NCBI RefSeq assembly: GCF_031583595.1
Contig: NZ_CP134145.1
Location: 1,984,001 to 2,048,000 of the forward strand
Direction: 5' to 3'
Length of the DNA: 64,000 nt
Origin: Thalassotalea psychrophila
GTDB lineage: Bacteria > Pseudomonadota > Gammaproteobacteria > Enterobacterales > Alteromonadaceae
The notes under the pieces were generated by a model. That model saw only the letters and a program-made list of their open reading frames with translations. It did no database searches and had not been told where the DNA came from. Below are positions 1-64,000 of the stretch, piece by piece (positions within the stretch are counted from its first letter, which is position 1; each line of letters starts with the position of its first letter). The position numbers and the translations under genes are program-made.

Positions 1-291
1 TCAATAAGCCCATACATCGGTTTATTTGGTACCGTTTGGGGGATCATGAATTCCTTTATTGCTTTAGGTGCGGTTCAACAAGCAACACTTTCGATGGTAG
101 CACCAGGCATTGCCGAAGCCCTTATTGCAACAGCTATGGGGTTATTTGCCGCAATACCTGCGGTAATGGCGTTTAACCGTTTTTCTCATAGTGTTGAAAA
201 ACTTGAAAATAGTTATGGTAATTTTGTGGAAGAGTTTTCGAGTATTTTACAACGCCAATCTATTGCATCTAACAGCACTCAAGCTCAGTAG
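1..291 (+). CDS. tolQ: TolQ, C-terminal part (start lies before the window)
   Basis: This is the C-terminal 96 residues of TolQ, the inner-membrane proton-channel subunit of the Tol-Pal system, which energises outer-membrane constriction at division. The frame is open from the first base and gives [17 protein letters not shown], the conserved start of a TolQ/ExbB/MotA channel helix. It is followed by the second conserved helix ([20 protein letters not shown]). The reading frame stops 15 bases before tolR, as expected inside a tolQRAB-pal operon. TolQ is preferred over ExbB because of the tolA/tolB/pal neighbours. Confidence 0.95.
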
Positions 292-306
292 AGTAGAGGA
301 TTTAGT

Positions 307-729
307 ATGTACGTTCGAGTTAAACGTAAACGCGTAGCCGAAATCAATGTAGTTCCATACATTGATGTAATGTTAGTGTTATTGATAATTTTTATGGTAA
401 CCGCTCCTTTGGTCACCCAAGGGGTTAAAGTAGAGCTGCCCAAAGCTGACTCTGAAGCACTGTCACAAGATTCGAAAACACCTCTTGTTGCCAGTGTTGA
501 TATTGATGGTTTGTTTTATTTGAGTGTAGGCGACTCTAAATCTGAACCTCTTGAGCCTGATGAATTAGCTGTGTTAGTCAGTGCGCGTTTAGAAGTTGAA
601 CCTGACACTCCTGTAGTTGTTAATGGAGATGGTAACGTCCCTTATAACTCAATCATTCAATTAATGGTGTTATTACAACAGTCGGGTGTTCCTTCCGTTG
701 GCTTAATGACCGAATCGCCGGAGCAATAA
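307..729 (+). CDS. tolR: TolR, Tol-Pal inner-membrane protein
   Basis: A 140-residue ExbD/TolR-family protein that works with TolQ to turn the proton gradient into movement of TolA. An N-terminal cytoplasmic stretch is followed by one transmembrane helix at about residues 18-36. The helix starts with the conserved NVVPYIDVMLVLLIIFMV, whose Asp is the proton-carrying residue. The remaining residues form the periplasmic domain with the usual peptidoglycan-binding fold. It begins 15 bases after tolQ behind a GAGGA ribosome-binding site and ends 3 bases before tolA. Length is normal for the family. Confidence 0.95.
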   Translation: MYVRVKRKRVAEINVVPYIDVMLVLLIIFMVTAPLVTQGVKVELPKADSEALSQDSKTPLVASVDIDGLFYLSVGDSKSEPLEPDELAVLVSARLEVEPDTPVVVNGDGNVPYNSIIQLMVLLQQSGVPSVGLMTESPEQ

Positions 730-732
730 TAA

Positions 733-1725
733 GTGTTTGCTGTATTTAAAAATGCTATTGGCAATTTAGTTAAAAAATGCATGTTGGTATTTACTTATTT
801 ACCTGATGGCAAAAATGCCAGACAGCAATATATCATTGCTATTTCGGCGGCTGTGGGTATCCATTTAATAATGGCCATTGTGTTAATGCTTAATACAGAC
901 TTTAGTCCCAAAGCTAAACCGACCCCTAAACCACAAATGCAGGTTATTGATGCTGTTGTAATTGATCAAAGTAAATTAAAGCAACAAGTTGATAAACTTA
1001 AAAAACAAAAACAAGCGATTAAAAAGCGTGAAGATGATCGTATTAAAGAGCTCGAACGTCGCGCTGATGATGCGGCTAAGAAACGCAAAAGAGAAGCTCA
1101 AAAAATAAAAGACTTAGAAAAGCAGCGTAAGAAAAAAGAAGCAGAAAAGAAAAAAGCAGATGATGCTGCAAAAACATCAAGAGCGAAAGCAGCAACTGAA
1201 GAGAAAAAACGTAAGAAAAAAGAGCAAGAGCGTAAGCAAGCAGAAAAAGCAGCAAGTGACGCAAAAGCTAAACGTTTAAAAGAAGAAAAAGCAGAAAAAG
1301 ATGCTGCAGAAAAGCGTCGTCGAAAAAAACTAGCTGATGACAAACGCAAAAAAGAAGCCGCCGAACGCGCTGAACAAGAGCGTATGCTAGAACAACAAAT
1401 GCTTGAAGAGATGGCATCTAGAGACTCAGCCCGTAGCCAACAAGTAATGGGTGAGGTACAAAAGTACAGTGCTCTAATTATAAGCACTGTAAACCGTAAT
1501 TTGATAAAAGATGAGTCAATGCGTGGCAAAACTTGTACAGTTAAAGTAACTCTGGCTCAAAGTGGATATGTTATCAACGCAAAGGCTGGGAAAGGCGACA
1601 GAGGAGTTTGTGACGCTGCTATTAAAGCCGTTTATAAGGCAAGACAACTTCCGATGTCTAAAGACCCTGAAGTATTTAATCAGTTAAAAGATCTTAGTTT
1701 AATAATTGAACCTGAATTTAATTAA
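733..1725 (+). CDS. tolA: TolA, trans-periplasmic Tol-Pal protein
   Basis: A 330-residue TolA. It is anchored in the inner membrane by a helix at about residues 34-55, spans the periplasm with a long Lys/Ala/Glu-rich helical domain (about residues 75-230), and ends in a globular C-terminal domain that contacts TolB/Pal. The C-terminal domain shows the conserved [19 protein letters not shown] stretch and a second Cys ([10 protein letters not shown]). The start is GTG at 733, three bases after the tolR stop. Long antisense open frames over the helical part are artefacts of its A-rich codons. Confidence 0.93.
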
Positions 1726-1742
1726 TAGGTAATGAAGTAAAT

Positions 1743-3098
1743 ATGTTGAAAAAAATATTGGTTACATTAGCGCTTATATCGCTAATGATGTCAAAAGCAA
1801 ATGCCGAGCTAGAGTTGGTTATCACAGGCGGTGTTAATACTGCTAGGCCTATAGCCGTATTACCTTTTACCTATGAAGGCACTAGTGCTTTACCGGAAAA
1901 TATTGCTAAAGTGATCAGTGATGATTTGCTGCGCAGTGGTAAATTTAACCCCATTAGCACGATGAATATGCCACAAATGCCAACAACTGTCGCTGATGTT
2001 GATTATCAAGCTTGGGCAAATCTAGGTGTTGAAGCAATTGTGATGGGGAATGTTACTGAATCTTCTCCAAATAACTACCTCATATCTTTTAAACTTGTTG
2101 ATATTATTCGCGGGCAAATGTCTGATGGAGAAGGGCGCTCATTAAAAAATGGTCAATTAGTACAAAGTAATGATCATGTATTAATTAATTCTAGCCCTAG
2201 TCAATATATTCCCGCTAAATTGTTTAGACCAAAAGCACATCAAATATCAGATAGCGTATTTGAAAAGCTTACCGGTGTTCGCGGGGCATTTTTAACAAAA
2301 ATTGCTTATGTGATTGTGCGCGATAGTGGCGCTAAAAAATATCAATTAGTACTAGCCGATTACGATGGCTATAACGAACAAGTATTATTAAGCTCTTCTG
2401 AACCTTTAATGTCACCTACTTGGTCTCCTGACGGTACTAAATTAGCTTATGTCACTTTTGAACAACGCCAAGCACAAATATATATTCAAAATATTTATAC
2501 TGCTCAGCGTGAGGTGATTTCAACATTTAAGGGAATAAATGGAGCTCCTCGTTGGTCTCCTGATGGTAAAAGTATGGCGATGGTATTATCTAAAGATGGT
2601 AATCCTGAAGTTTATGTAATGAATATTGCTACTAAAAAATTACGTCGAATTACCCGTCATCGAGCCATTGATACCGAGCCAAATTGGGCACCTGATGGAA
2701 ATTCTTTAATATTTACTTCAGAACGGGGTGGTAAACCGCAGTTATATCGCGTAGATTTAGCTAATGGTAGAGTGAAAAGAGTTACCTTTGATGGTGAAAT
2801 GAATCTTGGTGGTTCTTTTACCCCCGATGGGCGCCATTTGGTTATGGTTAATCGCACACAAGGACAATACCATCTTGCTAAGCAAGAGCTTGATTCGATG
2901 AATCCTGTACAAGTATTAACAAAGACAAGATTGGACGAATCACCAAGTATTGCCCCAAATGGTGGCATGATAATTTATAGTACTTTGCATAATAACCGCC
3001 AAGTATTAGGTTTGGTTTCTGTTGATGGTCGTTTTAAAGCTCGTTTGCCCGCAAAAAATGGGCAAGTGAAAGCACCAGCATGGTCACCATACTTATAA
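1743..3098 (+). CDS. tolB: TolB, periplasmic beta-propeller protein
   Basis: A 451-residue periplasmic TolB, which binds Pal and TolA and regulates Pal mobility. The signal peptide occupies about residues 1-21 (ending SKANA). The N-terminal domain carries the typical IAVLPF motif. From about residue 195 there are repeated [30 protein letters not shown] propeller blades (WD40-like PD40 repeats). It lies 17 bases after tolA and 39 bases before pal, in canonical order. Length is typical. Confidence 0.96.
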
Positions 3099-3137
3099 TA
3101 AAAATAATTTAATTTTATATTCAAAAAAGGAAAGAAA

Positions 3138-3680
3138 ATGCGTTTAAATAAACTTGTTAAAAGCATTGCTGTAGCACTGCCACTAATGGCAATGGCTGCA
3201 TGTAGCTCAAATGACACAACTGAAGCTGAAGCAGAAGTTGCTGCTAACCAAGCTGCACAACAAGCACAAGCAGAGCAACAAGCTGCTGAAGCTGCCGCTG
3301 CTGCAGAAGTTGCTCGTTTAGAGCAAATTCAACAAGAAGAACAAGATAAGTTACAAGCTTCTAACACTATCTACTTCGACTTCGATACGTCTAAATTAGA
3401 TTCTTCAGTAACAGACATTTTAAACATGCACGCTGCATTTTTAGTTAGCAACGCTAACGCTCGTGTAGTAATTGAAGGTCACGCTGATGAACGTGGTACT
3501 CCAGAGTACAACATCGCTCTTGGTGAACGTCGTGCTCAAGCTGTTCAAAAATATCTAGAAAACTCTGGTGTTTTATCGTCTCAAATTGAAACAGTTAGTT
3601 ACGGTGAAGAAAAGCCTGCAATTAGTGACCGTACTGAAGGTGCTTTCGCTAAAAACCGTCGCGCTGTTTTAGTATACTAA
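3138..3680 (+). CDS. pal: Pal, peptidoglycan-associated lipoprotein
   Basis: A 180-residue outer-membrane lipoprotein that grips peptidoglycan and TolB. A lipoprotein signal ends in MAMAAC, so Cys22 is the expected lipidated residue. An unusually Ala/Gln/Glu-rich linker follows (about residues 28-72). The OmpA-C domain shows YFDFDTSKL and the peptidoglycan-binding stretch IEGHADERGTPEYNIALGER. The ribosome-binding site is AAAGGAAAG just before the ATG. The Ala-rich linker is longer than in E. coli Pal but looks like a spacer. Confidence 0.96.
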   Translation: MRLNKLVKSIAVALPLMAMAACSSNDTTEAEAEVAANQAAQQAQAEQQAAEAAAAAEVARLEQIQQEEQDKLQASNTIYFDFDTSKLDSSVTDILNMHAAFLVSNANARVVIEGHADERGTPEYNIALGERRAQAVQKYLENSGVLSSQIETVSYGEEKPAISDRTEGAFAKNRRAVLVY

Positions 3681-3698
3681 TAGACTGTTTATTTTTGA

Positions 3699-3724
3699 TT
3701 AAACCAGAACACACACTGGTTTAA
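3699..3724. terminator. Hairpin after pal (possible attenuator)
   Basis: A perfect 9-bp stem (TTAAACCAG/CTGGTTTAA) with an 8-base loop lies 19 bases after the pal stop and 165 bases before cpoB. No T-run follows, so it may be an mRNA-end or processing hairpin that lowers read-through into cpoB rather than a full terminator. Confidence 0.4.
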
Positions 3725-3888
3725 ACATAAATATCTTAAAAAGCTTGTAACAGATTAAATTTATTAGAATATCAGTTAAATGAATTCTTAATATTTTAAT
3801 GTGTTATCAGGCTTTTTTCTTTTTATATAAGTAAATATTTACTATCATAATTTTAGTAAATTAATAATTTTTGGTAATAGGATATTCA

Positions 3889-4641
3889 ATGACATCGTAT
3901 AAACTCATCTTCAGTTTAGCGGTAATGGCTAGTGCAAACACACTTGCGGCTGAGCCAGCCCCTGTTTTAGACATTAACGAACAATCTGTTCAAACTGCAC
4001 AGCCAACAGATATGACAACGTTACAGCGTACATTACAGGTGCGTAACAATGCTTTAAACTCTATGCAGCAACAAATAGATGAGCTACAAACAGAATTAAG
4101 CGAGCTGAGAGGTGTTACCGAAGAGCAAGCCTATACCATTAGTCAAATTCTGCAACGACAACGTGAACTCTATCAAGAAATTGATAGAAGGCTAGCTGCT
4201 GCTGCTCAATCAGCACCGCAAGTGCCCGCTGCTGGAAATAACAACAATGTTAATTACTCATCTAACTTAACCGAAAATGAAGCTTATGATCATGCGGTGA
4301 ATTTGGTGTTAAAACAGAAAAAATACGATCTGGCCATTACTGAATTTCAATCGTTTAACCAAAAGTTTCCTAATTCTAGTTATTCTGCCAATGCTCATTA
4401 CTGGTTAGGGCAATTATTATTTAACAAAGGTAAGTTAAAAGAAGCGGGTACTGAGTTTTCAAATGTCATCAATAATTTTGAAAATTCATCCAAGCGCAGT
4501 GATGCAATGTTGAAATTAGGCATGGTTGAACAGAAACTAAATAACCCTCAAAAAGCGAAAACGATCTTTAATCAGTTGATAAAAGAGTATGAAGATTCAT
4601 CTGCTGCGCAATTAGCCAAAGCTAGATTATCTAGTCTATAA
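3889..4641 (+). CDS. cpoB: CpoB (YbgF), Tol-Pal coordinator of cell-wall synthesis
   Basis: A 250-residue periplasmic protein that links Tol-Pal action to septal peptidoglycan synthesis. It has a signal peptide (about residues 1-20), an N-terminal coiled coil rich in Gln/Leu (about residues 45-110, which trimerises in the family), a short Asn/Ala/Pro linker, and C-terminal TPR repeats (AYDHAVNLVLKQKKYDLAI, then YWLGQLLFNKGKLKEAG). The start is the ATG at 3889, preceded by ATAGGAT. An in-frame TTG at 3871 lacks a ribosome-binding site and would spoil the signal peptide. It sits at the canonical end of the tol-pal operon. Confidence 0.93.
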   Translation: MTSYKLIFSLAVMASANTLAAEPAPVLDINEQSVQTAQPTDMTTLQRTLQVRNNALNSMQQQIDELQTELSELRGVTEEQAYTISQILQRQRELYQEIDRRLAAAAQSAPQVPAAGNNNNVNYSSNLTENEAYDHAVNLVLKQKKYDLAITEFQSFNQKFPNSSYSANAHYWLGQLLFNKGKLKEAGTEFSNVINNFENSSKRSDAMLKLGMVEQKLNNPQKAKTIFNQLIKEYEDSSAAQLAKARLSSL

Positions 4642-4788
4642 TTTTTTTAGTTTACTAAGAACAATGTAAGGTTATCGTTGGAGTACATTTTTTGAGCACA
4701 AATAATTACATACTTTGACGATAACTTGCTCTATCTGCTCTCTTTTTGCGCATACAAACTTATTTTTACAAAAAACTGAAATTTGTTG

Positions 4789-4816
4789 TTGCACTAATAA
4801 TTATTATCAGTATCAT
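4789..4816 (+). promoter_or_regulatory. Likely sigma-70 promoter of the tRNA-Lys array
   Basis: A TTGCAC -35 box and a TATCAT -10 box are separated by 16 bases. They are followed by a GC-rich discriminator (GCCCCGC), which is typical of stringently controlled stable-RNA promoters. It lies about 45 bases upstream of the first tRNA. Called by eye only. Confidence 0.5.
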
Positions 4817-4860
4817 ATGCCCCGCATTGAGGCACCAACTTCAATGTTAAGAAACTATGG

Positions 4861-4936
4861 CGGCCGTTAGCTCAGCTGGTAGAGCAGTTGGCTTTTAACC
4901 AATTTGTCGAAGGTTCAAATCCTTCACGGCCGACCA
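4861..4936 (+). tRNA. tRNA-Lys(TTT), copy 1
   Basis: A 76-base cloverleaf. The 7-bp acceptor stem pairs CGGCCGT with ACGGCCG, the anticodon arm is GTTGG-CTTTTAA-CCAAT with anticodon TTT, the T arm contains GGTTCAAATCC, and an encoded CCA is present. It closely resembles E. coli tRNA-Lys. The sequence is identical to copies 2, 3 and 5. Confidence 0.97.
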
Positions 4937-4992
4937 CTTCTTTTTTATTAAATTTTAATAGGAAAAGATAAATAGTTTTGAAAAGTTTATAT

Positions 4993-5068
4993 CGGCCGTT
5001 AGCTCAGCTGGTAGAGCAGTTGGCTTTTAACCAATTTGTCGAAGGTTCAAATCCTTCACGGCCGACCA
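4993..5068 (+). tRNA. tRNA-Lys(TTT), copy 2
   Basis: Base-for-base the same 76-nt gene as the copy at 4861, with encoded CCA. The 56-base spacer before it is AT-rich and has no obvious promoter, so co-transcription with copy 1 is likely. Confidence 0.97.
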
Positions 5069-5121
5069 CTTTCAACATAAGAATGTGGTTGCGATATAAA
5101 CAATACAATATGAAATGAATT

Positions 5122-5197
5122 CGGCCGTTAGCTCAGCTGGTAGAGCAGTTGGCTTTTAACCAATTTGTCGAAGGTTCAAATCCTTCACGGCCGACCA
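5122..5197 (+). tRNA. tRNA-Lys(TTT), copy 3
   Basis: An identical 76-nt tRNA-Lys with encoded CCA. Its 3' end and the following bases (ATTCATTCAAATGTAAA) recur after the degenerate fourth copy, so that copy arose by duplication of this unit. Confidence 0.97.
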
Positions 5198-5238
5198 ATT
5201 CATTCAAATGTAAAATGAAACAAAATGATAGGTAGTTT

Positions 5239-5314
5239 GAGTATAAAAGAAAGTCGAGGCTTTTAACGTTTATACCCAAATGGGTCGAAGGTTCAAATCC
5301 TTCACGGCCGACCA
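5239..5314 (+). pseudogene. Degenerate tRNA-Lys copy (3' half intact, 5' half replaced)
   Basis: From 5284 to 5314 the sequence equals the variable loop, T arm, acceptor 3' strand and CCA of the neighbouring tRNA-Lys genes. Upstream, only GGCTTTTAAC of the anticodon arm remains. The D arm and acceptor 5' strand are gone, so no cloverleaf can form. Instead TTTGAGTATAAA and TTTATACCCAAA flank the anticodon remnant as an inverted repeat with one mismatch. It sits where a fourth array unit would be. Confidence 0.8.
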
Positions 5315-5346
5315 ATTCATTCAAATGTAAATGTAAACCCTTGTAT

Positions 5347-5422
5347 CGGCCGTTAGCTCAGCTGGTAGAGCAGTTGGCTTTTAACCAATTTGTCGAAGGT
5401 TCAAATCCTTCACGGCCGACCA
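5347..5422 (+). tRNA. tRNA-Lys(TTT), last copy
   Basis: The fourth intact copy, identical over 76 bases, with encoded CCA. No U-rich terminator hairpin is visible in the 140 bases after it before the REP-like repeat at 5564. Confidence 0.97.
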
Positions 5423-5563
5423 CTTCTCTTATAGTGGTTATCCAGATACAAGAACTCATATCTCCCAGATTCGACAAACTTAAAGCCAGGGCTAAAAGTG
5501 ACAGGTTTGTGACAGAGATGTTTAATTTCCAAATTTCAGAGCATACTCAGAAACAATTAACCA

Positions 5564-5591
5564 CGTCATTGCGGCGAAGGCCGCAACCTCC
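5564..5591. repeat. REP-like palindrome, left flank of the GIY-YIG gene
   Basis: A 28-bp sequence containing a perfect 7-bp hairpin (TTGCGGC-GAAG-GCCGCAA) flanked by CGTCA and CCTCC. It recurs in inverted orientation at 6023-6050 with differences only in the loop region. The pair brackets the small nuclease gene. Confidence 0.8.
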
Positions 5592-5622
5592 TAAAACATG
5601 CTGTGGCTACATCTATATATAG

Positions 5623-5910
5623 CTAAATTATATCAGGGTATAAATCCCGCCAGTTTGGATTTGTTTTAGTTATCATTTTATTTTTCCACTCTCGATGCCA
5701 TTGCTTTAATCTCTTCTCCCTTACAATCGCATTTTCCATATCATCAAATAGCTCAAAATGAACAAGTTTAGTTAAGTTGTATTTAGCGCTAAAGCCAGTA
5801 ATAAGCTTTTCTTTATGTTGATATACTCGTTGAACCAAATTGCTCGTGACACCAATATACAAAACATTATTATACTTATTTGAAATGATATAAATTGCTG
5901 GCTGTTTCAT
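5623..5910 (-). CDS. Small GIY-YIG domain nuclease-like protein
   Basis: A 95-residue stand-alone GIY-YIG domain protein of the UPF0213/YhbQ-like type. The IYII and LYIGVTSN strands, the Arg of LVQRVYQHKEK and the catalytic-type Glu of AIVREKRLKQW are all present, so the nuclease fold looks intact. The start at 5910 is chosen because AAGGAATT lies at the right distance. A start at 5928 would place that site inside the coding region. The gene is isolated and flanked by inverted REP-like palindromes, which suggests a mobile or repeat-linked unit. Its cellular role is unknown. Confidence 0.85.
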   Translation of the reverse strand: MKQPAIYIISNKYNNVLYIGVTSNLVQRVYQHKEKLITGFSAKYNLTKLVHFELFDDMENAIVREKRLKQWHREWKNKMITKTNPNWRDLYPDII

Positions 5911-6229
5911 TGTTGAATTCCTTTTCAATGATTGAAACTAAAGTGTAGATGAACATTTAATTGCTCGTATCAAAATTGAACAGAAGTGAATAAGGTTGTT
6001 TAAATCCACACTTTATCCTGAAGGAGGTTGCGGCCTGCGCCGCAATGACGGTGTGTTTTTTCTGATAATGAGCTCAAGTTCGAGTCAATAGAGCTATGGT
6101 TTCATAAAATACTGAAACAATACCCAACCTTAACCCTTAGTCCTTCATTCCTAGCTCCTCGTTTCTTTTTTAAATTTTATCAACTATAGTAATTTCAATG
6201 ATTTAAATTACCAAACACTGGGGAACATA
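5911..6229. other. Gene-free stretch around the right REP-like repeat
   Basis: Apart from the palindrome at 6023-6050 it holds a weak inverted repeat (TAAAGTGT near 5940 and ACACTTTA near 6008) and a pyrimidine-rich CTTAACCCTTAGTCC-type tract at about 6128-6170. Similar tracts occur near 10235 and 27790. No gene is seen. Confidence 0.5.
6023..6050. repeat. REP-like palindrome, right flank of the GIY-YIG gene
   Basis: The inverted partner of 5564-5591: GGAGG, then the hairpin TTGCGGC-CTGC-GCCGCAA, then TGACG. A T-run (GTGTGTTTTTT) follows, so it could also end transcription rightwards. Confidence 0.8.
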
Positions 6230-7003
6230 ATGAAAAAAATACATTTAAGTTTATCTTTTATCTGGATTCTTTGTTTATTATCTTTTGGTTTAAAGGCTGC
6301 AGAAGAAAACACTACGCCTTTAACTGATGTATGGGTGATAACAATAGATAACGTTAATAAAAAAGCATTTGAACAAGCGTTAAAAGCGCATATGCAATAT
6401 AGAGTTGATAAAGGAGAAAAACTTAATTGGGATGTATACACACAAGTGATTGGTGATCAATTAAATACCTATGCCTTGCGAGGTTGTTGTACCAACTGGG
6501 ATAAAATAAGTGATCATAATGATTGGAGTAAAGCCGCGAAAACATCTAAACACTGGCATGAGAATGTCGTTAAATACATTAAACATCGTGAGCATTTTTA
6601 TAGCAAAGCCGATATCGATAATAGCTCATGGGACACGACTAAAACATTTAAATATTTTTCAGTAGATACGCTTTACCCAAAACCTGGCGAAGGTTTTGAG
6701 ATGCAAGCGTCTATTAAAGCTATAAGTGATGCTGCTAAACAAATGAAATGGCCTGAAAGTTGGTCTTGGAATAGTCGTATCGGTGGTAAACCCATGTTGC
6801 AGTTAGTTGTTGGCCATGAGAGTTATGCCGACATGATGCCGCAAGAGAAATCATTCTTCGTACGCTTGAGTGAGCAAATGGACTCAAAAGAGAAAGCACA
6901 AGAATTATTAGAAGAATATGGCGGAAGTTTTAGTGAAACAAACTATAGTGTTTGGGTGCATCGCAGAGGGTTATCGTCTCCGGAGACAATTTCGAAGAAG
7001 TAG
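6230..7003 (+). CDS. Secreted protein of unknown function
   Basis: A 257-residue protein with a clear signal peptide (residues 1-23, ending GLKAA). I do not recognise the family. The mature part contains a Cys pair (RGCCTNW), many Trp residues, and what look like two related halves of about 100 residues, each starting with a beta strand after a polar turn (VWVITIDNVNKKAFEQ; YFSVDTLYPKPGEGFE). This is the layout of dimeric alpha/beta-barrel proteins, an inference from pattern only. It is a single gene, convergent with the rhombosortase gene, with a shared hairpin between them. Confidence 0.75.
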   Translation: MKKIHLSLSFIWILCLLSFGLKAAEENTTPLTDVWVITIDNVNKKAFEQALKAHMQYRVDKGEKLNWDVYTQVIGDQLNTYALRGCCTNWDKISDHNDWSKAAKTSKHWHENVVKYIKHREHFYSKADIDNSSWDTTKTFKYFSVDTLYPKPGEGFEMQASIKAISDAAKQMKWPESWSWNSRIGGKPMLQLVVGHESYADMMPQEKSFFVRLSEQMDSKEKAQELLEEYGGSFSETNYSVWVHRRGLSSPETISKK

Positions 7004-7021
7004 TTATTCTATTTGGAGTTG

Positions 7022-7050
7022 AAAGGGGCTGTTGATCACAGCCTTTTATC
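7022..7050. terminator. Bidirectional terminator between convergent genes
   Basis: GGCTGT-TGATC-ACAGCC, flanked by AAAGG on the left and TTTT on the right, lies between the stop at 7003 and the rhombosortase stop at 7054. It can serve both strands. Confidence 0.6.
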
Positions 7051-7053
7051 GCT

Positions 7054-7647
7054 TTACCTTTTTGACCGCTTTTTAACAAATATTATGAACGGTAATATTA
7101 ACCCGCCAACCGCGCCCCATAAATGTGCATCTATAGCAACAGAGGCATTAATTAACGCTTCTACATCAGCACTGGCGCCAAACACCTGTTCGTAAATGAT
7201 TTTACCCCAAACACCAATTAATAAGAGGTAGCCCGATTTCCACCCTTTTTGAATATCACATATTGCGCCCCACACAAAAATACCATGTAGCACGCCGGAT
7301 AAACCGACATAACGAGCCATATCAGGAACAAGGTAAAATATACCAAGGCTGCAAATAACTGCAGAAAGTAAAAATGACTCGCTATAGCTTTTATTGGTGT
7401 AATGATCGCCATGCAAGGCCCAAAGCATTGTTAAACCAGCCAGATTTAACAACAGATGGTTAAAATTTGTATGCAAAAAATGACCTGTTAGATAGCGCCA
7501 ATATTCGCCATCGATAATCTTATTACGATCATAAATTAAGTACTCTGATATAGCGTCCGGTAGCAGGTAAACAACCACAGCGATAACGAAAATAGACAAA
7601 GGGATGGTAAATGCTTGCGAATTAAAAGGTAAAGACAACTTCAACAT
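7054..7647 (-). CDS. rrtA: Rhombosortase (rhomboid-family GlyGly-CTERM protease)
   Basis: A 197-residue, multi-helix intramembrane serine protease. Family hallmarks are present: GEYWRYLTGHFLHTNFNHLL with the membrane His/Asn cluster, GLSG with the nucleophile Ser117, and VAIDAHLWGA with catalytic His175. Rhombosortases are known to cleave proteins bearing a C-terminal GlyGly-CTERM signal (in Vibrio cholerae, VesB). At least four large exoproteins here (22778, 28256, 32549 and 54294) end in such a tail and are candidate substrates. The start at 7647 has no clear ribosome-binding site, so the start is less certain than the identity. Confidence 0.9.
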   Translation of the reverse strand: MLKLSLPFNSQAFTIPLSIFVIAVVVYLLPDAISEYLIYDRNKIIDGEYWRYLTGHFLHTNFNHLLLNLAGLTMLWALHGDHYTNKSYSESFLLSAVICSLGIFYLVPDMARYVGLSGVLHGIFVWGAICDIQKGWKSGYLLLIGVWGKIIYEQVFGASADVEALINASVAIDAHLWGAVGGLILPFIIFVKKRSKR

Positions 7648-7701
7648 AGGAGGTATAATACGGTTAATTTTTTTTAGTAAACAAGCTTTTGCTCGCAGGT
7701 G

Positions 7702-7863
7702 TTATACCAGTTTCATTAAGTTTGTGATCTTGTTGTGCGTAGGTAAAATAAATCAGGGCAAGGCGCTCGATTGACCAATAGCTGGCTATTGGGATTGAGA
7801 GCAACGCCGACATGGAGTATTTTAACCAGCACAAGTGGGCAATAACTTAATGGAATTGGTATT
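7702..7863. mobile_element. MITE-like element with terminal inverted repeats
   Basis: About 160 bp bounded by ATACCAGTTTCATTAAGT on the left and the near-exact reverse complement ACTTAATGGAATTGGTAT on the right. The interior is also self-complementary (GACCAATAGC near the centre pairs with GGCTATTGG), so the whole element can fold into one long hairpin. It carries no gene. Its right end abuts the ATG at 7864. Confidence 0.75.
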
Positions 7864-8454
7864 ATGAGCAGACAGTATTGCACAAGGTGTCAACGACCGC
7901 TAGTCACATGTATCTGTAAATTGTGCTCTCAGATTGAAAACGATGTGAGGGTGGTTTTTCTACAACACCCTAGTGAAGAGAAACAAGCCAAAGGTACCGC
8001 TATGCTAGCGCATTTGAGTTTGCAAAACTCTAGCATAATCATTGGCGAAAACTTTAATGAAGATGAAACATTAAATAACATCATTAATGATGACGAAAAT
8101 AATGTATTGCTTCTTTATCCAGAAGCAAGCTCACTCGTTGCGAATAAACTAACTGATACTATGATAAGTAAAACTGTCATTCTTATACTTGATGGTACGT
8201 GGAAGAAAGCCTATCGCATGTATCAGTTGTCGACTAATTTGCATCGCTTAAACAAGATCACTCTGGCAAATGATATAAAAAGCCAGTATGTTATTCGCAA
8301 GCATCATAAAGACAGTGATGTATCTTCTTTAGAGGCCTGTGCTCATGCACTAGGTGCTTTAGAAGGTAACAATGTTAAATACACGGCATTACTAGAAAGT
8401 TTTACTAAATTTAATCAATTTCAATTATCACTTGCTAACAAAAATAAAACCTAA
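7864..8454 (+). CDS. tapT: DTW-domain tRNA-uridine aminocarboxypropyltransferase
   Basis: A 196-residue member of the DTW family (YfiP/TapT), which adds a 3-amino-3-carboxypropyl group from SAM to uridine in tRNA (acp3U47 in E. coli). The N terminus has a Cys cluster (CTRCQRPLVTCICKLC) that looks metal-binding. The signature DGTWKKAYRM is the D-x-T-W motif. SSLEACAHAL near the C terminus is also typical. The ATG directly follows the MITE end, so the element's GGAA may act as the ribosome-binding site. The next gene starts 10 bases after its stop. Confidence 0.88.
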   Translation: MSRQYCTRCQRPLVTCICKLCSQIENDVRVVFLQHPSEEKQAKGTAMLAHLSLQNSSIIIGENFNEDETLNNIINDDENNVLLLYPEASSLVANKLTDTMISKTVILILDGTWKKAYRMYQLSTNLHRLNKITLANDIKSQYVIRKHHKDSDVSSLEACAHALGALEGNNVKYTALLESFTKFNQFQLSLANKNKT

Positions 8455-8464
8455 AGGAACTCAC

Positions 8465-10228
8465 GTGCTCAATAAGCTTAAACTACTTACTCTTATCCCT
8501 TTGTTGCTGGCAACAACAGCTTGTACCTTTGAACAATCAAACAGTACAGAAATTCGTGAAGATAGAGAGCCTGAAGCTGCAACAGGAATTCAAAATTCGA
8601 AAGCTGTTGTCGGCAAAAAACACATGGTTGCTGCGGCAAACCCATATGCGAGCGAAGCTGGGTTTAATATTTTAGAACAGGGCGGTAATGCGATTGATGC
8701 AGCAATTGCCGTACAATTAGTACTAACCTTAGTTGAACCCCAATCGTCAGGCATTGGCGGTGGCGCATTTATTTTGCATTTTGATAATGCCAATAAACAA
8801 TTAACCACCTTTGATGGCAGAGAGGTTGCACCTGAACATGCCAGCCAAGATCAATTTTTAAATGAACAGGGTAATCCTGTACGTTGGATTGATGCGGTTG
8901 TTGGCGGTCGTAGTGTTGGTGTTCCTGGAGTATTAAAAGCTTTAGAAGATGCCCATAAAAAACATGGAAAATTACCCTGGGAAGTGTTATTTGATGATGC
9001 AATTAAGTTAGCAGAGCAAGGGTTTGTAGTATCCCCTCGTATGGCAAAGCTTGTATCAATGGCGTTTAATCCAGGTATTAAAAAATTACCTTCGGCAAGT
9101 AGCTATTTTTATCCAAACGGGAAAGCGCTTACTGCCGGAACCTTACTTAAAAATCCAGCATTAGCAAAAGTATATAAAGCCATCGCAGAGCAGGGCACTA
9201 CCGTATTTTATCAAGGGTGGATTGCACAAAGCATTGTGAATGCTGCTCAAAACTCTGCAATAGCTCCTGGTCGCCTTTCGTTACCAGATATGGCAAATTA
9301 CCGTGCTACCGAAAGTAAAGCTGTTTGTGGGGCATACAAGGTTTATGACGTATGTGGTATGCCGCCACCAAGTTCCGGCGGAATTGCGGTAATTCAAATA
9401 TTAAAACAACTTGAACAACATGATTTGGCGCAATACGCAGCTAATGAAATCAATGCCTTGCATTTGTTTACCCAAAGTTCACGCTTAGCTTTTGCTGATA
9501 GAGCAAAATACATTGCCGACCCTGATTTTGTAAAAGTACCTGTTGAGCAGTTAACTGATGCAAATTACCTAAACCAACGTGGGCAACTTATTTCACTAGA
9601 AACTGATATGGGCAGTGCAGTTGCTGGGGAGTTTGAAAATACGGCAAAACTTGCTAATGATAACGCTATTGAAATGCCATCAACTTCTCATGTATCAATT
9701 GTAGATGCTCAAGGTAATGCAATATCAATGACAACCAGTGTTGAAATGGCCTTTGGCTCAGCCGTATTCGTTGAAGGTTTCTTGTTAAATAATCAACTTA
9801 CTGACTTTTCATTAGCACCTATGATAAACAGTGTTCCCGTTGCTAACCGCCTAGAGCCATTTAAACGCCCTAGAAGCTCAATGGCACCTACTATGGTGTT
9901 TAATCAAGATGGCAGTCTTCGATTGGTTGTTGGCTCGCCAGGTGGCAGCCGAATTATTAACTATGTAGCGCAAACTATGATTGGCGTACTAGATTGGCAG
10001 CTTGATATACAATCGGCTATCGATTTACCTAAAGTTACTAATCGTAATGATGCAACTACTTTAGAGAAAGGTACTGATATTGCTGCCTACAAATCAAAAC
10101 TTGAAGCGATGGGGCATAAAGTATCTGTTAGAGACTTAAATAGTGGCATTCATGGTATTGAAGTATTTAACGATAAATTAGTAGGTGGTGCAGATCCGCG
10201 TCGTGAAGGTAAAGTTTTAAGTAACTAA
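8465..10228 (+). CDS. ggt: Gamma-glutamyltransferase
   Basis: A 587-residue Ntn-hydrolase that cleaves the gamma-glutamyl bond of glutathione and related compounds in the periplasm. The start is GTG at 8465 behind AAAGGAA. The longer frame overlapping the previous gene lacks a ribosome-binding site. An N-terminal signal ends in ATTAC, so it may be a lipoprotein. The family motif GGNAIDAAIAVQLVLTLVEP is at the front. The small-subunit start STSHVSIVDAQGNAISM carries the self-processing nucleophile Thr407, followed by LLNNQLTDFS and the GSPGGSRI oxyanion region. It is convergent with cysK. Confidence 0.95.
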   Translation: MLNKLKLLTLIPLLLATTACTFEQSNSTEIREDREPEAATGIQNSKAVVGKKHMVAAANPYASEAGFNILEQGGNAIDAAIAVQLVLTLVEPQSSGIGGGAFILHFDNANKQLTTFDGREVAPEHASQDQFLNEQGNPVRWIDAVVGGRSVGVPGVLKALEDAHKKHGKLPWEVLFDDAIKLAEQGFVVSPRMAKLVSMAFNPGIKKLPSASSYFYPNGKALTAGTLLKNPALAKVYKAIAEQGTTVFYQGWIAQSIVNAAQNSAIAPGRLSLPDMANYRATESKAVCGAYKVYDVCGMPPPSSGGIAVIQILKQLEQHDLAQYAANEINALHLFTQSSRLAFADRAKYIADPDFVKVPVEQLTDANYLNQRGQLISLETDMGSAVAGEFENTAKLANDNAIEMPSTSHVSIVDAQGNAISMTTSVEMAFGSAVFVEGFLLNNQLTDFSLAPMINSVPVANRLEPFKRPRSSMAPTMVFNQDGSLRLVVGSPGGSRIINYVAQTMIGVLDWQLDIQSAIDLPKVTNRNDATTLEKGTDIAAYKSKLEAMGHKVSVRDLNSGIHGIEVFNDKLVGGADPRREGKVLSN

Positions 10229-10234
10229 AAATTA

Positions 10235-10260
10235 GAAACGAGAAACGAGAAACGAGAAAC
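10235..10260. repeat. Short tandem repeat after ggt
   Basis: Three copies of the 7-mer AAACGAG, followed by AAACCAG, just after the ggt stop. This is simple-sequence DNA with no visible function. Confidence 0.6.
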
Positions 10261-10281
10261 CAGAAGCTAAGAGCTAAAACT

Positions 10282-10325
10282 AGGGTCAGAGTCAGGTTAT
10301 TATCAAATAACCTGACTCTGACCCT
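10282..10325. terminator. Perfect 20-bp palindrome between ggt and cysK
   Basis: AGGGTCAGAGTCAGGTTATT, a 4-base loop (ATCA), then the exact reverse complement. It lies between two convergent genes, 10 bases past the cysK stop side, and can serve as a bidirectional terminator. The GTCAGAGTCAGG core resembles REP-type repeats found near transposase-like genes in other gammaproteobacteria, so it may be a mobile palindrome used as a terminator. Confidence 0.7.
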
Positions 10326-10335
10326 CATATTTTAA

Positions 10336-11304
10336 TTACTGTGAAAGTTCAGCGTCAGTAAATGTATCTGAAAACAGTGGGCTTGTTAAATAACGCTCTG
10401 CCGAGCTTGCTAATATAACTACAATATTCTTATCAGCATTTTCCGGTTTTTCAGCTAAACGTTTAGCTGCTACAACTGCAGCGCCTGATGAAATACCGGC
10501 TAAAATACCTTCTTCTTTCATTAAACGATGCGCCATAGCCATTGAATCATCATTTGAAACGCGTTCAACTGAGTCGATAATTGAAAGATCTAGGTTACCA
10601 GGAATGAAACCTGCACCAATGCCTTGGATTTTATGTGGTCCAGGTGTGAGTTCTTCGCCTGCTAATTTTTGGCCTATTACAGGTGAATCTTCAGGCTCTA
10701 CCGCAACTGATTGAATTGCTTTACCTTTAGTATTTTTAATATAACGACTAACACCGGTAATAGTGCCGCCTGTACCAACACCAGCAACAAAAATATCTAC
10801 TTTACCTTCTAAGTCATTCCAAATTTCAGGACCTGTTGTTAGTTCGTGAATTTCAGGGTTTGCCGGGTTATCAAATTGGCCTAAAATTAAATATTTACTT
10901 GGATCTTGTGCTTTAATCTCTTCCGCTTTTTCAATTGCGCCCTTCATGCCTTTAGCGCCATCCGTTAATTCTAGCTTTGCGCCTAATGCGACAAGTAATT
11001 TGCGACGCTCTAAACTCATGGTATGCGGCATAGTTAATATTAAGTCATAACCTTTAGATGCGGCAACAAACGCTAACGCAATACCCGTATTACCACTTGT
11101 TGGCTCTACAATAGTAATACCTTTAGTAAGCGTGCCTTTTTTCTCGGCATCCCAAATCATATTCGCGCCAATACGACATTTCACACTGAAGCTAGGGTTT
11201 CTCGCTTCAATTTTGGCGAATACATTACCACCAGTTACATTGTTTAGTTTTACTAATGGTGTTTTACCAATAGTATCTGGATTATTTTGAAATAAGGTTG
11301 TCAT
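10336..11304 (-). CDS. cysK: Cysteine synthase A (O-acetylserine sulfhydrylase)
   Basis: A 322-residue PLP enzyme making cysteine from O-acetylserine and sulfide in the cytosol. The PLP lysine is Lys42 in [14 protein letters not shown], the substrate loop is [12 protein letters not shown], the phosphate-binding loop is [10 protein letters not shown], and [12 protein letters not shown] is conserved. It is very close to E. coli CysK in length and sequence. The start has AAAGGA 7 bases upstream. It is divergent from the MoxR gene across a 183-bp AT-rich region that must hold both promoters. Confidence 0.97.
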
Positions 11305-11487
11305 GGTTAAGTCCTTTGAAATTCGGTTAAATCGCGTTAAGATTCGCTAAATAATTAGTTAATTGTAGTTAAGACTACACCGTTTTCATATTTTCGAAAG
11401 TAACAGAACGATATAACTAATAACTGTTTGTTTTATTGTAGTTATTACCATTTGGTATATCACAATTATTAAATTTTCAAGGATCCC

Positions 11488-12333
11488 ATGAGTACATTTA
11501 AAGGCACCAAAAATTACATCGCTAGCCAAGACCTACAACTTGCTGTAAACGCAGCTATTGCGCTTGAAAAACCATTATTAATTAAAGGTGAACCAGGTAC
11601 AGGTAAAACTATGCTTGCAGAAGAGTTGGCTGATGCATTAGGTACCGATTTGATCCAATGGCACATAAAGTCGACAACGCGCGCGCAACAAGGCTTGTAT
11701 GAATACGATGCCGTTTCTCGTTTGCGCGACAGTCAATTAGGCAGTGAAGGTGTAAAAGACATCAGTAACTATATAGTTAAAGGCAAGCTTTGGCAGGCGT
11801 TTACTGCTGAAAAACGTCCTGTATTACTTATCGATGAAATTGACAAAGCCGATATAGAGTTTCCTAATGACTTATTATTAGAACTCGATAAAATGGAGTT
11901 TTATGTGTATGAAACTCAAAAGAAAGTTGTTGCTAAACAACGTCCAATTGTAATTATTACCTCTAACAATGAAAAAGAGCTACCAGATGCTTTTTTACGT
12001 CGTTGTTTTTTTCATTACATTAAGTTTCCAGAAAAAGCTGAAATGCAAAGTATTGTTGATGTTCATTTTGATGGGTTAAAACAAACTCTATTAGATGAAG
12101 CGCTGGCTGTATTTTTTAACCTTAGAGAAATCCCTGGTTTAAAGAAAAAACCATCAACGTCAGAGCTTATTGATTGGTTAAAGCTTTTAGTTGCTGAAGA
12201 TATTCCTACTGAAGTGCTGCATGAAACCAGTCAGAAGAAATCTATCCCTCCATTACATGGCGCTTTATTAAAGAATGAGCAAGATGTACATTTATTTGAA
12301 AAACTCGCCTTTATGCACCGTGGTGAGCGTTAA
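11488..12333 (+). CDS. MoxR-family AAA ATPase
   Basis: A 281-residue AAA+ ATPase of the MoxR type. Walker A is GEPGTGKT (34-41), Walker B is VLLIDEIDK (112-120), followed by the sensor strand IVIITSNNEKELPDAFLRRC with its Arg pair. MoxR proteins act as chaperones for a partner VWA protein. The partner follows here with the stop and start overlapping by one base (TAATG), so translation is coupled. The ribosome-binding site is AAGGA. Confidence 0.92.
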   Translation: MSTFKGTKNYIASQDLQLAVNAAIALEKPLLIKGEPGTGKTMLAEELADALGTDLIQWHIKSTTRAQQGLYEYDAVSRLRDSQLGSEGVKDISNYIVKGKLWQAFTAEKRPVLLIDEIDKADIEFPNDLLLELDKMEFYVYETQKKVVAKQRPIVIITSNNEKELPDAFLRRCFFHYIKFPEKAEMQSIVDVHFDGLKQTLLDEALAVFFNLREIPGLKKKPSTSELIDWLKLLVAEDIPTEVLHETSQKKSIPPLHGALLKNEQDVHLFEKLAFMHRGER

Positions 12334-13505
12334 TGCTGTTAGATTTCTTTATCAAGCTGCGTGAGTATCGAGTGCCTTGCACCTTACGTGAGTTGCTTGA
12401 TTTACTCGGTGCGATGAAAAAACATGTAATATTTTGCTCTATTGATGACTTTTATACTCTCTCACGGGTGATATTAGTTAAAGATGAAAGTCATTTTGAT
12501 AAATTTGATCGGGCTTTTGCCAACTATTTTGAAGGCGTAGCAAATGTTGAGTTAGATCTATCTGGCATTCCAAAAGATTGGTTAGAAAAACGCTTTGTTA
12601 AGCATTTAAGCGAAGAAGATAAAGCCAAAGTAAAAAAACTTGGTGGCTTAGAAGAGCTAATGAAAACGTTGAAAGAGCGTTTAGCTGAACAAGAAAAGCG
12701 CCATCAAGGCGGGAATAAGTGGATAGGTACAGGCGGTACCTCACCGTTTGGCGCTGAAGGCTATCATCCCGGAGGTGCTCGTATTGGTCAAGATGGCAAT
12801 AGAAATTTCAGCGCGGCAAAAGTGTGGGATAAACGAGAATTTAAAAACTTAGATTCAAGTGTCGAATTGGGCACTCGTAATATTAAAATTGCCTTAAGAA
12901 AGCTGCGTCAATTTGCTCGAACGGGGGCAGTGGAAGAACTTGACTTAGACCATACCATTCGAGCTACAGCTAAAAATGCTGGCTACCTTGATATTAAAAT
13001 GCAGTCTGAGCGACATAACGCAATAAAAGTGCTGATGTTTTTTGATGTTGGTGGTTCAATGGATGACTATATTAAAGTGTGTGAAGAGTTGTTTTCAGCG
13101 GTTCATACAGAATTTAAGCATCTGGAATACTTCTATTTTCACAACTGTGTGTATGAACACGTCTGGCATGACAATGGCCGCCGTTATCAAGAGACACTCG
13201 ATGTATGGGATATCATTCATCGTTTCTCAAAAGATTATAAAATTATCTTTGTCGGAGACGCTACTATGGGGCCATATGAAATCGCCTACCCTGGTGGCAG
13301 TGTAGAACATTGGAACGCAGAGCCGGGTAGTGTGTGGCTAGAGCGTATGACCACACATTTTGACAATTGTATTTGGTTAAACCCACAACCATTAAAATAT
13401 TGGAATTACTACCAGTCAATTGGTTTAATGAAACAATTAATGGCTAATCGAATGTATCCGATGACAATTGAAGGTTTATCGGCAGGGATCAAAGAATTAC
13501 TATAA
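12333..13505 (+). CDS. VWA-domain protein (CoxE-like), MoxR partner
   Basis: A 390-residue cytosolic-looking protein. An N-terminal helical part is followed by a Gly-rich stretch (about residues 128-155) and a von Willebrand A-type domain. Its metal-site motif is D-x-G-x-S at residues 238-242 (FFDVGGSMDD), with a later GDATMGPYE. It is translationally coupled to the MoxR ATPase, a known ATPase/VWA pairing thought to remodel or insert cofactors into target proteins. The actual target here is unknown. No signal peptide is seen. Confidence 0.88.
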   Translation: MLLDFFIKLREYRVPCTLRELLDLLGAMKKHVIFCSIDDFYTLSRVILVKDESHFDKFDRAFANYFEGVANVELDLSGIPKDWLEKRFVKHLSEEDKAKVKKLGGLEELMKTLKERLAEQEKRHQGGNKWIGTGGTSPFGAEGYHPGGARIGQDGNRNFSAAKVWDKREFKNLDSSVELGTRNIKIALRKLRQFARTGAVEELDLDHTIRATAKNAGYLDIKMQSERHNAIKVLMFFDVGGSMDDYIKVCEELFSAVHTEFKHLEYFYFHNCVYEHVWHDNGRRYQETLDVWDIIHRFSKDYKIIFVGDATMGPYEIAYPGGSVEHWNAEPGSVWLERMTTHFDNCIWLNPQPLKYWNYYQSIGLMKQLMANRMYPMTIEGLSAGIKELL

Positions 13506-13565
13506 TCTCACTAATAATAAAAATTGCTCTAAACTCTTAATAATAAAGAATTAACAGGAAGTTTG

Positions 13566-14795
13566 ATGAGAAACATCTTTGCGAAAACTAAAAAGAAACT
13601 AACGTTAGACGAAACTCAAGAGATCATTACGCCCTTTGCTTTTAAATTTAATGATGATTTATTTGGTACTGCAATAGCTAGCCCTTGGAAGCGTGGCATA
13701 GCAATCTCGATTGATTTTTTACTTATTGCAGCATTGAGCGGGGCGGGTGGCGAGTTACTAGCGATAGCATTTGCGATCATGGCATTCAGAGTTGGCAGTA
13801 AGAGCAGAGCCGAGCAACAAGGAAAAGTGAAAGGACGTAAACGCCGCGCCATTATGAGATTTTTAGGCGCGATAATAGTATTAGTTTTACTTTTAAACAC
13901 CTTACCACCGTTAGTACAATCTTTATTTGGTGACGGTACAAATGAATATAGTGAAGAGCAGTTAAAAGAATTAAAAGAAAATGGGGTTATTGCCATAGGC
14001 GATAAAAATGTAAATGTTGGCACTGCGATAAAAATGGCTGGGTATGCCATTAAAACCATTAAAGCTGCAGAAGAGCATAACTGTAATGACTTACCATGTT
14101 GGCAAGAGGTGTTTAATGAAGTTCCAGATCATGCGGTTGAACTCGATTTAAATGCTACACAAGCAACTGGCTTATTCAAAGATGTAAGTGACTCAACGGA
14201 ATTACCTGAGACTGAACAAAAACAACTGTTAGCGCACTTTGAGCAAAAGTTTCAAACATTGCTTGCACAAAAGCAAGTATTAAATCAACAAGCCGATGCT
14301 GTTAATAATGATGTTGCTCAACAACCTAGAACCGCTAGCGAATATTCTGAAAAGTATGATAAAAATTATTCTGGTTACAATGTTACACCAGAAGTCTCGG
14401 CTAAAGAAAAGAAATCAGAACGACCAATTTATTCAATCATTGAACTGATCAAAGGTATCTTTAATGATTTAGGTTTAGGAGTTGGTTGGGCGGCATTTTA
14501 CTTTACTGTATTTACTGCGCGCTGGAATGGCAAAACCCCTGGTAAACGCTTAATGAATATTCGAGTATTACAGCTAGATGGAACTCCGCTTTCGATGTGG
14601 GATAGTTTTGGCCGCTTTGGTGGATATGCTGCGGGCCCTGCAACGGGGTTGCTCGGTTTCTTACAGGTGTATTGGGATCCTAATCGACAAGCTATTCAAG
14701 ATAAAATATCGGCAACGGTAGTTATTGACGAGAAGAAAAAGGTAGCGCAAGAAATTATTGATGCAGCAAGGGAAAAATATGAGCAAATGGTTTAA
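13566..14795 (+). CDS. RDD-family membrane protein
   Basis: A 409-residue inner-membrane protein. An RDD-like N-terminal segment (ASPWKRGIAISIDFLLIAAL) contains the Arg-Asp pair. Further hydrophobic helices follow at about residues 60-75 and 98-115, then a polar region of about 180 residues with two Cys (CNDLPCW), and a C-terminal RDD half (GKTPGKRLMNIRVLQLDGTP). The soluble insert between the RDD halves is unusual. The start at 13566 has AGGAAG 6 bases upstream. It follows the MoxR/VWA pair by 60 bases and may belong to the same unit. Confidence 0.82.
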   Translation: MRNIFAKTKKKLTLDETQEIITPFAFKFNDDLFGTAIASPWKRGIAISIDFLLIAALSGAGGELLAIAFAIMAFRVGSKSRAEQQGKVKGRKRRAIMRFLGAIIVLVLLLNTLPPLVQSLFGDGTNEYSEEQLKELKENGVIAIGDKNVNVGTAIKMAGYAIKTIKAAEEHNCNDLPCWQEVFNEVPDHAVELDLNATQATGLFKDVSDSTELPETEQKQLLAHFEQKFQTLLAQKQVLNQQADAVNNDVAQQPRTASEYSEKYDKNYSGYNVTPEVSAKEKKSERPIYSIIELIKGIFNDLGLGVGWAAFYFTVFTARWNGKTPGKRLMNIRVLQLDGTPLSMWDSFGRFGGYAAGPATGLLGFLQVYWDPNRQAIQDKISATVVIDEKKKVAQEIIDAAREKYEQMV

Positions 14796-14861
14796 CTAAT
14801 TGTAAATTATTGCCTATGCTTTAAATAATTAATTTTATCAATATTTTAAATGGAGATAATT

Positions 14862-15041
14862 ATGAATAAACTGATCATGTTTTGTTTATTTAGCGCATTT
14901 TTAACTGGCTGTGCATCATCTGAAAGTAGTTCATCATCTTCTAGTTCAGCTAAAGCAAATAGTGCTCCGACTGATGAATGTGCTACTCTGGAATATCTTG
15001 CAAGGCAGCAGTGTTTAACGGAAAAGATGAATGCCGGCTAA
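14862..15041 (+). CDS. Small lipoprotein of unknown function
   Basis: A 59-residue lipoprotein. The signal ends in the lipobox LTGC, followed by a serine tract (SSSSSSSS) and a short C-terminal part with two Cys (ECATLEYLARQQC). The start at 14862 is supported by GGAG 6 bases upstream. The ATG at 14850 overlaps that site. It lies 66 bases after the RDD gene and could be co-transcribed. I do not recognise a family. Confidence 0.7.
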   Translation: MNKLIMFCLFSAFLTGCASSESSSSSSSSAKANSAPTDECATLEYLARQQCLTEKMNAG

Positions 15042-15081
15042 TTATCTGAAATGCCACTTAGCTAATAAACACCAATTCAGT

Positions 15082-15099
15082 TCCTGACGACCGTCAGGA
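15082..15099. terminator. Hairpin after the small lipoprotein gene
   Basis: TCCTGAC-GACC-GTCAGGA, 41 bases past the stop, followed by TCTCGTTTTG. The stem is GC-rich enough for termination but the T-run is short. Confidence 0.45.
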
Positions 15100-15228
15100 T
15101 CTCGTTTTGAGTTTAGCTCCTGAAACTTTTTGCTGGGTATTTTTCTTTTCAGCTTTATAAAATGCTTGATATTGTAAATTTTGCCCTAACTATATAAACG
15201 TTCATCAACAGCTAATTAAGTAGTAAAC

Positions 15229-15828
15229 ATGGCTAAAGTACGTACAAGAATCTCTTTAAAAGTTGGCTCAAACAGTCACATTCCTGCAGAAATGATTTCA
15301 TTTAACCAGCTTGCTTCTGATAAAGAGCATGTTGCCTTGGTGTTTGAACAAGCTGATCAATCTCAACAAGTACCATTGGTTAGAATTCACTCTGAATGTT
15401 TAACTGGTGATGTATTTCACTCTTCCCGTTGTGATTGTGGTGAGCAGCTTGATGAAGCTATTAACCAAATGGCGACAGAAGGGGGAATTATCCTTTATCT
15501 TCGCCAAGAGGGGCGTGGTATTGGATTATATAATAAGATTGATGCATATAAGCTTCAGTCTGAAGGTATGAATACTTATCAAGCCAATAATCACTTAGGT
15601 TTCGGTGATGACCTTAGAGACTTTACTGAAGCTGGACAAATGCTTGAAGCATTAAATATCAGTCGATTAAAGCTAATGACCAATAACCCGAAAAAAGTAA
15701 AAGCTTTGAATGATTATGGTCTAACCGTTGAACAAGAAGTCAATACTTCAACTCATATTAAAGACGGTAACGAAGATTACTTAAAGGCAAAGATAGACAA
15801 TGCCGGACATAAGTTAACCCTTAAATAG
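15229..15828 (+). CDS. ribA: GTP cyclohydrolase II
   Basis: A 199-residue enzyme that opens GTP in the first step of riboflavin synthesis. The zinc ligands are Cys57, Cys68 and Cys70 in [18 protein letters not shown], and the active-site stretch [11 protein letters not shown] and [11 protein letters not shown] are present. It is a stand-alone RibA without a fused RibB domain. It is monocistronic here. No FMN riboswitch was recognised in the 187 bases upstream. Confidence 0.96.
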
Positions 15829-15924
15829 CAAATGTCGCTTACCACTTAAGGTTAGTTGTTTATACCAAGTCCATTAATTATCTAATAAACTGCTGTAGAA
15901 AATTAAAAATTTGGTCTCGTGATT

Positions 15925-15951
15925 AGAGGCCATTTCAATTAAATGGTCTCT
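15925..15951. terminator. Hairpin between ribA and the convergent DUF5916 gene
   Basis: AGAGGCCATTT-CAATT-AAATGGTCTCT forms an 11-bp stem with one G-U pair. It lies between two convergent stop codons. No long T-run follows, so it is a weak terminator call. Confidence 0.45.
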
Positions 15952-15958
15952 TCTTCAA

Positions 15959-18274
15959 CTACATCCAAGCATAACTAAGCTTTAAAAATGCGGTACGTTG
16001 ATTCTGTTTTATCTCTTTCTTTTCGCCAATAAAATCATTATCAATTGAGTTATCGGAATAACCTAAAAAGAATACCGTTTGCGGGTTTAACTTATAGGAA
16101 TAAAGCAGTTGAGTGGAAAGGTTATCATGATAATCTGAATCAATAATAATGTCAGGGTTATTATTTTGGTTGTAATCAGTTGCATTGTAAACCATGGTTA
16201 AGCGCAAAAAACTATTTACATTAAATGCATAAGTTAACCTGAAGTCAGTAATGTTTTCACGATAAACAAAATCGCTTTCAGCTTCTAATTCTGCATACAC
16301 ATGCATTAATTCTAGCTCTAAATGAGTGGTAATATTCCAAGTAAGCTTAGGAGCAAACTCAATTAACTCACCTTTACGATCATTGGTATAATCAATAGCA
16401 TCACCTATTCGACTTGAAAAACCCAACATAAGATCAGCTCTTGGCTGCATATCCATAAACAAGTCTAAATAATCTAGCTCAAATAAAGTGGTATTATTAT
16501 CAATTGCCGTTTGGTTGGTGTCATAACGAAGACCCACCTGCTCCTCGTGCGAGTAGACTGCATCAAAGATAGATTGCCATGGCCCCCACACTGTATAGCT
16601 TACGGATGAACGTTCATTAATTAAGTCACCATCATCATTGTGACTTGTTTGAAATTCGCCGCCAAAAATCATTTCAGACCAAAGCGTGTCATCGAAATAG
16701 ACCGTTCGATTAACTGTGGTGGTAAATTCGTTATAGTCAACTTGTGGTAAATAGCCTAAGTCAGCTCTAAAGTCTTCACCTATGGCTTTATATTGGGTTC
16801 TTAGCGTCCAATCTTCACTGCTGTGTTCAAATTCAAGTTTAAATGCTTGATCTGTGAATGCGCCTTCATTTTTGTTGATCATTGAAGATAAATAACATTC
16901 ATCCTGTGCACCCGAATTAGGGCACCATTTATCATAAAGCTCTATTGGGTATTCAGTATCAGACGTTAGTACTTGAGCAATTAGCGTATTACTTACTGAC
17001 ATTTTATACTTCACATCAATCGCATTTACATAATTGTGATAATCATCAGCACTTCTTAACGTTGAAGTTAAACCAAATGATAAATCTTCGTTTACATCAT
17101 ATCGGTAACGTAAGGCACCAGAATAACTTTCATCAGAAATATCATCAGGTAAAGAATATAAGTTCCCCGGCAAAATTAGGCTGGTGTAATTGTCTTTGGT
17201 CATGAAAAAACCAAAGGTCTGTTTACCAAGTTTTCCTGTTACTTTAGCGCCGTAGTCTGGATCGGTAACATTTCGGGTATAAACTAAATTCAGTGGGCTT
17301 GAAAAGTATTCTGAATTATCTAAAAAGAAGGTTCTTTTTTCATCAAAAAATAATGCCGAGGTCTTATTAACGGCCAATTGACCTGCATCAGCCTCTACGT
17401 TAGAGAAGTCAGGGTTGATAGTCGCATTTAACATAACGTCAGGCGTTATTCCCCAACGCAGGTTTAGGCCTACTTCAGCGTCATTATCTGACTGCCAATC
17501 CTCATCAGCATATACGTCACGCTCTTCATCTACTTTGGCCACGATTGATGGTGTAATTAACAGGTTTTCACCTATTTTAGCTTGTTCAAAGCCTTGCATC
17601 TCTGCCATTTGACAAGTCCAGCAAGGGTTATCACGATCTAAGGGAATGTTTGAAATTCGTAATACTTTGTCTCTTGGGTAAAGCCTTAATAACTCGATGC
17701 CCCAAGTTTTAATATCACTACCTTCTTCAAAATTAAGCTCTCGATAAGGAATGGCAAATTCTACTTGATAACCATCAGTAGTAACTTTGCCTGCAGCATC
17801 CCAAATACCATCCCAAAGATCGCTATTTTGCGAAGTCATCGCATTATCAATACCATCATTTTGCACGCCATAAGGATTTACGAAAAACTTATAAGCTAAA
17901 CGATGATTGTTAAATGTATCTAGTTTTATGCCAACAATATCATCAGAAAAAGCATCGTCACGATCGCGAATAAATGCTTGAATATTTTCAGGGTTAGGAT
18001 CTTGAGCTTTAAATGCAAAGTAAATGTGGCTGCCATCTTCAAAGATATAGGCATCAGTTTTTACTGGGCTGGGAGTATTTTCATAAGGGTAGTTTACAAT
18101 GTTAACTTCAACATGTTTTGCTTGCTGCCATACAGGTTCATTAAGTTCGCCATCAAAAGTAATGACTGCTTTAATGTTTGGTATGTTAATGGGCTCAGCT
18201 AGAGATGGGAAAGCAGCACTGCAAAGTAACATTAGCATGGCTAATGCTTTTGCGCTCTCCCTGGGCAAAATCAT
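15959..18274 (-). CDS. DUF5916/CBM9-like outer-membrane-type protein
   Basis: A 771-residue exported protein. A signal peptide (about residues 1-26) is followed by a carbohydrate-binding family 9-like beta-sandwich (about residues 35-220; VITFDGELNEPVWQQA, GYQVEFAIPY). A long C-terminal region follows with alternating aromatic strands and a terminal aromatic residue (LKLSYAWM), as in a beta-barrel of the DUF5916 family. Such proteins often stand near glycan- or peptide-scavenging genes, but their function is not established. AGGAAG precedes the ATG at 18274. Two Cys (CWTC) lie at about residue 217. Confidence 0.82.
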   Translation of the reverse strand: MILPRESAKALAMLMLLCSAAFPSLAEPINIPNIKAVITFDGELNEPVWQQAKHVEVNIVNYPYENTPSPVKTDAYIFEDGSHIYFAFKAQDPNPENIQAFIRDRDDAFSDDIVGIKLDTFNNHRLAYKFFVNPYGVQNDGIDNAMTSQNSDLWDGIWDAAGKVTTDGYQVEFAIPYRELNFEEGSDIKTWGIELLRLYPRDKVLRISNIPLDRDNPCWTCQMAEMQGFEQAKIGENLLITPSIVAKVDEERDVYADEDWQSDNDAEVGLNLRWGITPDVMLNATINPDFSNVEADAGQLAVNKTSALFFDEKRTFFLDNSEYFSSPLNLVYTRNVTDPDYGAKVTGKLGKQTFGFFMTKDNYTSLILPGNLYSLPDDISDESYSGALRYRYDVNEDLSFGLTSTLRSADDYHNYVNAIDVKYKMSVSNTLIAQVLTSDTEYPIELYDKWCPNSGAQDECYLSSMINKNEGAFTDQAFKLEFEHSSEDWTLRTQYKAIGEDFRADLGYLPQVDYNEFTTTVNRTVYFDDTLWSEMIFGGEFQTSHNDDGDLINERSSVSYTVWGPWQSIFDAVYSHEEQVGLRYDTNQTAIDNNTTLFELDYLDLFMDMQPRADLMLGFSSRIGDAIDYTNDRKGELIEFAPKLTWNITTHLELELMHVYAELEAESDFVYRENITDFRLTYAFNVNSFLRLTMVYNATDYNQNNNPDIIIDSDYHDNLSTQLLYSYKLNPQTVFFLGYSDNSIDNDFIGEKKEIKQNQRTAFLKLSYAWM

Positions 18275-18547
18275 GACTACTTCCTATGTTTGCATTTATT
18301 TTTATTTTTTTAGGGCTAAATATATTTATAACCCTGCATTGTTAACAACCATTAACACTCTTTTTATAGCGTATTTAAAGACTTACTGTCAATGATATTA
18401 AGTGATTAACGCTAAATTAACGTAAGGTATATGCATCGTTGTGGTTAAATTAATTTTATCTAAATAGTGATTAATTTATGGATAATATAAATTGAATAGG
18501 CATAATAAAATTATCTAATTACCCATCTACAAAAATTTGGATAAATT

Positions 18548-19255
18548 TTGTCATTAACCTTTGTTGATTTTATTGCATTAGCACTATTTTTTATCTGTTG
18601 GATTGGTTACACCCAATTTGCTCGGGTTAAAGCAAAAAACACTCCTTGTTTATCAAGAGTATTACATCAACATAGAATTCTTTGGATGCGTCAAATTCTT
18701 GATAATGATGTTCGTGTTTCGCATGCCGCATTACTGTCTAATTTAGACCGCCATGTTGCTTTTTTCGCTTCTACCACATTACTGATATTGGCAGGTGTAT
18801 TAACACTGTTTACCCAAGTAGAAAATGTAAATGAAGTGTTATCATCAATTCCTATTGCAACAGAGCGCAATAATGTAGCGATTCAAGTCAAACTTAGTTT
18901 ATTAGGTATGATATTTGTTATGGCATTTTTTCAGTTTACTTGGTCTATGCGCCAATACGGTTTTTTAAACATATTAATAGGAGCAGCTCCTGTTGCTGAG
19001 AAAACCACAAATCCAGCGTTACTAGACTACGCAAAACAAATGGGTGTAGTACAAGACCAAGCAGGGCACGCTTATAATTATGGTTTACGATCATATTACT
19101 TTTCACTCGCCGCCCTAAGTTGGTTTTTTCATCCTTTATTGTTTATTACTTCCAGCCTTGCGGTTGTCTACGTATTGTTTTACCGCGAGTTTAAGTCAAG
19201 GGCATTAAAGGCAATAAAGTTAGCAATTCAAGACTTGGGCTCTGAGGATATATGA
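18548..19255 (+). CDS. DUF599 family membrane protein
   Basis: A 235-residue integral membrane protein with about four helices (residues 5-22, 75-92, 118-135, 182-215). It matches the DUF599 pattern, including the early YTQFARVKAK and RQILDNDVRVSHAALL. It starts with TTG at 18548, 7 bases after TTGGA. Its stop overlaps the next start (ATGATGA). Function unknown. Confidence 0.78.
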   Translation: MSLTFVDFIALALFFICWIGYTQFARVKAKNTPCLSRVLHQHRILWMRQILDNDVRVSHAALLSNLDRHVAFFASTTLLILAGVLTLFTQVENVNEVLSSIPIATERNNVAIQVKLSLLGMIFVMAFFQFTWSMRQYGFLNILIGAAPVAEKTTNPALLDYAKQMGVVQDQAGHAYNYGLRSYYFSLAALSWFFHPLLFITSSLAVVYVLFYREFKSRALKAIKLAIQDLGSEDI

Positions 19256-19641
19256 TGAGAAAACTACAAGGTGGCTGTCATTGTAAAAAGGTTCGCTTTG
19301 AAATTTTAGTGGAACAAACCCCGTTTATAACAAACTGTAATTGCTCAATATGTTCGATGACCGGCTTTATCCATTTAATTGTACCGGGCAATAAATTTAC
19401 TCTGCTCAGTGATGAAGATGAATTAAGTTGTTATCAGTTTAATAGCAAAATTGCTAAGCACTTCTTTTGTAAAACCTGTGGGATAAAACCTTTTTATGTA
19501 CCGCGCTCAAACCCAGACGGCTATAGCGTTAATGCTAAATGCTTAGATACAAATGACTGGCAACAATGGCCGATAGAAGATTTTGACGGTCAAAACTGGG
19601 AAGATAATGCCGCCTCACTTGCGCACTTATCCAAATCGTAA
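19252..19641 (+). CDS. GFA/Mss4-fold zinc-binding protein
   Basis: A 129-residue protein of the glutathione-dependent formaldehyde-activating (GFA) family. The Cys sets GGCHCKKVRF, NCNCSICSMTGF and FFCKTCGIKPF are the zinc ligands of the Mss4 fold. It overlaps the DUF599 gene by 4 bases, so it is translationally coupled. Catalysis with formaldehyde is not implied, since most family members have no proven activity. Confidence 0.88.
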   Translation: MMRKLQGGCHCKKVRFEILVEQTPFITNCNCSICSMTGFIHLIVPGNKFTLLSDEDELSCYQFNSKIAKHFFCKTCGIKPFYVPRSNPDGYSVNAKCLDTNDWQQWPIEDFDGQNWEDNAASLAHLSKS

Positions 19642-19696
19642 AAGTATGAAGCTTGCAGCCATACAGCTTTAACATTAACCAAAAGTAGATTTCGCC

Positions 19697-20212
19697 GTGC
19701 ACCCTTTAGCTAACTATTCAATCAACGATTTTGACAAACATAATTGCTTGAAACTTTCTTTCATTTTTTATTTTATTTTGGCTTTTTTACTCAGAGGATA
19801 TGCCATTGGTATAATGTCGTTAAGTAATTTACGCGACAAATTAAGTTTGATCCAATGGGTATACTCAGATTCAAGTCTGTTTTATTTAAGTTTAGCCACA
19901 GGTATTCCAGGCCTTATTTTGCTAATTGTAATTTTTGCTCGAAAGCCTAAAGCTAGTCATTGGATACAAACGTTATGGCCAAAATTTTTACTGTTAAGCA
20001 GCATAGCTATTTGCGTGGATTTAAGTTTTTATTGGGGCCAGAAGCTTTTATTTGGTCAAGGGAAATTGAACTGGTTAATAGTACAAACAATTATTGGTAT
20101 AGGTTTATTGGTGCTAGCGAAAAAAAGCAAACGGGCGCAAATTAACTTAGAGGAATTTCCGCAAGAAATAGATGACACACCAAGAAAAGTAAGGCCAGAA
20201 CAAGCTAAGTAG
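19697..20212 (+). CDS. DUF2919-like membrane protein
   Basis: A 171-residue protein with four predicted helices (about residues 20-38, 58-78, 92-108, 124-140). It resembles YfeZ/DUF2919 proteins of Alteromonadales in its opening (NYSINDFDKHNCLKLS). The start is GTG at 19697. It lies 55 bases after the GFA gene, likely the same transcript. The C-terminal tail is highly charged. Function unknown. Confidence 0.68.
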   Translation: MHPLANYSINDFDKHNCLKLSFIFYFILAFLLRGYAIGIMSLSNLRDKLSLIQWVYSDSSLFYLSLATGIPGLILLIVIFARKPKASHWIQTLWPKFLLLSSIAICVDLSFYWGQKLLFGQGKLNWLIVQTIIGIGLLVLAKKSKRAQINLEEFPQEIDDTPRKVRPEQAK

Positions 20213-20342
20213 TAATATTAACTTAGAAGCAACATTTCAAAGTGTTTGCTATTAATTATGACCTAAACTTGAATATATAAGACCAGTATATGTTGGTTGA
20301 TTTTGACATCATCTAGTCGTTTTTACCCATTTAGTGAGTTTT

Positions 20343-21482
20343 ATGTCTTCATACCTAATGCGCGTTATTCTAATTCCATCATCGGTATTTTTGTCGGTAA
20401 TGTTTGGTGGTGCGTTTGGCTCTGGCCAAGAAGTGGTGCAGTTTATGTCAGGCCACGGCCCTTATGGTGGTATTGTTTCAATGATCACCATAGGCTTAGT
20501 TTATGCCGTTTGTTTATTTCTCTGTTTTGAATTTGCACGCAAGTTTAAAGCTTATGACTACCGAAGCTTTTTTAAGGTTTTATTAAATAAAGGCTGGTTT
20601 TGTTACGAGATTTTGATCATGCTTGGTTTAGTTGTTGCTTTGGCTATATGTGCTACTGCCGCAGGAACCATTGCTAAAGACCATTTTGGCTATGAGACTA
20701 TTTATGGTAGTGCTGTATTATTAGTTATTGTGGTCGTACTGAATTATTTAGGCCGAAAATACGTAGAAAGCTCGATGATTTATTCGGTTGTTGCCTTAGC
20801 TATTATACTCATATACCTATTTTTCGATGTGATGTTAGATGATAATTATCGTAATATCATAGTTACTAAATTTGCTGAAGACACATTAACCCAGCAAACA
20901 TTTCTAGATTCTGTTTTTACAGGCTTAAAATACGGATTCTCTAATGCTGGTTTTATTCCTCTGGTACTTTACTGTGCCATTCAGCTAAAAACACGAAAAG
21001 AGGCATTTATAGCAGCTTGTATCGCTGGCTATGTAGCAATATCACCAGCAATATCTTTTCATACTATTTTTATGATTGGCTACCCAGAGATAGTTGGCCA
21101 GGAACTACCTAGTTACTGGATATTAGAGCAAATAGAATCTGCCTTATTCATCGATCTTTATGTAAGTGTCGTATTTATCATGATTGCACAAACTGGTGTA
21201 GGCTTATTACAGGGCTTCGTCGAGCGAATTGATTCATATAACATAGAGAAACGTGGTAAAAAATTATCTGGTTTCGGGCATGCACTTGTATCAACGGTGT
21301 TATTTTTTGCCAGTATTTGGCTTGCCAGTATCGGTTTGATGGAATTAGTCGCTAAAGGCTACACATTTTTCTCAGCGTCCTTTTTTATATTCTTCTTTAT
21401 TCCTTTATTTACTTATGGCTTATATTTGATTTTTTGTAAAAAACATCAAGTAAGTGAAGAGCTTGTTACTAATAAAATATAG
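20343..21482 (+). CDS. YkvI-like multi-helix transporter
   Basis: A 379-residue protein with about ten transmembrane helices. It looks like the YkvI (COG3949) group of the amino-acid/polyamine transporter superfamily. The unwound-helix-like start VMFGGAFGSGQEVVQF and the mid-protein motif YGFSNAGFIPLVLYC support this. The start is set at the ATG at 20343, with GTGAG just upstream. An in-frame GTG at 20334 is possible. The substrate is unknown. An AraC-type regulator follows on the same strand 96 bases later and could control it. Confidence 0.75.
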   Translation: MSSYLMRVILIPSSVFLSVMFGGAFGSGQEVVQFMSGHGPYGGIVSMITIGLVYAVCLFLCFEFARKFKAYDYRSFFKVLLNKGWFCYEILIMLGLVVALAICATAAGTIAKDHFGYETIYGSAVLLVIVVVLNYLGRKYVESSMIYSVVALAIILIYLFFDVMLDDNYRNIIVTKFAEDTLTQQTFLDSVFTGLKYGFSNAGFIPLVLYCAIQLKTRKEAFIAACIAGYVAISPAISFHTIFMIGYPEIVGQELPSYWILEQIESALFIDLYVSVVFIMIAQTGVGLLQGFVERIDSYNIEKRGKKLSGFGHALVSTVLFFASIWLASIGLMELVAKGYTFFSASFFIFFFIPLFTYGLYLIFCKKHQVSEELVTNKI

Positions 21483-21578
21483 ACTGACTTATTTTAACGG
21501 TTGCTTTAATTTCAATTTATAGGCTAGTATTTAACTTAACTTAACATTTTATATACTAGCTTTAGGTCCCTTTTATCA

Positions 21579-22598
21579 ATGGCAAACATATCTCCAAGCA
21601 GTTTTTATGGTAATGCCGCAACGATTTGCCTAGCATTAAAATCATCCAATATAGACGCTAACGCAATATTGGCGCAAGCAGGTATAAATCTTAGCGAATA
21701 TAAATCTGGTATGAATCGGGTACCACACGAATTAATGAATAATTTGATTCGTTTGAGTGTTCAGGCAACAGATCCTACGTTAAGCTTTAAATGTGTAGAG
21801 TTCTTAAGTCCGGCTAGTTACCATGCTCTTGGCGTTGGACTACTATACAGCGATACGCTTCGTTCTTTTTGTCAACGCTATCAACGTTACTTTGGTCTAA
21901 TTTCGACACTTCTTAAAGTCGAATACACAGAGACCATGGGCTCCGCATGCTTAACAAGTGTAGAGTACGATAGTAATTGCCAAACAGTGAAAAACTTTGA
22001 TTCAGATACATTTGCCGCAATCACCTTAAAATTTGCCCGAATGATCAGCGGCCCTGAGTATAATTTAAAGAAAATATCATTGATTTGGACACCTCCTGAA
22101 GAGATCAGACAACAATATTATGATCACTTTAATTGTGATATTGAATTTGGCGCTGAAAAAACCAAAGTATGTTTTGATGTTGCCGACCTTGATAAAGAGC
22201 TACCGGCTTCTAATTTAGAACTTGCCCGAGAAAGTGATAAAACAGTAACTGAGTTTTTAGAAAAAACTGCAAAAGTTGATTTAAAATCACGTGTTGTTGC
22301 TAAACTTATCGAATTTTTGCCATCTGGTGACTGCTCACGCGAACGTGTTGCCATGTCATTACATATGACGGCGAGTACCTTTCACAACAAGTTAAAGCAA
22401 GAAGGTACGAACTATCAAGACTTACTCGACCAAATTCGCCAGGAATTAGCCGAACAATATATTGGGAAAGACGGTTTGTCTATGGCTGAAGCCACGTACT
22501 TACTTGGTTTTACCGATTGTAGTAACTTTTCCCGCGCTTTCAAACGCTGGGTGGGCATGTCGCCAAGAGATTATCGAAATTCGTTGGAAAACAATTAA
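21579..22598 (+). CDS. AraC-family transcriptional regulator
   Basis: A 339-residue cytosolic regulator. The N-terminal half (about residues 10-205) matches the arabinose-binding-like domain of OruR/ArgR-type AraC proteins (SPASYHALGVGLLYSDTL). The C-terminal 100 residues form the double helix-turn-helix, ending in the signature LGFTDCSNFSRAFKRWVGMSPRDYR. It is followed by a strong terminator. Possible targets are the upstream transporter gene or the downstream metalloprotease, which is inference from position. Confidence 0.93.
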   Translation: MANISPSSFYGNAATICLALKSSNIDANAILAQAGINLSEYKSGMNRVPHELMNNLIRLSVQATDPTLSFKCVEFLSPASYHALGVGLLYSDTLRSFCQRYQRYFGLISTLLKVEYTETMGSACLTSVEYDSNCQTVKNFDSDTFAAITLKFARMISGPEYNLKKISLIWTPPEEIRQQYYDHFNCDIEFGAEKTKVCFDVADLDKELPASNLELARESDKTVTEFLEKTAKVDLKSRVVAKLIEFLPSGDCSRERVAMSLHMTASTFHNKLKQEGTNYQDLLDQIRQELAEQYIGKDGLSMAEATYLLGFTDCSNFSRAFKRWVGMSPRDYRNSLENN

Positions 22599-22615
22599 TA
22601 AACTGTCGACCTATC

Positions 22616-22648
22616 AGCCGAATCAACATAATTGATTCGGCTTTTTTT
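22616..22648 (+). terminator. Rho-independent terminator after the AraC gene
   Basis: AGCCGAATCA-ACATAAT-TGATTCGGCT followed by six or more T. A perfect 10-bp stem starts 17 bases past the stop. Confidence 0.9.
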
Positions 22649-22777
22649 GTTCGAGCGCATAATAAATCAATAAATTAACTCTAGATTAAACTTTATTGAC
22701 TGGAAATTTGTTTAGTATTCTGTAAATATTCGCTATTGCCTAAATAAAAACTTGCCTTAGATAAAGTTGTTTCCTAT

Positions 22778-25102
22778 ATGAAAATGTTTTTAGCTTATAC
22801 AGCTGCGCTGTTAATTACCGCTATCATTCCTGTTAATGCACAAACTGCATTTCAGTCACCGGTTTGGACTGATATAGATAAAAATGATTCTCATATACAG
22901 GCAAAAACCAGTCAACTATCTAGCACTAAGAATTTAAAGGCAAAATATTACCGATCTATAAACGTTGATTTTTATGCATTAACTCAACAAATGTCGAACC
23001 AAAAATTAATTATTGAAGTACCGATACCTGATGGCGAAATTGTTAAATTTGAACTATCAGAGAACAGTGTTTTACCGACCGAATTATCAAAAAAATATCC
23101 ATCTATACGAGCCTTTAATGGCGTTCAAGTTGATAATCCAAATCACACCGGTCGTTTTGATATTACCCCACAAGGTTTTCATGGCTTAATAACTTATAAA
23201 GGCAAAACCATATATATAGATCCTCAATATCAGGGTAATCCATTTGAATATGCAAGCTATTATAAACAAGATGCGCAAAAGCTAGCATCTATACCTGCTG
23301 ATTTGGTTAAGGCAGTTAAGAACAATACAAACGTTTTAGCTGCGAAAAGCGTAGCCAATAGTCCTATCAATAAAACCTATCGTATAGCGTTTTCTGCAAC
23401 GGGTGAATATAGCGAATTTCATGGTGGCACAAAGGAGTTAGTGTTAGCTGCATTAACCACGTTAACAAATCGAATGAATCAAGTGTTCGAACGAGACTTA
23501 GCCGTAAGCTTACAACTAGTCGCTGAGACTGATGCCGTGATCTTCCTTGACCCAGTAACAGATCCATTCTTAAATAACGATGATGATGTGTATAAAAATG
23601 CAGTGGTTTTGCAGCAATATTTGGGTAATGATAAGTTTGATCTAGGCCATGTTGTAACAACCGGAGCAGGTGGTTTAGCCGGTGTTGGGGTTGCTTGTGA
23701 TAACGATTTAGTCGATGAAAACGATCCCAATTCAGGTGTTTGGAAGGCGTTAGGAGTTACCGGCAGTTTAGCGCCCACCAACGACAGTTTTTATATCGAC
23801 TTTGTTGCCCATGAACTTGGTCATCAGTTTGGTGCTGAACATAGCTTCAATTCTTTAAGTGAGGCATGTTCAGGCAACCGTTGGGAAACATCAGCATTTG
23901 AGCCGGGCAGTGGCTCTACCATAATGGCCTACACAGGAATTTGTGCCCCTACAAATTTACAAGAAAACTCCGATGATTATTTTCACGTTGAATCAATACG
24001 TGAAATTACTACATATTTAACTAATGACCCGTGGGGAATCGGACAAACTTGTGGTCAGACATTAACTAATAATAACAATGCACCAACAGTAGATGCAGGC
24101 AATAATTATACAATACCCGCAAATACGCCGTTTAAACTAACTGCTCAAGCGAATGATATTGATGGCGATGATGTTACTTATACATGGGAGCAGGTTGATT
24201 TAGGCACTGCATCATTTGACCCTGAAACTATGGTTGATGATGGCAGCAGACCTATTTTCAGATCATATAAACCTAGCCTAATCAATTACCGAGTGTTACC
24301 GCAATTAGAAAGTATTTTATCCGGTGAATTAGTCATGGGTGAAAATTACCCAACTACAAACCGAGCGTTAAATTTTAAAGTCACCGCCAGAGACGGAGTC
24401 GGCGGTGTAGCATCTGATAGCATGATTGTTAATGTTGAAGCCAGTAGTGATGCATTTATTATTACGCAACCAAGTGTAGGTGAGTTTTGGCAAAACGAAA
24501 CTCAGAGCCAAATCCGCTGGAACGTAAGTAATACAAATAGTGCTCCAATAAACTGCATGTTTGTTGATATTGAATTTTCAGCTAATGGCGGCGAGTCCTT
24601 TAATACAATGCTTGCGACCAATACAGCTAATGATGGTGAACATATAGTGAGTACGCCAAGTGGAGATAGTAAAAGCGCGAGGTTGAAAGTGTCATGCGTT
24701 GATAATATCTTTTTTAATATTTCTGACGAATTTGAAGTGTTTAATCCACCTGTAGCAAATGATGATGCTTATGATGTTGCTTTTGAAAGCAAAAATAATA
24801 TTTTTGATGTTTTAGTTAATGATTCAGATCTTACCCCAGGTGATAACTTATCCTTGATTTCTGTTACCTATAATGGGGAAGGGGCCGTAAGCATTATCAA
24901 TAATACCCTAAGCTATACTGCTCCTAATAATTATACTGGCTCTGAAACATTAACTTATCAAATAGCCGATAAGTCAGGTTATAGAGCTCGCGCTACGGTA
25001 ACAATAACTGTTAACGAAAAAACCACGTCAAAATCAAGCAGTGGAGCATTGTTATGGCTGAATTTAATGCTTTTACTTTTCCTCATCAAGCGCAGTAATT
25101 AG
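22778..25102 (+). CDS. Secreted reprolysin-like metalloprotease with GlyGly-CTERM-like tail
   Basis: A 774-residue exoprotease. It has a signal peptide (about residues 1-22) and a propeptide-like region to about 200. The metzincin zinc site HELGHQFGAEH has ligands His345, His349 and His355 with catalytic Glu346, and the Met-turn is IMAYTG. Downstream are PKD/Ig-like beta domains (NAPTVDAGNNYTIPANTP; FEVFNPPVANDDAYDV). The C terminus is SSSGA, a hydrophobic helix, then KRSN, which fits a GlyGly-CTERM sorting signal for the rhombosortase at 7054. It likely degrades proteins outside the cell or at the surface. No good ribosome-binding site was seen. Confidence 0.9.
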   Translation: MKMFLAYTAALLITAIIPVNAQTAFQSPVWTDIDKNDSHIQAKTSQLSSTKNLKAKYYRSINVDFYALTQQMSNQKLIIEVPIPDGEIVKFELSENSVLPTELSKKYPSIRAFNGVQVDNPNHTGRFDITPQGFHGLITYKGKTIYIDPQYQGNPFEYASYYKQDAQKLASIPADLVKAVKNNTNVLAAKSVANSPINKTYRIAFSATGEYSEFHGGTKELVLAALTTLTNRMNQVFERDLAVSLQLVAETDAVIFLDPVTDPFLNNDDDVYKNAVVLQQYLGNDKFDLGHVVTTGAGGLAGVGVACDNDLVDENDPNSGVWKALGVTGSLAPTNDSFYIDFVAHELGHQFGAEHSFNSLSEACSGNRWETSAFEPGSGSTIMAYTGICAPTNLQENSDDYFHVESIREITTYLTNDPWGIGQTCGQTLTNNNNAPTVDAGNNYTIPANTPFKLTAQANDIDGDDVTYTWEQVDLGTASFDPETMVDDGSRPIFRSYKPSLINYRVLPQLESILSGELVMGENYPTTNRALNFKVTARDGVGGVASDSMIVNVEASSDAFIITQPSVGEFWQNETQSQIRWNVSNTNSAPINCMFVDIEFSANGGESFNTMLATNTANDGEHIVSTPSGDSKSARLKVSCVDNIFFNISDEFEVFNPPVANDDAYDVAFESKNNIFDVLVNDSDLTPGDNLSLISVTYNGEGAVSIINNTLSYTAPNNYTGSETLTYQIADKSGYRARATVTITVNEKTTSKSSSGALLWLNLMLLLFLIKRSN

Positions 25103-25558
25103 TTAATTAAATAGTTAAATACAACTCAAACAAACTACTGAAATACCAAAGCCGCTATTATTTAGAATTAAGCGATATCATCAATCTTGTACATTTACAT
25201 TTACAGATTTGCAGCCAAACTGTAAAAGCTAATAAAAAGCATCAGCATACCTTTGCTTATAAAAGCCATTTTGCTAATTGTAAATATTCACAATTAGGCA
25301 TGCATTTAGATGACCAAACTATAAGTGCTTAAATTAATTTATAATATTTTTACAATCTATATTTTTATTTCTTATAAAACAGATGGTTAGTGTAATTGTG
25401 AAATAAATGTAAGTTTTTAAAGGTTAAGTAGGATTGATTTTTTTACATTTTTAGCCATGTCTTTGAAACGTTTAGATATCTTGTTTGTTGTAATTTCTTG
25501 TTATTTTAGGTTAATGAAAGTTTAATGATTTTATTAATTTAAAAGGCTTAGAGATCAA
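25103..25558. other. Gene-free AT-rich region upstream of the regulator gene
   Basis: 456 bases with no credible gene and no clear terminator after the metalloprotease. It contains several GTAAA/TTTACA-type motifs around 25185-25215 and 25395-25450, without a confident promoter call. Confidence 0.4.
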
Positions 25559-27655
25559 ATGATTGAAGTAGCATCACGTAAATATAATATTGGCCGCTGG
25601 CAAATTGACTGCACTAAAATGACCATTACAAATGAGCATGAGTCTGTCCAATTATCAGCCAAAGTGTTTGAATTACTTAAATTATTTATAGTTAGCTCCG
25701 ATCATATTGTAAGCAAAGATGAGGCTATTGAAAAAGTTTGGTTGAATAATAAAGGTGTTGCCAAAACGGGCTTTCCTAATGCGCTTTGTGTTTTAAGAAA
25801 AATATTTACCGACTTAGGTGCTGAGCCCAACGAAGTATTTATAACGATACCTAAAGTTGGCTATCAACTTATTACAACTGCAGAAGCTATTCAAATTGAA
25901 TCAGATCAAACAGCACCAGATATAACAAACAGTAAACAAAAGTATTTGTGGGCAGCGGTGATAAGTGTTGCGATAGCATTTGTAGCAACTTATTTGATGA
26001 TTAACCATTCAAAGCAAGATAAAACAGCCATTCAAACCGTAAAAACTCAAACTAAAGCGAAACGAATCACTAACTTTGAAGGTATTGAGGAACAACCTAC
26101 GATAAGCCCCAATGGACAGTTAATGGCTTTTCAATGGCGCCAAACAAGAAAACATAGCCAAATTTATATCAAGGATTTATCAGATGATAGCGCCGAACTA
26201 CGCTTAGTTTCTCAAAGTGATGCAGAGGAGGTAACGCCAGTATGGTCTTCAGATGGTTTATCTTTAGCCTACATTCGTATTTATACAAATGGCGAATGCC
26301 AAGTGAGAATCTATCACTTAATTTCAAATAAAGATAAATTAGTCGATACTGGTTGCGGACAAGATAAATTTAACCATGGTCTTGATTGGAGCAGTGATGG
26401 TCGTTATTTAGTATATCCGAAAGTTTTACAAGGTCGAGTTGCTATATTTCGTCATGATTTAACAGATAATTCGACTAAGCAACTAACAAAACCAAACCTT
26501 AACCAAAGTGATTCTCTAGTAGTATTTATTGAAGAAGATCAAAAGATTGCAGTGATCCGTAAGAACAACTTTCAATCACAACTTTTTATCACCAATGCCA
26601 ATAGTATGGATGATTATGTCGAAGAAGTTTTATTAAAAAATGATAATACTATGCTTGGCCTAGCTTGGGATGCGAGAAACAGACAAATTATTGTCACAAA
26701 ACCGAAACAAGGTCAGTTTGTTATTGAAGCTTATGATTTAGATGATAAAAAGTGGTTTTTTATTGATGACTCTCCAACACCAGGTAGTGTGTCAATTAAC
26801 CCTGCTTCTGGGGAACTGGTATTTTCTCGTCATAGTGCCAGTGAATTCATTGAAGAAAGATCATTACAAACAGGTGAAACACTTCGTCGAATCGCATCTT
26901 CATCGAGAGATCTTTACGGGCAGTATAGTAACAATGCTGACAGTATATTATTTAATTCTAATCGTTCTGGAAGTTGGGAGCTTTGGCTTAAAAATAAATC
27001 TGGAAGCAAACAGTTGACTAATAATATTGGTTTACCATTTGTGCCAACAGTTTCACCATCAGGTGAGAAGTTTGCTGTGGTATTTAAACAACCAGATGAA
27101 GATAAAAGTCAGTTTTTTATAGGAACTTTACCTACTGGTGAGCTAACAAAAGTAGCTGAGTTCGATTTAAATGTGACTAACCCTTTTTGGTCACAACAAG
27201 AAGATACCTTATTTTTTTCAGCTAGTGTTAACTCAAAACAAGGGATCTACAGTTACAACATAGAAACCAAAATGGTTAAAAATATCACTAGTAGCGATGA
27301 GATTTTTGCTGTTCAAGGCAGTGATGGTTATTTATATATGAGTCGTACTAATCAATCAGGTATTTGGCAGTATAATATTGAAAGTGACAAATTTATCAAG
27401 GTAGTATCAGAATTAACTGCAAGTGATTATGGTAACTATTTTTGGATGAATGATGCTTTGTATTATATTCAGCGCAGTGATGAATATGATCAAATCAAAA
27501 AATTAAAAACTAGCAGTGAAGATGAAGTTGTACTTACCCTTCCTGCGAGCTCTATACGAAATTATCGTGGTTTATCCCCTACAGCAAATCAATCTATTCT
27601 AATCAGCTTACATGGCATTAATGATGCTGATATATATGCCATGCTGCTAAATTAG
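25559..27655 (+). CDS. Membrane-anchored OmpR-type regulator with TolB-like propeller
   Basis: A 698-residue one-component regulator of the CadC/ToxR architecture. A winged-helix DNA-binding domain occupies residues 8-105 (SAKVFELLKLF; VLRKIFTDLGAEPNEVFITI; PKVGYQLI). One transmembrane helix follows at about 134-153. The periplasmic part of about 540 residues contains PD40/WD40-like blades (ISPNGQLMAFQW, WSSDGLSLAYI, WSSDGRYLVYP). The propeller presumably senses a periplasmic ligand or partner. It lies between a secreted metalloprotease and the subtilase cluster, so control of exoproteases is a reasonable guess. Confidence 0.9.
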   Translation: MIEVASRKYNIGRWQIDCTKMTITNEHESVQLSAKVFELLKLFIVSSDHIVSKDEAIEKVWLNNKGVAKTGFPNALCVLRKIFTDLGAEPNEVFITIPKVGYQLITTAEAIQIESDQTAPDITNSKQKYLWAAVISVAIAFVATYLMINHSKQDKTAIQTVKTQTKAKRITNFEGIEEQPTISPNGQLMAFQWRQTRKHSQIYIKDLSDDSAELRLVSQSDAEEVTPVWSSDGLSLAYIRIYTNGECQVRIYHLISNKDKLVDTGCGQDKFNHGLDWSSDGRYLVYPKVLQGRVAIFRHDLTDNSTKQLTKPNLNQSDSLVVFIEEDQKIAVIRKNNFQSQLFITNANSMDDYVEEVLLKNDNTMLGLAWDARNRQIIVTKPKQGQFVIEAYDLDDKKWFFIDDSPTPGSVSINPASGELVFSRHSASEFIEERSLQTGETLRRIASSSRDLYGQYSNNADSILFNSNRSGSWELWLKNKSGSKQLTNNIGLPFVPTVSPSGEKFAVVFKQPDEDKSQFFIGTLPTGELTKVAEFDLNVTNPFWSQQEDTLFFSASVNSKQGIYSYNIETKMVKNITSSDEIFAVQGSDGYLYMSRTNQSGIWQYNIESDKFIKVVSELTASDYGNYFWMNDALYYIQRSDEYDQIKKLKTSSEDEVVLTLPASSIRNYRGLSPTANQSILISLHGINDADIYAMLLN

Positions 27656-27682
27656 CCATACCAAGCTGTAAATTTAATACAT

Positions 27683-27712
27683 AAAATGACAACAATACTG
27701 TTGTCATTTTTT
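27683..27712 (+). terminator. Rho-independent terminator after the regulator
   Basis: AAAATGACAACA-ATAC-TGTTGTCATTTT followed by TT. A perfect 12-bp stem begins 28 bases past the stop. Confidence 0.85.
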
Positions 27713-27714
27713 AC

Positions 27715-27787
27715 ATCAGGGATGATGGAATGCCAACTCAACATGGATGTTTTTTAGAGTTGGCTCAAATCAGGGATGATGGAATGC
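27715..27787. repeat. Direct repeat pair flanking a small inverted repeat
   Basis: ATCAGGGATGATGGAATGC occurs at 27715-27733 and exactly again at 27769-27787. Between them CCAACTC and GAGTTGG pair around an inner AACAT-GG-ATGTT hairpin. The layout resembles a small repeat unit bounded by a duplicated sequence. Confidence 0.7.
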
Positions 27788-28255
27788 TAATCTAACACCC
27801 TAACTCCCTAGCTCCGCGCCTAACTTCCTGAAACCTCTCCATAACTTCCTGAACTCGTTTCAAGATCTGATGTATCACGATGCTTGTAAAATTAACGAAA
27901 CAGAATTCACTACCTATTGTAAACAGATTGTAATGTATTGTTTTTAATATGGTTAATAGGTTTTCGTTGTCAACTTTAAGACATAACAATTAAAGCAAAT
28001 GACAATGTTTAAATGTTAAAAAGTGTTAATTTGTAGCTGAGAATGTAATTAAGGCAAAACTCTCTAAAACCCTCTATTTAAAAGGGTTGTATGAAAAAAG
28101 TAAGTTAATTTTAAAGTAATTGTAACCTTTTGCCGTTGAAGTTGCCTTTAGTGCCTTGTATTTATATTGCCCATTAAAAACGCCGAAATAATTCAAATTC
28201 ATTTTTACACCATGACATTTGAATTTAAACAACATAGTTAAATAAAGAGGACACT
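27788..28255. other. Gene-free leader region of the subtilase cluster
   Basis: It starts with a pyrimidine-rich CTAACTCCCTAGCTCC-type tract (27795-27850), related to tracts at about 6130 and 10240. The rest is very AT-rich and should contain the promoter for the gene at 28256. AAGAGGACACT just before that gene is its ribosome-binding site. No confident promoter boxes were found. Confidence 0.4.
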
Positions 28256-31200
28256 ATGATTTTTAAATCATCCGCTGTCGCAATACTAGTTTCAACGCTG
28301 TTATCAAATAGTGCTAATGCCACAATTAATGGTGGTCAACTAGATAATGCAAATACCGATGGGGCTAGTTCTTACCTAGCTAACACAGAGCAAGAGGTAG
28401 GTGTTTACACCATTACTCTTGCGCACGCAGGCGCCATAGACAGCAAATACGCTGAGTATGGTTCAGGCCGTAGCACTGTTATCAACGAAATCACTAAAAA
28501 ACAAAGTCAGTTAATTGCGCGCATCCAAGCCGAAGAGCCTACAGCGATTGTTACTAGACAGCTACGTATCGTTGCCAGCATGCTTACCATTCAAATGAGT
28601 AAAGCAACGGCTGAAAAAGCTCGTCAGTTTGCCGACGTAGTTTCGGTAACGAAAGACGATAATGCTATTCTGGTTGACGCTAATACTTTAGCCGCGAAAG
28701 AATCTCCTTACCGATACTTAAAAGTGAATGATGCAGAAGGTGACCCGGTAGTTGCTCTTGTTGGTCAAGGGGTTGATTATACCCATGCTCAATTAGGTGG
28801 CAGTGGTAAACAAGCTGATTATGTTACTGCGTATTATGATCGTGATGCGGTGTCTGATTTATTTCCAAATAGCACCGTTATTGGCGGTTTTGATTTCTCC
28901 TCTTCACGTGGTGGCTTTGACTATAATCCGATTGAATTCTACGCAGACATTGAAATGGAATTTGATGGCGTACAATACGGCTATAAAGCCGGTGTTGGTA
29001 CCATATCAGCGTCAATGATTTTAAATGCAGCACCATCAGCAAAAATTCTCAGTTATAAAATACATGGTGTAAATAACTCAGCATCTGGTCTATTGAGAGA
29101 ATCAAAAGAAAGTTTATACGCCGCACTTGAAATGGTGATGGACCCAAACCTTGATGGTGATATGTCTGATGCTGCCGATATCTTACTACTAGATGTTAAC
29201 CCTATGGGCTGGTTAGGCTATTGGGATGAGAATCATTATGGCGGTAGTTTAGACATCAAAATATTACGTTCTGTTGCCGCTGCGGGTACTTTAGTGGTAA
29301 CGCCTGCAGGGGACAATGGTCAATTTGATACTTACTATAGTGTTGCTCCGCGCGGTATGGTTCCTGAAGGGATTTCTGTCGGTTTTGTTGATAAAGACGT
29401 TGATAATGTTGGTGAATATATAATCAATAAAAACAGCCCGATAGGGCCAAATCGTGGCCAATCAAATATTAAACCGGAAGTTGTTGCACTTTCATCTGAC
29501 GCTTATGGTGCAATTATCAATTCTGGTAACTACAGCGATAAAGTTGAACCTAACAATTTATACGGTGCAGCCAGAGTAGCAGGCGTTGCCGCTAATTTAA
29601 TGAAGCGCTACCCGCACCTTAACGCCCATGAGATAAAAGCGATGATCACCAACACTGGTGAGTATGATGTTGCTAATGCTTGGGGAATTGCCCAGTTAGG
29701 CGGTGGTCGCTTAAACCCTGTGGCTGCTACTGGTACTCCTGTATTGATGTACGACAAAGCAACGCTGCAACCAACCATTAATTTAGGTCAGGTTGCTGTG
29801 CAAGGCGAAGCCGGCTTTACTAAAGAATTAGTGATCAAAAATGTTTCTGACAAAGAAGAAACTTATTACCTGTCAAATGTTATCAATGATGCGAAAAATA
29901 TAGAAGATTCGTATCGTCCTAATAATGCCGCCATCAGTGTGGTTATGCCATCACACGTAACGATACCAGCGAATTCAGAAATCACCGTTGGCGTTACTTT
30001 TAATATTGACGGCAGCAAGTTAAGCCCTATATCTATCCAGAAAAGTGCAGATTACAGCCTTGAAAGCTGGGACCTATATGCATTAGATGGCTACATTCAA
30101 TTTACCCACGAACGTAGTAAAACTAAAAACATTCAAATGCCCTGGTTAGCCATGCCAAATCAAACTAGTCCATTTAGTGTTGATATGGAAACCTATGTTT
30201 TTGATACTTTCTATAAAAAAGAAACCTACGACAGAATTGGTGTAGATGAAAGGCTGCCGCCGTTTAGAAGTGATTGGAAAAATGCCACTTATTTTGACAT
30301 TACCCAATCTTATAATCAGGTTGATATCAAAAATGAATCAAGTGTTGCTCAAGATCTTTACGCTATGCCAACCATTTACTATTCAGCCAGTAAACCCGCA
30401 GATAAAGTAAATTCAGGCGGTAACATTATTAAAGCGGTTTCTGGTGGTGTTTATCCGCAAGAGCAATGTAGCGTTTCAAACAAGCAATTAAGTGTTGCCG
30501 TTACTATGTTTGAACCAATGCAAGTGCCTGTCTCAAAGTATATGGACCGTATTGGCGAGAAGTTACTGGTGTTAAAGCTTTATAACCAACAAGCGTTGCT
30601 TGCTGCCGATAATGTATATCCGCAAGAAGACTCAATTGTGAATAGTCAATTACGTTATAAAACCCCGGTTGAATTATCAAAAGTTAAAAATGAACAGCAA
30701 AGGATCACCGAACTTTCTGTGTCTTTTGATTCTATTGATGAAGGCGAAGATGGCTTACGCGATGGTATCGATGACACTTTAAAGCCAATCACGCTGGAAA
30801 CGTTTTACCTTGACTATAAATATGCTTTTGATTTAGATGCACGACAAAAGCGTATAAAAACCTCGAGCTTACCTACCATAGTATCTCCAAGTGGTGATAC
30901 GGTGATCATGAATATTTGTCTTGAAGAGTTATATCATGGGCCGCACATTAGCTACGATATTGAGCCAATCGAATCAGATTTCACCATTAATGAACAAACC
31001 TTTAATGAAAACATTGGTTTCCAGTTTATAACCGACAGACAAAGCTTACCAACTATCGGCGATAACTTACTTATTCATAACTTTAAATACGGTGGTTTAT
31101 TAGAGCAAGAGCTTGATACCGCCCTTGACGAAGAAATTATTGAAGATATCTGTGAAGAAGAAGACTACAGCGAAGACTTTATTGAAATACACGACTCTAA

Positions 31201-32524
31201 CGGTAACTGTATTAGGGAGTTCACTGAAAATCAACCGATAGTAAGTTTACCTGTTTACTTTAACCTTAGTGGCACTAGCTTCACTAATTTTTGTGAAGTC
31301 AAAACATTAAGTCCTTTACGCTATACCTGCACGATAACGCACCCTCGTTTTGTTGAAGATATCACATTTACTTCACCTGTAGGTGCGCCGTGGCCTGGTG
31401 GTGAAGGCCCTACTACGGCTAACTTAATGTGTAACCTGCCAAAAGAGAGTACCTACGCAACGTGTTACCCGGATAACTTAAAAGGTGAGCATAGCCAAAC
31501 CGATTATATCAAAATGATTGAGTTGGCTGATGTACTAAAAGCGCCAATTAAGCAAACTACCTTTGGCGAAGGCAACTACTCATTATTAACCGGCTCTGTT
31601 ATTAAAATTGCTCATTCTGATGATAGCAAAGACGCTGAAGAGCTAATTTGGCAAGATAAACTTACCGTTGCTCCTGGTGAAAAAGCCACTGTTGCGCAGC
31701 TTGTGCAAGAAGAGTGTGGTGGACAACTTGTTGATTTAGGCTTAGATAACTGTATTGGCAAGTCGTCAGTGTTCAGCCCTGCAAGCGGTTACTTCAGATT
31801 TTTGGATTGGAATTCGCCATTACCAACCATTAAAGACAACCAAAGTTTTACCATTAGTGAAGCTGCTCAAAATGGTGACTTTGTTGGTCAGGTTCAATTT
31901 GCTGGTGACCGATTACAACAAAGTAAAAACTCACGCATGCGCTTAATGAGTAGTGATGTTGGCGCACCATTTCAAATGGACGAATTTGGCGTTATCACTG
32001 TTCGTGACGCGTCAATTTTGAATTATGAAGCAAAAACCCAATACCAAATCAAAATTCAAGCGTACATGTATTACCTGAATGGCGATATAACCACGGTAAA
32101 TATCGGTTTATCCAACGCCAATGATAATGCCCCGCAGCAAGTGTCTGGTTTACCAGTTATTTCAGCCAAAGTAGGCAGTGAAATTGAAAACGTTTCTTTA
32201 GCGCCGCATTTTACCGACCTTGATGGTGGCAAAGTGAACTTTATCTCAGCTGATCTACCCGACGGCATAAGCATTAGCCAGGCAGGTACGTTATCAGGTA
32301 CTCCAAATGTGGCTGGGGAGTTCTTCTCTACATTATTGGTTTCTGACGATATTCACACTTATCAAGCATCACTAGAGCTGAATATTACTGGTGAAAATTC
32401 TCAAGCTGAAGAAGAGGCAAACGAGTCATCGTCTTCAGGCGGTAGTATCTCATTTACTTTCATCTTGTTAATGATTTTGGCTAGCCAACGTCGTTTAGCC
32501 CAAAGATTACAGAAAAGTGCCTAG
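28256..32524 (+). CDS. Subtilisin-like S8 pseudo-protease with GlyGly-CTERM tail
   Basis: A 1422-residue exported protein with the layout of large S8 proteases: signal peptide (1-22), I9-like propeptide (about 45-145), S8 fold (about 160-495), beta domains, a Cys-containing module (about 993-1085), a putative-Ig domain (about 1290-1378), then SSSSGGS, a hydrophobic helix and Arg residues (GlyGly-CTERM). By-eye alignment shows every catalytic position changed. The Asp strand reads VALVGQGVDYTH (Gly170 for Asp), GHGTHVA reads GVGTISA (Val247 for His), GTSMATPHVAG reads NNLYGAARVAG (Leu435 for Ser), and the oxyanion Asn is Asp in AGDNG. It is probably a binding or helper protein rather than a protease. 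Confidence 0.85.
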   Translation: MIFKSSAVAILVSTLLSNSANATINGGQLDNANTDGASSYLANTEQEVGVYTITLAHAGAIDSKYAEYGSGRSTVINEITKKQSQLIARIQAEEPTAIVTRQLRIVASMLTIQMSKATAEKARQFADVVSVTKDDNAILVDANTLAAKESPYRYLKVNDAEGDPVVALVGQGVDYTHAQLGGSGKQADYVTAYYDRDAVSDLFPNSTVIGGFDFSSSRGGFDYNPIEFYADIEMEFDGVQYGYKAGVGTISASMILNAAPSAKILSYKIHGVNNSASGLLRESKESLYAALEMVMDPNLDGDMSDAADILLLDVNPMGWLGYWDENHYGGSLDIKILRSVAAAGTLVVTPAGDNGQFDTYYSVAPRGMVPEGISVGFVDKDVDNVGEYIINKNSPIGPNRGQSNIKPEVVALSSDAYGAIINSGNYSDKVEPNNLYGAARVAGVAANLMKRYPHLNAHEIKAMITNTGEYDVANAWGIAQLGGGRLNPVAATGTPVLMYDKATLQPTINLGQVAVQGEAGFTKELVIKNVSDKEETYYLSNVINDAKNIEDSYRPNNAAISVVMPSHVTIPANSEITVGVTFNIDGSKLSPISIQKSADYSLESWDLYALDGYIQFTHERSKTKNIQMPWLAMPNQTSPFSVDMETYVFDTFYKKETYDRIGVDERLPPFRSDWKNATYFDITQSYNQVDIKNESSVAQDLYAMPTIYYSASKPADKVNSGGNIIKAVSGGVYPQEQCSVSNKQLSVAVTMFEPMQVPVSKYMDRIGEKLLVLKLYNQQALLAADNVYPQEDSIVNSQLRYKTPVELSKVKNEQQRITELSVSFDSIDEGEDGLRDGIDDTLKPITLETFYLDYKYAFDLDARQKRIKTSSLPTIVSPSGDTVIMNICLEELYHGPHISYDIEPIESDFTINEQTFNENIGFQFITDRQSLPTIGDNLLIHNFKYGGLLEQELDTALDEEIIEDICEEEDYSEDFIEIHDSNGNCIREFTENQPIVSLPVYFNLSGTSFTNFCEVKTLSPLRYTCTITHPRFVEDITFTSPVGAPWPGGEGPTTANLMCNLPKESTYATCYPDNLKGEHSQTDYIKMIELADVLKAPIKQTTFGEGNYSLLTGSVIKIAHSDDSKDAEELIWQDKLTVAPGEKATVAQLVQEECGGQLVDLGLDNCIGKSSVFSPASGYFRFLDWNSPLPTIKDNQSFTISEAAQNGDFVGQVQFAGDRLQQSKNSRMRLMSSDVGAPFQMDEFGVITVRDASILNYEAKTQYQIKIQAYMYYLNGDITTVNIGLSNANDNAPQQVSGLPVISAKVGSEIENVSLAPHFTDLDGGKVNFISADLPDGISISQAGTLSGTPNVAGEFFSTLLVSDDIHTYQASLELNITGENSQAEEEANESSSSGGSISFTFILLMILASQRRLAQRLQKSA

Positions 32525-32533
32525 GCACTTTTC
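32512..32533. promoter_or_regulatory. Perfect 22-bp palindrome across the stop codon of the pseudo-protease
   Basis: GAAAAGTGCCT followed directly by its reverse complement AGGCACTTTTC, with the stop codon TAG at its centre. It can form an mRNA hairpin 15 bases before the next gene's GTG start. It could tune termination or expression of the following subtilase. Confidence 0.5.
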
Positions 32534-32548
32534 AAAAAGGACATTAAA

Positions 32549-35500
32549 GTGAAATTACATTTAAACAAATTAATGCTGACCTTGTCTATTGTTGCTACGG
32601 GTGCGAATGCTGCACCTAATAGCTTAATAGACAACGATGGGCAAACCTATATTCCACTGAATCAAACGGTATTTACCGCTGATTTAATAACGCAAAGAAA
32701 ATCTCTCGCTGGTATCGACAACTACATGGTCTTATTAGAAGACGATGCTCTGGCTATGTATAAAGGTGGTCTAAGCGGATTATCAGCAACGAATATATTA
32801 GCCAGTAAAGGGGCTAACGTTAATGCACGTGGCAAGCTTAATACTAAGAGCCTGGCGTCAAAGCAATACAAAAGCTTTTTATCTGCTAAACAGGCTGAAA
32901 TGCAATTACATATTAGTTTGCGCTTAAAGCGCGAGCTGAATGTTGAATTTGAATTTACCTCAGTATTGAACGGTTTTACTACAGAGCTAAATGCAACTGA
33001 GGCATTACTGGTAAAAGGCATGCCAGGTATACGCTCAATCGAAAAGCTTGAAATGCAAGCTATGGATACCGATTCAGGCCCTGCATTTACTGGTGCTAAT
33101 AATGTCTGGCAGCAGTCCAACGTTTATGTAGACGCTAATGGCGACAGTATTAGCATGGGCGAGGGCGCAGTTGTCGCGGTTATAGATTCGGGTATTTCGT
33201 CTTATAAAGAAATGGTAATAGATATTAAGGATACTGAAAACCTACCGCCATTTAACCCGTCTTTTGCCGGCGAAGTTGAAGAATTCGAATTTGACGCCGA
33301 AGGTAACTTTGTTGTTGATGAGCAAGGCAATAACGTAAGTACTACATACACATTTACCAACCCAATCCCAAACCCTGATAGTGCATCAGGTTACTACGGA
33401 GATTGTGCTAGCGAGCCAAACTGGTGTAGTGAAAAATTGATCGGGGTTATGGGCATAGGTGTTTATGGTGCGGACTCTGTATCTCAAGATCACATTGTTG
33501 AAGAAAATGGTGACATTACTTTCATTTACTCAAGATGGGCAACTGGTCAGGATTTCACCGGCCATGGTACTCACGTAGGCTCAACCGCAGCAGGTAACTT
33601 TGTTTATAACGTACACGCCGAAGTTGAAACTGGGCAACGCGATCACGTTACCTTAATGGACAATTTTGAAGAAGAAGTGGAACAGCGAAGAATTGAAGGC
33701 AGAGCAAATCACGAAAATAAAAACAGCTACAATGACTTTAAAGAATCTTTTGTTTACGACCGTATCGGTGGTGTTGCACCACATGCCAATATAATCTCGT
33801 ATCAGGTGTGTGGCGGAACAAGTGGTGGATGTCAGCCTGGTTATGCCGCAGTGGCGCTTGAGCATGCCTTTAATATAGGTGTTGACGCGGTTAACTATTC
33901 GGTCAGTGGCCCGGCAACTTCACCTTGGTATAGCTGGCAGGCATTAGCGTTTTTAGGAGCGCGCCAAAATGGTATGCATATATCTGCTTCTGCTGGTAAT
34001 ACCGGTGCATATGGCTGGGGAACGGTACGTACGCCGGCAAATGCTCCTTGGCTTACCAGCGTTGGCTCTGCGTCATCTGATCGCGGCTTTGATAAAAAAG
34101 TTGCCACATTATCTGGTGGTAAGTCTTCGGTTGTTAACCATGTTGCTAAAGATGATTTAGATAAGCCAGAATGGCAGCAATACATCGATTTATCAGGTGT
34201 ATTAGTTGGTGAGGCAGGTACATTAGGACTTGCTGAAACTGAGCTTGTACTGGCTAGCAATGCAGAAGTGACTAATGCTGAAGATGATTGGGGCTTAGCT
34301 GGCAGCTGTGGACCTAGAACGCTAAAACCAGAATTAGTTGCGGGTAAAGTTGTTGTTTGTAAACGTGGTGGCGGTAATGGTGAAGGTCCTATTGCTCGTT
34401 TAACCAAAGGTGTTGAAGCGTATTTTGCCGGTGCTGCCGGGATGATTTTAATTAATACCAAAACCGGTAGTGAAAGCGTTATCGCCGATCAACATGTATT
34501 GCCGGCGCTACACTTAAACTATAAAAATGGTAAACAGCTGTTAGAGTGGTTAGCCGAAGGCGAAGAGCATAAAGTTGCCCTTAGTGACTCTAAGGCACAA
34601 GCAAATCCAACCAGAGCAAACTTTCCAAGTGTATTCTCTTCACGTGGTCCCGATATTTTCTCTAAAGATTACTTGATCCCATCTATTACCGGTCCAGGTC
34701 AAAGCATCATAGCCTCTGGTTTAGGGCAAAATATGATGCGTTATAAACCTGATTCAGTAACCTCGGGATCTAACTGGGAATATAAGAGTGGCACATCAAT
34801 GTCTACGCCACATATGACCGGTATATACGCCATTATTGCCGGTGTGCAAAATGCTAAACCGCTTGAAGAAGAACGCTGGACGCCAGCTGAGGCGCAGTCG
34901 GCAGTTATGTTAACTGCGGCAACAACCGTACGTGTTTGGAATGGTGAATTTGACCAGGACAACAATGAAGTATTCGATCCCGCATCATTTCATATGCAAG
35001 GCTCGGGTTTAATGCGTGTGGATTATGCGCTTAAATCTGGATTTGTTATGCCAATCACTCGCGACGAATATTTAGCTGCAGATCCATACGGTGATGCAAG
35101 CTATCAGGAATTGCCAGACGATCAAGGCTTGCCAGATGAAAGTATCAAAGATGATGAGATGGACCTTCCTTACCCGGTAGATGAGTACGGCGATAAAATA
35201 CTTGCTCCACAGGGGTGGCACGGGAAAACTCATCGATTAAACCTGGCAAGCTTATCAAAAGGTGATTGTTTAGCCGCTTGTGGTTGGGTTCGTACCTTTA
35301 AAGCAGTAAAAGATGCTACCTACAATATATCTTATTCTTACGGCACTAAGGGCATGGTATTAAACACTTACGTTGTTGATGAAAGTGTTGAAGGTCTTGT
35401 CCTTACGCCAAGAGAAGAAGATGAAATCACCTCGGTAGAGCTTGCTGGTACTGAAATTATTACTTTGTCAGTAACGGCTGGGCAAACGTATAAATTATAC

Positions 35501-37132
35501 TTTACCGCTACAGTTAATGATGAACTTGATGCAATTTGGTCAAATGGTCGTATACATTTTAAATCAGCAGATAGTTCCATTGCTGATATGAGCCTTGCCG
35601 CAGCGGTTGAATTTGTTGCAGGTACTGCGCCAGAAGAAGTGAACATTATTGCCCATCGCGATACCGGCACGGTACAAGTAAACGATATCGTCACTATTGG
35701 CAGTAGCGATTTAACCATCACTGAAAGCAGTATTACTGAAGCGTTTACCGACAAAGTATATATCTCAAGAGATAAATTCCCAACAGAAGTTTACCGCGAT
35801 TTAGAAGATGGCACTTACGCCTATCCATTTTATGTACCATCAACTGCAGCGCGTTTAGTGATTGAAGTACTGGATACCTCATCACCAGATATTGACATGT
35901 ATGCCATGGTTGACAGCGATGCCGACAGTGTGGTCGATCAGCGCGAACTTAGAGCTGTTACCTTTTGGGATGGCTATCGTGGCGCCGACGCCAAGATAGA
36001 CGTGCAAAACCCAACACCAGGTATTTATATGTTACTTATTCATAACTACGGTGACGTTTTTAATGCGGTTGAAATTGGTGAAGGTGAAGCCAACCCATTA
36101 CATGACCCGGCAACATTAGAAGAGCCAGACTTTGTTGAGTTCTCTATTTCTGTGGTGCGCAATGCTGACGAAGACGATGAGTCGTTAAAGGTACGTGGTC
36201 CAAGAAATGTAGCCGCTGATGATGAAGTTACTCTGGATTTAACCTGGAACAAAGCCATGAGAAAAGGCGAGCGTTACTACGGGCAATTCCACTTAGGCAC
36301 TGATGATCACTTAAGTCAAAATATCGGTACGGTTAATGTCAACATTCAGCGTGGTCTGGATGATGTACAGCTAAATCTGTTATCAAACAATGAAGCAACG
36401 TCAGAAGCCGCTTTTGAAATCATGTTTACTGCTAATAGCACCGAAAAAGACATCACTTACAACATGACAGTTGATTTAGCAGCAGGTACTGAACTGGTGC
36501 AATTTACCCATGAAAATGTACAAAAGGGTATTGCGCTTAAATCAGCCGGTGAAGAAGTTGACTATAGCATCAACGGCAGTGAAATCACCTTTGAACATGT
36601 GATGGCTGCGGGTGGTAACGCCGAAGCCGTAGCGTTAGTAATTAATTATGACCATGTTGAAGGCCAAACTGATATTGCGCCGGTAGTCACCTCAATTATT
36701 AATGAACAACAGCATCCAAGCTATTCATACGTTGATGAAGCTATAGATGTTGTTGGTCGTCCGGTGTTTACAACGTCTGTATCTGATCGTAGCCCTGCAA
36801 AAGGCGATACGGTTGTTATCAGCGCTAGTCTAGTTGATGCGGTTATCGAAAACCCTTCAATTTCATACGCATGGACGCAAGTATCTGGCCCTAATGTTGA
36901 GGTTACACAATCTGCTAATGAAATTAGCTTTGTGATTCCAGGTGCAAAAAATGAAGGGATCATCATCTTCGAGCTTACCGGACACAATGGCGATAAACAG
37001 TCGATGCCAGTTGAAGCAAGCGTAAATGTTGAGGCAACCGATTTTGGTGGCAGTACTAATGAAGCATTCATGTTACTGGCATTAACGGCTCTGTTTACTC
37101 GTAGAACAATGCTACGTCAATCGAAAGCTTAG
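32549..37132 (+). CDS. Large secreted S8 subtilase with intact triad and GlyGly-CTERM tail
   Basis: A 1527-residue exoprotease. It has a signal peptide (1-21), an I9 propeptide (about 57-165), and a catalytic domain with Asp213 (VAVIDSGI), His339 (GHGTHVGSTAAG) and Ser750 (GTSMSTPHMTG), interrupted by a PA domain at about 605-670 (AGAAGMILINTKTG). Long beta-rich C-terminal domains follow, then FGGSTNEAF, a hydrophobic helix and Arg-Arg. It resembles the lactocepin/vibriolysin-type PA-containing subtilases of marine bacteria. It starts with GTG, AAGGACATTAAA upstream, 24 bases after the pseudo-protease, so the pair is co-transcribed. Its likely role is degradation of external protein. Confidence 0.93.
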   Translation: MKLHLNKLMLTLSIVATGANAAPNSLIDNDGQTYIPLNQTVFTADLITQRKSLAGIDNYMVLLEDDALAMYKGGLSGLSATNILASKGANVNARGKLNTKSLASKQYKSFLSAKQAEMQLHISLRLKRELNVEFEFTSVLNGFTTELNATEALLVKGMPGIRSIEKLEMQAMDTDSGPAFTGANNVWQQSNVYVDANGDSISMGEGAVVAVIDSGISSYKEMVIDIKDTENLPPFNPSFAGEVEEFEFDAEGNFVVDEQGNNVSTTYTFTNPIPNPDSASGYYGDCASEPNWCSEKLIGVMGIGVYGADSVSQDHIVEENGDITFIYSRWATGQDFTGHGTHVGSTAAGNFVYNVHAEVETGQRDHVTLMDNFEEEVEQRRIEGRANHENKNSYNDFKESFVYDRIGGVAPHANIISYQVCGGTSGGCQPGYAAVALEHAFNIGVDAVNYSVSGPATSPWYSWQALAFLGARQNGMHISASAGNTGAYGWGTVRTPANAPWLTSVGSASSDRGFDKKVATLSGGKSSVVNHVAKDDLDKPEWQQYIDLSGVLVGEAGTLGLAETELVLASNAEVTNAEDDWGLAGSCGPRTLKPELVAGKVVVCKRGGGNGEGPIARLTKGVEAYFAGAAGMILINTKTGSESVIADQHVLPALHLNYKNGKQLLEWLAEGEEHKVALSDSKAQANPTRANFPSVFSSRGPDIFSKDYLIPSITGPGQSIIASGLGQNMMRYKPDSVTSGSNWEYKSGTSMSTPHMTGIYAIIAGVQNAKPLEEERWTPAEAQSAVMLTAATTVRVWNGEFDQDNNEVFDPASFHMQGSGLMRVDYALKSGFVMPITRDEYLAADPYGDASYQELPDDQGLPDESIKDDEMDLPYPVDEYGDKILAPQGWHGKTHRLNLASLSKGDCLAACGWVRTFKAVKDATYNISYSYGTKGMVLNTYVVDESVEGLVLTPREEDEITSVELAGTEIITLSVTAGQTYKLYFTATVNDELDAIWSNGRIHFKSADSSIADMSLAAAVEFVAGTAPEEVNIIAHRDTGTVQVNDIVTIGSSDLTITESSITEAFTDKVYISRDKFPTEVYRDLEDGTYAYPFYVPSTAARLVIEVLDTSSPDIDMYAMVDSDADSVVDQRELRAVTFWDGYRGADAKIDVQNPTPGIYMLLIHNYGDVFNAVEIGEGEANPLHDPATLEEPDFVEFSISVVRNADEDDESLKVRGPRNVAADDEVTLDLTWNKAMRKGERYYGQFHLGTDDHLSQNIGTVNVNIQRGLDDVQLNLLSNNEATSEAAFEIMFTANSTEKDITYNMTVDLAAGTELVQFTHENVQKGIALKSAGEEVDYSINGSEITFEHVMAAGGNAEAVALVINYDHVEGQTDIAPVVTSIINEQQHPSYSYVDEAIDVVGRPVFTTSVSDRSPAKGDTVVISASLVDAVIENPSISYAWTQVSGPNVEVTQSANEISFVIPGAKNEGIIIFELTGHNGDKQSMPVEASVNVEATDFGGSTNEAFMLLALTALFTRRTMLRQSKA

Positions 37133-37163
37133 AAAAACAAAATACTAATAAATAAAGGATGCT

Positions 37164-37185
37164 GTCGTCAGGTAACCCTGGCGGC
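37164..37185 (+). promoter_or_regulatory. Hairpin between subtilase and TonB-receptor genes
   Basis: GTCGTCAGG-TAAC-CCTGGCGGC pairs with two G-U pairs in RNA, 31 bases past the subtilase stop. No T-run follows, so it suits an intercistronic processing or stability element better than a terminator. Confidence 0.4.
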
Positions 37186-37231
37186 AAGCGTTGAAACAAA
37201 GATAAAAATATTATTCAGGTTGGAAACTATC

Positions 37232-40200
37232 GTGAAAAAATTAAGTATATTAACTACCAGTATTCGTAGCGCTCTTATTGTCGGTATGATCGGCAGTGTC
37301 AATGCCTACGCCGTACAGGAAGAAGACGTTGCAGTAACAACGGTTGCGCAAGTTGAAATTGAAGAAGTTGTTGAAGAAGAGAGTGACGTTGAACGCATTG
37401 AAGTTACTGGATCTCGTATTAAACAAATCGACTTTGAAGGACCAAGCCCAGTAACGGTAATTAGCGCTGCAGAATTGCAAGCCAAAGGTTTTGCTACGGC
37501 GTTTGATGCATTAAAAGATTTAACCTCAAATACCGGTACCACCCAAGGTGCTGAATCGGCTGCTACTGGTGGTTTTACACCAAACGCACAAACGGTAAGT
37601 TTACGTGGTTTAGGCAATAATCAGGTGCTAATTCTAGTGAATGGTCGCCGTATGGCTGATTACCCAAGCCCTTATAATGGCCAGGGTAACTTTGTTAACT
37701 TGTCGGCAATTCCTGCGGTAGCCATTGAACGCATTGAAGTGTTAACCGCTGGTGCATCGGCTATATATGGTTCAGATGCGGTTGCTGGTGTTATGAACAT
37801 TATCACTAAAAAAGATGTTGAAGATACGACCGTAGCTATTAAAGGTGGTGTTACCACTGAAGGCGGCGGTGAAGAAGGGCGTTTTCAAATTGTTTCTGGC
37901 ATAAGTGATAACAATTACAGCTTAACCGGCGCACTTGAATTTCAAACCCAAAAGAAAATTTTAGCTTCCGATCGTAAATGGATGGACAGTGTCGAAGATG
38001 GTCCTGCAGGTCATACCTATTTAGACCGTGGTATCGTAGTTGTTGACGAATTAGCTCGCTATGAAGGTTTTTACCGCAATGATGAAGAGTATTTTGATGA
38101 TGAAGATGAGTTTCTTCGTCCAGCTCGTTACATTTCACCAGCAAATAGTGCTTGTCAAAACTCTGGCACCGGCTATATCCCAACCGATCGAATAGATAAC
38201 GAAGGTGAAGATGATGAATACAACTGGGGCGATTACTGTGGTACAGACAACACAGGTACGCGCACCATTCGTAATAACCGTGACACAGTGTCGGCTTATT
38301 TAAGTGGTATTTATGACTTAACCGACGATGTTTCAGTATTCGCCGATGTACTTTACTCATACCAGGAAGCAGAGTATCGAAGCGGTTTTCATTACTTCAA
38401 TGAAGAAATGATGATTGATGTTAGTGAAGACGGTACTGGCGAAAATGACAGCAATTTATTGCCTCTAGAAAATGACGGCTTTGCCGGCACCGGTGTTGAA
38501 GACTGGAAGTGGGTGACTCATCAACGTTTCTTTTCTGAAGATGAAATTGGCTTTAAAGACGGTAATGTTGAAGATACCTCGTTAATGGTGAATGTTGGCC
38601 TTAAAGGTGTTGTTCTTGATGAGTATGACTGGGAACTAACTTTCAGCCGCAGTGATAACCAAAGTGACAGTTATTCAACCCAGTTAAAAGAAGAGCAAGT
38701 TAAAAAGTATTTCTTAGGTACACAGCATGACATCAGTTTTGGTGATGCCGTATTTCGTGGTTACGATGGCGTAAATACTATCGGTTTGTATGATCCTTTA
38801 TCAGAGCAAGCGAAAGCAGATTTAGCCGGTACTCAATGGCAAGCGTCTGAGTCATATTCAAACGCGGTAAGCGCTGTTATTTCAGGCGTAGCCTGGGAGA
38901 TGGATCATGGTGATGCGATGTTTGCTGCAGTGCTTGAATGGAATGAGCAAGGCTATGACATGATGTTGGACGACCGTACATTAGCCAAAGAAGATGAAAA
39001 TGGCTACCGTGAAGGTTGGTATAACTTAACCGGCAGTATTGGTGGCGGTGATCGTTCTCGCTACGCCGTTGGTCTTGAATTACAAATTCCGGTTACCGAG
39101 CAAATTTTAGCGTCTTTAGCGGGCCGTTATGATGAATATGAAGATGGCACTACTGATATTGGTGGTCGTTTTACCCCGCAAGTAGGGCTTAGCTATACAC
39201 CGATAGATAGCCTGTTATTACGTGGTACGTGGGGAACAAGTTTTAAAGCGCCAGATATGCACCGTGTGTTTGCTGAAGAAGGTGGTTACTACACCAACGC
39301 TGCCGATATTGTTGGTTGTGAGGTTGCTTACTATGAAGGTCTTAAAGACGAAGACGGTGAATTCCCTGATGACCTTGATCCGGTAGATGATAAGTTTGAC
39401 TTGGACAATTCACAATGTGGCGCGCAATCTATTAAAGGTAGTACCGCTGGCTCTAAAACCTTAAAAGAAGAAGAAGGTACTTCTTATGGTTTAGGGTTGG
39501 TTTGGGAAGCAACTGAAGATCTAAACATTACTGTTGACTGGTATAAAATTGAAATTGAACAACTTGTTATCAGCGAAAGCTTACAAGGCGTACTAGTCAA
39601 TGAGTTTTACTGTCAGGACCGTAGCGATGAAGATTTATACCCTGATTTTGCCGACCAAAACGATCGTCCAGATATCGAACCTGGCTCTGCATTTTGTCAA
39701 AACAACAGTGATAAAATCATTGATGATGTAGACGATTGGGCTAATGTTGGACCATTTGGTCGTGAAATTAGCTCTGTATTTACTTCACATGAAAATGCCG
39801 CCAAGCAAATGGTTGAAGGCATCGATGCTAAGGTTAACTATAAACTAGAAACCAGCTCTGGTGATTTCTTCCTAAACCTTGGCTGGACTCACACTCTAGA
39901 CTCTAGCTATCAGGCGACTGAAGATGGCGAAGAAGTTCACACTCGTGACCTTTGGTGGAACTCAGCAGCACGCTCGGTAATGAATGGTTCATTAACTTGG
40001 ATGCAAAATGACTATTCATTAACACTAAGTGGTCGTCGTGTTGGCTCTACGCCAATTATGAATCCGCCGAAGGAGTTTGGTGATGAAAACAGTTACTTTT
40101 ATGAAAGAGTACAACGAGTTGATCCTTACTACACCTTTAACTTAACTGGCGGTTGGGCTGTTTATAACAACTTATTTGTTTCTGCCCAAGTGGTTAACCT

Positions 40201-40321
40201 ATTTAATCCACGTCCACCAAAAGATCAAACAGCATACAGCTGGCCATATTTCAATGGTGGTGCCTATGGTGGTGCAGCAGTAGGACGTACTGTATCTGCT
40301 GAATTGAGTTATAAATTCTAA
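37232..40321 (+). CDS. TonB-dependent outer-membrane receptor
   Basis: A 1029-residue receptor. A signal sequence (about residues 1-28) is followed by an acidic linker and a TonB-box-like segment (RIEVTGSRIK). The plug domain shows SPVTVISAAELQAKG, VSLRGLGNNQVLILVNGRR and GASAIYGSDAVAGVMNIITKK. A 22-strand-type barrel ends in ELSYKF with the C-terminal Phe. The start is the GTG at 37232, behind TTGGAAAC, rather than the upstream TTG. The barrel contains many acidic Asp/Glu loops. It follows the subtilase by 99 bases, so import of peptides or a cofactor released by that protease is plausible. The substrate is not known. Confidence 0.95.
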   Translation: MKKLSILTTSIRSALIVGMIGSVNAYAVQEEDVAVTTVAQVEIEEVVEEESDVERIEVTGSRIKQIDFEGPSPVTVISAAELQAKGFATAFDALKDLTSNTGTTQGAESAATGGFTPNAQTVSLRGLGNNQVLILVNGRRMADYPSPYNGQGNFVNLSAIPAVAIERIEVLTAGASAIYGSDAVAGVMNIITKKDVEDTTVAIKGGVTTEGGGEEGRFQIVSGISDNNYSLTGALEFQTQKKILASDRKWMDSVEDGPAGHTYLDRGIVVVDELARYEGFYRNDEEYFDDEDEFLRPARYISPANSACQNSGTGYIPTDRIDNEGEDDEYNWGDYCGTDNTGTRTIRNNRDTVSAYLSGIYDLTDDVSVFADVLYSYQEAEYRSGFHYFNEEMMIDVSEDGTGENDSNLLPLENDGFAGTGVEDWKWVTHQRFFSEDEIGFKDGNVEDTSLMVNVGLKGVVLDEYDWELTFSRSDNQSDSYSTQLKEEQVKKYFLGTQHDISFGDAVFRGYDGVNTIGLYDPLSEQAKADLAGTQWQASESYSNAVSAVISGVAWEMDHGDAMFAAVLEWNEQGYDMMLDDRTLAKEDENGYREGWYNLTGSIGGGDRSRYAVGLELQIPVTEQILASLAGRYDEYEDGTTDIGGRFTPQVGLSYTPIDSLLLRGTWGTSFKAPDMHRVFAEEGGYYTNAADIVGCEVAYYEGLKDEDGEFPDDLDPVDDKFDLDNSQCGAQSIKGSTAGSKTLKEEEGTSYGLGLVWEATEDLNITVDWYKIEIEQLVISESLQGVLVNEFYCQDRSDEDLYPDFADQNDRPDIEPGSAFCQNNSDKIIDDVDDWANVGPFGREISSVFTSHENAAKQMVEGIDAKVNYKLETSSGDFFLNLGWTHTLDSSYQATEDGEEVHTRDLWWNSAARSVMNGSLTWMQNDYSLTLSGRRVGSTPIMNPPKEFGDENSYFYERVQRVDPYYTFNLTGGWAVYNNLFVSAQVVNLFNPRPPKDQTAYSWPYFNGGAYGGAAVGRTVSAELSYKF

Positions 40322-40340
40322 TCATAGAGTAAGCCAAATA

Positions 40341-40365
40341 GAGCAGGCAAAATGTTTGCCTGCTC
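40341..40365 (+). promoter_or_regulatory. Perfect hairpin between TonB receptor and LRR lipoprotein genes
   Basis: GAGCAGGCAAA-ATG-TTTGCCTGCTC, an 11-bp perfect stem starting 19 bases past the receptor stop. The following bases (AAATAAG) lack a T-run, so it may limit read-through or protect the upstream mRNA. Confidence 0.5.
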
Positions 40366-40404
40366 AAATAAGTTACTGTGAATAAATTAATAGTGAGAAG
40401 CCTA

Positions 40405-43400
40405 ATGGCCAATTATAAAAACATGTTTAAGAGTTCAAGCTTAAGCTTGCTAGTTGCATCGGTATTACTGACCGGTTGTGGCGGCGATGACGCGGCAGAG
40501 TTAAGCGTTGAAAAGTTTGACCCAACCGTTTCAATAGAAACAAAAGCGTTGTCTATTTTTGAACGCGAAGAAGTGGTATTAAATGCCGATGCATTTGATA
40601 AAAATGGCACAATTGTAAGTTATGAATGGACAATTACCAATCCTAACCAAGCACCGATCACCTTAGCAGGTGCTGATACTAAACAAGTGAGTTTTACTAC
40701 ACCTGAAGTTACTTATGGTGATGAAAATCTTGAATATAAAATTAAAGTAACTGTTACCGATGATGAAGGTAATACCGTACAAGACAGTGTTAACGTTACA
40801 AATAAGCCGATCGTTGAAGAAGTTAAACTTTACGGCCAAGTAAAATATATTATTCAACCTATCATTACCGCCTATGTAGGTGATCAGGTAATCACCATTG
40901 AAGATAGTAAAAGTTATTCCGATGGTATTTATGATTTTGATCTAATTGTTGATGAAAACAACGTTGATGAGATGATCAAATTAGTGGTTAATGGCCGTGA
41001 ATCGATTACTTCAAGTACCGGTATAGTGGTACATGTTGGTCAGCAAAATGTTGAGTATGTATCGTTATTGCCAAACATCAAAACCTTGCAAAGTCGTCAT
41101 GGCGCGAACGAAGCCCTAGAAAGTTTCGAAGAATTTGGTCTTAATATCAATGCTATGACTACGGCACAATTTGTGTTGGCAACTGAGCTAGCTAAATCGC
41201 AACTAAGCGCTGAAGTTGAGCCAAGCTTAGCCGATATTTTCGCATTACTACCAATATTCAATGGTGAAGTAGCAGTAGTTGATGGCGGTCGTCATTATGA
41301 TGCATTAACGCTTGCGGCGATAATTCATAGCTTGATCTCCCTAGAAGGTGAAGAAACGTTAGCCACTATTCCTGAGGAAATGAAAACTACGCTTGAGTAT
41401 GTATCGCAATCAATGTCAACATCTTCAGTAGCAGCATTAAAAGCTAAGATTGTTAACGCCATTGGTTTAGAACGTTTTACTGAAATCGGTATACAAATTG
41501 GTGAAGATGGCAACTACGTTAAAGTGCGTGATACCGATTTTGATGGCAAACTTGATAATGTAGACGACGATATCGACGGTGATGGTGTTTATAATTTACC
41601 TGACTCTTTACCCAAAGATTTTGCCCCATATGACAGCGAACGTTCAAGCCCTGTATTTGCTGACCTATTCTGGGGAAAAGATGGTCATGATGGTCACTTA
41701 CTACATTGTATTTTCAAAAGTCAAAGTGAGAAGGTTACCTGGAATTTTAGTGATTCTGAGTCGAGCCTAAGTAGAGATTATTTCGAGAGTAAATTGCTTA
41801 ATGAAATTGAGGTTATTGACTGCACGGGTGAACCTGCTACAACAGACCTTGAACATCTACAGTATTTCACCAGTCTTAAATTTCTTGCTTTACCTGACAC
41901 CGATATATCTGTTATCCCTGATATTACAGTTTGGTCACAAATGACCGAATTAGAATATCTCGATTTATCAAATGCTAAAATTACTGACTTTTCAGTTATT
42001 GCTAATTTCACTAAGTTAACAACGTTGAAATTAGCCAGAAATGCTTTAATTGACTTAGGCTTTTTGCAAAATTTAGCCAATGTTGAAGTGTTAGATTTAT
42101 CGGGTAATTTACTTTCTAACATTGAAAAACTGGCAAGCTTTAACCAGTTAACTGAGCTTACGTTATCAAATAATGATATTACTACTGTCGCAGGTGTCGA
42201 ATCATTTACCGGCTTAACTCAGTTAAAATTAGACAATAATAACTTATCAGATTTGCCAAGCTTGGCAGGTTTAAATGAGTTAAGTGTTTTTAAAGTTGAT
42301 AACAATCAAATTGGCGTACTACCTGAGTTTTCAACAAGTGCGGTATTGACGGAATTAGCAATTCATAATAATGAAATTGTTGATTTAACTCCAATCGCCG
42401 GATTCAATACACTAACGACACTGAATTTAGATCACAATAAAATTGTCTCGCTTGACTCGTTGACCAGCTTTACTGAATTAACGCAATTAACAGCAAATAA
42501 CAATGCAATAAATGACATTAGTGAGTTAGTTAACTTAACTCTGTTAAGTACTCTTTCTCTAAATAATAACCAAATAACTGATCTTAGTTCCTTAGCAGGA
42601 CTAGAAGATCTGACTACATTAAATTTAACCAATAACAACATTGCTGATATTAGCTCATTAGCTAATGTAAGCATTAAAGATAAGTTGCTATTAGATACTA
42701 ATTTATTAATTGATATTACTGCCATTTTAGCTTGGGCAGAACTGCCTGAATATATGGATTTACGTGCCAATAGCATTAGTTGTGAAGACGATGCTAGTCT
42801 AAAAGAGTTAGCAGATGTTGATACTTACGTGAAAGATGCTGAGGGTAATATTATTAAAATTATCACGCACACTTACTTTGGTGACTGTATCGAGAAATTG
42901 ATTCCTACACATAAGCCGTTTTCAAATACTTCTCTATTAGATGTTTTTGATGCAGGAGCAGTGCAAGAAGGTGGTGATTATGAGTATTTAAATGGTGGAA
43001 TGAAAGAGTCATTCAATGAGCACGTTAGTTGTTTGTACTATGAATTAACTATGTATGCGCCAATCTGTGTGAATAGTCCAATGAACCAAGGTGGAGGTTT
43101 ACTCTGTTATGCGGTTAACAATGACGAGTTAGATGCTTATCGCTTAGATCCTGATACTCATGTTAAAGATAAAGATGCTACACAAATGTTTTGTGTAAAC
43201 CCATTTATTGAAGAGTTTTCTATTGCCTTTGACATACATAGAGAGTCGGCTGCCGCGTATCAACCTGGCCAGCCATTTGTAGATGACTTCAGTAAACGCC
43301 ATATTATGAACTTGCTTAACAGCCATCATAGGGAAGTTAATATTAATGCAGAAGGTTATTCAGACCTTAATTCGTGTGCATTACAAGAAAGCGGTGACTA

Positions 43401-43653
43401 TGTGTGTACCATGACCAGTAAGCGCTTTTCTCAGCCGGTGACCTGGTTACAAGATAATGAACATGGCGGCTTTCCTGAATGTTCTGGTTTAGCTGAAACC
43501 ACTATTGCTACCTGTCGTCCAAGGTTTTTGGCACCTGAGAATGTTGATAAATATGACTTCACTTTAGATATCAGTGAAGCGGCAAGAACCTACATTCCAC
43601 GTGTAGAATTTGTACCTGAATGTGGTACGCAACAATCATCGTGTGAACAATAA
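40405..43653 (+). CDS. Leucine-rich-repeat surface lipoprotein 1
   Basis: A 1082-residue lipoprotein with lipobox LLTGC and Cys24-25 lipidated. It has a PKD-like domain (about residues 40-130), a beta-rich middle and an Asp-rich calcium-type motif (DVDDDIDGDGVYNLPDSLP, near 390). Internalin-like leucine-rich repeats of about 21-22 residues span about 477-790 (LTELTLSNNDITTVAGVESF). The conserved C-terminal region (about 830-1075) is Cys-rich. That C-terminal region is also in the paralogue at 43919, and part of it in the pseudo-protease. The ATG at 40405 has GAGAAG upstream; a GTG at 40378 is in frame but lacks a ribosome-binding site. It probably binds protein ligands at the cell surface. 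Confidence 0.88.
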   Translation: MANYKNMFKSSSLSLLVASVLLTGCGGDDAAELSVEKFDPTVSIETKALSIFEREEVVLNADAFDKNGTIVSYEWTITNPNQAPITLAGADTKQVSFTTPEVTYGDENLEYKIKVTVTDDEGNTVQDSVNVTNKPIVEEVKLYGQVKYIIQPIITAYVGDQVITIEDSKSYSDGIYDFDLIVDENNVDEMIKLVVNGRESITSSTGIVVHVGQQNVEYVSLLPNIKTLQSRHGANEALESFEEFGLNINAMTTAQFVLATELAKSQLSAEVEPSLADIFALLPIFNGEVAVVDGGRHYDALTLAAIIHSLISLEGEETLATIPEEMKTTLEYVSQSMSTSSVAALKAKIVNAIGLERFTEIGIQIGEDGNYVKVRDTDFDGKLDNVDDDIDGDGVYNLPDSLPKDFAPYDSERSSPVFADLFWGKDGHDGHLLHCIFKSQSEKVTWNFSDSESSLSRDYFESKLLNEIEVIDCTGEPATTDLEHLQYFTSLKFLALPDTDISVIPDITVWSQMTELEYLDLSNAKITDFSVIANFTKLTTLKLARNALIDLGFLQNLANVEVLDLSGNLLSNIEKLASFNQLTELTLSNNDITTVAGVESFTGLTQLKLDNNNLSDLPSLAGLNELSVFKVDNNQIGVLPEFSTSAVLTELAIHNNEIVDLTPIAGFNTLTTLNLDHNKIVSLDSLTSFTELTQLTANNNAINDISELVNLTLLSTLSLNNNQITDLSSLAGLEDLTTLNLTNNNIADISSLANVSIKDKLLLDTNLLIDITAILAWAELPEYMDLRANSISCEDDASLKELADVDTYVKDAEGNIIKIITHTYFGDCIEKLIPTHKPFSNTSLLDVFDAGAVQEGGDYEYLNGGMKESFNEHVSCLYYELTMYAPICVNSPMNQGGGLLCYAVNNDELDAYRLDPDTHVKDKDATQMFCVNPFIEEFSIAFDIHRESAAAYQPGQPFVDDFSKRHIMNLLNSHHREVNINAEGYSDLNSCALQESGDYVCTMTSKRFSQPVTWLQDNEHGGFPECSGLAETTIATCRPRFLAPENVDKYDFTLDISEAARTYIPRVEFVPECGTQQSSCEQ

Positions 43654-43677
43654 ATTTAAACATTAATAATGACAAAC

Positions 43678-43710
43678 AAGGCTTGCACTGGAAACAGTGC
43701 AAGCCTTTTT
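43678..43710 (+). terminator. Rho-independent terminator after LRR lipoprotein 1
   Basis: AAGGCTTGCACTG-GAAA-CAGTGCAAGCCTT plus three more T. A perfect 13-bp stem with a GNRA tetraloop starts 25 bases past the stop. It marks the end of the 28256-43653 unit. Confidence 0.93.
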
Positions 43711-43918
43711 GGTTCAGCGATTAAAAGTTTTATGTAAATCTTTTGTGTATTTATTGTATCGATTTCTTTGAAAATTTAATGTTCAGTTTATTGTAAATGT
43801 TTTTCTGGTTAGCTATTTATAGTGTTTAACATTGGAAAAATAGTGTTGCATCTATGAATGTCGAGACACTATTTTATTAAATTCAATGGTTTATGTAGAT
43901 GGATTTAACGGGAAAACT

Positions 43919-46450
43919 ATGTCTAACAATGTAAATTTCAACAGGATTGCTTTAACTTTAATTACCTCTTTAATGCTTACCGCCTGTGGCGGAGGCGGAG
44001 GAGGGGGCTCTGAACCAACTCCTGAGCCTCCAGCTCAGCAAGCTCCGGTGGACTCAGATGGTGACGGCTTTAGCAATGATGATGAAACGGCCGCGGGCTC
44101 TGATCCTGAAAATGCTAACAGCACACCGAATGATATTGATGGCGATAGCTTTAACAATGACGATGAAACGGCCGCAGGCTCTGACCCGTCAAATGCTAAT
44201 AGCACACCGAATGATATTGATGGCGATAGCTTTAACAACGACGATGAAACGGCTGCAGGCTCTGATCTAACAAATACTAGCAGCATTCCAAATGACATTG
44301 ATGGTGACGGCTTTAGCAATGATGATGAAACAGCAGCAGGCTCTGAATCTACAAATATAAATAGTACACCTGAAGATATTGATGGAGATGGCTCACCAAA
44401 TAAAGAGGACTTAGATGATGATAATGATGGTGTAACTGACATTGATGAGTTATCAGCTAATACTAATCCTTTTGATGCTAGTGATTTTCCAACTGATATA
44501 GACAATGATGGCACCTTCGATTACAAAGATGATGATATTGATGGTGACGGCTTTGCTAATTCTGATGAAAGTAACAATGAAACAGACCCATACGATCCAC
44601 AATCAGAACCGTTAAATGATGTTGACGGCGATAAAATATCTGATCTGAACGATGATGATATTGATGGCGACGGCGTTTATAATTTACCCGATTCTTTACC
44701 GAGAGATTTTGCCCCGTATGATAGCGAACGCTCAATGCCGGTACTTGCCGATTTGAACTGGGGCACAAATGGCACGAATGGTACATTGTTAACATGTATT
44801 ATGAGCAATGTTCCCGATGAGCAAAGGAGCGAGTTTTTTGAACAGCGATTGCTTAACAGCATCGAAACAATTGATTGCTCACTGACAAATGTGACTGAAG
44901 ATTTTAACAATCTGCAATACTTTACTGGACTTAAAACCTTAATATTACCAAGCAGCGATTTTGTAGATCTTTCCGTATTGGCGTCAATGACAGAATTAGA
45001 AAATCTCGATTTATCAAACGCTGGGGCTACAGACTTCACTATTATTGCTAACTTAACGCAGTTAACGTCATTAAATTTGGCCGCAAATGGGTTAACTAAC
45101 CTAGATTTTTTGGTTAACTTAGCCAATGTAGAACTGCTGAATTTATCGAATAACGATATTTCAAGTATTGAAGCATTAGCTAATTTTACTGGTTTAACCG
45201 AGTTAAGTTTGTCTAACAATAACTTAGAAAGTGTCTCTGGAATTGAATCGTTTACCGGTTTAACCAAGCTAGAGCTAGACAGCAATAACTTAATAACCTT
45301 ACCAAGCTTAGCCGGGCTAACAGAGTTATCTGCTGACAATAACGAAATAAGTGACCTTGGTAACTTAGGAAGTTCTGATAAATTAATCACACTTTCGTTA
45401 AGCAATAATCAAATAACTGATATTTCAGCGCTGGCACAATTATCATCGTTAACAACATTAACTTTAACCAACAATAATATTGCTGATATTAGTGCTTTAG
45501 CCAATTTAAGGATAGCGGATAAACTCCTACTAGATGCTAATTTATTAACTGATATCTCCAGTATTCTAGCCTGGACCGAGCTACCTAAATTTATTGACCT
45601 TCGCGAGAACCAAATCAGTTGCCAAGATGGGGCCAGTTTAAAAGCGTTAGCAGATATTGACACTGTTGTTAAAGATCAAGATGGCAATACGATTGAAGTT
45701 ATAACGCACACTTATTTTGGTGATTGTGTTGAAGTATTAATAGCTACCCACAGTCCATTTTCAAGCATCGCACTCCTAGATTTTTTTGAAGCAGCAAGTG
45801 TTGTTGAAGGGGGCGAGTATGAGTATTTAAATGGCGCAATGAAAGAGTCAAATGGTGAACATGTTAATTGTTTATATTATGAATTAACCATGCATGCGCC
45901 GGTATGTTGGAATAGTCCTATGAATCAAGGCGGTGGAGCAGAGTGTTTTGCCGTTAATAATGACGAATTAAGCGCTTATTTACTCAACCCTGATACTTAT
46001 GTAGCACAGGCTAACTCCACGCAAATGTTTTGCGATAATCAAATCATCGATGAGTTTTCGATTGGTTTTGATTTGCATAAAGAATCAGCCCCTTCATATC
46101 AACCAGGGCAGCCTTTTGTTGATGATTTTACTAAACGACATATTATGACTTTGCTTAACAGCCACCATAGAGAAGTCAATTTTGATGGCCGCTATGCTCA
46201 GCTTAATAGTTGTGCTCCAATAGCAGATGGTGAATTTGAATGTACGATGACCAGTCTTCGTTTTTCTCAACCTGTTACTTGGACTCAAGATAATGATTAT
46301 GGTGCATTTCCTGAGTGCTCAGGTCTAGCTGGTACAACTACTGCGACTTGTCGACCAAGGCTTTTAGCTCCAGAAAATGAAGAATTGTATGACTTTACAT
46401 TAGATATAAGTGAAGCAGCAAGAACCTACATACCTCGTGAAGATTTTTAA
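43919..46450 (+). CDS. Leucine-rich-repeat surface lipoprotein 2 with thrombospondin-3-type repeats
   Basis: An 843-residue paralogue of the lipoprotein at 40405. The lipobox is LTAC followed by a polyglycine tract. There are four 27-residue Asp-rich calcium-binding-type repeats (about residues 45-152; DIDGDSFNNDDETAAGSD) and further type-3 motifs to about 260. Leucine-rich repeats span about 327-560. The C-terminal region (about 580-840) is nearly collinear with that of the first paralogue (FECTMTSLRFSQPVTW). The PKD and middle domains of the first are replaced by the Asp-rich repeats. The start at 43919 follows AACGGGAAAACT. It has its own upstream region and terminator, so it is a separate transcript. 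Confidence 0.9.
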   Translation: MSNNVNFNRIALTLITSLMLTACGGGGGGGSEPTPEPPAQQAPVDSDGDGFSNDDETAAGSDPENANSTPNDIDGDSFNNDDETAAGSDPSNANSTPNDIDGDSFNNDDETAAGSDLTNTSSIPNDIDGDGFSNDDETAAGSESTNINSTPEDIDGDGSPNKEDLDDDNDGVTDIDELSANTNPFDASDFPTDIDNDGTFDYKDDDIDGDGFANSDESNNETDPYDPQSEPLNDVDGDKISDLNDDDIDGDGVYNLPDSLPRDFAPYDSERSMPVLADLNWGTNGTNGTLLTCIMSNVPDEQRSEFFEQRLLNSIETIDCSLTNVTEDFNNLQYFTGLKTLILPSSDFVDLSVLASMTELENLDLSNAGATDFTIIANLTQLTSLNLAANGLTNLDFLVNLANVELLNLSNNDISSIEALANFTGLTELSLSNNNLESVSGIESFTGLTKLELDSNNLITLPSLAGLTELSADNNEISDLGNLGSSDKLITLSLSNNQITDISALAQLSSLTTLTLTNNNIADISALANLRIADKLLLDANLLTDISSILAWTELPKFIDLRENQISCQDGASLKALADIDTVVKDQDGNTIEVITHTYFGDCVEVLIATHSPFSSIALLDFFEAASVVEGGEYEYLNGAMKESNGEHVNCLYYELTMHAPVCWNSPMNQGGGAECFAVNNDELSAYLLNPDTYVAQANSTQMFCDNQIIDEFSIGFDLHKESAPSYQPGQPFVDDFTKRHIMTLLNSHHREVNFDGRYAQLNSCAPIADGEFECTMTSLRFSQPVTWTQDNDYGAFPECSGLAGTTTATCRPRLLAPENEELYDFTLDISEAARTYIPREDF
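44051..44374 (+). repeat. Four 81-bp tandem repeats inside the LRR lipoprotein 2 gene
   Basis: Each 81-bp unit encodes 27 residues starting D-x-DGD-x-F-x-NDDETAAGS. Units 2 and 3 are almost identical in DNA and there are no length changes. A fifth, diverged copy starts at 44375. Recent expansion by slippage or unequal crossover is likely. Confidence 0.9.
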
Positions 46451-46498
46451 GAGAACTGTGGGGCTCATTGTAACTAGTAGCTCCGAGAAGGTTAAGTA

Positions 46499-46536
46499 AA
46501 AAGGCTTGAAGTGTATAAACACTTCGAGCCTTTTTT
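46499..46536 (+). terminator. Rho-independent terminator after LRR lipoprotein 2
   Basis: AGGCTTGAAGTG-TATAAA-CACTTCGAGCCT followed by TTTTT, with an A-run before it. One G-U pair is in the stem. Confidence 0.9.
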
Positions 46537-47293
46537 CAAACGATAACTTTATAGATATATGCGAAAAGTGACGTGTTTTATGTTATATCGCTATCTTGTT
46601 TAAAACATATGAACTTTAAATCCAGAACAAGGCAAATTTTTAAACGTACAACATATAGCCCTTAACAAGTATGTGTAGGGTGTTAAATCATCATAGTGCA
46701 ACTTAGTTAAATTGCTCTTCCATAAAACATTTTTTAAATGACTTACTCAGTTAATGTACATAGTTGGAGCTAATATCCAAACCATTGTTAAATGCTTCTC
46801 CTCATTAACGTTATAGCATAACTTTTCCCTTTATTCTAAATAACAGCTCTTCACTTTCTGGTTGTTATCTTTATAAACAAAGAAAAAAATATCAAGCTTA
46901 AAAATTCATTTGTTCGCAGGATAAGTTTTGTTTTGAACTAATTAAAGCTGTAAGAGACAAGACTGTTGTTCTGTTAGGTTTAAACGTGAAAACTATTATT
47001 TAAATTCAAAAGCTGGTCCTTTTTTTACAAAATACATGCATGTATAAGTGTTTTTATTTTACTTAACTTGTTGTTTTGTAAGGGATTGTATGTTTTTTTA
47101 AAGAATGTTGTATGTGGCTGTATTTATAAAGTGAGTTTTTTGTGTTTTGGGGTGGTTGTAAACGACTTTGGTCGCAGGTAATTATAGTTTCGAGCTTTGT
47201 TAAAGACATTTGTAAATGAAAACAGACACATTGTTTCTTTCATTTTTACAATGGATTTCAAAGGATACAAACGTACATTAACGGGAAACAACT
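46537..47293. other. Long gene-free region upstream of the small lipoprotein
   Basis: About 757 bases with many stops in all frames and no gene. It is AT-rich, becoming T-rich and G/T-skewed from about 47030 to 47220. Near the end GTAAATGAAAACAG (47211-47224) is followed by TTTCATTTTTAC (47238-47249), which can pair. It could be a long 5' leader or house a small RNA. No promoter was called. Confidence 0.45.
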
Positions 47294-47482
47294 ATGACGA
47301 CTAATGTGAAATTTAAAAGTTTAGCTACAGCAGTTATCGCTTCAGTTTTACTTACTGCCTGTGGCGGCGGTGGTGGCGGTTCATCTGAACCTAAAACTAT
47401 CACTCCACCTCCTCCTCCAGCTGAAACTAAGCTAGTTTGGGACAGTGAAAGCGCAAAATGGAATGAAGTTGATTGGCAATAA
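47294..47482 (+). CDS. Very short lipoprotein, leader related to LRR lipoprotein 2
   Basis: A 62-residue predicted lipoprotein. The signal and lipobox (SVLLTAC) are followed by a glycine tract (GGGGGG) and a proline tract (PPPPP), then a short tail ending EWNEVDW-like residues. Its ribosome-binding region (TTAACGGGAAACAACT) and first 33 residues resemble those of the LRR lipoprotein at 43919, so it looks like a copied leader attached to a new short tail, or a remnant of a larger gene. The 92-base gap to the next gene allows co-transcription. No known family. Confidence 0.65.
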   Translation: MTTNVKFKSLATAVIASVLLTACGGGGGGSSEPKTITPPPPPAETKLVWDSESAKWNEVDWQ

Positions 47483-47574
47483 AATAGCCAAGTATTCATT
47501 ACCAAAATAAACAACAATAAAATTAATACTTATAAATTAATCTAAATAAAATAATAGATTCAAGGATATAAAAC

Positions 47575-48633
47575 ATGAAACTTAAATTAACAGCAGCAGC
47601 ATTAGCCTTATCAATTGCATTACCAGCAGTAGCTGCAGACTTAGTTACATTTAACGCCGGTGAAGCAGCCGTAGCTGCCGACGTAAACTCAAACTTTACA
47701 GCAGTTGAGGCAGCTGCAGCTGCAGCACAAGCTTCAGCTGATGCAGCTACCGCTTCAGCAGCGACTAACGCAACAGCAATTACAGCTAATGCAACAGCAG
47801 CAGCAACTAACGCAACTGCAATTACAGATAATGCAACAACAGCAACAACTAATGCTTTAGCAATTACAGCTAACGCTGCAACAGCAGCAACAGCAGCAGT
47901 TGATAACACTACATTAATTACTGCTAACACAGACGCGTTAACAGCAGCTAAAGATGCTTTAGAAAGTTCAGTTGGTGCTAACTCTGCTACTGTTACTGCT
48001 AACACTGCAGCTATTGCTGCTAACACTGCAGAAATTGCATCAGTGGCATCTATGGCTGCTCCTACTTTTGTTATCACTGATAGCACGGGTGCTGAGTTTG
48101 CTACTGTACTTGCTATGCATGAAGATACGGTGACAATTCAACTAAATGACAGCGGTGTAGTAGCTACAGTTAATCTAATGTCTTTCCTTGGTCAAGATAG
48201 CAATTATAATGCCATTCTTGGTGCGAAAGTGACTGACATTAAAAGTGTGAGTACATTTACTATGTTTGAAGGTGCGGATTGTGATTCTTCTCAAACATTT
48301 ACTATTGCATGGAAACAGGGTGCTTACTACCCTACGCCAGTTTGGGCTGAAGTTGGTGCTGGTCAAGTGTTAGGTTACGATGTTATTGAAGGTAAGGCAA
48401 TAATCGCTACCTCAACTACTCCAAATTTAGTACAAGATTTTGCATCATATAAGAATAATGCCGGTGCAAATTGTGCGGCTTACGACGCGACTGATTATGA
48501 AGAAATTAGTTATAACTTTGCCTATGATGAAGATGCTCTTTTTCAATACATTGCACCTGACATGAATGGTGGAGATGAAGTTGCATTGAATACGACTACA
48601 TTCCCAGCACCTTATTCTATCGTTGCTAAGTAA
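47575..48633 (+). CDS. Secreted stalk-like protein A (Ala/Thr/Asn heptad-type repeats)
   Basis: A 352-residue exported protein. A signal peptide (1-21) is followed by an N-terminal motif FNAGEAAVAADVNSNFTAVE, then a low-complexity region of about residues 45-160 with repeated NATAITANATAAATN-type units that suits a trimeric coiled-coil stalk. The globular C-terminal domain (about 165-352) has three Cys. A diverged paralogue lies convergently at 49319-50374. I do not recognise a named family; the opening motif resembles that of tail-fibre or autotransporter-like stalk proteins. AAGGAT precedes the ATG, and the gene has a strong terminator. Confidence 0.8.
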   Translation: MKLKLTAAALALSIALPAVAADLVTFNAGEAAVAADVNSNFTAVEAAAAAAQASADAATASAATNATAITANATAAATNATAITDNATTATTNALAITANAATAATAAVDNTTLITANTDALTAAKDALESSVGANSATVTANTAAIAANTAEIASVASMAAPTFVITDSTGAEFATVLAMHEDTVTIQLNDSGVVATVNLMSFLGQDSNYNAILGAKVTDIKSVSTFTMFEGADCDSSQTFTIAWKQGAYYPTPVWAEVGAGQVLGYDVIEGKAIIATSTTPNLVQDFASYKNNAGANCAAYDATDYEEISYNFAYDEDALFQYIAPDMNGGDEVALNTTTFPAPYSIVAK

Positions 48634-48682
48634 CTACTAATGTAAGTTCCTGACTATTTCATTATTAGTCAGGCTTTACGGT

Positions 48683-48710
48683 AAAAGACTTCCTTCGGGA
48701 AGTCTTTTTT
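48683..48710 (+). terminator. Terminator with TTCG tetraloop after stalk-like protein A
   Basis: AAAAGACTTCC-TTCG-GGAAGTCTTTT followed by TT. It is a textbook strong terminator 49 bases past the stop. Confidence 0.95.
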
Positions 48711-49268
48711 GCATATAATTTAACTGTGATTGTATATTCCACTTAATTTCATGTTGTTAATTACCTTCCGTGTTTGATTAACCTCCAAATCCATTAAACA
48801 CTCAAAATTAGTATTGTGATCATTCTTGCTATTATGATTTTTATTGTAACGTTCTTTGTGAGTTTTGAGCGCGTTAATTCAGTGCGAAAAGATATAGTGA
48901 TTTTCCAAACTTTTCTAGCCTCCTATAAGGCACGTTGTAACTTCAATTTCAGGTGTGTATATGCAAAGGAATCCGTATCCTTAAAAGTTCAAAGTCAAAG
49001 TAGTTAGCATGCCACACAGAGCACAATTATTCAGTTGCTCAGTTCTGTGATCGCTTAGTCATTGTATAAAAACGTTATATCAGTAGCGTAGCAAATGATT
49101 AGATAAGCCTAAATCATCAGAACTATATGGCAACGGTTATTGAGCTTTTCTTTTGGTCGATGGATAAAATATGGACGAGTATTGGCTGTCGGAGTATGCT
49201 CATAACTGTTTTACAGTGCCAAGCAAAGTGTAGGGTTGAAAGTATCAATAAAACGATAGTATTAAAAT
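48711..49268. other. Gene-free region between convergent stalk-like genes
   Basis: About 560 bases with no supported gene. A 63-codon GTG frame at 48816 has a hydrophobic start but no ribosome-binding site and no recognisable features. Confidence 0.4.
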
Positions 49269-49297
49269 AAAAATGCCATCGTTATGATGGCATTTTT
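49269..49297. terminator. Bidirectional terminator after stalk-like protein B
   Basis: AAAAATGCCATC-GTTAT-GATGGCATTTTT, a perfect 12-bp stem with A/T tracts on both sides. It lies 21 bases beyond the stop of the minus-strand gene. Confidence 0.9.
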
Positions 49298-49318
49298 GAT
49301 AACCTGATGACCGAGTAT

Positions 49319-50374
49319 TTATTCAGTGACAAACTTAAAAGGTGAAGGGTGAGTAGCATGATCAATTTCAATAAATTGAACGCTGCCTCCAGCCTCCAAT
49401 GAAACAGAACGTTTAACAATACCGGTATCACTCGAAACTTCTTCAACCATCAAATAGTTATTGCCAAGTGTTGATGCATTGTCAGTACAGGTTGAATTTG
49501 GAGTCCTGTAGCTGCTGAAACTTACGTTACTTACATAATTTTTATTAGTCATGTAAATGGCAGGGTTTGATTGGTTACCATCGTAACCTTCAACATGAAA
49601 AGCTAGTACGCCTTCACCATAAATATGTTCAGCCGATATTGGTGACATTCTATAAAAGTTATCAATGATATTTTGTGAAAGTCGATCTGGTGCAACATAT
49701 GCTGTTCCTTTACAGCCCTCTTCAGCAAAATAGACTGTGGTTTGTCTAACATTTAAAAGTGTTGGATGAATATTCACTCTCACAGGTGAATCGCCTGCTA
49801 GAGGGGCTCTATCACTTACGTTATAAGCTTCTAATGTTGAGCTAACAACTAAACCATTACTTTTTAATACGATGGTATAAGTGCCATCTGTATTGCCTTT
49901 TACGATAGTACCGAATTCAACATCGTTAGCGTCGTAGACCTTAACGCGCGGTTGTGAGGCTGCAACTATTGCATCTATTCTATTAACGTTTTGTATGATC
50001 TTACTGTCATTGTTTGATATTGCCGTAGAATTAAAACCCACTGCTGATGTTACGTCATCCAAAGCTAACTCTACAGCTGAATTTGTTTCAGTAGCATCAG
50101 CAACCATAGCTTTAACACTTTCAGTTGTTGCTGAAACCACTGATAAACTTGCACTGACATCATCAGCCAATGCTTTAGCCGTTTCAGCTATTAATGTTGC
50201 TGTTTCAGCTGTTAATTTTGCTGTTTCAGCTGTTGTAGAAACAGCTGAAAAATTTGCATTAACATCAGCAGCCACAGCCTTTTCTCCGGCCTTAAATTGA
50301 ACCAACTCTGCTTCGGCAAACGCAGGTAAGGCTATTGCCAACGTAAGTGCAGCGGTACTTATTCTTAATTTCAT
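49319..50374 (-). CDS. Secreted stalk-like protein B, paralogue of A
   Basis: A 351-residue exported protein. The signal peptide (1-20) and mature start (FKAGEKAVAADVNANFSAV) parallel those of the protein at 47575. A helical Ala/Thr/Glu region follows (about 45-130; TAETAKLTAETATLIAETAK). The C-terminal domain (about 145-351) contains two or three Cys and ends in a similar SPFKFVTE tail (APYSIVAK in A). AGAAGGGAT precedes the ATG. Function unknown; length and layout match the paralogue, while the stalk sequence differs almost entirely. Confidence 0.8.
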   Translation of the reverse strand: MKLRISTAALTLAIALPAFAEAELVQFKAGEKAVAADVNANFSAVSTTAETAKLTAETATLIAETAKALADDVSASLSVVSATTESVKAMVADATETNSAVELALDDVTSAVGFNSTAISNNDSKIIQNVNRIDAIVAASQPRVKVYDANDVEFGTIVKGNTDGTYTIVLKSNGLVVSSTLEAYNVSDRAPLAGDSPVRVNIHPTLLNVRQTTVYFAEEGCKGTAYVAPDRLSQNIIDNFYRMSPISAEHIYGEGVLAFHVEGYDGNQSNPAIYMTNKNYVSNVSFSSYRTPNSTCTDNASTLGNNYLMVEEVSSDTGIVKRSVSLEAGGSVQFIEIDHATHPSPFKFVTE

Positions 50375-50457
50375 ACTAATATCCCTTCTTATTTAGTTTT
50401 TATGTTTTTCTTCTCTTATTTGAGTCGTCGGAATGTATAACAACGCAATCAATTTAT

Positions 50458-51051
50458 TTAATCATGTACAAAACGTATATGAACTTTACTGTCCTTTCTA
50501 TGACGTGAAGATAAGCCTGTCATAAAATCAGTTGCAAATACGCTGCTATAGTCGGCTTTATCATAGACTCCTGGTAATAACGATATCGTTGGTGTAGAGC
50601 TCCAATAGGGTTGTTGACTTGATGCTACCGTATTGGGAAATACCTCACTATTAATGGCAGGGAAAGTACAGCCGCCTTCGATAATGGTATTGAGTTCTTT
50701 GATGTTTGGAACGCGCCAATGTGTCAAGTTATCAAGATCTTGGGTTGAGGCTGCAGTAAATGCAGCAGACCAAGTAACTAAGGTTGCGTTCCCTTCACAT
50801 ACCTGCGCTTGTGCATCCCATGCTTGGCCGTAGGTGCATCTTGACCATGTCAGACCCGTAATTTTATCCGTTGCGGTTGCGCCAGTATCACTATAGCTAT
50901 AGCGAAAGCTTGGCGTAGTATGCGGTATAAAAGGGCTACACTCTTGTGATATTGGCGCAGTGCCACGATCCTGATCAGCTGCACTAACACCTAAGCTCGA
51001 AAATAAAGCGATCATTAGAAGGCTATTTTTACCTATTTTAATCTTTTTCAT
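50458..51051 (-). CDS. Secreted DUF1566 (Lcl C-terminal domain) protein
   Basis: A 197-residue exported protein with a signal peptide (about residues 1-24) and a single DUF1566 domain: TDKITGLTWSRC, HWRVPNIKELNTIIEGGC, QPYWSSTP and HIRFVHD. It starts one base inside the stop of the larger DUF1566 gene upstream (TAATG), so the two are translationally coupled and probably act together. The family is linked to surface or fimbrial structures in some bacteria, but no biochemical role is established. Confidence 0.87.
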   Translation of the reverse strand: MKKIKIGKNSLLMIALFSSLGVSAADQDRGTAPISQECSPFIPHTTPSFRYSYSDTGATATDKITGLTWSRCTYGQAWDAQAQVCEGNATLVTWSAAFTAASTQDLDNLTHWRVPNIKELNTIIEGGCTFPAINSEVFPNTVASSQQPYWSSTPTISLLPGVYDKADYSSVFATDFMTGLSSRHRKDSKVHIRFVHD

Positions 51052-53795
51052 TATTTTTCACTCACTGTTCTAACTAATCTAAACTTCATTTTTGCATATC
51101 TCTTTTTAATACTTACCAATTCACCTGTTCTGAAGCTAACTAACCAGGTGTATACACCTGAACCATCAGTTGCAAAGCCTGGAATAGGGTTGGTATCAGC
51201 TGTTAGGTAAAACATAGATTCTGACGTATATGGGAAGAAGCGAGTATCAATCATAGGTGTTGTTTTGCCGTAATCAACCAATGAATGTAATTCAACCCGA
51301 GAGGGTAAGCGCCAGTCGCTAAAACCACATAATTTGCTTTCAGTATTTACTTTATTTACGACCTCTTCGGTGTTTAGGCAGATGTTCTGCGAGGTTGTGC
51401 AACTGGCATCATCTTCTATTCCTGCAAATTTTTCAGGATTAATCAGAGTGTCTAAATGTGAACCGCCATTGGTAAAATGATCAGTATTTCGCCAGTTAGC
51501 CGTATGCTGCCTGCCGTGTATATCGTCAGTGCTAGTAGAGTTTGTTTTAACTTCCCAAATAAGGCCTGTAACGTTGTCTTGTACACAGCTCCATGCTTGA
51601 GCGTTATGTGCTAATTCTTGTCCTTGGGAGTCGAGTTTAGTGAAAGAAAATCCGGCATAACCATCTTCTGCGATGTTTTCAAATTGATCTGCGTCTCTTC
51701 CTATATGAGCATCTTGCTCAGCAGGTATTTCATCAATATGCCCTTGATCATCACAAGGAACTTTATTGTTATGAGATCGAGATCCATCAAAGGCATAGTT
51801 TGCACATAATGTGATCCCTGTGTCATTGAGAGCCACCGGAGCAAGAGAAAGCTTAGGTAGAATAAATGCTGAAATTAAAGCCGTATTTTTAATGCTTCCC
51901 TCATTATTGTCATTACCTGAATCCGTAACTGTTAGTAAGAAAAGTAATTCAGTTGTGAATTCTACATCAGGGGCAGTAAAGGTAGGTGACAAGGTGGTTT
52001 CATTACTCAACAGAACTGGGATGTCGCTAGTAGGTGTTAAAGCTTCACCTTCCTTTGGTGATACGAAAACTTGCTGCCAGTGATAACGAGTGTTTTTATT
52101 GTCGTAGGTGCTGAGGTCATCTTCAAAATCTTCAACTTTTGCGTATAGTGTTGCAACCTCTGACGCGATAAATATTTGATCGGCAGTTAAACTGATTTCT
52201 GGCGGAGTATTTTCACTCGTAAGATTATTTAAAATAGTAAACGTTTGAGTTACCGTATCGGTATAAACAATCCCTGTTGTTGTGGTTAGTGTTGTGGTTA
52301 AGTTGATATCAATTAATCTATCTTCATCTACGCTGCCTAGAGTTAATAAAGACGTCGGTTCCGTAGGCGTTGCCAACTCTATATATTCAATATTTTCCGC
52401 GTTAGATAACGACCACTCATAGCTTTTATCAGCTACCTCTACCGTTGTATTATTTATACCGTAGCTTTGGATGTCACCAAGTAAATTTATTGTTCTTTTT
52501 TCGGTTAACCTGGCTATATGATTAATACTGTTATCATTATATTCGATGCTGACTTTGCTAGCTATACGCTCGTCGTCAGCATAAGGGAAATATTCGCTTA
52601 CGGTTTCAAGAGAATAACCGTCTTGCTGATTAATAAATTTGGCTACACCATTTAACCAATCATTTAACGAAACGATTGCTAACTCGGATATCACCTTCGT
52701 TGTATTAAAGTCATATCTTGCTATTTTGTTCATAAATGGGTCATGACTTAAACTAAACACCCCCAAAGCATCATAAAGACTGTTGATAGTTAATTCTTTG
52801 GTAACTTTTGTGGCATTTAAACCATGTTTTATTTTTGCCTTCATTACCTTGGTAATAAGGCTAGTAAGCGGAGAGGCATAACATGATGTTTTGTCTTCAC
52901 TGAAACATATGTTAGTAAGGTTACTATCAAAAGTTTGTGAATTAACTTTGCCGCTAGTTGACGTTATAGCAAAGCCATTCCTTAACGAGAAGGGGACTTC
53001 AATACTAAATTCTCCATCCGCATTGGTTTTATTTTTACCAAGTATTAGCCAGCTCCCCCCTGTAATGGAGTTTACGGCTATTGTAGCTTCTGCCAATGGT
53101 AATTTAGCACCTAGTGCTATATAACCACTGATAACAGGATTAACAGTTACGATTATTTTCGTGGTTGTAGTCGAACCTTCGTTATCTGTGGCGGTTACTG
53201 AAAATGCAAAAGGAGTTGGAGCTATAACGTCTGGCGCAATAAATGATGCTTTTTGTTGATCAGCGTCCATGATCTCTATGCCGCTTTCATCTAATGCCGA
53301 CCAAGCATATAGGATACTTTCATCACCATTGCCTAATGTTTCAGCTGATAAGATTGCGGTGGTGTTTTCTGCAACGCTGAAATTATCTACATTTACTTGT
53401 GGTGAAATATCTAGTGCGTTAACAGTAATGCTAATATCATCGCTAGTTGATTTTTGTGTCTCTGTGTCGGTAATCGTTGCAGTAAATTTTAGTACGCGTT
53501 GGCCTTCAGCTAATAATATATCTGGAGAGGTAAATGATGCATTAAATTTATCTGTGCTTAATGCAATGTTCTGTTCATTCGGCTGAGACCATTCAATAGT
53601 TAAGCTATCAGGGTTACTTGGGTATGATACTTGCGCTTTAAGTTGTACTGGTTGTTGTTCGTTGATACTTTGAGAACCAACGATTTCAAACTCAGGTGCT
53701 TTAGTAGTTTGTGCTGTCTCAGGTTTGGAGTTACTAGCCCCTCCACCACAGGCAGACAGTAGTAATACTAGAGCCAATGTAACATGATTTCTCAT
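51051..53795 (-). CDS. Large lipoprotein with Ig-like domains and C-terminal DUF1566
   Basis: A 914-residue lipoprotein. The lipobox is LLSAC followed by GGG. At least two PKD/Ig-like domains follow (about residues 30-220; VQLKAQVSYPSNPD, AFSVTATDNEGSTTTTKIIV), then a carboxypeptidase-regulatory-like segment (about 225-265), a helical middle and another Ig-like domain near 540-640. The C-terminal DUF1566 domain spans about 700-914 (NVTGLIWEVKTNS, FSDWRLPSRVELHSLV, MKFRLVRTV). GAGGAAG precedes the ATG. It is the first gene of a two-gene unit with the small DUF1566 protein and probably displays that domain on the cell surface. Confidence 0.87.
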   Translation of the reverse strand: MRNHVTLALVLLLSACGGGASNSKPETAQTTKAPEFEIVGSQSINEQQPVQLKAQVSYPSNPDSLTIEWSQPNEQNIALSTDKFNASFTSPDILLAEGQRVLKFTATITDTETQKSTSDDISITVNALDISPQVNVDNFSVAENTTAILSAETLGNGDESILYAWSALDESGIEIMDADQQKASFIAPDVIAPTPFAFSVTATDNEGSTTTTKIIVTVNPVISGYIALGAKLPLAEATIAVNSITGGSWLILGKNKTNADGEFSIEVPFSLRNGFAITSTSGKVNSQTFDSNLTNICFSEDKTSCYASPLTSLITKVMKAKIKHGLNATKVTKELTINSLYDALGVFSLSHDPFMNKIARYDFNTTKVISELAIVSLNDWLNGVAKFINQQDGYSLETVSEYFPYADDERIASKVSIEYNDNSINHIARLTEKRTINLLGDIQSYGINNTTVEVADKSYEWSLSNAENIEYIELATPTEPTSLLTLGSVDEDRLIDINLTTTLTTTTGIVYTDTVTQTFTILNNLTSENTPPEISLTADQIFIASEVATLYAKVEDFEDDLSTYDNKNTRYHWQQVFVSPKEGEALTPTSDIPVLLSNETTLSPTFTAPDVEFTTELLFLLTVTDSGNDNNEGSIKNTALISAFILPKLSLAPVALNDTGITLCANYAFDGSRSHNNKVPCDDQGHIDEIPAEQDAHIGRDADQFENIAEDGYAGFSFTKLDSQGQELAHNAQAWSCVQDNVTGLIWEVKTNSTSTDDIHGRQHTANWRNTDHFTNGGSHLDTLINPEKFAGIEDDASCTTSQNICLNTEEVVNKVNTESKLCGFSDWRLPSRVELHSLVDYGKTTPMIDTRFFPYTSESMFYLTADTNPIPGFATDGSGVYTWLVSFRTGELVSIKKRYAKMKFRLVRTVSEK

Positions 53796-54293
53796 ATCTT
53801 CCTCTTCATGTAAATCATAGAATTTCTTGCAAGCAACTAATTCATAAGTAAGTTTTAACCCGAACAGGTTGCTATCGCTTTATTTAACAACCTTTAATAC
53901 GATGGATGTCTATTTTAAGCAATCATGGACGAGTCGATTTGACTTAAAAAAAAACACAATTTTCATACATAAACCTTACATTTGTCGTAAGTTATTGATT
54001 GTAAGAGTGTTAATTTTGGTATTTGTTTTGTTGAATTTCTATGATTATTGTGGATGCTGAAATTATAAGTTTTAGTGTTGAGAATAAGAGCTTTTAGAAT
54101 GACCGCGATAAATGTTTGTATAATTGTTTGTTCTTTAATAGCAGCTTGTTATTGGTTGCCTTTCTAACTGCTTGTATTTTAAGTAATATATTTTAATGTG
54201 TGTTTATTTTATAATAAATATGAAGTGCTGTTGTTGTATTGCTTTTATAAATGTTTTATTAAATTGCCATCGAAATATTGGATGGAGAATCCT
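53796..54293. other. Gene-free divergent region between the DUF1566 unit and subtilase 3
   Basis: About 500 AT-rich bases between divergent genes, so it should carry both promoters. A TATAAT hexamer at 54119-54124 lacks a convincing -35 box. Short hydrophobic frames here (from 53869 and 54198) have no ribosome-binding site. Confidence 0.4.
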
Positions 54294-57200
54294 TTGAAGT
54301 TTAATCAAAAATTTATTTCAAGCATTACTGCCTTTTATGCTACTGCAATTTCTGCAGCGGCTAGCGATATCAGTAATGATGTTGTTGTTCCCATAAAGCC
54401 AAATGCTTACCAGTTTAATGCTAAAAATATGGCAGATAAAGACCATTCTGTAAGCAATTCAGGTACGGTGAATAGCATAATTACCAGAAACCTGTCAAAA
54501 GTTGATAAATTTAACTATCAAGCAGAACTTACTGGCATAAATACTTATCTTGTAATTTTAGTTGATAAAGCAGCACCGCATTTTGAAACATTGAAAGACC
54601 AATCGACAGGTATTGCAGGCAAAGGTTCATCGGGCGAAAAGAAATTAAGCGAAAAAGCTCTTAGTTCTAAAATTAACTACGTTAATTATTTGAAAGACTC
54701 TCATTTAAACGTAGTAAAATATGCGAAAGAGTTAGGCATTGAGCTTAAGATTAGAAATCAATTCGCTAATGCCGTAAATGGCTTTAGTGTTGAACTTAGC
54801 CAAGATGATGCTGCAAGTTTATCAAAACTTGATAGCGTTGCTCGTGTAAGCTTATTAGGTCGATCGCAGCTGCAAAGCTACGCAGGACCAAAAGATATAG
54901 GCGCTGACAAAGTTTGGTCTGGTGAAACATATCGGACAACCACCAAATATAAAGGTGAGGGCATTGTAGTCGGTGTACTTGATACTGGTATCAATACCGA
55001 CCATGTTGCGTTTGACGATTCTGGTGAATACTTCAATAACTTAGACGGTGTACAATTTGTTGGTGAATGTTTAGACAGTGCGCAAGCGAGTCGTTGTAAT
55101 AATAAATTAATTGGTATTCGTACTTACTCTGAAATTAACGATAAAATTTTCGGTGGTGCTGACGGAACCTCTGGCTTTACAACTTATAATGATCCTAATG
55201 GCGAATTTTCTCTGCAAAAGGGGGAAGACTATCACGGCCATGGCTCACATGTTGCCGGCATTATCGCCGGTAATGTGGTAAATGATGTTAAATTTCATTT
55301 TCGTGAACCAAAAGTACTAGCCTCTACGGGCATTGCCATTGAAAATTCATCGTTTGATGTTTCTGGTGTTGCCCCGCACGCACAAATTATTTCTTATCAA
55401 GTGTGTGACCCAAAACGTAATGAAGATAGCTGTCTAGATGAAGCTATTATTAAAGCAGTAGATGATGCCATTATTGATGGCGTTGATGTTTTAAACTTTT
55501 CAATTTCTAAAGTAAGTGGCGCGTTAGCACTACCATGGGTAAACCCAGTTGAAATGGCCTTTTTGAATGCGCATCAAGCAAACATATTTGTTGCAGCATC
55601 AGTTGGTCATGGTGACAATTACAAATTAGACTTAGACGAGGATGCCGGGAATGGTGATCATCCATCGCCTTGGTTAATGAGTGTTGGTGCCGTGTTCAAA
55701 AGCAGTACCCATACCGTTTCAGCTCACGTTGGTGATATCTCCGGTGGTGATCCAATCACGGTACCTTTATATCGTAATGCCGATGGTTTAATGGAAGCAA
55801 TCTCTGCCTATGGCGCGGTTACTGCGTATTCTGGCGAGCCAGTTACTGGCAATGTTGTTGTTGCTGAAAGTAAAGTCGATATGACTGCGTTATCAAATGA
55901 GCAGCAATATGCGTTAGCTCATTGTTTAGATTTACCGGCAAATATATTTTCTGCCAATGAAATTGCAGTTTGTTTAGCTGATGAATATGGTAACGCACTT
56001 GAAACTGGCTTAACCCCAGTGCAAACCTATACCTTAATGGGTGAGCAAGTTGAAAACGCCGGTGCTGGTGCGATGATCATTGTTAATGACAGTGTAACAC
56101 CAATGAATATTCCTGTGGCATATAGTAATGGTTTTGCCGGTACGTTTATGTACTCTACCTCTTCAGGTGATCCGGAGGATGATAGTAAACGCATTAATTT
56201 ATTTTACCAATGGGCAAAACGCTCTGCTGAGTTAACGCAAGACATTATCGCCACGATTAACCCGATTACAGTGCCTGAATTACCATCACTTTCAGGAATG
56301 GTTTATGAGAAAAATACTTCGATTGGTCCTGGTAAAGGCGTTGACTCAGGTTACTTATTACCGAGTGTTGTTGCACCTGGTGTAAGTGTATTAGCACCTT
56401 ATGCCGATGAACGCCCGTTTGATGTTTACGGTAATGCCTCGTCTTGGATGACCTTAAGTGGCGCATCAACGGCTACCGCTTATGTTACCGGTGCTGCAGC
56501 GCTGGTTAAACAAGCGCAACCAACTTGGTCAGTATCTGAAATTAACTCTGCCTTAATCATGACAGCAAGCCAAGTACTTCATTCTCAAACTTCAAAGAAT
56601 GGTCTACCTGATGCCTATACCGTAGGTAATGGCTTAATCAATGTTAGCGATGCAATTAATGCAGGTTTTGTTATGCATGAGCAGGTTGCTAATTTTGAAA
56701 AGGCCGATCAAAACCACCCTGAAGCAATACCGTTTGCTGATTTAAATTTAGCCGCTGCAATTCATGCGTTATGTTTTAGCTCGTGTGAAATGAAACGTAC
56801 CATTAAAGCAACCCAAGCAGGAAGTTGGAGAATCGAGTCTAAGCTTAATTACGCATCTGCGCAAATGACTATTACACCAGAAGAGTTTACCTTTGAAAAT
56901 GCTGGCGATGAAGTTGAATTAACCATTAAGTTCGACGTTATTGAAGAGAGTATGCGTTGGGGTATTGGATATAGCGACTGGTCAGACTTACCAGAAGACT
57001 TCACTGACTTTAACAATAACCAAGATTCAATGACCGAAGGTAATGTCCGTTTTATCCCTGATAATCGTGACATACCAGAAGCCAACTGGCAGGTAGTAGT
57101 ACGCACGAAATTAGATGTTGAAAACGATTATCAAGCCATTACAGTGGATAGCAACCAAGGTAAGAAAAAACTGCCAAATACTAGCACCACTGACTTCGCT

Positions 57201-60125
57201 AGCACCGAGTTTACTACTTATCAGCCATCTGTAATTGAGGGCACAAAGGTACACTTATCCCCAGTAGTAGAGTCTTATGACAGTGTGACTTGTTATACCT
57301 ACTATAGAGCCGGTAGTTGTAAAGATGCGAACTTTGATGCCGCTCGTCACCTGCGTAATGGTACCGCACATATAGAATGGTTACGTTTACAAGAGGGCGC
57401 GAAACGTATTGTTGCCGACGCTGGACCTTATAGTGGTAAAACCCAATTGTTCAAAACGACGATTGCGATGGCAATTGGCCGAGATTTCAACAATAACGGC
57501 TTTATCGACTTTAGAGATGAGGTACTTTGTATTTCAGATGCACAGGGTACGCTGCAAACACTAGATGAAACGCCTGGTACCAATAACTTTTGTTCAATTA
57601 CAAACCCTATTGCCGGGGATTACTGGGTGATTTATCAAAATTCAGTGGCGCATGGAATTGCTAGCGTTGAATATTATTTTGATCAATTGGCTGTTGATAC
57701 CACATTATTCACTACTGTAATTGATGATACTGAAGCGACTAATATCAACGTTTCTGCTAGTGGTGATGATGTGGTTGTCGACTGGCAATTACATATGGAA
57801 CCTGGTGAGCGTGTATATTCAGCCTTTAAAGCTGCGGGTAATAACAAAGTTGTTAATTTAGATATTATTCGCGGTAGAGATGCAGCAGTAGTTAAATTAG
57901 CGTCAAAACCTACAGCAGTGCAAGCTGGCGCAATGATTGATTTAGTCGTTGAGTTTAATGCTAATGAAAGCTTAGCTAATCGTAATGTCGATTTAACGGT
58001 AAATTTACCTAGCGGCTTAACCTTAGTACCTGGATCTATGAGTGATTTTAGCTCACAGTTTGCTGATCTTAACTCGACTGTTTCAGGTAACACTTTAAGC
58101 ATTATCGGCTCACTCGATGATGTTGCCAATGAGCCAAGGGGCTATAACTATAGTACCAATGAAACAGATGCCTTATGTAAAACTCCTGAATTTCCTGGAA
58201 ACGACGGCTCTGGTTTTGCCTATTTAGGCCTAACGCCAATTACCGGTGGTGCCTTGCCAATTGAAGATGGGCAAAAGCCTTACTTAAATGGAGAGCAATT
58301 AACTGCAGGCCTTACCGGTTACGGTAGAAAACGAATCGAAGGCGAAGTCTCTTATGAGTCTGACCATGAGTGGGCGGCACGTTTACATAAAGAGCGGTAT
58401 GGTGAATACCTGTTTATGGCTACAGAAGACAAAGATGGTCAACGGTATCTTGACGATAGGGAGGTACCAATATCGGTTACTGAATTATTTGCCAACAGTG
58501 ATAACCCAACGCCATGGATTTCATTTTATGAAAACGGTGATTTTCAACGAGGTGATTGGCTCTATGTCTATAATAATGGCCTAATGGCATTAAACGCCCA
58601 GTATAGTGCTGCGCCTTTATTACCGACCAATTCTACAGCATCAATGATGCCGTTTGATATGCCTTATTTGAAAAATACCACGGCAATGTTTATATCGCCG
58701 CTTTGGCGTGCAAGTGGTGATACCAGCGCCGGATTTGTTACGCCATTTGTACCTGTAGCGACTAAAACCCATGATGTTTCAGGGATTAGTGTTGGTACCA
58801 TAGGTTCAAAAGTTGTCGTTAACTATGATAATGCTTATACGGGCTGGCGCGGCGGTTGTCGTAACTATGCACTAGAGAAAAATGAACAATATGGTGATAG
58901 TAATGGGTGGGCAAGAATGTGTGATGCGAACGATGGTTCTCGTATCCATTGGAATGATATTACTCAAGAAAACACTCAGTTTCGTGGGCAAGACAATTAC
59001 GATATGCAAGTGTTTATGGAAACAGGTCCGGCAAAACATCGTCCAGGTCAATATGAAATAATTATGGCTTATGATGATATTATTCGTAAAATCACCGATA
59101 AAGATGATGTGTTTGGTGATGATGAAATTCCATACAGTAATTGGCAATTTACTGGTAGTGCAGGTTTCCGAGGTGCTCGTGGTTATGGTAATGCCTATTC
59201 TGGTTTCTATTACGGTGAGAGTCACTTTGTTGCGGGCCCTAATACCAATACCAAGACTGCTGTATATGACAAAATTAAAAATGATTTAGTCGTCTGCTTC
59301 GATTACTTCGGTCCAGAAGCTGGTAAAGCTAGTGTTAGCTTTAAAGCAATAGTTGACCCTTCTGTTGATATTGATGAGCAATTGGAGATTGCCCTGCACA
59401 ACGATACCACTAATTTTGTTGTTGCCAACACCACTACATTAACCGTTAAGGGTTCATTATCGGTAGAGCAGTTACCAAACATTTTTGTCTATGAAGATGC
59501 TGGTGTTAAATCGGTTAGTACGTCACTTTTTTCTCAAACGGTTAACGTAACTGCTACATCAACGGATGAAAACGTAATGGTAGATGTGGATACATCAGGT
59601 GAGTTTGTCGTATTACACATTAGCACTACACAAGATTACTTTACTACCGCATCTGCCCTGATCAAATTGTTCGCGGTTGAAATTAATGATAGCCGCAATT
59701 CAATCATGTCAAGCTTTGAAGTTGACGTGCGTTCAATTAATGATGCGCCGAACATTAGAACGGATTTTTCTGAAATTACCATCACCACCGAAGAGAATGT
59801 GATTTTAGAAAGTTTAGCAAGTGATTTGGAAACTCGAGATCAAAATATTACGTATTTATGGTCGGGTGTACAAATTGATGAGCAACCAGACAACTATCGT
59901 AAAACTACCGATGCTTCGCTTAATGTCCACAGCTTGCCTGTAGGTGAGCATGCATTCACCATAACCGTTAACGATGGTGAATTATCGGTAAGCAAAGTGT
60001 TTTATGTTACCGCAGTTGAACCCGATGCAATCGCAAATCCTGCAGATAAAAACGAAAATGGTGCAGCAGTTTTGTGGCTGTTTATGTTGATTGGTTGGGG
60101 AATTTACTTACGACGTCGTCAATAA
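54294..60125 (+). CDS. Giant secreted S8 subtilase 3 with GlyGly-CTERM-like tail
   Basis: A 1943-residue exoprotease starting with TTG at 54294 (GGAG 6 bases upstream), which gives a clean signal peptide of about 23 residues. The ATG at 54282 overlaps the ribosome-binding site. An I9 propeptide spans about 70-185. The triad is Asp230 (VGVLDTGI), His316 (GHGSHVAGIIAG) and Ser725 (SGASTATAYVTG). The usual Pro-His after the Ser motif is Ala-Tyr, so the pocket may differ. A PA-type insert lies near 520-630. More than 1100 residues of beta domains follow, including a nidogen-like stretch. The tail is NGAAVLWLFMLIGWGIYL then RRRQ, a good rhombosortase target. A metalloprotease gene follows at 82 bases. 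Confidence 0.9.
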   Translation: MKFNQKFISSITAFYATAISAAASDISNDVVVPIKPNAYQFNAKNMADKDHSVSNSGTVNSIITRNLSKVDKFNYQAELTGINTYLVILVDKAAPHFETLKDQSTGIAGKGSSGEKKLSEKALSSKINYVNYLKDSHLNVVKYAKELGIELKIRNQFANAVNGFSVELSQDDAASLSKLDSVARVSLLGRSQLQSYAGPKDIGADKVWSGETYRTTTKYKGEGIVVGVLDTGINTDHVAFDDSGEYFNNLDGVQFVGECLDSAQASRCNNKLIGIRTYSEINDKIFGGADGTSGFTTYNDPNGEFSLQKGEDYHGHGSHVAGIIAGNVVNDVKFHFREPKVLASTGIAIENSSFDVSGVAPHAQIISYQVCDPKRNEDSCLDEAIIKAVDDAIIDGVDVLNFSISKVSGALALPWVNPVEMAFLNAHQANIFVAASVGHGDNYKLDLDEDAGNGDHPSPWLMSVGAVFKSSTHTVSAHVGDISGGDPITVPLYRNADGLMEAISAYGAVTAYSGEPVTGNVVVAESKVDMTALSNEQQYALAHCLDLPANIFSANEIAVCLADEYGNALETGLTPVQTYTLMGEQVENAGAGAMIIVNDSVTPMNIPVAYSNGFAGTFMYSTSSGDPEDDSKRINLFYQWAKRSAELTQDIIATINPITVPELPSLSGMVYEKNTSIGPGKGVDSGYLLPSVVAPGVSVLAPYADERPFDVYGNASSWMTLSGASTATAYVTGAAALVKQAQPTWSVSEINSALIMTASQVLHSQTSKNGLPDAYTVGNGLINVSDAINAGFVMHEQVANFEKADQNHPEAIPFADLNLAAAIHALCFSSCEMKRTIKATQAGSWRIESKLNYASAQMTITPEEFTFENAGDEVELTIKFDVIEESMRWGIGYSDWSDLPEDFTDFNNNQDSMTEGNVRFIPDNRDIPEANWQVVVRTKLDVENDYQAITVDSNQGKKKLPNTSTTDFASTEFTTYQPSVIEGTKVHLSPVVESYDSVTCYTYYRAGSCKDANFDAARHLRNGTAHIEWLRLQEGAKRIVADAGPYSGKTQLFKTTIAMAIGRDFNNNGFIDFRDEVLCISDAQGTLQTLDETPGTNNFCSITNPIAGDYWVIYQNSVAHGIASVEYYFDQLAVDTTLFTTVIDDTEATNINVSASGDDVVVDWQLHMEPGERVYSAFKAAGNNKVVNLDIIRGRDAAVVKLASKPTAVQAGAMIDLVVEFNANESLANRNVDLTVNLPSGLTLVPGSMSDFSSQFADLNSTVSGNTLSIIGSLDDVANEPRGYNYSTNETDALCKTPEFPGNDGSGFAYLGLTPITGGALPIEDGQKPYLNGEQLTAGLTGYGRKRIEGEVSYESDHEWAARLHKERYGEYLFMATEDKDGQRYLDDREVPISVTELFANSDNPTPWISFYENGDFQRGDWLYVYNNGLMALNAQYSAAPLLPTNSTASMMPFDMPYLKNTTAMFISPLWRASGDTSAGFVTPFVPVATKTHDVSGISVGTIGSKVVVNYDNAYTGWRGGCRNYALEKNEQYGDSNGWARMCDANDGSRIHWNDITQENTQFRGQDNYDMQVFMETGPAKHRPGQYEIIMAYDDIIRKITDKDDVFGDDEIPYSNWQFTGSAGFRGARGYGNAYSGFYYGESHFVAGPNTNTKTAVYDKIKNDLVVCFDYFGPEAGKASVSFKAIVDPSVDIDEQLEIALHNDTTNFVVANTTTLTVKGSLSVEQLPNIFVYEDAGVKSVSTSLFSQTVNVTATSTDENVMVDVDTSGEFVVLHISTTQDYFTTASALIKLFAVEINDSRNSIMSSFEVDVRSINDAPNIRTDFSEITITTEENVILESLASDLETRDQNITYLWSGVQIDEQPDNYRKTTDASLNVHSLPVGEHAFTITVNDGELSVSKVFYVTAVEPDAIANPADKNENGAAVLWLFMLIGWGIYLRRRQ

Positions 60126-60132
60126 CGTTAGC

Positions 60133-60162
60133 TCGCCTTTACGCTTGTTAGGGTAAAGGCGA
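60133..60162 (+). terminator. Hairpin between subtilase 3 and the M36 protease gene
   Basis: TCGCCTTTAC-10-base loop-GTAAAGGCGA, followed by CTCTCGTTTTCTTCTTTT. The perfect 10-bp stem with a T-rich tail may partly terminate transcription before the next gene. Confidence 0.55.
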
Positions 60163-60207
60163 CTCTCGTTTTCTTCTTTTCGTAAGTAGTATTCAATAGG
60201 AAAAAAA

Positions 60208-63200
60208 ATGAAAAAATTTAATATTGCCGTTATGGCGGCAGCAGTGAGCTTTTCGTTATCACTTACTGCGCAAGCTACTGAAGTTAAACATAATTTTAGC
60301 TCAGCTGTGACTCTTACCGCCAATGGTAGCAGTCATGCGATAAAAACTTATAATACTAATGTGCAAACTCGCTTTGCCGCAGCAAAAAACTCTGCCCGTG
60401 TTGCCAATAGGGTAATGGCAAATCAGTACAATGAAGATTTAGGTGTAACCAGCATTAATTGGATGAGTAAGTCGCAAATAACTGCGGCGAAACCAAACCA
60501 GGTACTAGCGCGTAAAGCTCAAATTGAAATGGCTGGTAAAAGCTATTTAACACAAGTGGCTAACAAGCACGGCTTTGTTAATAATAAAGCCTCACAGGCG
60601 ACACTAAAACAAGTTCATGACTTAGGTCGTGGGGCAATTGTTGCGAAGTATCAACAAACCGTGAACGGTGTGGAAGTATTTGGCTCGCAAATAAATGTGG
60701 TGATGAACCAAGGTTTAGCAGGCGTTGCCAGTACCGGTCATTTTGCCCCTGTTACTGCGCAAACGGCGAACAAATCAGCCAATAGTCATGCCGTTGATGC
60801 TCCAACAGCTATTATTACTTCCTATGCTCAAAAAGGTGTTGAGTTATCGCATAGCCAATTAAATTTTGACACTGAACAAAAACAGTATCAAAAATTTACC
60901 ATTGCTAATGAAGCCACTACTGATGTTAATCGCGCAGTAAATGCCGCGAGTAATAAAACCCGTGCTAAATTTATTTATTACCCAAATAATAAATCGGTTA
61001 CCCCCGCATGGATGATAGAAGCGCCATATTATGATGCTGAGCTAGAAACAGAGCAATTGGTCGGTTATATTATTGCCGCCGATTCAGGCAAAGTCTTGTT
61101 TGAACAAAAAATGTCGGCAGATCATGCCTATAAATATAACGTTTATGCCGATGACACTATCCCGTATCGTCCGTTTGACTCGCCTTCAGCTGTTGAAACT
61201 ACACCATTCCCGTATGGTATTGATCCAACAACATTAGCGTTTTCTCGCCTAAAAAGTAACGAAATCATTATTGAGAATGCCGGATTAAGCACTAATGATC
61301 CGTGGATGCCTGCAAATGCCGAATTTGCTGAAGGTAATAATGCCTTTGTTTATGCTGATATCAATACCCCTGAAGGTTTTCAGCAACCTGAAGAGGGAAA
61401 ATTAGGTGATTATAAATTAGACGTATCAGCGCCAGGTTCATTTAATTATCAATACAATTACAATGCAGATTTACTGGATGAGAAAAATGTAAAAGCGGGT
61501 TTAACGCAAATGTTTTTCACTTTAAACTTTTTACATGATTGGTTTTACGACAGTGGTTTTGATGAAGCGGCAGGTAATGCGCAAAAAGATAACTATGGTC
61601 GTGGTGGTTTAGGTTTAGACCCAATTGAAGCCCGTATCGAATTATCAAGCCAAAACAACGCCAGTATGCGCACCCCTGCAGACGGTGAAAGCCCATTAAT
61701 GCGTATGTATAGTTGGGGTAAGTTCGAAATGCAATTTCGTGTAAATGGTTTAATTGAACATACCACTGATGAGCAATACCATGAATATGCTGAGTATGGT
61801 CGTGCTGTATTTGGTAAAACCAGTTTTGATTTACCGGAAATTGCCGAAGAAGGTGAAGAGCAAGGTGAAGCAATTATTGCCATCGCGCAAGATAACAATG
61901 GTGTTTCATTAGATTTGTGTGAAGAAGCGACAAACTCAGCAGAGCTTGCTGGCAAAGTAGCAATATTACAGCGTGGAGCGTGTTCATTTGCGCAAAAAGC
62001 TGAAAATGCACTTGATGCTGGCGCAATTGGTTACATTGTTACTAATCATTTGGCCGCAGGTGAACGTAACCTCGAAGGGCTAACTGGCGGTTACTTAAAT
62101 ATGGGCTTAGAGCCTGGTGCCGATGCTTCTCACATTACTATACCTGGTTTGTTTTTATCCAAAGAAAATGGTCAGGAGATCTATGATGCTATTTCTGCCG
62201 GTAAAACTGTGAAAGTTGTTGATACCTTTATTCATACTGACCGAGAGCATTCTGCATTAGATAACCACATTGTTTCACATGAGTGGGGACACTATGTTAC
62301 TAACCGTTTAATTTTTGATGGTTGGGGATTGTTCCAATGGCAATCGGCGGCACTGGGTGAAGGCTGGGGCGACTTTGTTGCGCTAATGATGGCACTACGT
62401 GAAGAAGACAGAGCACAATTTGGTAATGAATTCTTAGAAGGTATTTACCCAATTACAACGTATGTTGGTCGTACCCTTATGGGCATGGAAGGAATGGGCT
62501 ACGGTATTCGTCGTTTTCCTTACAGTACCAATTTAGATGTTAACCCGTTAACTTTAGGTATGGTCTCTAATAGTGCAGTACTACCGATAAAAACGGGGCC
62601 TTTCTACGAAGTGCCACCGCCACCTAATGAAATTCATGCCGCAGGTGAAGTTTGGTCTGTAGCGTTATGGGAAGTGTATATTGCTCTTCATAACGAACGT
62701 AGTGATTTAACTTTTGATGAAGTAGAAAAACGCATGCGTGATTACTTTATCGCCAGTTTGAAAATCACACCATTTTGGACTAATTTCCTTGAAGCTCGTG
62801 ACGCGATGCTTATCGTTATGGCAGCAACGGATCCTACTGATTTTGACATAGCGTTACGCGCATTTGCCAAACGTGGTTGGGGTTTAGATGCCAAAGCACC
62901 AGAGCGTAGCAGCTATTTCTTTGAAGGTGTGCGCGAAGGTTTTGAAACACAGTACCCAGCGTTTCAGGTCTCTAACATTACTGCAGATTATCAGTATGTA
63001 AGTGAAACTGGTGCCTATTGTGATGCTGATGAGTCGTTAGATGTTGGTGAAACTATGCAAGTGTATTTGCACCTTACTGACTACGGTACTCAGCCTATCA
63101 CTGGCGCAAAAGCTATTGTTAATTCAATCACTGATTTAACCGTAACCGTAAATGGCGAAGCGACTATCAATAATGAAGTTCCGGTTTCTTTTGATGGTAA

Positions 63201-64000
63201 CTTTGGTGAAGTTAAAATATTCCCGTTTGAAATTACCTTAAATGAAGCGTTTGATATGTCGACCATTCGTTTAGATATTTCATTTGATGATGGCGGTGCT
63301 GATGCACTGGTACCTTCTTACGGCTCAGCCTGGATTTCATCGCAATACGATACTGCACCACATTCGCGTGCGATTGATAATGTGGAAGATATTTATGCTT
63401 CAGCCCATGACTGGCGCATTGAAAATGAAGTTCAAAATGGCTTTGGTGTAGGTACGGTAATTACGCCTTGGTTATTTGATAACTATCAAGCATCTGAAGC
63501 GTTAAATGTACCACAAGGGCAAATGTGGTGGGGCTATGCTAACGATGTTCGTGCCTTAACTGCCGTTGTTACTCCTGAAGTGACAGTTGCTGAAGCTGGT
63601 GAATTTAGTGTTGAGTTTTTCCACATTTTTGAATTTGAGCAAAGTGAGCAATTATTTGGCCCAACTGAAGCAGAAGCTGAATTAGTGACGGAAAACTGGG
63701 ATGGCGGCGCTGTTGAAATTAGTATTGATGGCGGCCAGTGGCAAGACATTATGTCGGTAAGTGGTTTAGATATGACGCCCACTTATAACGGTGTGGTATT
63801 GCATAAATATAGTGTTGAAGAAGCACAACATTTCAATCCATTAGGTGGTCGTGCTGCGTTTGTTGGTTCAACTGGCGTTGAAGGTCAGCAGGTTAAAATT
63901 ACTGTACCAGACGGAGTATTAAACGGTAAAACAGTAAAACTGCGCTTTGCTGTGGGCACTGATGATAATACTGCGACATTGGGTTGGTTATTAGATGACG
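60208..64000 (+). CDS. M36 (fungalysin-type) secreted metalloprotease, C terminus beyond the window
   Basis: An open frame of 1264 codons to the window end. Signal peptide (about 1-24, ending LTAQA), then a FTP/PepSY-like propeptide to about 310. The M36 catalytic domain shows LNFLHDWFYDSGFDE, the zinc site HEWGH (His691, Glu692, His695) and the third ligand Glu718 in GEGWGDF. A PA domain is inserted before the zinc site (about 545-680; ILQRGACSFAQKA). Beta domains follow after about 910. AGGAAAAAAA precedes the ATG. The C-terminal end, and so any GlyGly-CTERM signal, cannot be seen. It lies 82 bases after the subtilase gene and probably forms an exoprotease pair with it. Confidence 0.93.
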   Translation, partial: MKKFNIAVMAAAVSFSLSLTAQATEVKHNFSSAVTLTANGSSHAIKTYNTNVQTRFAAAKNSARVANRVMANQYNEDLGVTSINWMSKSQITAAKPNQVLARKAQIEMAGKSYLTQVANKHGFVNNKASQATLKQVHDLGRGAIVAKYQQTVNGVEVFGSQINVVMNQGLAGVASTGHFAPVTAQTANKSANSHAVDAPTAIITSYAQKGVELSHSQLNFDTEQKQYQKFTIANEATTDVNRAVNAASNKTRAKFIYYPNNKSVTPAWMIEAPYYDAELETEQLVGYIIAADSGKVLFEQKMSADHAYKYNVYADDTIPYRPFDSPSAVETTPFPYGIDPTTLAFSRLKSNEIIIENAGLSTNDPWMPANAEFAEGNNAFVYADINTPEGFQQPEEGKLGDYKLDVSAPGSFNYQYNYNADLLDEKNVKAGLTQMFFTLNFLHDWFYDSGFDEAAGNAQKDNYGRGGLGLDPIEARIELSSQNNASMRTPADGESPLMRMYSWGKFEMQFRVNGLIEHTTDEQYHEYAEYGRAVFGKTSFDLPEIAEEGEEQGEAIIAIAQDNNGVSLDLCEEATNSAELAGKVAILQRGACSFAQKAENALDAGAIGYIVTNHLAAGERNLEGLTGGYLNMGLEPGADASHITIPGLFLSKENGQEIYDAISAGKTVKVVDTFIHTDREHSALDNHIVSHEWGHYVTNRLIFDGWGLFQWQSAALGEGWGDFVALMMALREEDRAQFGNEFLEGIYPITTYVGRTLMGMEGMGYGIRRFPYSTNLDVNPLTLGMVSNSAVLPIKTGPFYEVPPPPNEIHAAGEVWSVALWEVYIALHNERSDLTFDEVEKRMRDYFIASLKITPFWTNFLEARDAMLIVMAATDPTDFDIALRAFAKRGWGLDAKAPERSSYFFEGVREGFETQYPAFQVSNITADYQYVSETGAYCDADESLDVGETMQVYLHLTDYGTQPITGAKAIVNSITDLTVTVNGEATINNEVPVSFDGNFGEVKIFPFEITLNEAFDMSTIRLDISFDDGGADALVPSYGSAWISSQYDTAPHSRAIDNVEDIYASAHDWRIENEVQNGFGVGTVITPWLFDNYQASEALNVPQGQMWWGYANDVRALTAVVTPEVTVAEAGEFSVEFFHIFEFEQSEQLFGPTEAEAELVTENWDGGAVEISIDGGQWQDIMSVSGLDMTPTYNGVVLHKYSVEEAQHFNPLGGRAAFVGSTGVEGQQVKITVPDGVLNGKTVKLRFAVGTDDNTATLGWLLDD

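What the first reader, a model, noticed from the sequence alone, without database searches (positions are those of the whole stretch)
28256..43653. Candidate surface protein-capture unit: pseudo-subtilase, subtilase, TonB receptor, LRR lipoprotein
Four genes for exported proteins lie in the same direction with short gaps (24, about 100 and 83 bases). There are intercistronic hairpins, a long leader before them and a strong terminator only after the fourth. One protein probably cleaves (intact triad), one has the protease fold without the catalytic residues, one is an outer-membrane importer, and one is a ligand-binding-type lipoprotein. The grouping recalls SusCD-like scavenging units, but with a pseudo-protease and an LRR protein in place of a SusD. 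I know of no described system with this composition. Function is inferred from domain content only.
Basis: partly seen in the sequence, partly recalled or inferred. Interest (0 to 1): 0.78.

Follow-up and report, generated by a model that had tools for sequence, protein, structure and literature searches.

The report
Paired dead and live surface proteases
A marine bacterium carries six copies of a gene set that couples a protein-cutting enzyme to a catalytically dead look-alike, an outer-membrane importer and usually a binding lipoprotein; the dead-live enzyme pair recurs across related bacteria, so the dead copy is probably a working partner and not a relic.

Summary
The four genes are real and correctly read. 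Pseudo-subtilase (PSS), active-type S8 subtilase, TonB receptor and LRR lipoprotein form one of six paralogous, co-oriented cassettes in this chromosome; five have a CadC/ToxR-type regulator with a beta-propeller. The deeper finding is the pair. In 44 of 44 full PSS loci examined, a subtilase gene is adjacent or in the same frame. Asp and the Ser motif are missing in all 44 PSS, His in 40; partner triads are intact wherever the sequence is complete. In two Solimonas species both lie in one 2,440-codon frame with internal sorting-signal-like and signal-peptide-like stretches, a polyprotein-like arrangement. PSS is not a duplicate of its partner, is under purifying selection as strong as its partner's, and its ex-His and ex-Ser positions are among its most variable. 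PSS and S8 trees mirror each other. A receptor follows the pair in 12 of 44 loci, one Thalassotalea/Thalassomonas clade. Best reading: a surface protease whose non-catalytic subtilase partner helps assembly, targeting or regulation, recruited into peptide-scavenging loci. Closest precedent: the clostridial Csp subtilases. Surface location here, the partner's exact role and the substrate are unproven.

The parts
22778..25102 (+). Reprolysin-type (M12B-like) metalloprotease; also present in cassettes A and D
   Evidence: Pfam Reprolysin_4 E 1.3e-30; paralogs 48-53% identical
25559..27655 (+). One-component regulator: OmpR/CadC-type winged helix and PD40/TolB-like propeller
   Evidence: Pfam Trans_reg_C, PD40; homologue near 37 of 44 PSS loci
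27685..27712 (+). Terminator-like stem plus T-run after the regulator gene
   Evidence: read by eye; not listed by the scan
28256..32524 (+). Pseudo-subtilase (PSS): signal-peptide-like start, prodomain-like region, triad-less S8 fold, fn3_5, beta-rich rest, GlyGly-CTERM-like tail
32512..32533 (+). Hairpin over the end of the PSS gene, no U-tract on +
   Evidence: (listed as a minus-strand match)
32549..37132 (+). Active-type S8 subtilase with PA insert and PKD-like stretch, GlyGly-CTERM-like tail by eye only
   Evidence: tail not matched by TIGR03501
37158..37193 (+). Intercistronic hairpin before the receptor gene
37232..40321 (+). TonB-dependent receptor (open from TTG 37220; GTG 37232 preferred)
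40341..40365 (+). Intercistronic hairpin, 11 bp, before the LRR gene
40405..43653 (+). LRR lipoprotein with PKD-like N-terminal domain (open from GTG 40378)
43678..43707 (+). Terminator-like 13-bp stem with T-run, end of the unit
43886..46450 (+). Second LRR lipoprotein with TSP3 repeats, 54% identical to the first in the aligned columns, beyond the terminator
7054..7647 (-). Rhombosortase, the enzyme expected to process GlyGly-CTERM tails
   Evidence: TIGR03902 176.5 bits, cut-off 84; ORF

Best explanation
The unit is a surface protein-scavenging locus built around a two-part subtilase. [quoted passage not shown] The PSS is a non-catalytic partner acting in trans: it binds substrate, or regulates or helps mature the S8 protease. 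The TonB receptor imports the released peptides or a cargo freed by proteolysis, with the LRR lipoprotein as capture protein. The CadC/ToxR-type propeller protein senses a signal and switches the locus on. Shown: gene content, order, paralogy, loss and conservation patterns, and (by model) the fold. Inferred: physical complex, sorting and surface location in this species, substrate, regulation.
Against: No expression, interaction or growth data. A receptor follows the pair in only 12 of 44 loci. G007, same genus, has metalloprotease-receptor-LRR without PSS/S8 and no PSS match in its 70-contig genome. In cassettes C and E the LRR gene has its own terminator-like stem. TIGR03501 passes its cut-off in 0 of 7 C-termini tested from this genome: window PSS 14.3 and cassette A PSS 15.2 against 15.5; window S8, window metalloprotease and the PSS of B, C and D unmatched, so sorting here rests on resemblance. 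Nearest receptor structures are siderophore and cobalamin receptors, which does not point to peptides. S8 proteases of this kind also exist without a PSS (own 1503041). Mirror trees show co-inheritance, not contact.
Confidence: 0.58

Rival explanations
1. Iron or haem piracy locus. The protease frees iron, haem or a cofactor from captured proteins; the receptor imports the small ligand, not peptides; the LRR lipoprotein binds the foreign protein as TbpB does.
For: Closest receptor folds are PfeA, Cir, FepA, BtuB and, further down, TbpA; best NCBIfam receptor hit is TonB-hemin at 96 bits, far below its 317-bit cut-off.
Against: All receptor subfamily cut-offs are missed; no gene that I recognised as iron uptake in the cassettes; receptor relatives sit beside S9 peptidases in 4 of 13 stretches annotated.
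Confidence: 0.2
2. The PSS works alone as a surface adhesin or as a decoy that soaks up protease inhibitors; its pairing with S8 reflects co-regulation only.
For: Long beta-rich C-terminal part; prodomain-like region and subtilisin fold kept; in four Shewanella loci the two genes are divergent, not in one operon.
Against: Adjacency in 44 of 44 loci, mirrored trees and the single-frame arrangement in Solimonas are more than co-regulation needs.
Confidence: 0.2
3. PSS is a decaying protease pseudogene.
For: All three catalytic residues are lost in the window copy; a PSS fragment in G009 (411943-412932) does look decayed.
Against: Open frames in the 44 full-length copies, omega 0.074 overall and 0.051 in the fold, copies in several families, 56 of 341 fold columns with entropy under 0.4 bit.
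Confidence: 0.01

Closest known systems
Clostridial Csp subtilases (CspB, CspA, CspC) of Clostridioides difficile
   Same: Subtilase family; pseudoproteases lacking triad residues encoded beside an active subtilase; cspBA is a fusion that is cut into two proteins; the pseudoproteases act in signalling upstream of the active CspB (PMC12880746: outline, introduction; PMC6636752: start of abstract in the listing)
   Different: Gram-positive spore cortex, smaller proteins (recalled), germinant sensing, no receptor, no surface sorting. [quoted passage not shown]
SusCD / RagAB-type nutrient uptake loci of Bacteroidota (recalled)
   Same: Surface degradation coupled to a TonB receptor and a surface lipoprotein, several paralogous loci per genome (recalled)
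   Different: No SusD match; SusC signature TIGR04057 20.6 bits against 46.2 cut-off; pseudo-protease/protease pair and LRR lipoprotein instead; CadC-type regulator.
VesB and other rhombosortase/GlyGly-CTERM substrates of Vibrio cholerae
   Same: T2SS-exported serine protease held at the surface by a processed GlyGly tail (PMC6219818, passages read)
   Different: No pseudo-partner, receptor or propeller regulator that I know of (recalled).
Vpr, C5a peptidase, SpyCEP and cucumisin subtilases
   Same: Fold of PSS; Vpr is the top structural match
   Different: Natively active enzymes (recalled; several of the solved entries are inactivated variants).

Membership tests
Peptidase_S8 family (subtilases), for PSS | Subtilisin fold / Pfam PF00082 | tested here: met
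   32.9 bits against 21.8 cut-off; model matches subtilisins at 2.0 A over about 243 residues
Peptidase_S8 family (subtilases), for PSS | Asp-His-Ser triad, as an active peptidase | tested here: not met
   Asp and GTS motif absent in 44 of 44, His in 40 of 44
Peptidase_S8 family, for the partner | Asp-His-Ser triad | tested here: met
   Asp 38 of 38, His 39 of 39, Ser 39 of 39; motifs present in 5 more; one partner is cut at its N-terminus
Csp subtilases | Sequence kinship to CspA/B/C | tested here: inconclusive
   No Csp model or chain among the hits shown, but no direct comparison was made
Csp subtilases | Clostridial spore function | tested here: not met
   PSS-bearing named genera are Gammaproteobacteria (names; placement recalled)
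SusCD system | SusC/RagA signature on the receptor | tested here: not met
   TIGR04057 20.6 bits against 46.2
SusCD system | SusD homologue | tested here: not met
   No SusD family among Pfam/NCBIfam hits of the seven window proteins scanned
Rhombosortase / GlyGly-CTERM system | Rhombosortase in the genome | tested here: met
   TIGR03902 176.5 bits, cut-off 84
Rhombosortase / GlyGly-CTERM system | C-terminal TIGR03501 domain | tested here: inconclusive
   0 of 7 C-termini of this genome over cut-off, best 15.2 against 15.5; 10 of 10 chosen from named relatives over it
ToxR/CadC-type one-component regulators | N-terminal Trans_reg_C winged helix with a C-terminal sensor | tested here: met
   PF00486 31.6 bits against 26.2, PD40 66.3 bits; the membrane helix was seen only by eye

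The most novel reading that the evidence does not exclude
The PSS is a surface receptor subunit: a dead subtilase that recognises a substrate or signal and switches on, matures or targets its bound active subtilase. It would be a Gram-negative counterpart of the clostridial Csp logic, made as a co-cleaved polyprotein in Solimonas and recruited in Thalassotalea, with a TonB receptor and LRR lipoprotein, into multiplied 'protein utilisation loci', each copy tuned to a different protein.
Probability: 0.35. Interest if true: 0.85.

Novelty: new variant of a known kind. Interest (0 to 1): 0.7.

Why it matters
The pseudo-subtilases that the paper searches brought up are those of clostridial spores. 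Here a dead-live subtilase pair has stayed together across several gammaproteobacterial families, with many natural variants, named isolates and a clear knock-out test. If the receptor linkage means what it seems to, it also gives marine Gammaproteobacteria a protein-degrading analogue of polysaccharide utilisation loci, which bears on how they take up dissolved protein.

Tried and rejected
Pseudogene reading of PSS: rejected. PSS as tandem duplicate of its partner: rejected; 37 of 39 PSS score higher against the set of ten other S8 proteins than against any partner-family S8, and nine PSS chosen for a tree form one clade (support 1.00) beside active S8 proteins of other genera. Leader RNA or riboswitch: no Rfam hit, leader not conserved. 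Final-protein fusion in Solimonas as proof of a physical complex: weakened, because the frame keeps an internal GlyGly-CTERM-like stretch and a signal-peptide-like stretch, so it may be cut into two. Receptor structure as a clue to cargo: uninformative beyond 'TonB receptor'. No Csp chain was among the rows shown, which does not exclude kinship. Literature: eight answered searches on this system or its parts and two on neighbouring topics listed no paper that I recognised as describing such a pair or unit; I judged by titles and starts of abstracts, and subscription papers are mostly not held.

Rows dropped before the 44-locus count: a 329-aa PSS fragment in G009 (411943-412932, regulator nearby, no S8 seen), PSS fragments on a short contig of G003, and L153 at a contig end. 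Of 78 loci the neighbourhoods of the first 27 were printed; the other 51, weaker, were not looked at. Weak hits (generic S8 proteins) were left out; triads were checked in five of them, not in G085 or G274. Searches scored only two candidates per genome, so 11 of 295 and 1 of 369 are lower bounds. In the aligned ex-Ser column 3 of 39 PSS have a Ser, but none has the GTS motif. The PSS of G110 was not called by my ORF script and was read directly. Of 16 receptor matches outside the own genome, stretches for 15 were fetched; 13 stretches were annotated and one of these (L291) printed nothing; only the four S9-like neighbours were scanned with Pfam.

Full report
WHAT IS IN THE WINDOW. Four co-oriented genes lie at 28256-43653 as described: a subtilase-fold protein without its triad, an S8 subtilase with PA insert, a TonB receptor and an LRR lipoprotein. 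Just upstream are a reprolysin-type metalloprotease and a one-component regulator with a CadC/OmpR-type winged helix and a PD40/TolB-like propeller; just downstream, behind a strong terminator-like hairpin, is a second LRR lipoprotein. Hairpins without U-tracts sit between the genes.

SIX COPIES IN ONE GENOME. The chromosome (4.81 Mb, window = 1984001-2048000) holds six cassettes PSS-S8-receptor, all on the + strand, between 1.76 and 2.03 Mb. An LRR lipoprotein follows the receptor in A, B, D and F and precedes the PSS in C and E, there behind its own terminator-like stem. A regulator is present in five (A, C-F), a metalloprotease in three (A, D, F). Between cassettes identity is 35-45% for PSS, 41-55% S8, 55-71% receptor, 27-41% LRR. 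The copies are old paralogs.

A SHARED HISTORY. Against G004 (T. nanhaiensis; name) synonymous divergence of PSS, S8, receptor and LRR is 0.67-0.92. Seven of nine other gene pairs nearby lie at 0.45-1.16; one is 2.0 and one is saturated at 30% identity, probably no ortholog. The metalloprotease and regulator of F are near saturation (2.6), as if exchanged separately. Against G010 (T. fonticola) cassette E is 0.29-0.60 throughout; B and D are 1.7 to saturated, except the D regulator at 0.34. So the four genes agree within each of the four cassettes compared; A and C had no reciprocal match there. These are Nei-Gojobori values; high ones mean only 'saturated'.

THE CORE IS A DEAD-LIVE PAIR. I searched by PSS, not by S8. 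Own genome, relatives, GTDB contigs and an order-wide sample gave 44 distinct full loci: 23 in seven genomes of the first look, 16 further named loci and 5 from the order search. All 44 have a subtilase neighbour with the triad motifs: 38 downstream on the same strand, 4 divergent (Shewanella OPT22 and three genomes that bear the same genus label as S. subflava), 2 in one frame (Solimonas). One partner (G009) is cut at its N-terminus, so its Asp is not seen. Regulator homologues lie in 37 of 44 neighbourhoods; two of the seven misses are contig-limited. A receptor follows in 12 of 44 (two cut by contig ends); of the other 32, two have a distant receptor-like gene on the opposite strand nearby (G004, L133). 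The 12 form one clade in both the PSS and the S8 tree, so receptor linkage probably arose once.

CATALYSIS IS GONE, THE FOLD IS KEPT. The Asp position is Gly, Ser or Ala, and the GTS motif is absent, in 44 of 44; His is replaced in 40 of 44 and kept in the four with the divergent layout. Over 39 aligned PSS, ex-His and ex-Ser columns are at the 93rd and 99th percentile of variability of the fold, while 56 of 341 columns have entropy under 0.4 bit; partner triads do not vary. omega is 0.074 for both PSS and S8, 0.051 for the PSS fold and 0.160 for its prodomain-like region; LRR 0.145, receptor 0.052. The AlphaFold model (mean pLDDT 71, fold region mostly 75-95 with a few weaker loops) is a full subtilisin fold. 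This is the pattern of a non-catalytic protein under selection.

WHY A PARTNER. PSS is not a duplicate of the S8 beside it: it lies near other S8 lineages. It was therefore brought together with S8 and has stayed. Trees mirror each other (r = 0.97; 27 of 36 splits), which shows co-inheritance, not contact by itself. In Solimonas flava and S. variicoloris the two are one uninterrupted frame of 2,439 and 2,440 codons. The junction keeps a GlyGly-CTERM-like stretch and then a signal-peptide-like stretch (by eye), so the product may be cut in two; as one frame, the two would be made one to one, unless the second is also started internally. C. difficile CspBA is a documented fusion of an active and a dead subtilase that is later cut (PMC12880746 introduction).

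SURFACE SORTING. PSS and S8 end in Gly/Ser, hydrophobic stretch, basic tail: a loose pattern of mine, without a control, fits 37 of 39 PSS (the two misses are Solimonas halves cut by me beyond the signal) and 36 of 39 S8. TIGR03501 passes its cut-off in 10 of 10 C-termini that I chose from named relatives but in 0 of 7 tested from this genome, window PSS and S8 included. Rhombosortase and two GspD secretins over cut-off are present. In V. cholerae such tails put a serine protease on the surface through rhombosortase and T2SS (PMC6219818, passages).

DISTRIBUTION. Full PSS in 7 of 59 genomes of the first look, 6 of 15 of the own genus (neighbourhoods in 13, 19, 20); 11 of 295 in the order sample; only the own genome of 369 in the class sample at E 1e-60. 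The last two are lower bounds. Named hosts: Thalassotalea, Thalassomonas, Colwellia, Shewanella, Ferrimonas, Neiella, Solimonas.

THE RECEPTOR. It models well (pLDDT 81) and resembles siderophore and cobalamin receptors. Of 13 stretches annotated around receptor relatives in other genera, four hold an S9 prolyl oligopeptidase next to it, two on the same strand and two divergent; in the others I recognised no peptidase by eye, but those neighbours were not scanned. This leans to peptides but does not settle cargo. G007 has metalloprotease-receptor-LRR without PSS/S8, so receptor and LRR form a module that can stand with another protease.

VERDICT. Observation confirmed. On checking, confidence in the whole model was lowered from 0.60 to 0.58 because none of the seven tails tested from this genome passes the sorting-domain cut-off. 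Function of the dead partner and substrate remain open and testable.

Noticed in passing
window 27716-27733 and 27770-27787; also L026, L031, L056, L059, L062, L070, L100, L105, L250: Dispersed repeat TCAGGGATGATGGAATGC in front of several PSS genes and elsewhere in these genomes; 0 expected in 100 shuffles of the window.
   Followed up: partly
window 54198-60125 (G000 2038198-2044125) and G000 1470122-1475932: Very large S8-type proteins (1975 and 1936 aa) with Asp and His but GAS/GSS in place of the usual GTS around the serine.
   Followed up: partly
G000 1442401-1451824 and 1487061-1496730: Two further receptor + very large S8 (2103 and 2156 aa) gene pairs, a second and distant family of protease-receptor loci in the same chromosome.
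   Followed up: partly
G000 1783749-1787243 and 1880532-1884134: Large lipoproteins after cassettes A and D; the one scanned (A) has no Pfam match at 0.001.
   Followed up: no
G009:C1:1157787-1160666: S8 partner with a missing N-terminal part in the frame read, possibly a broken gene; left as it is.
   Followed up: no
L133, L240, L241, L242: Clade in which the PSS keeps the HGT histidine but not Asp or Ser, and the S8 gene is divergent: perhaps an intermediate state.
   Followed up: partly
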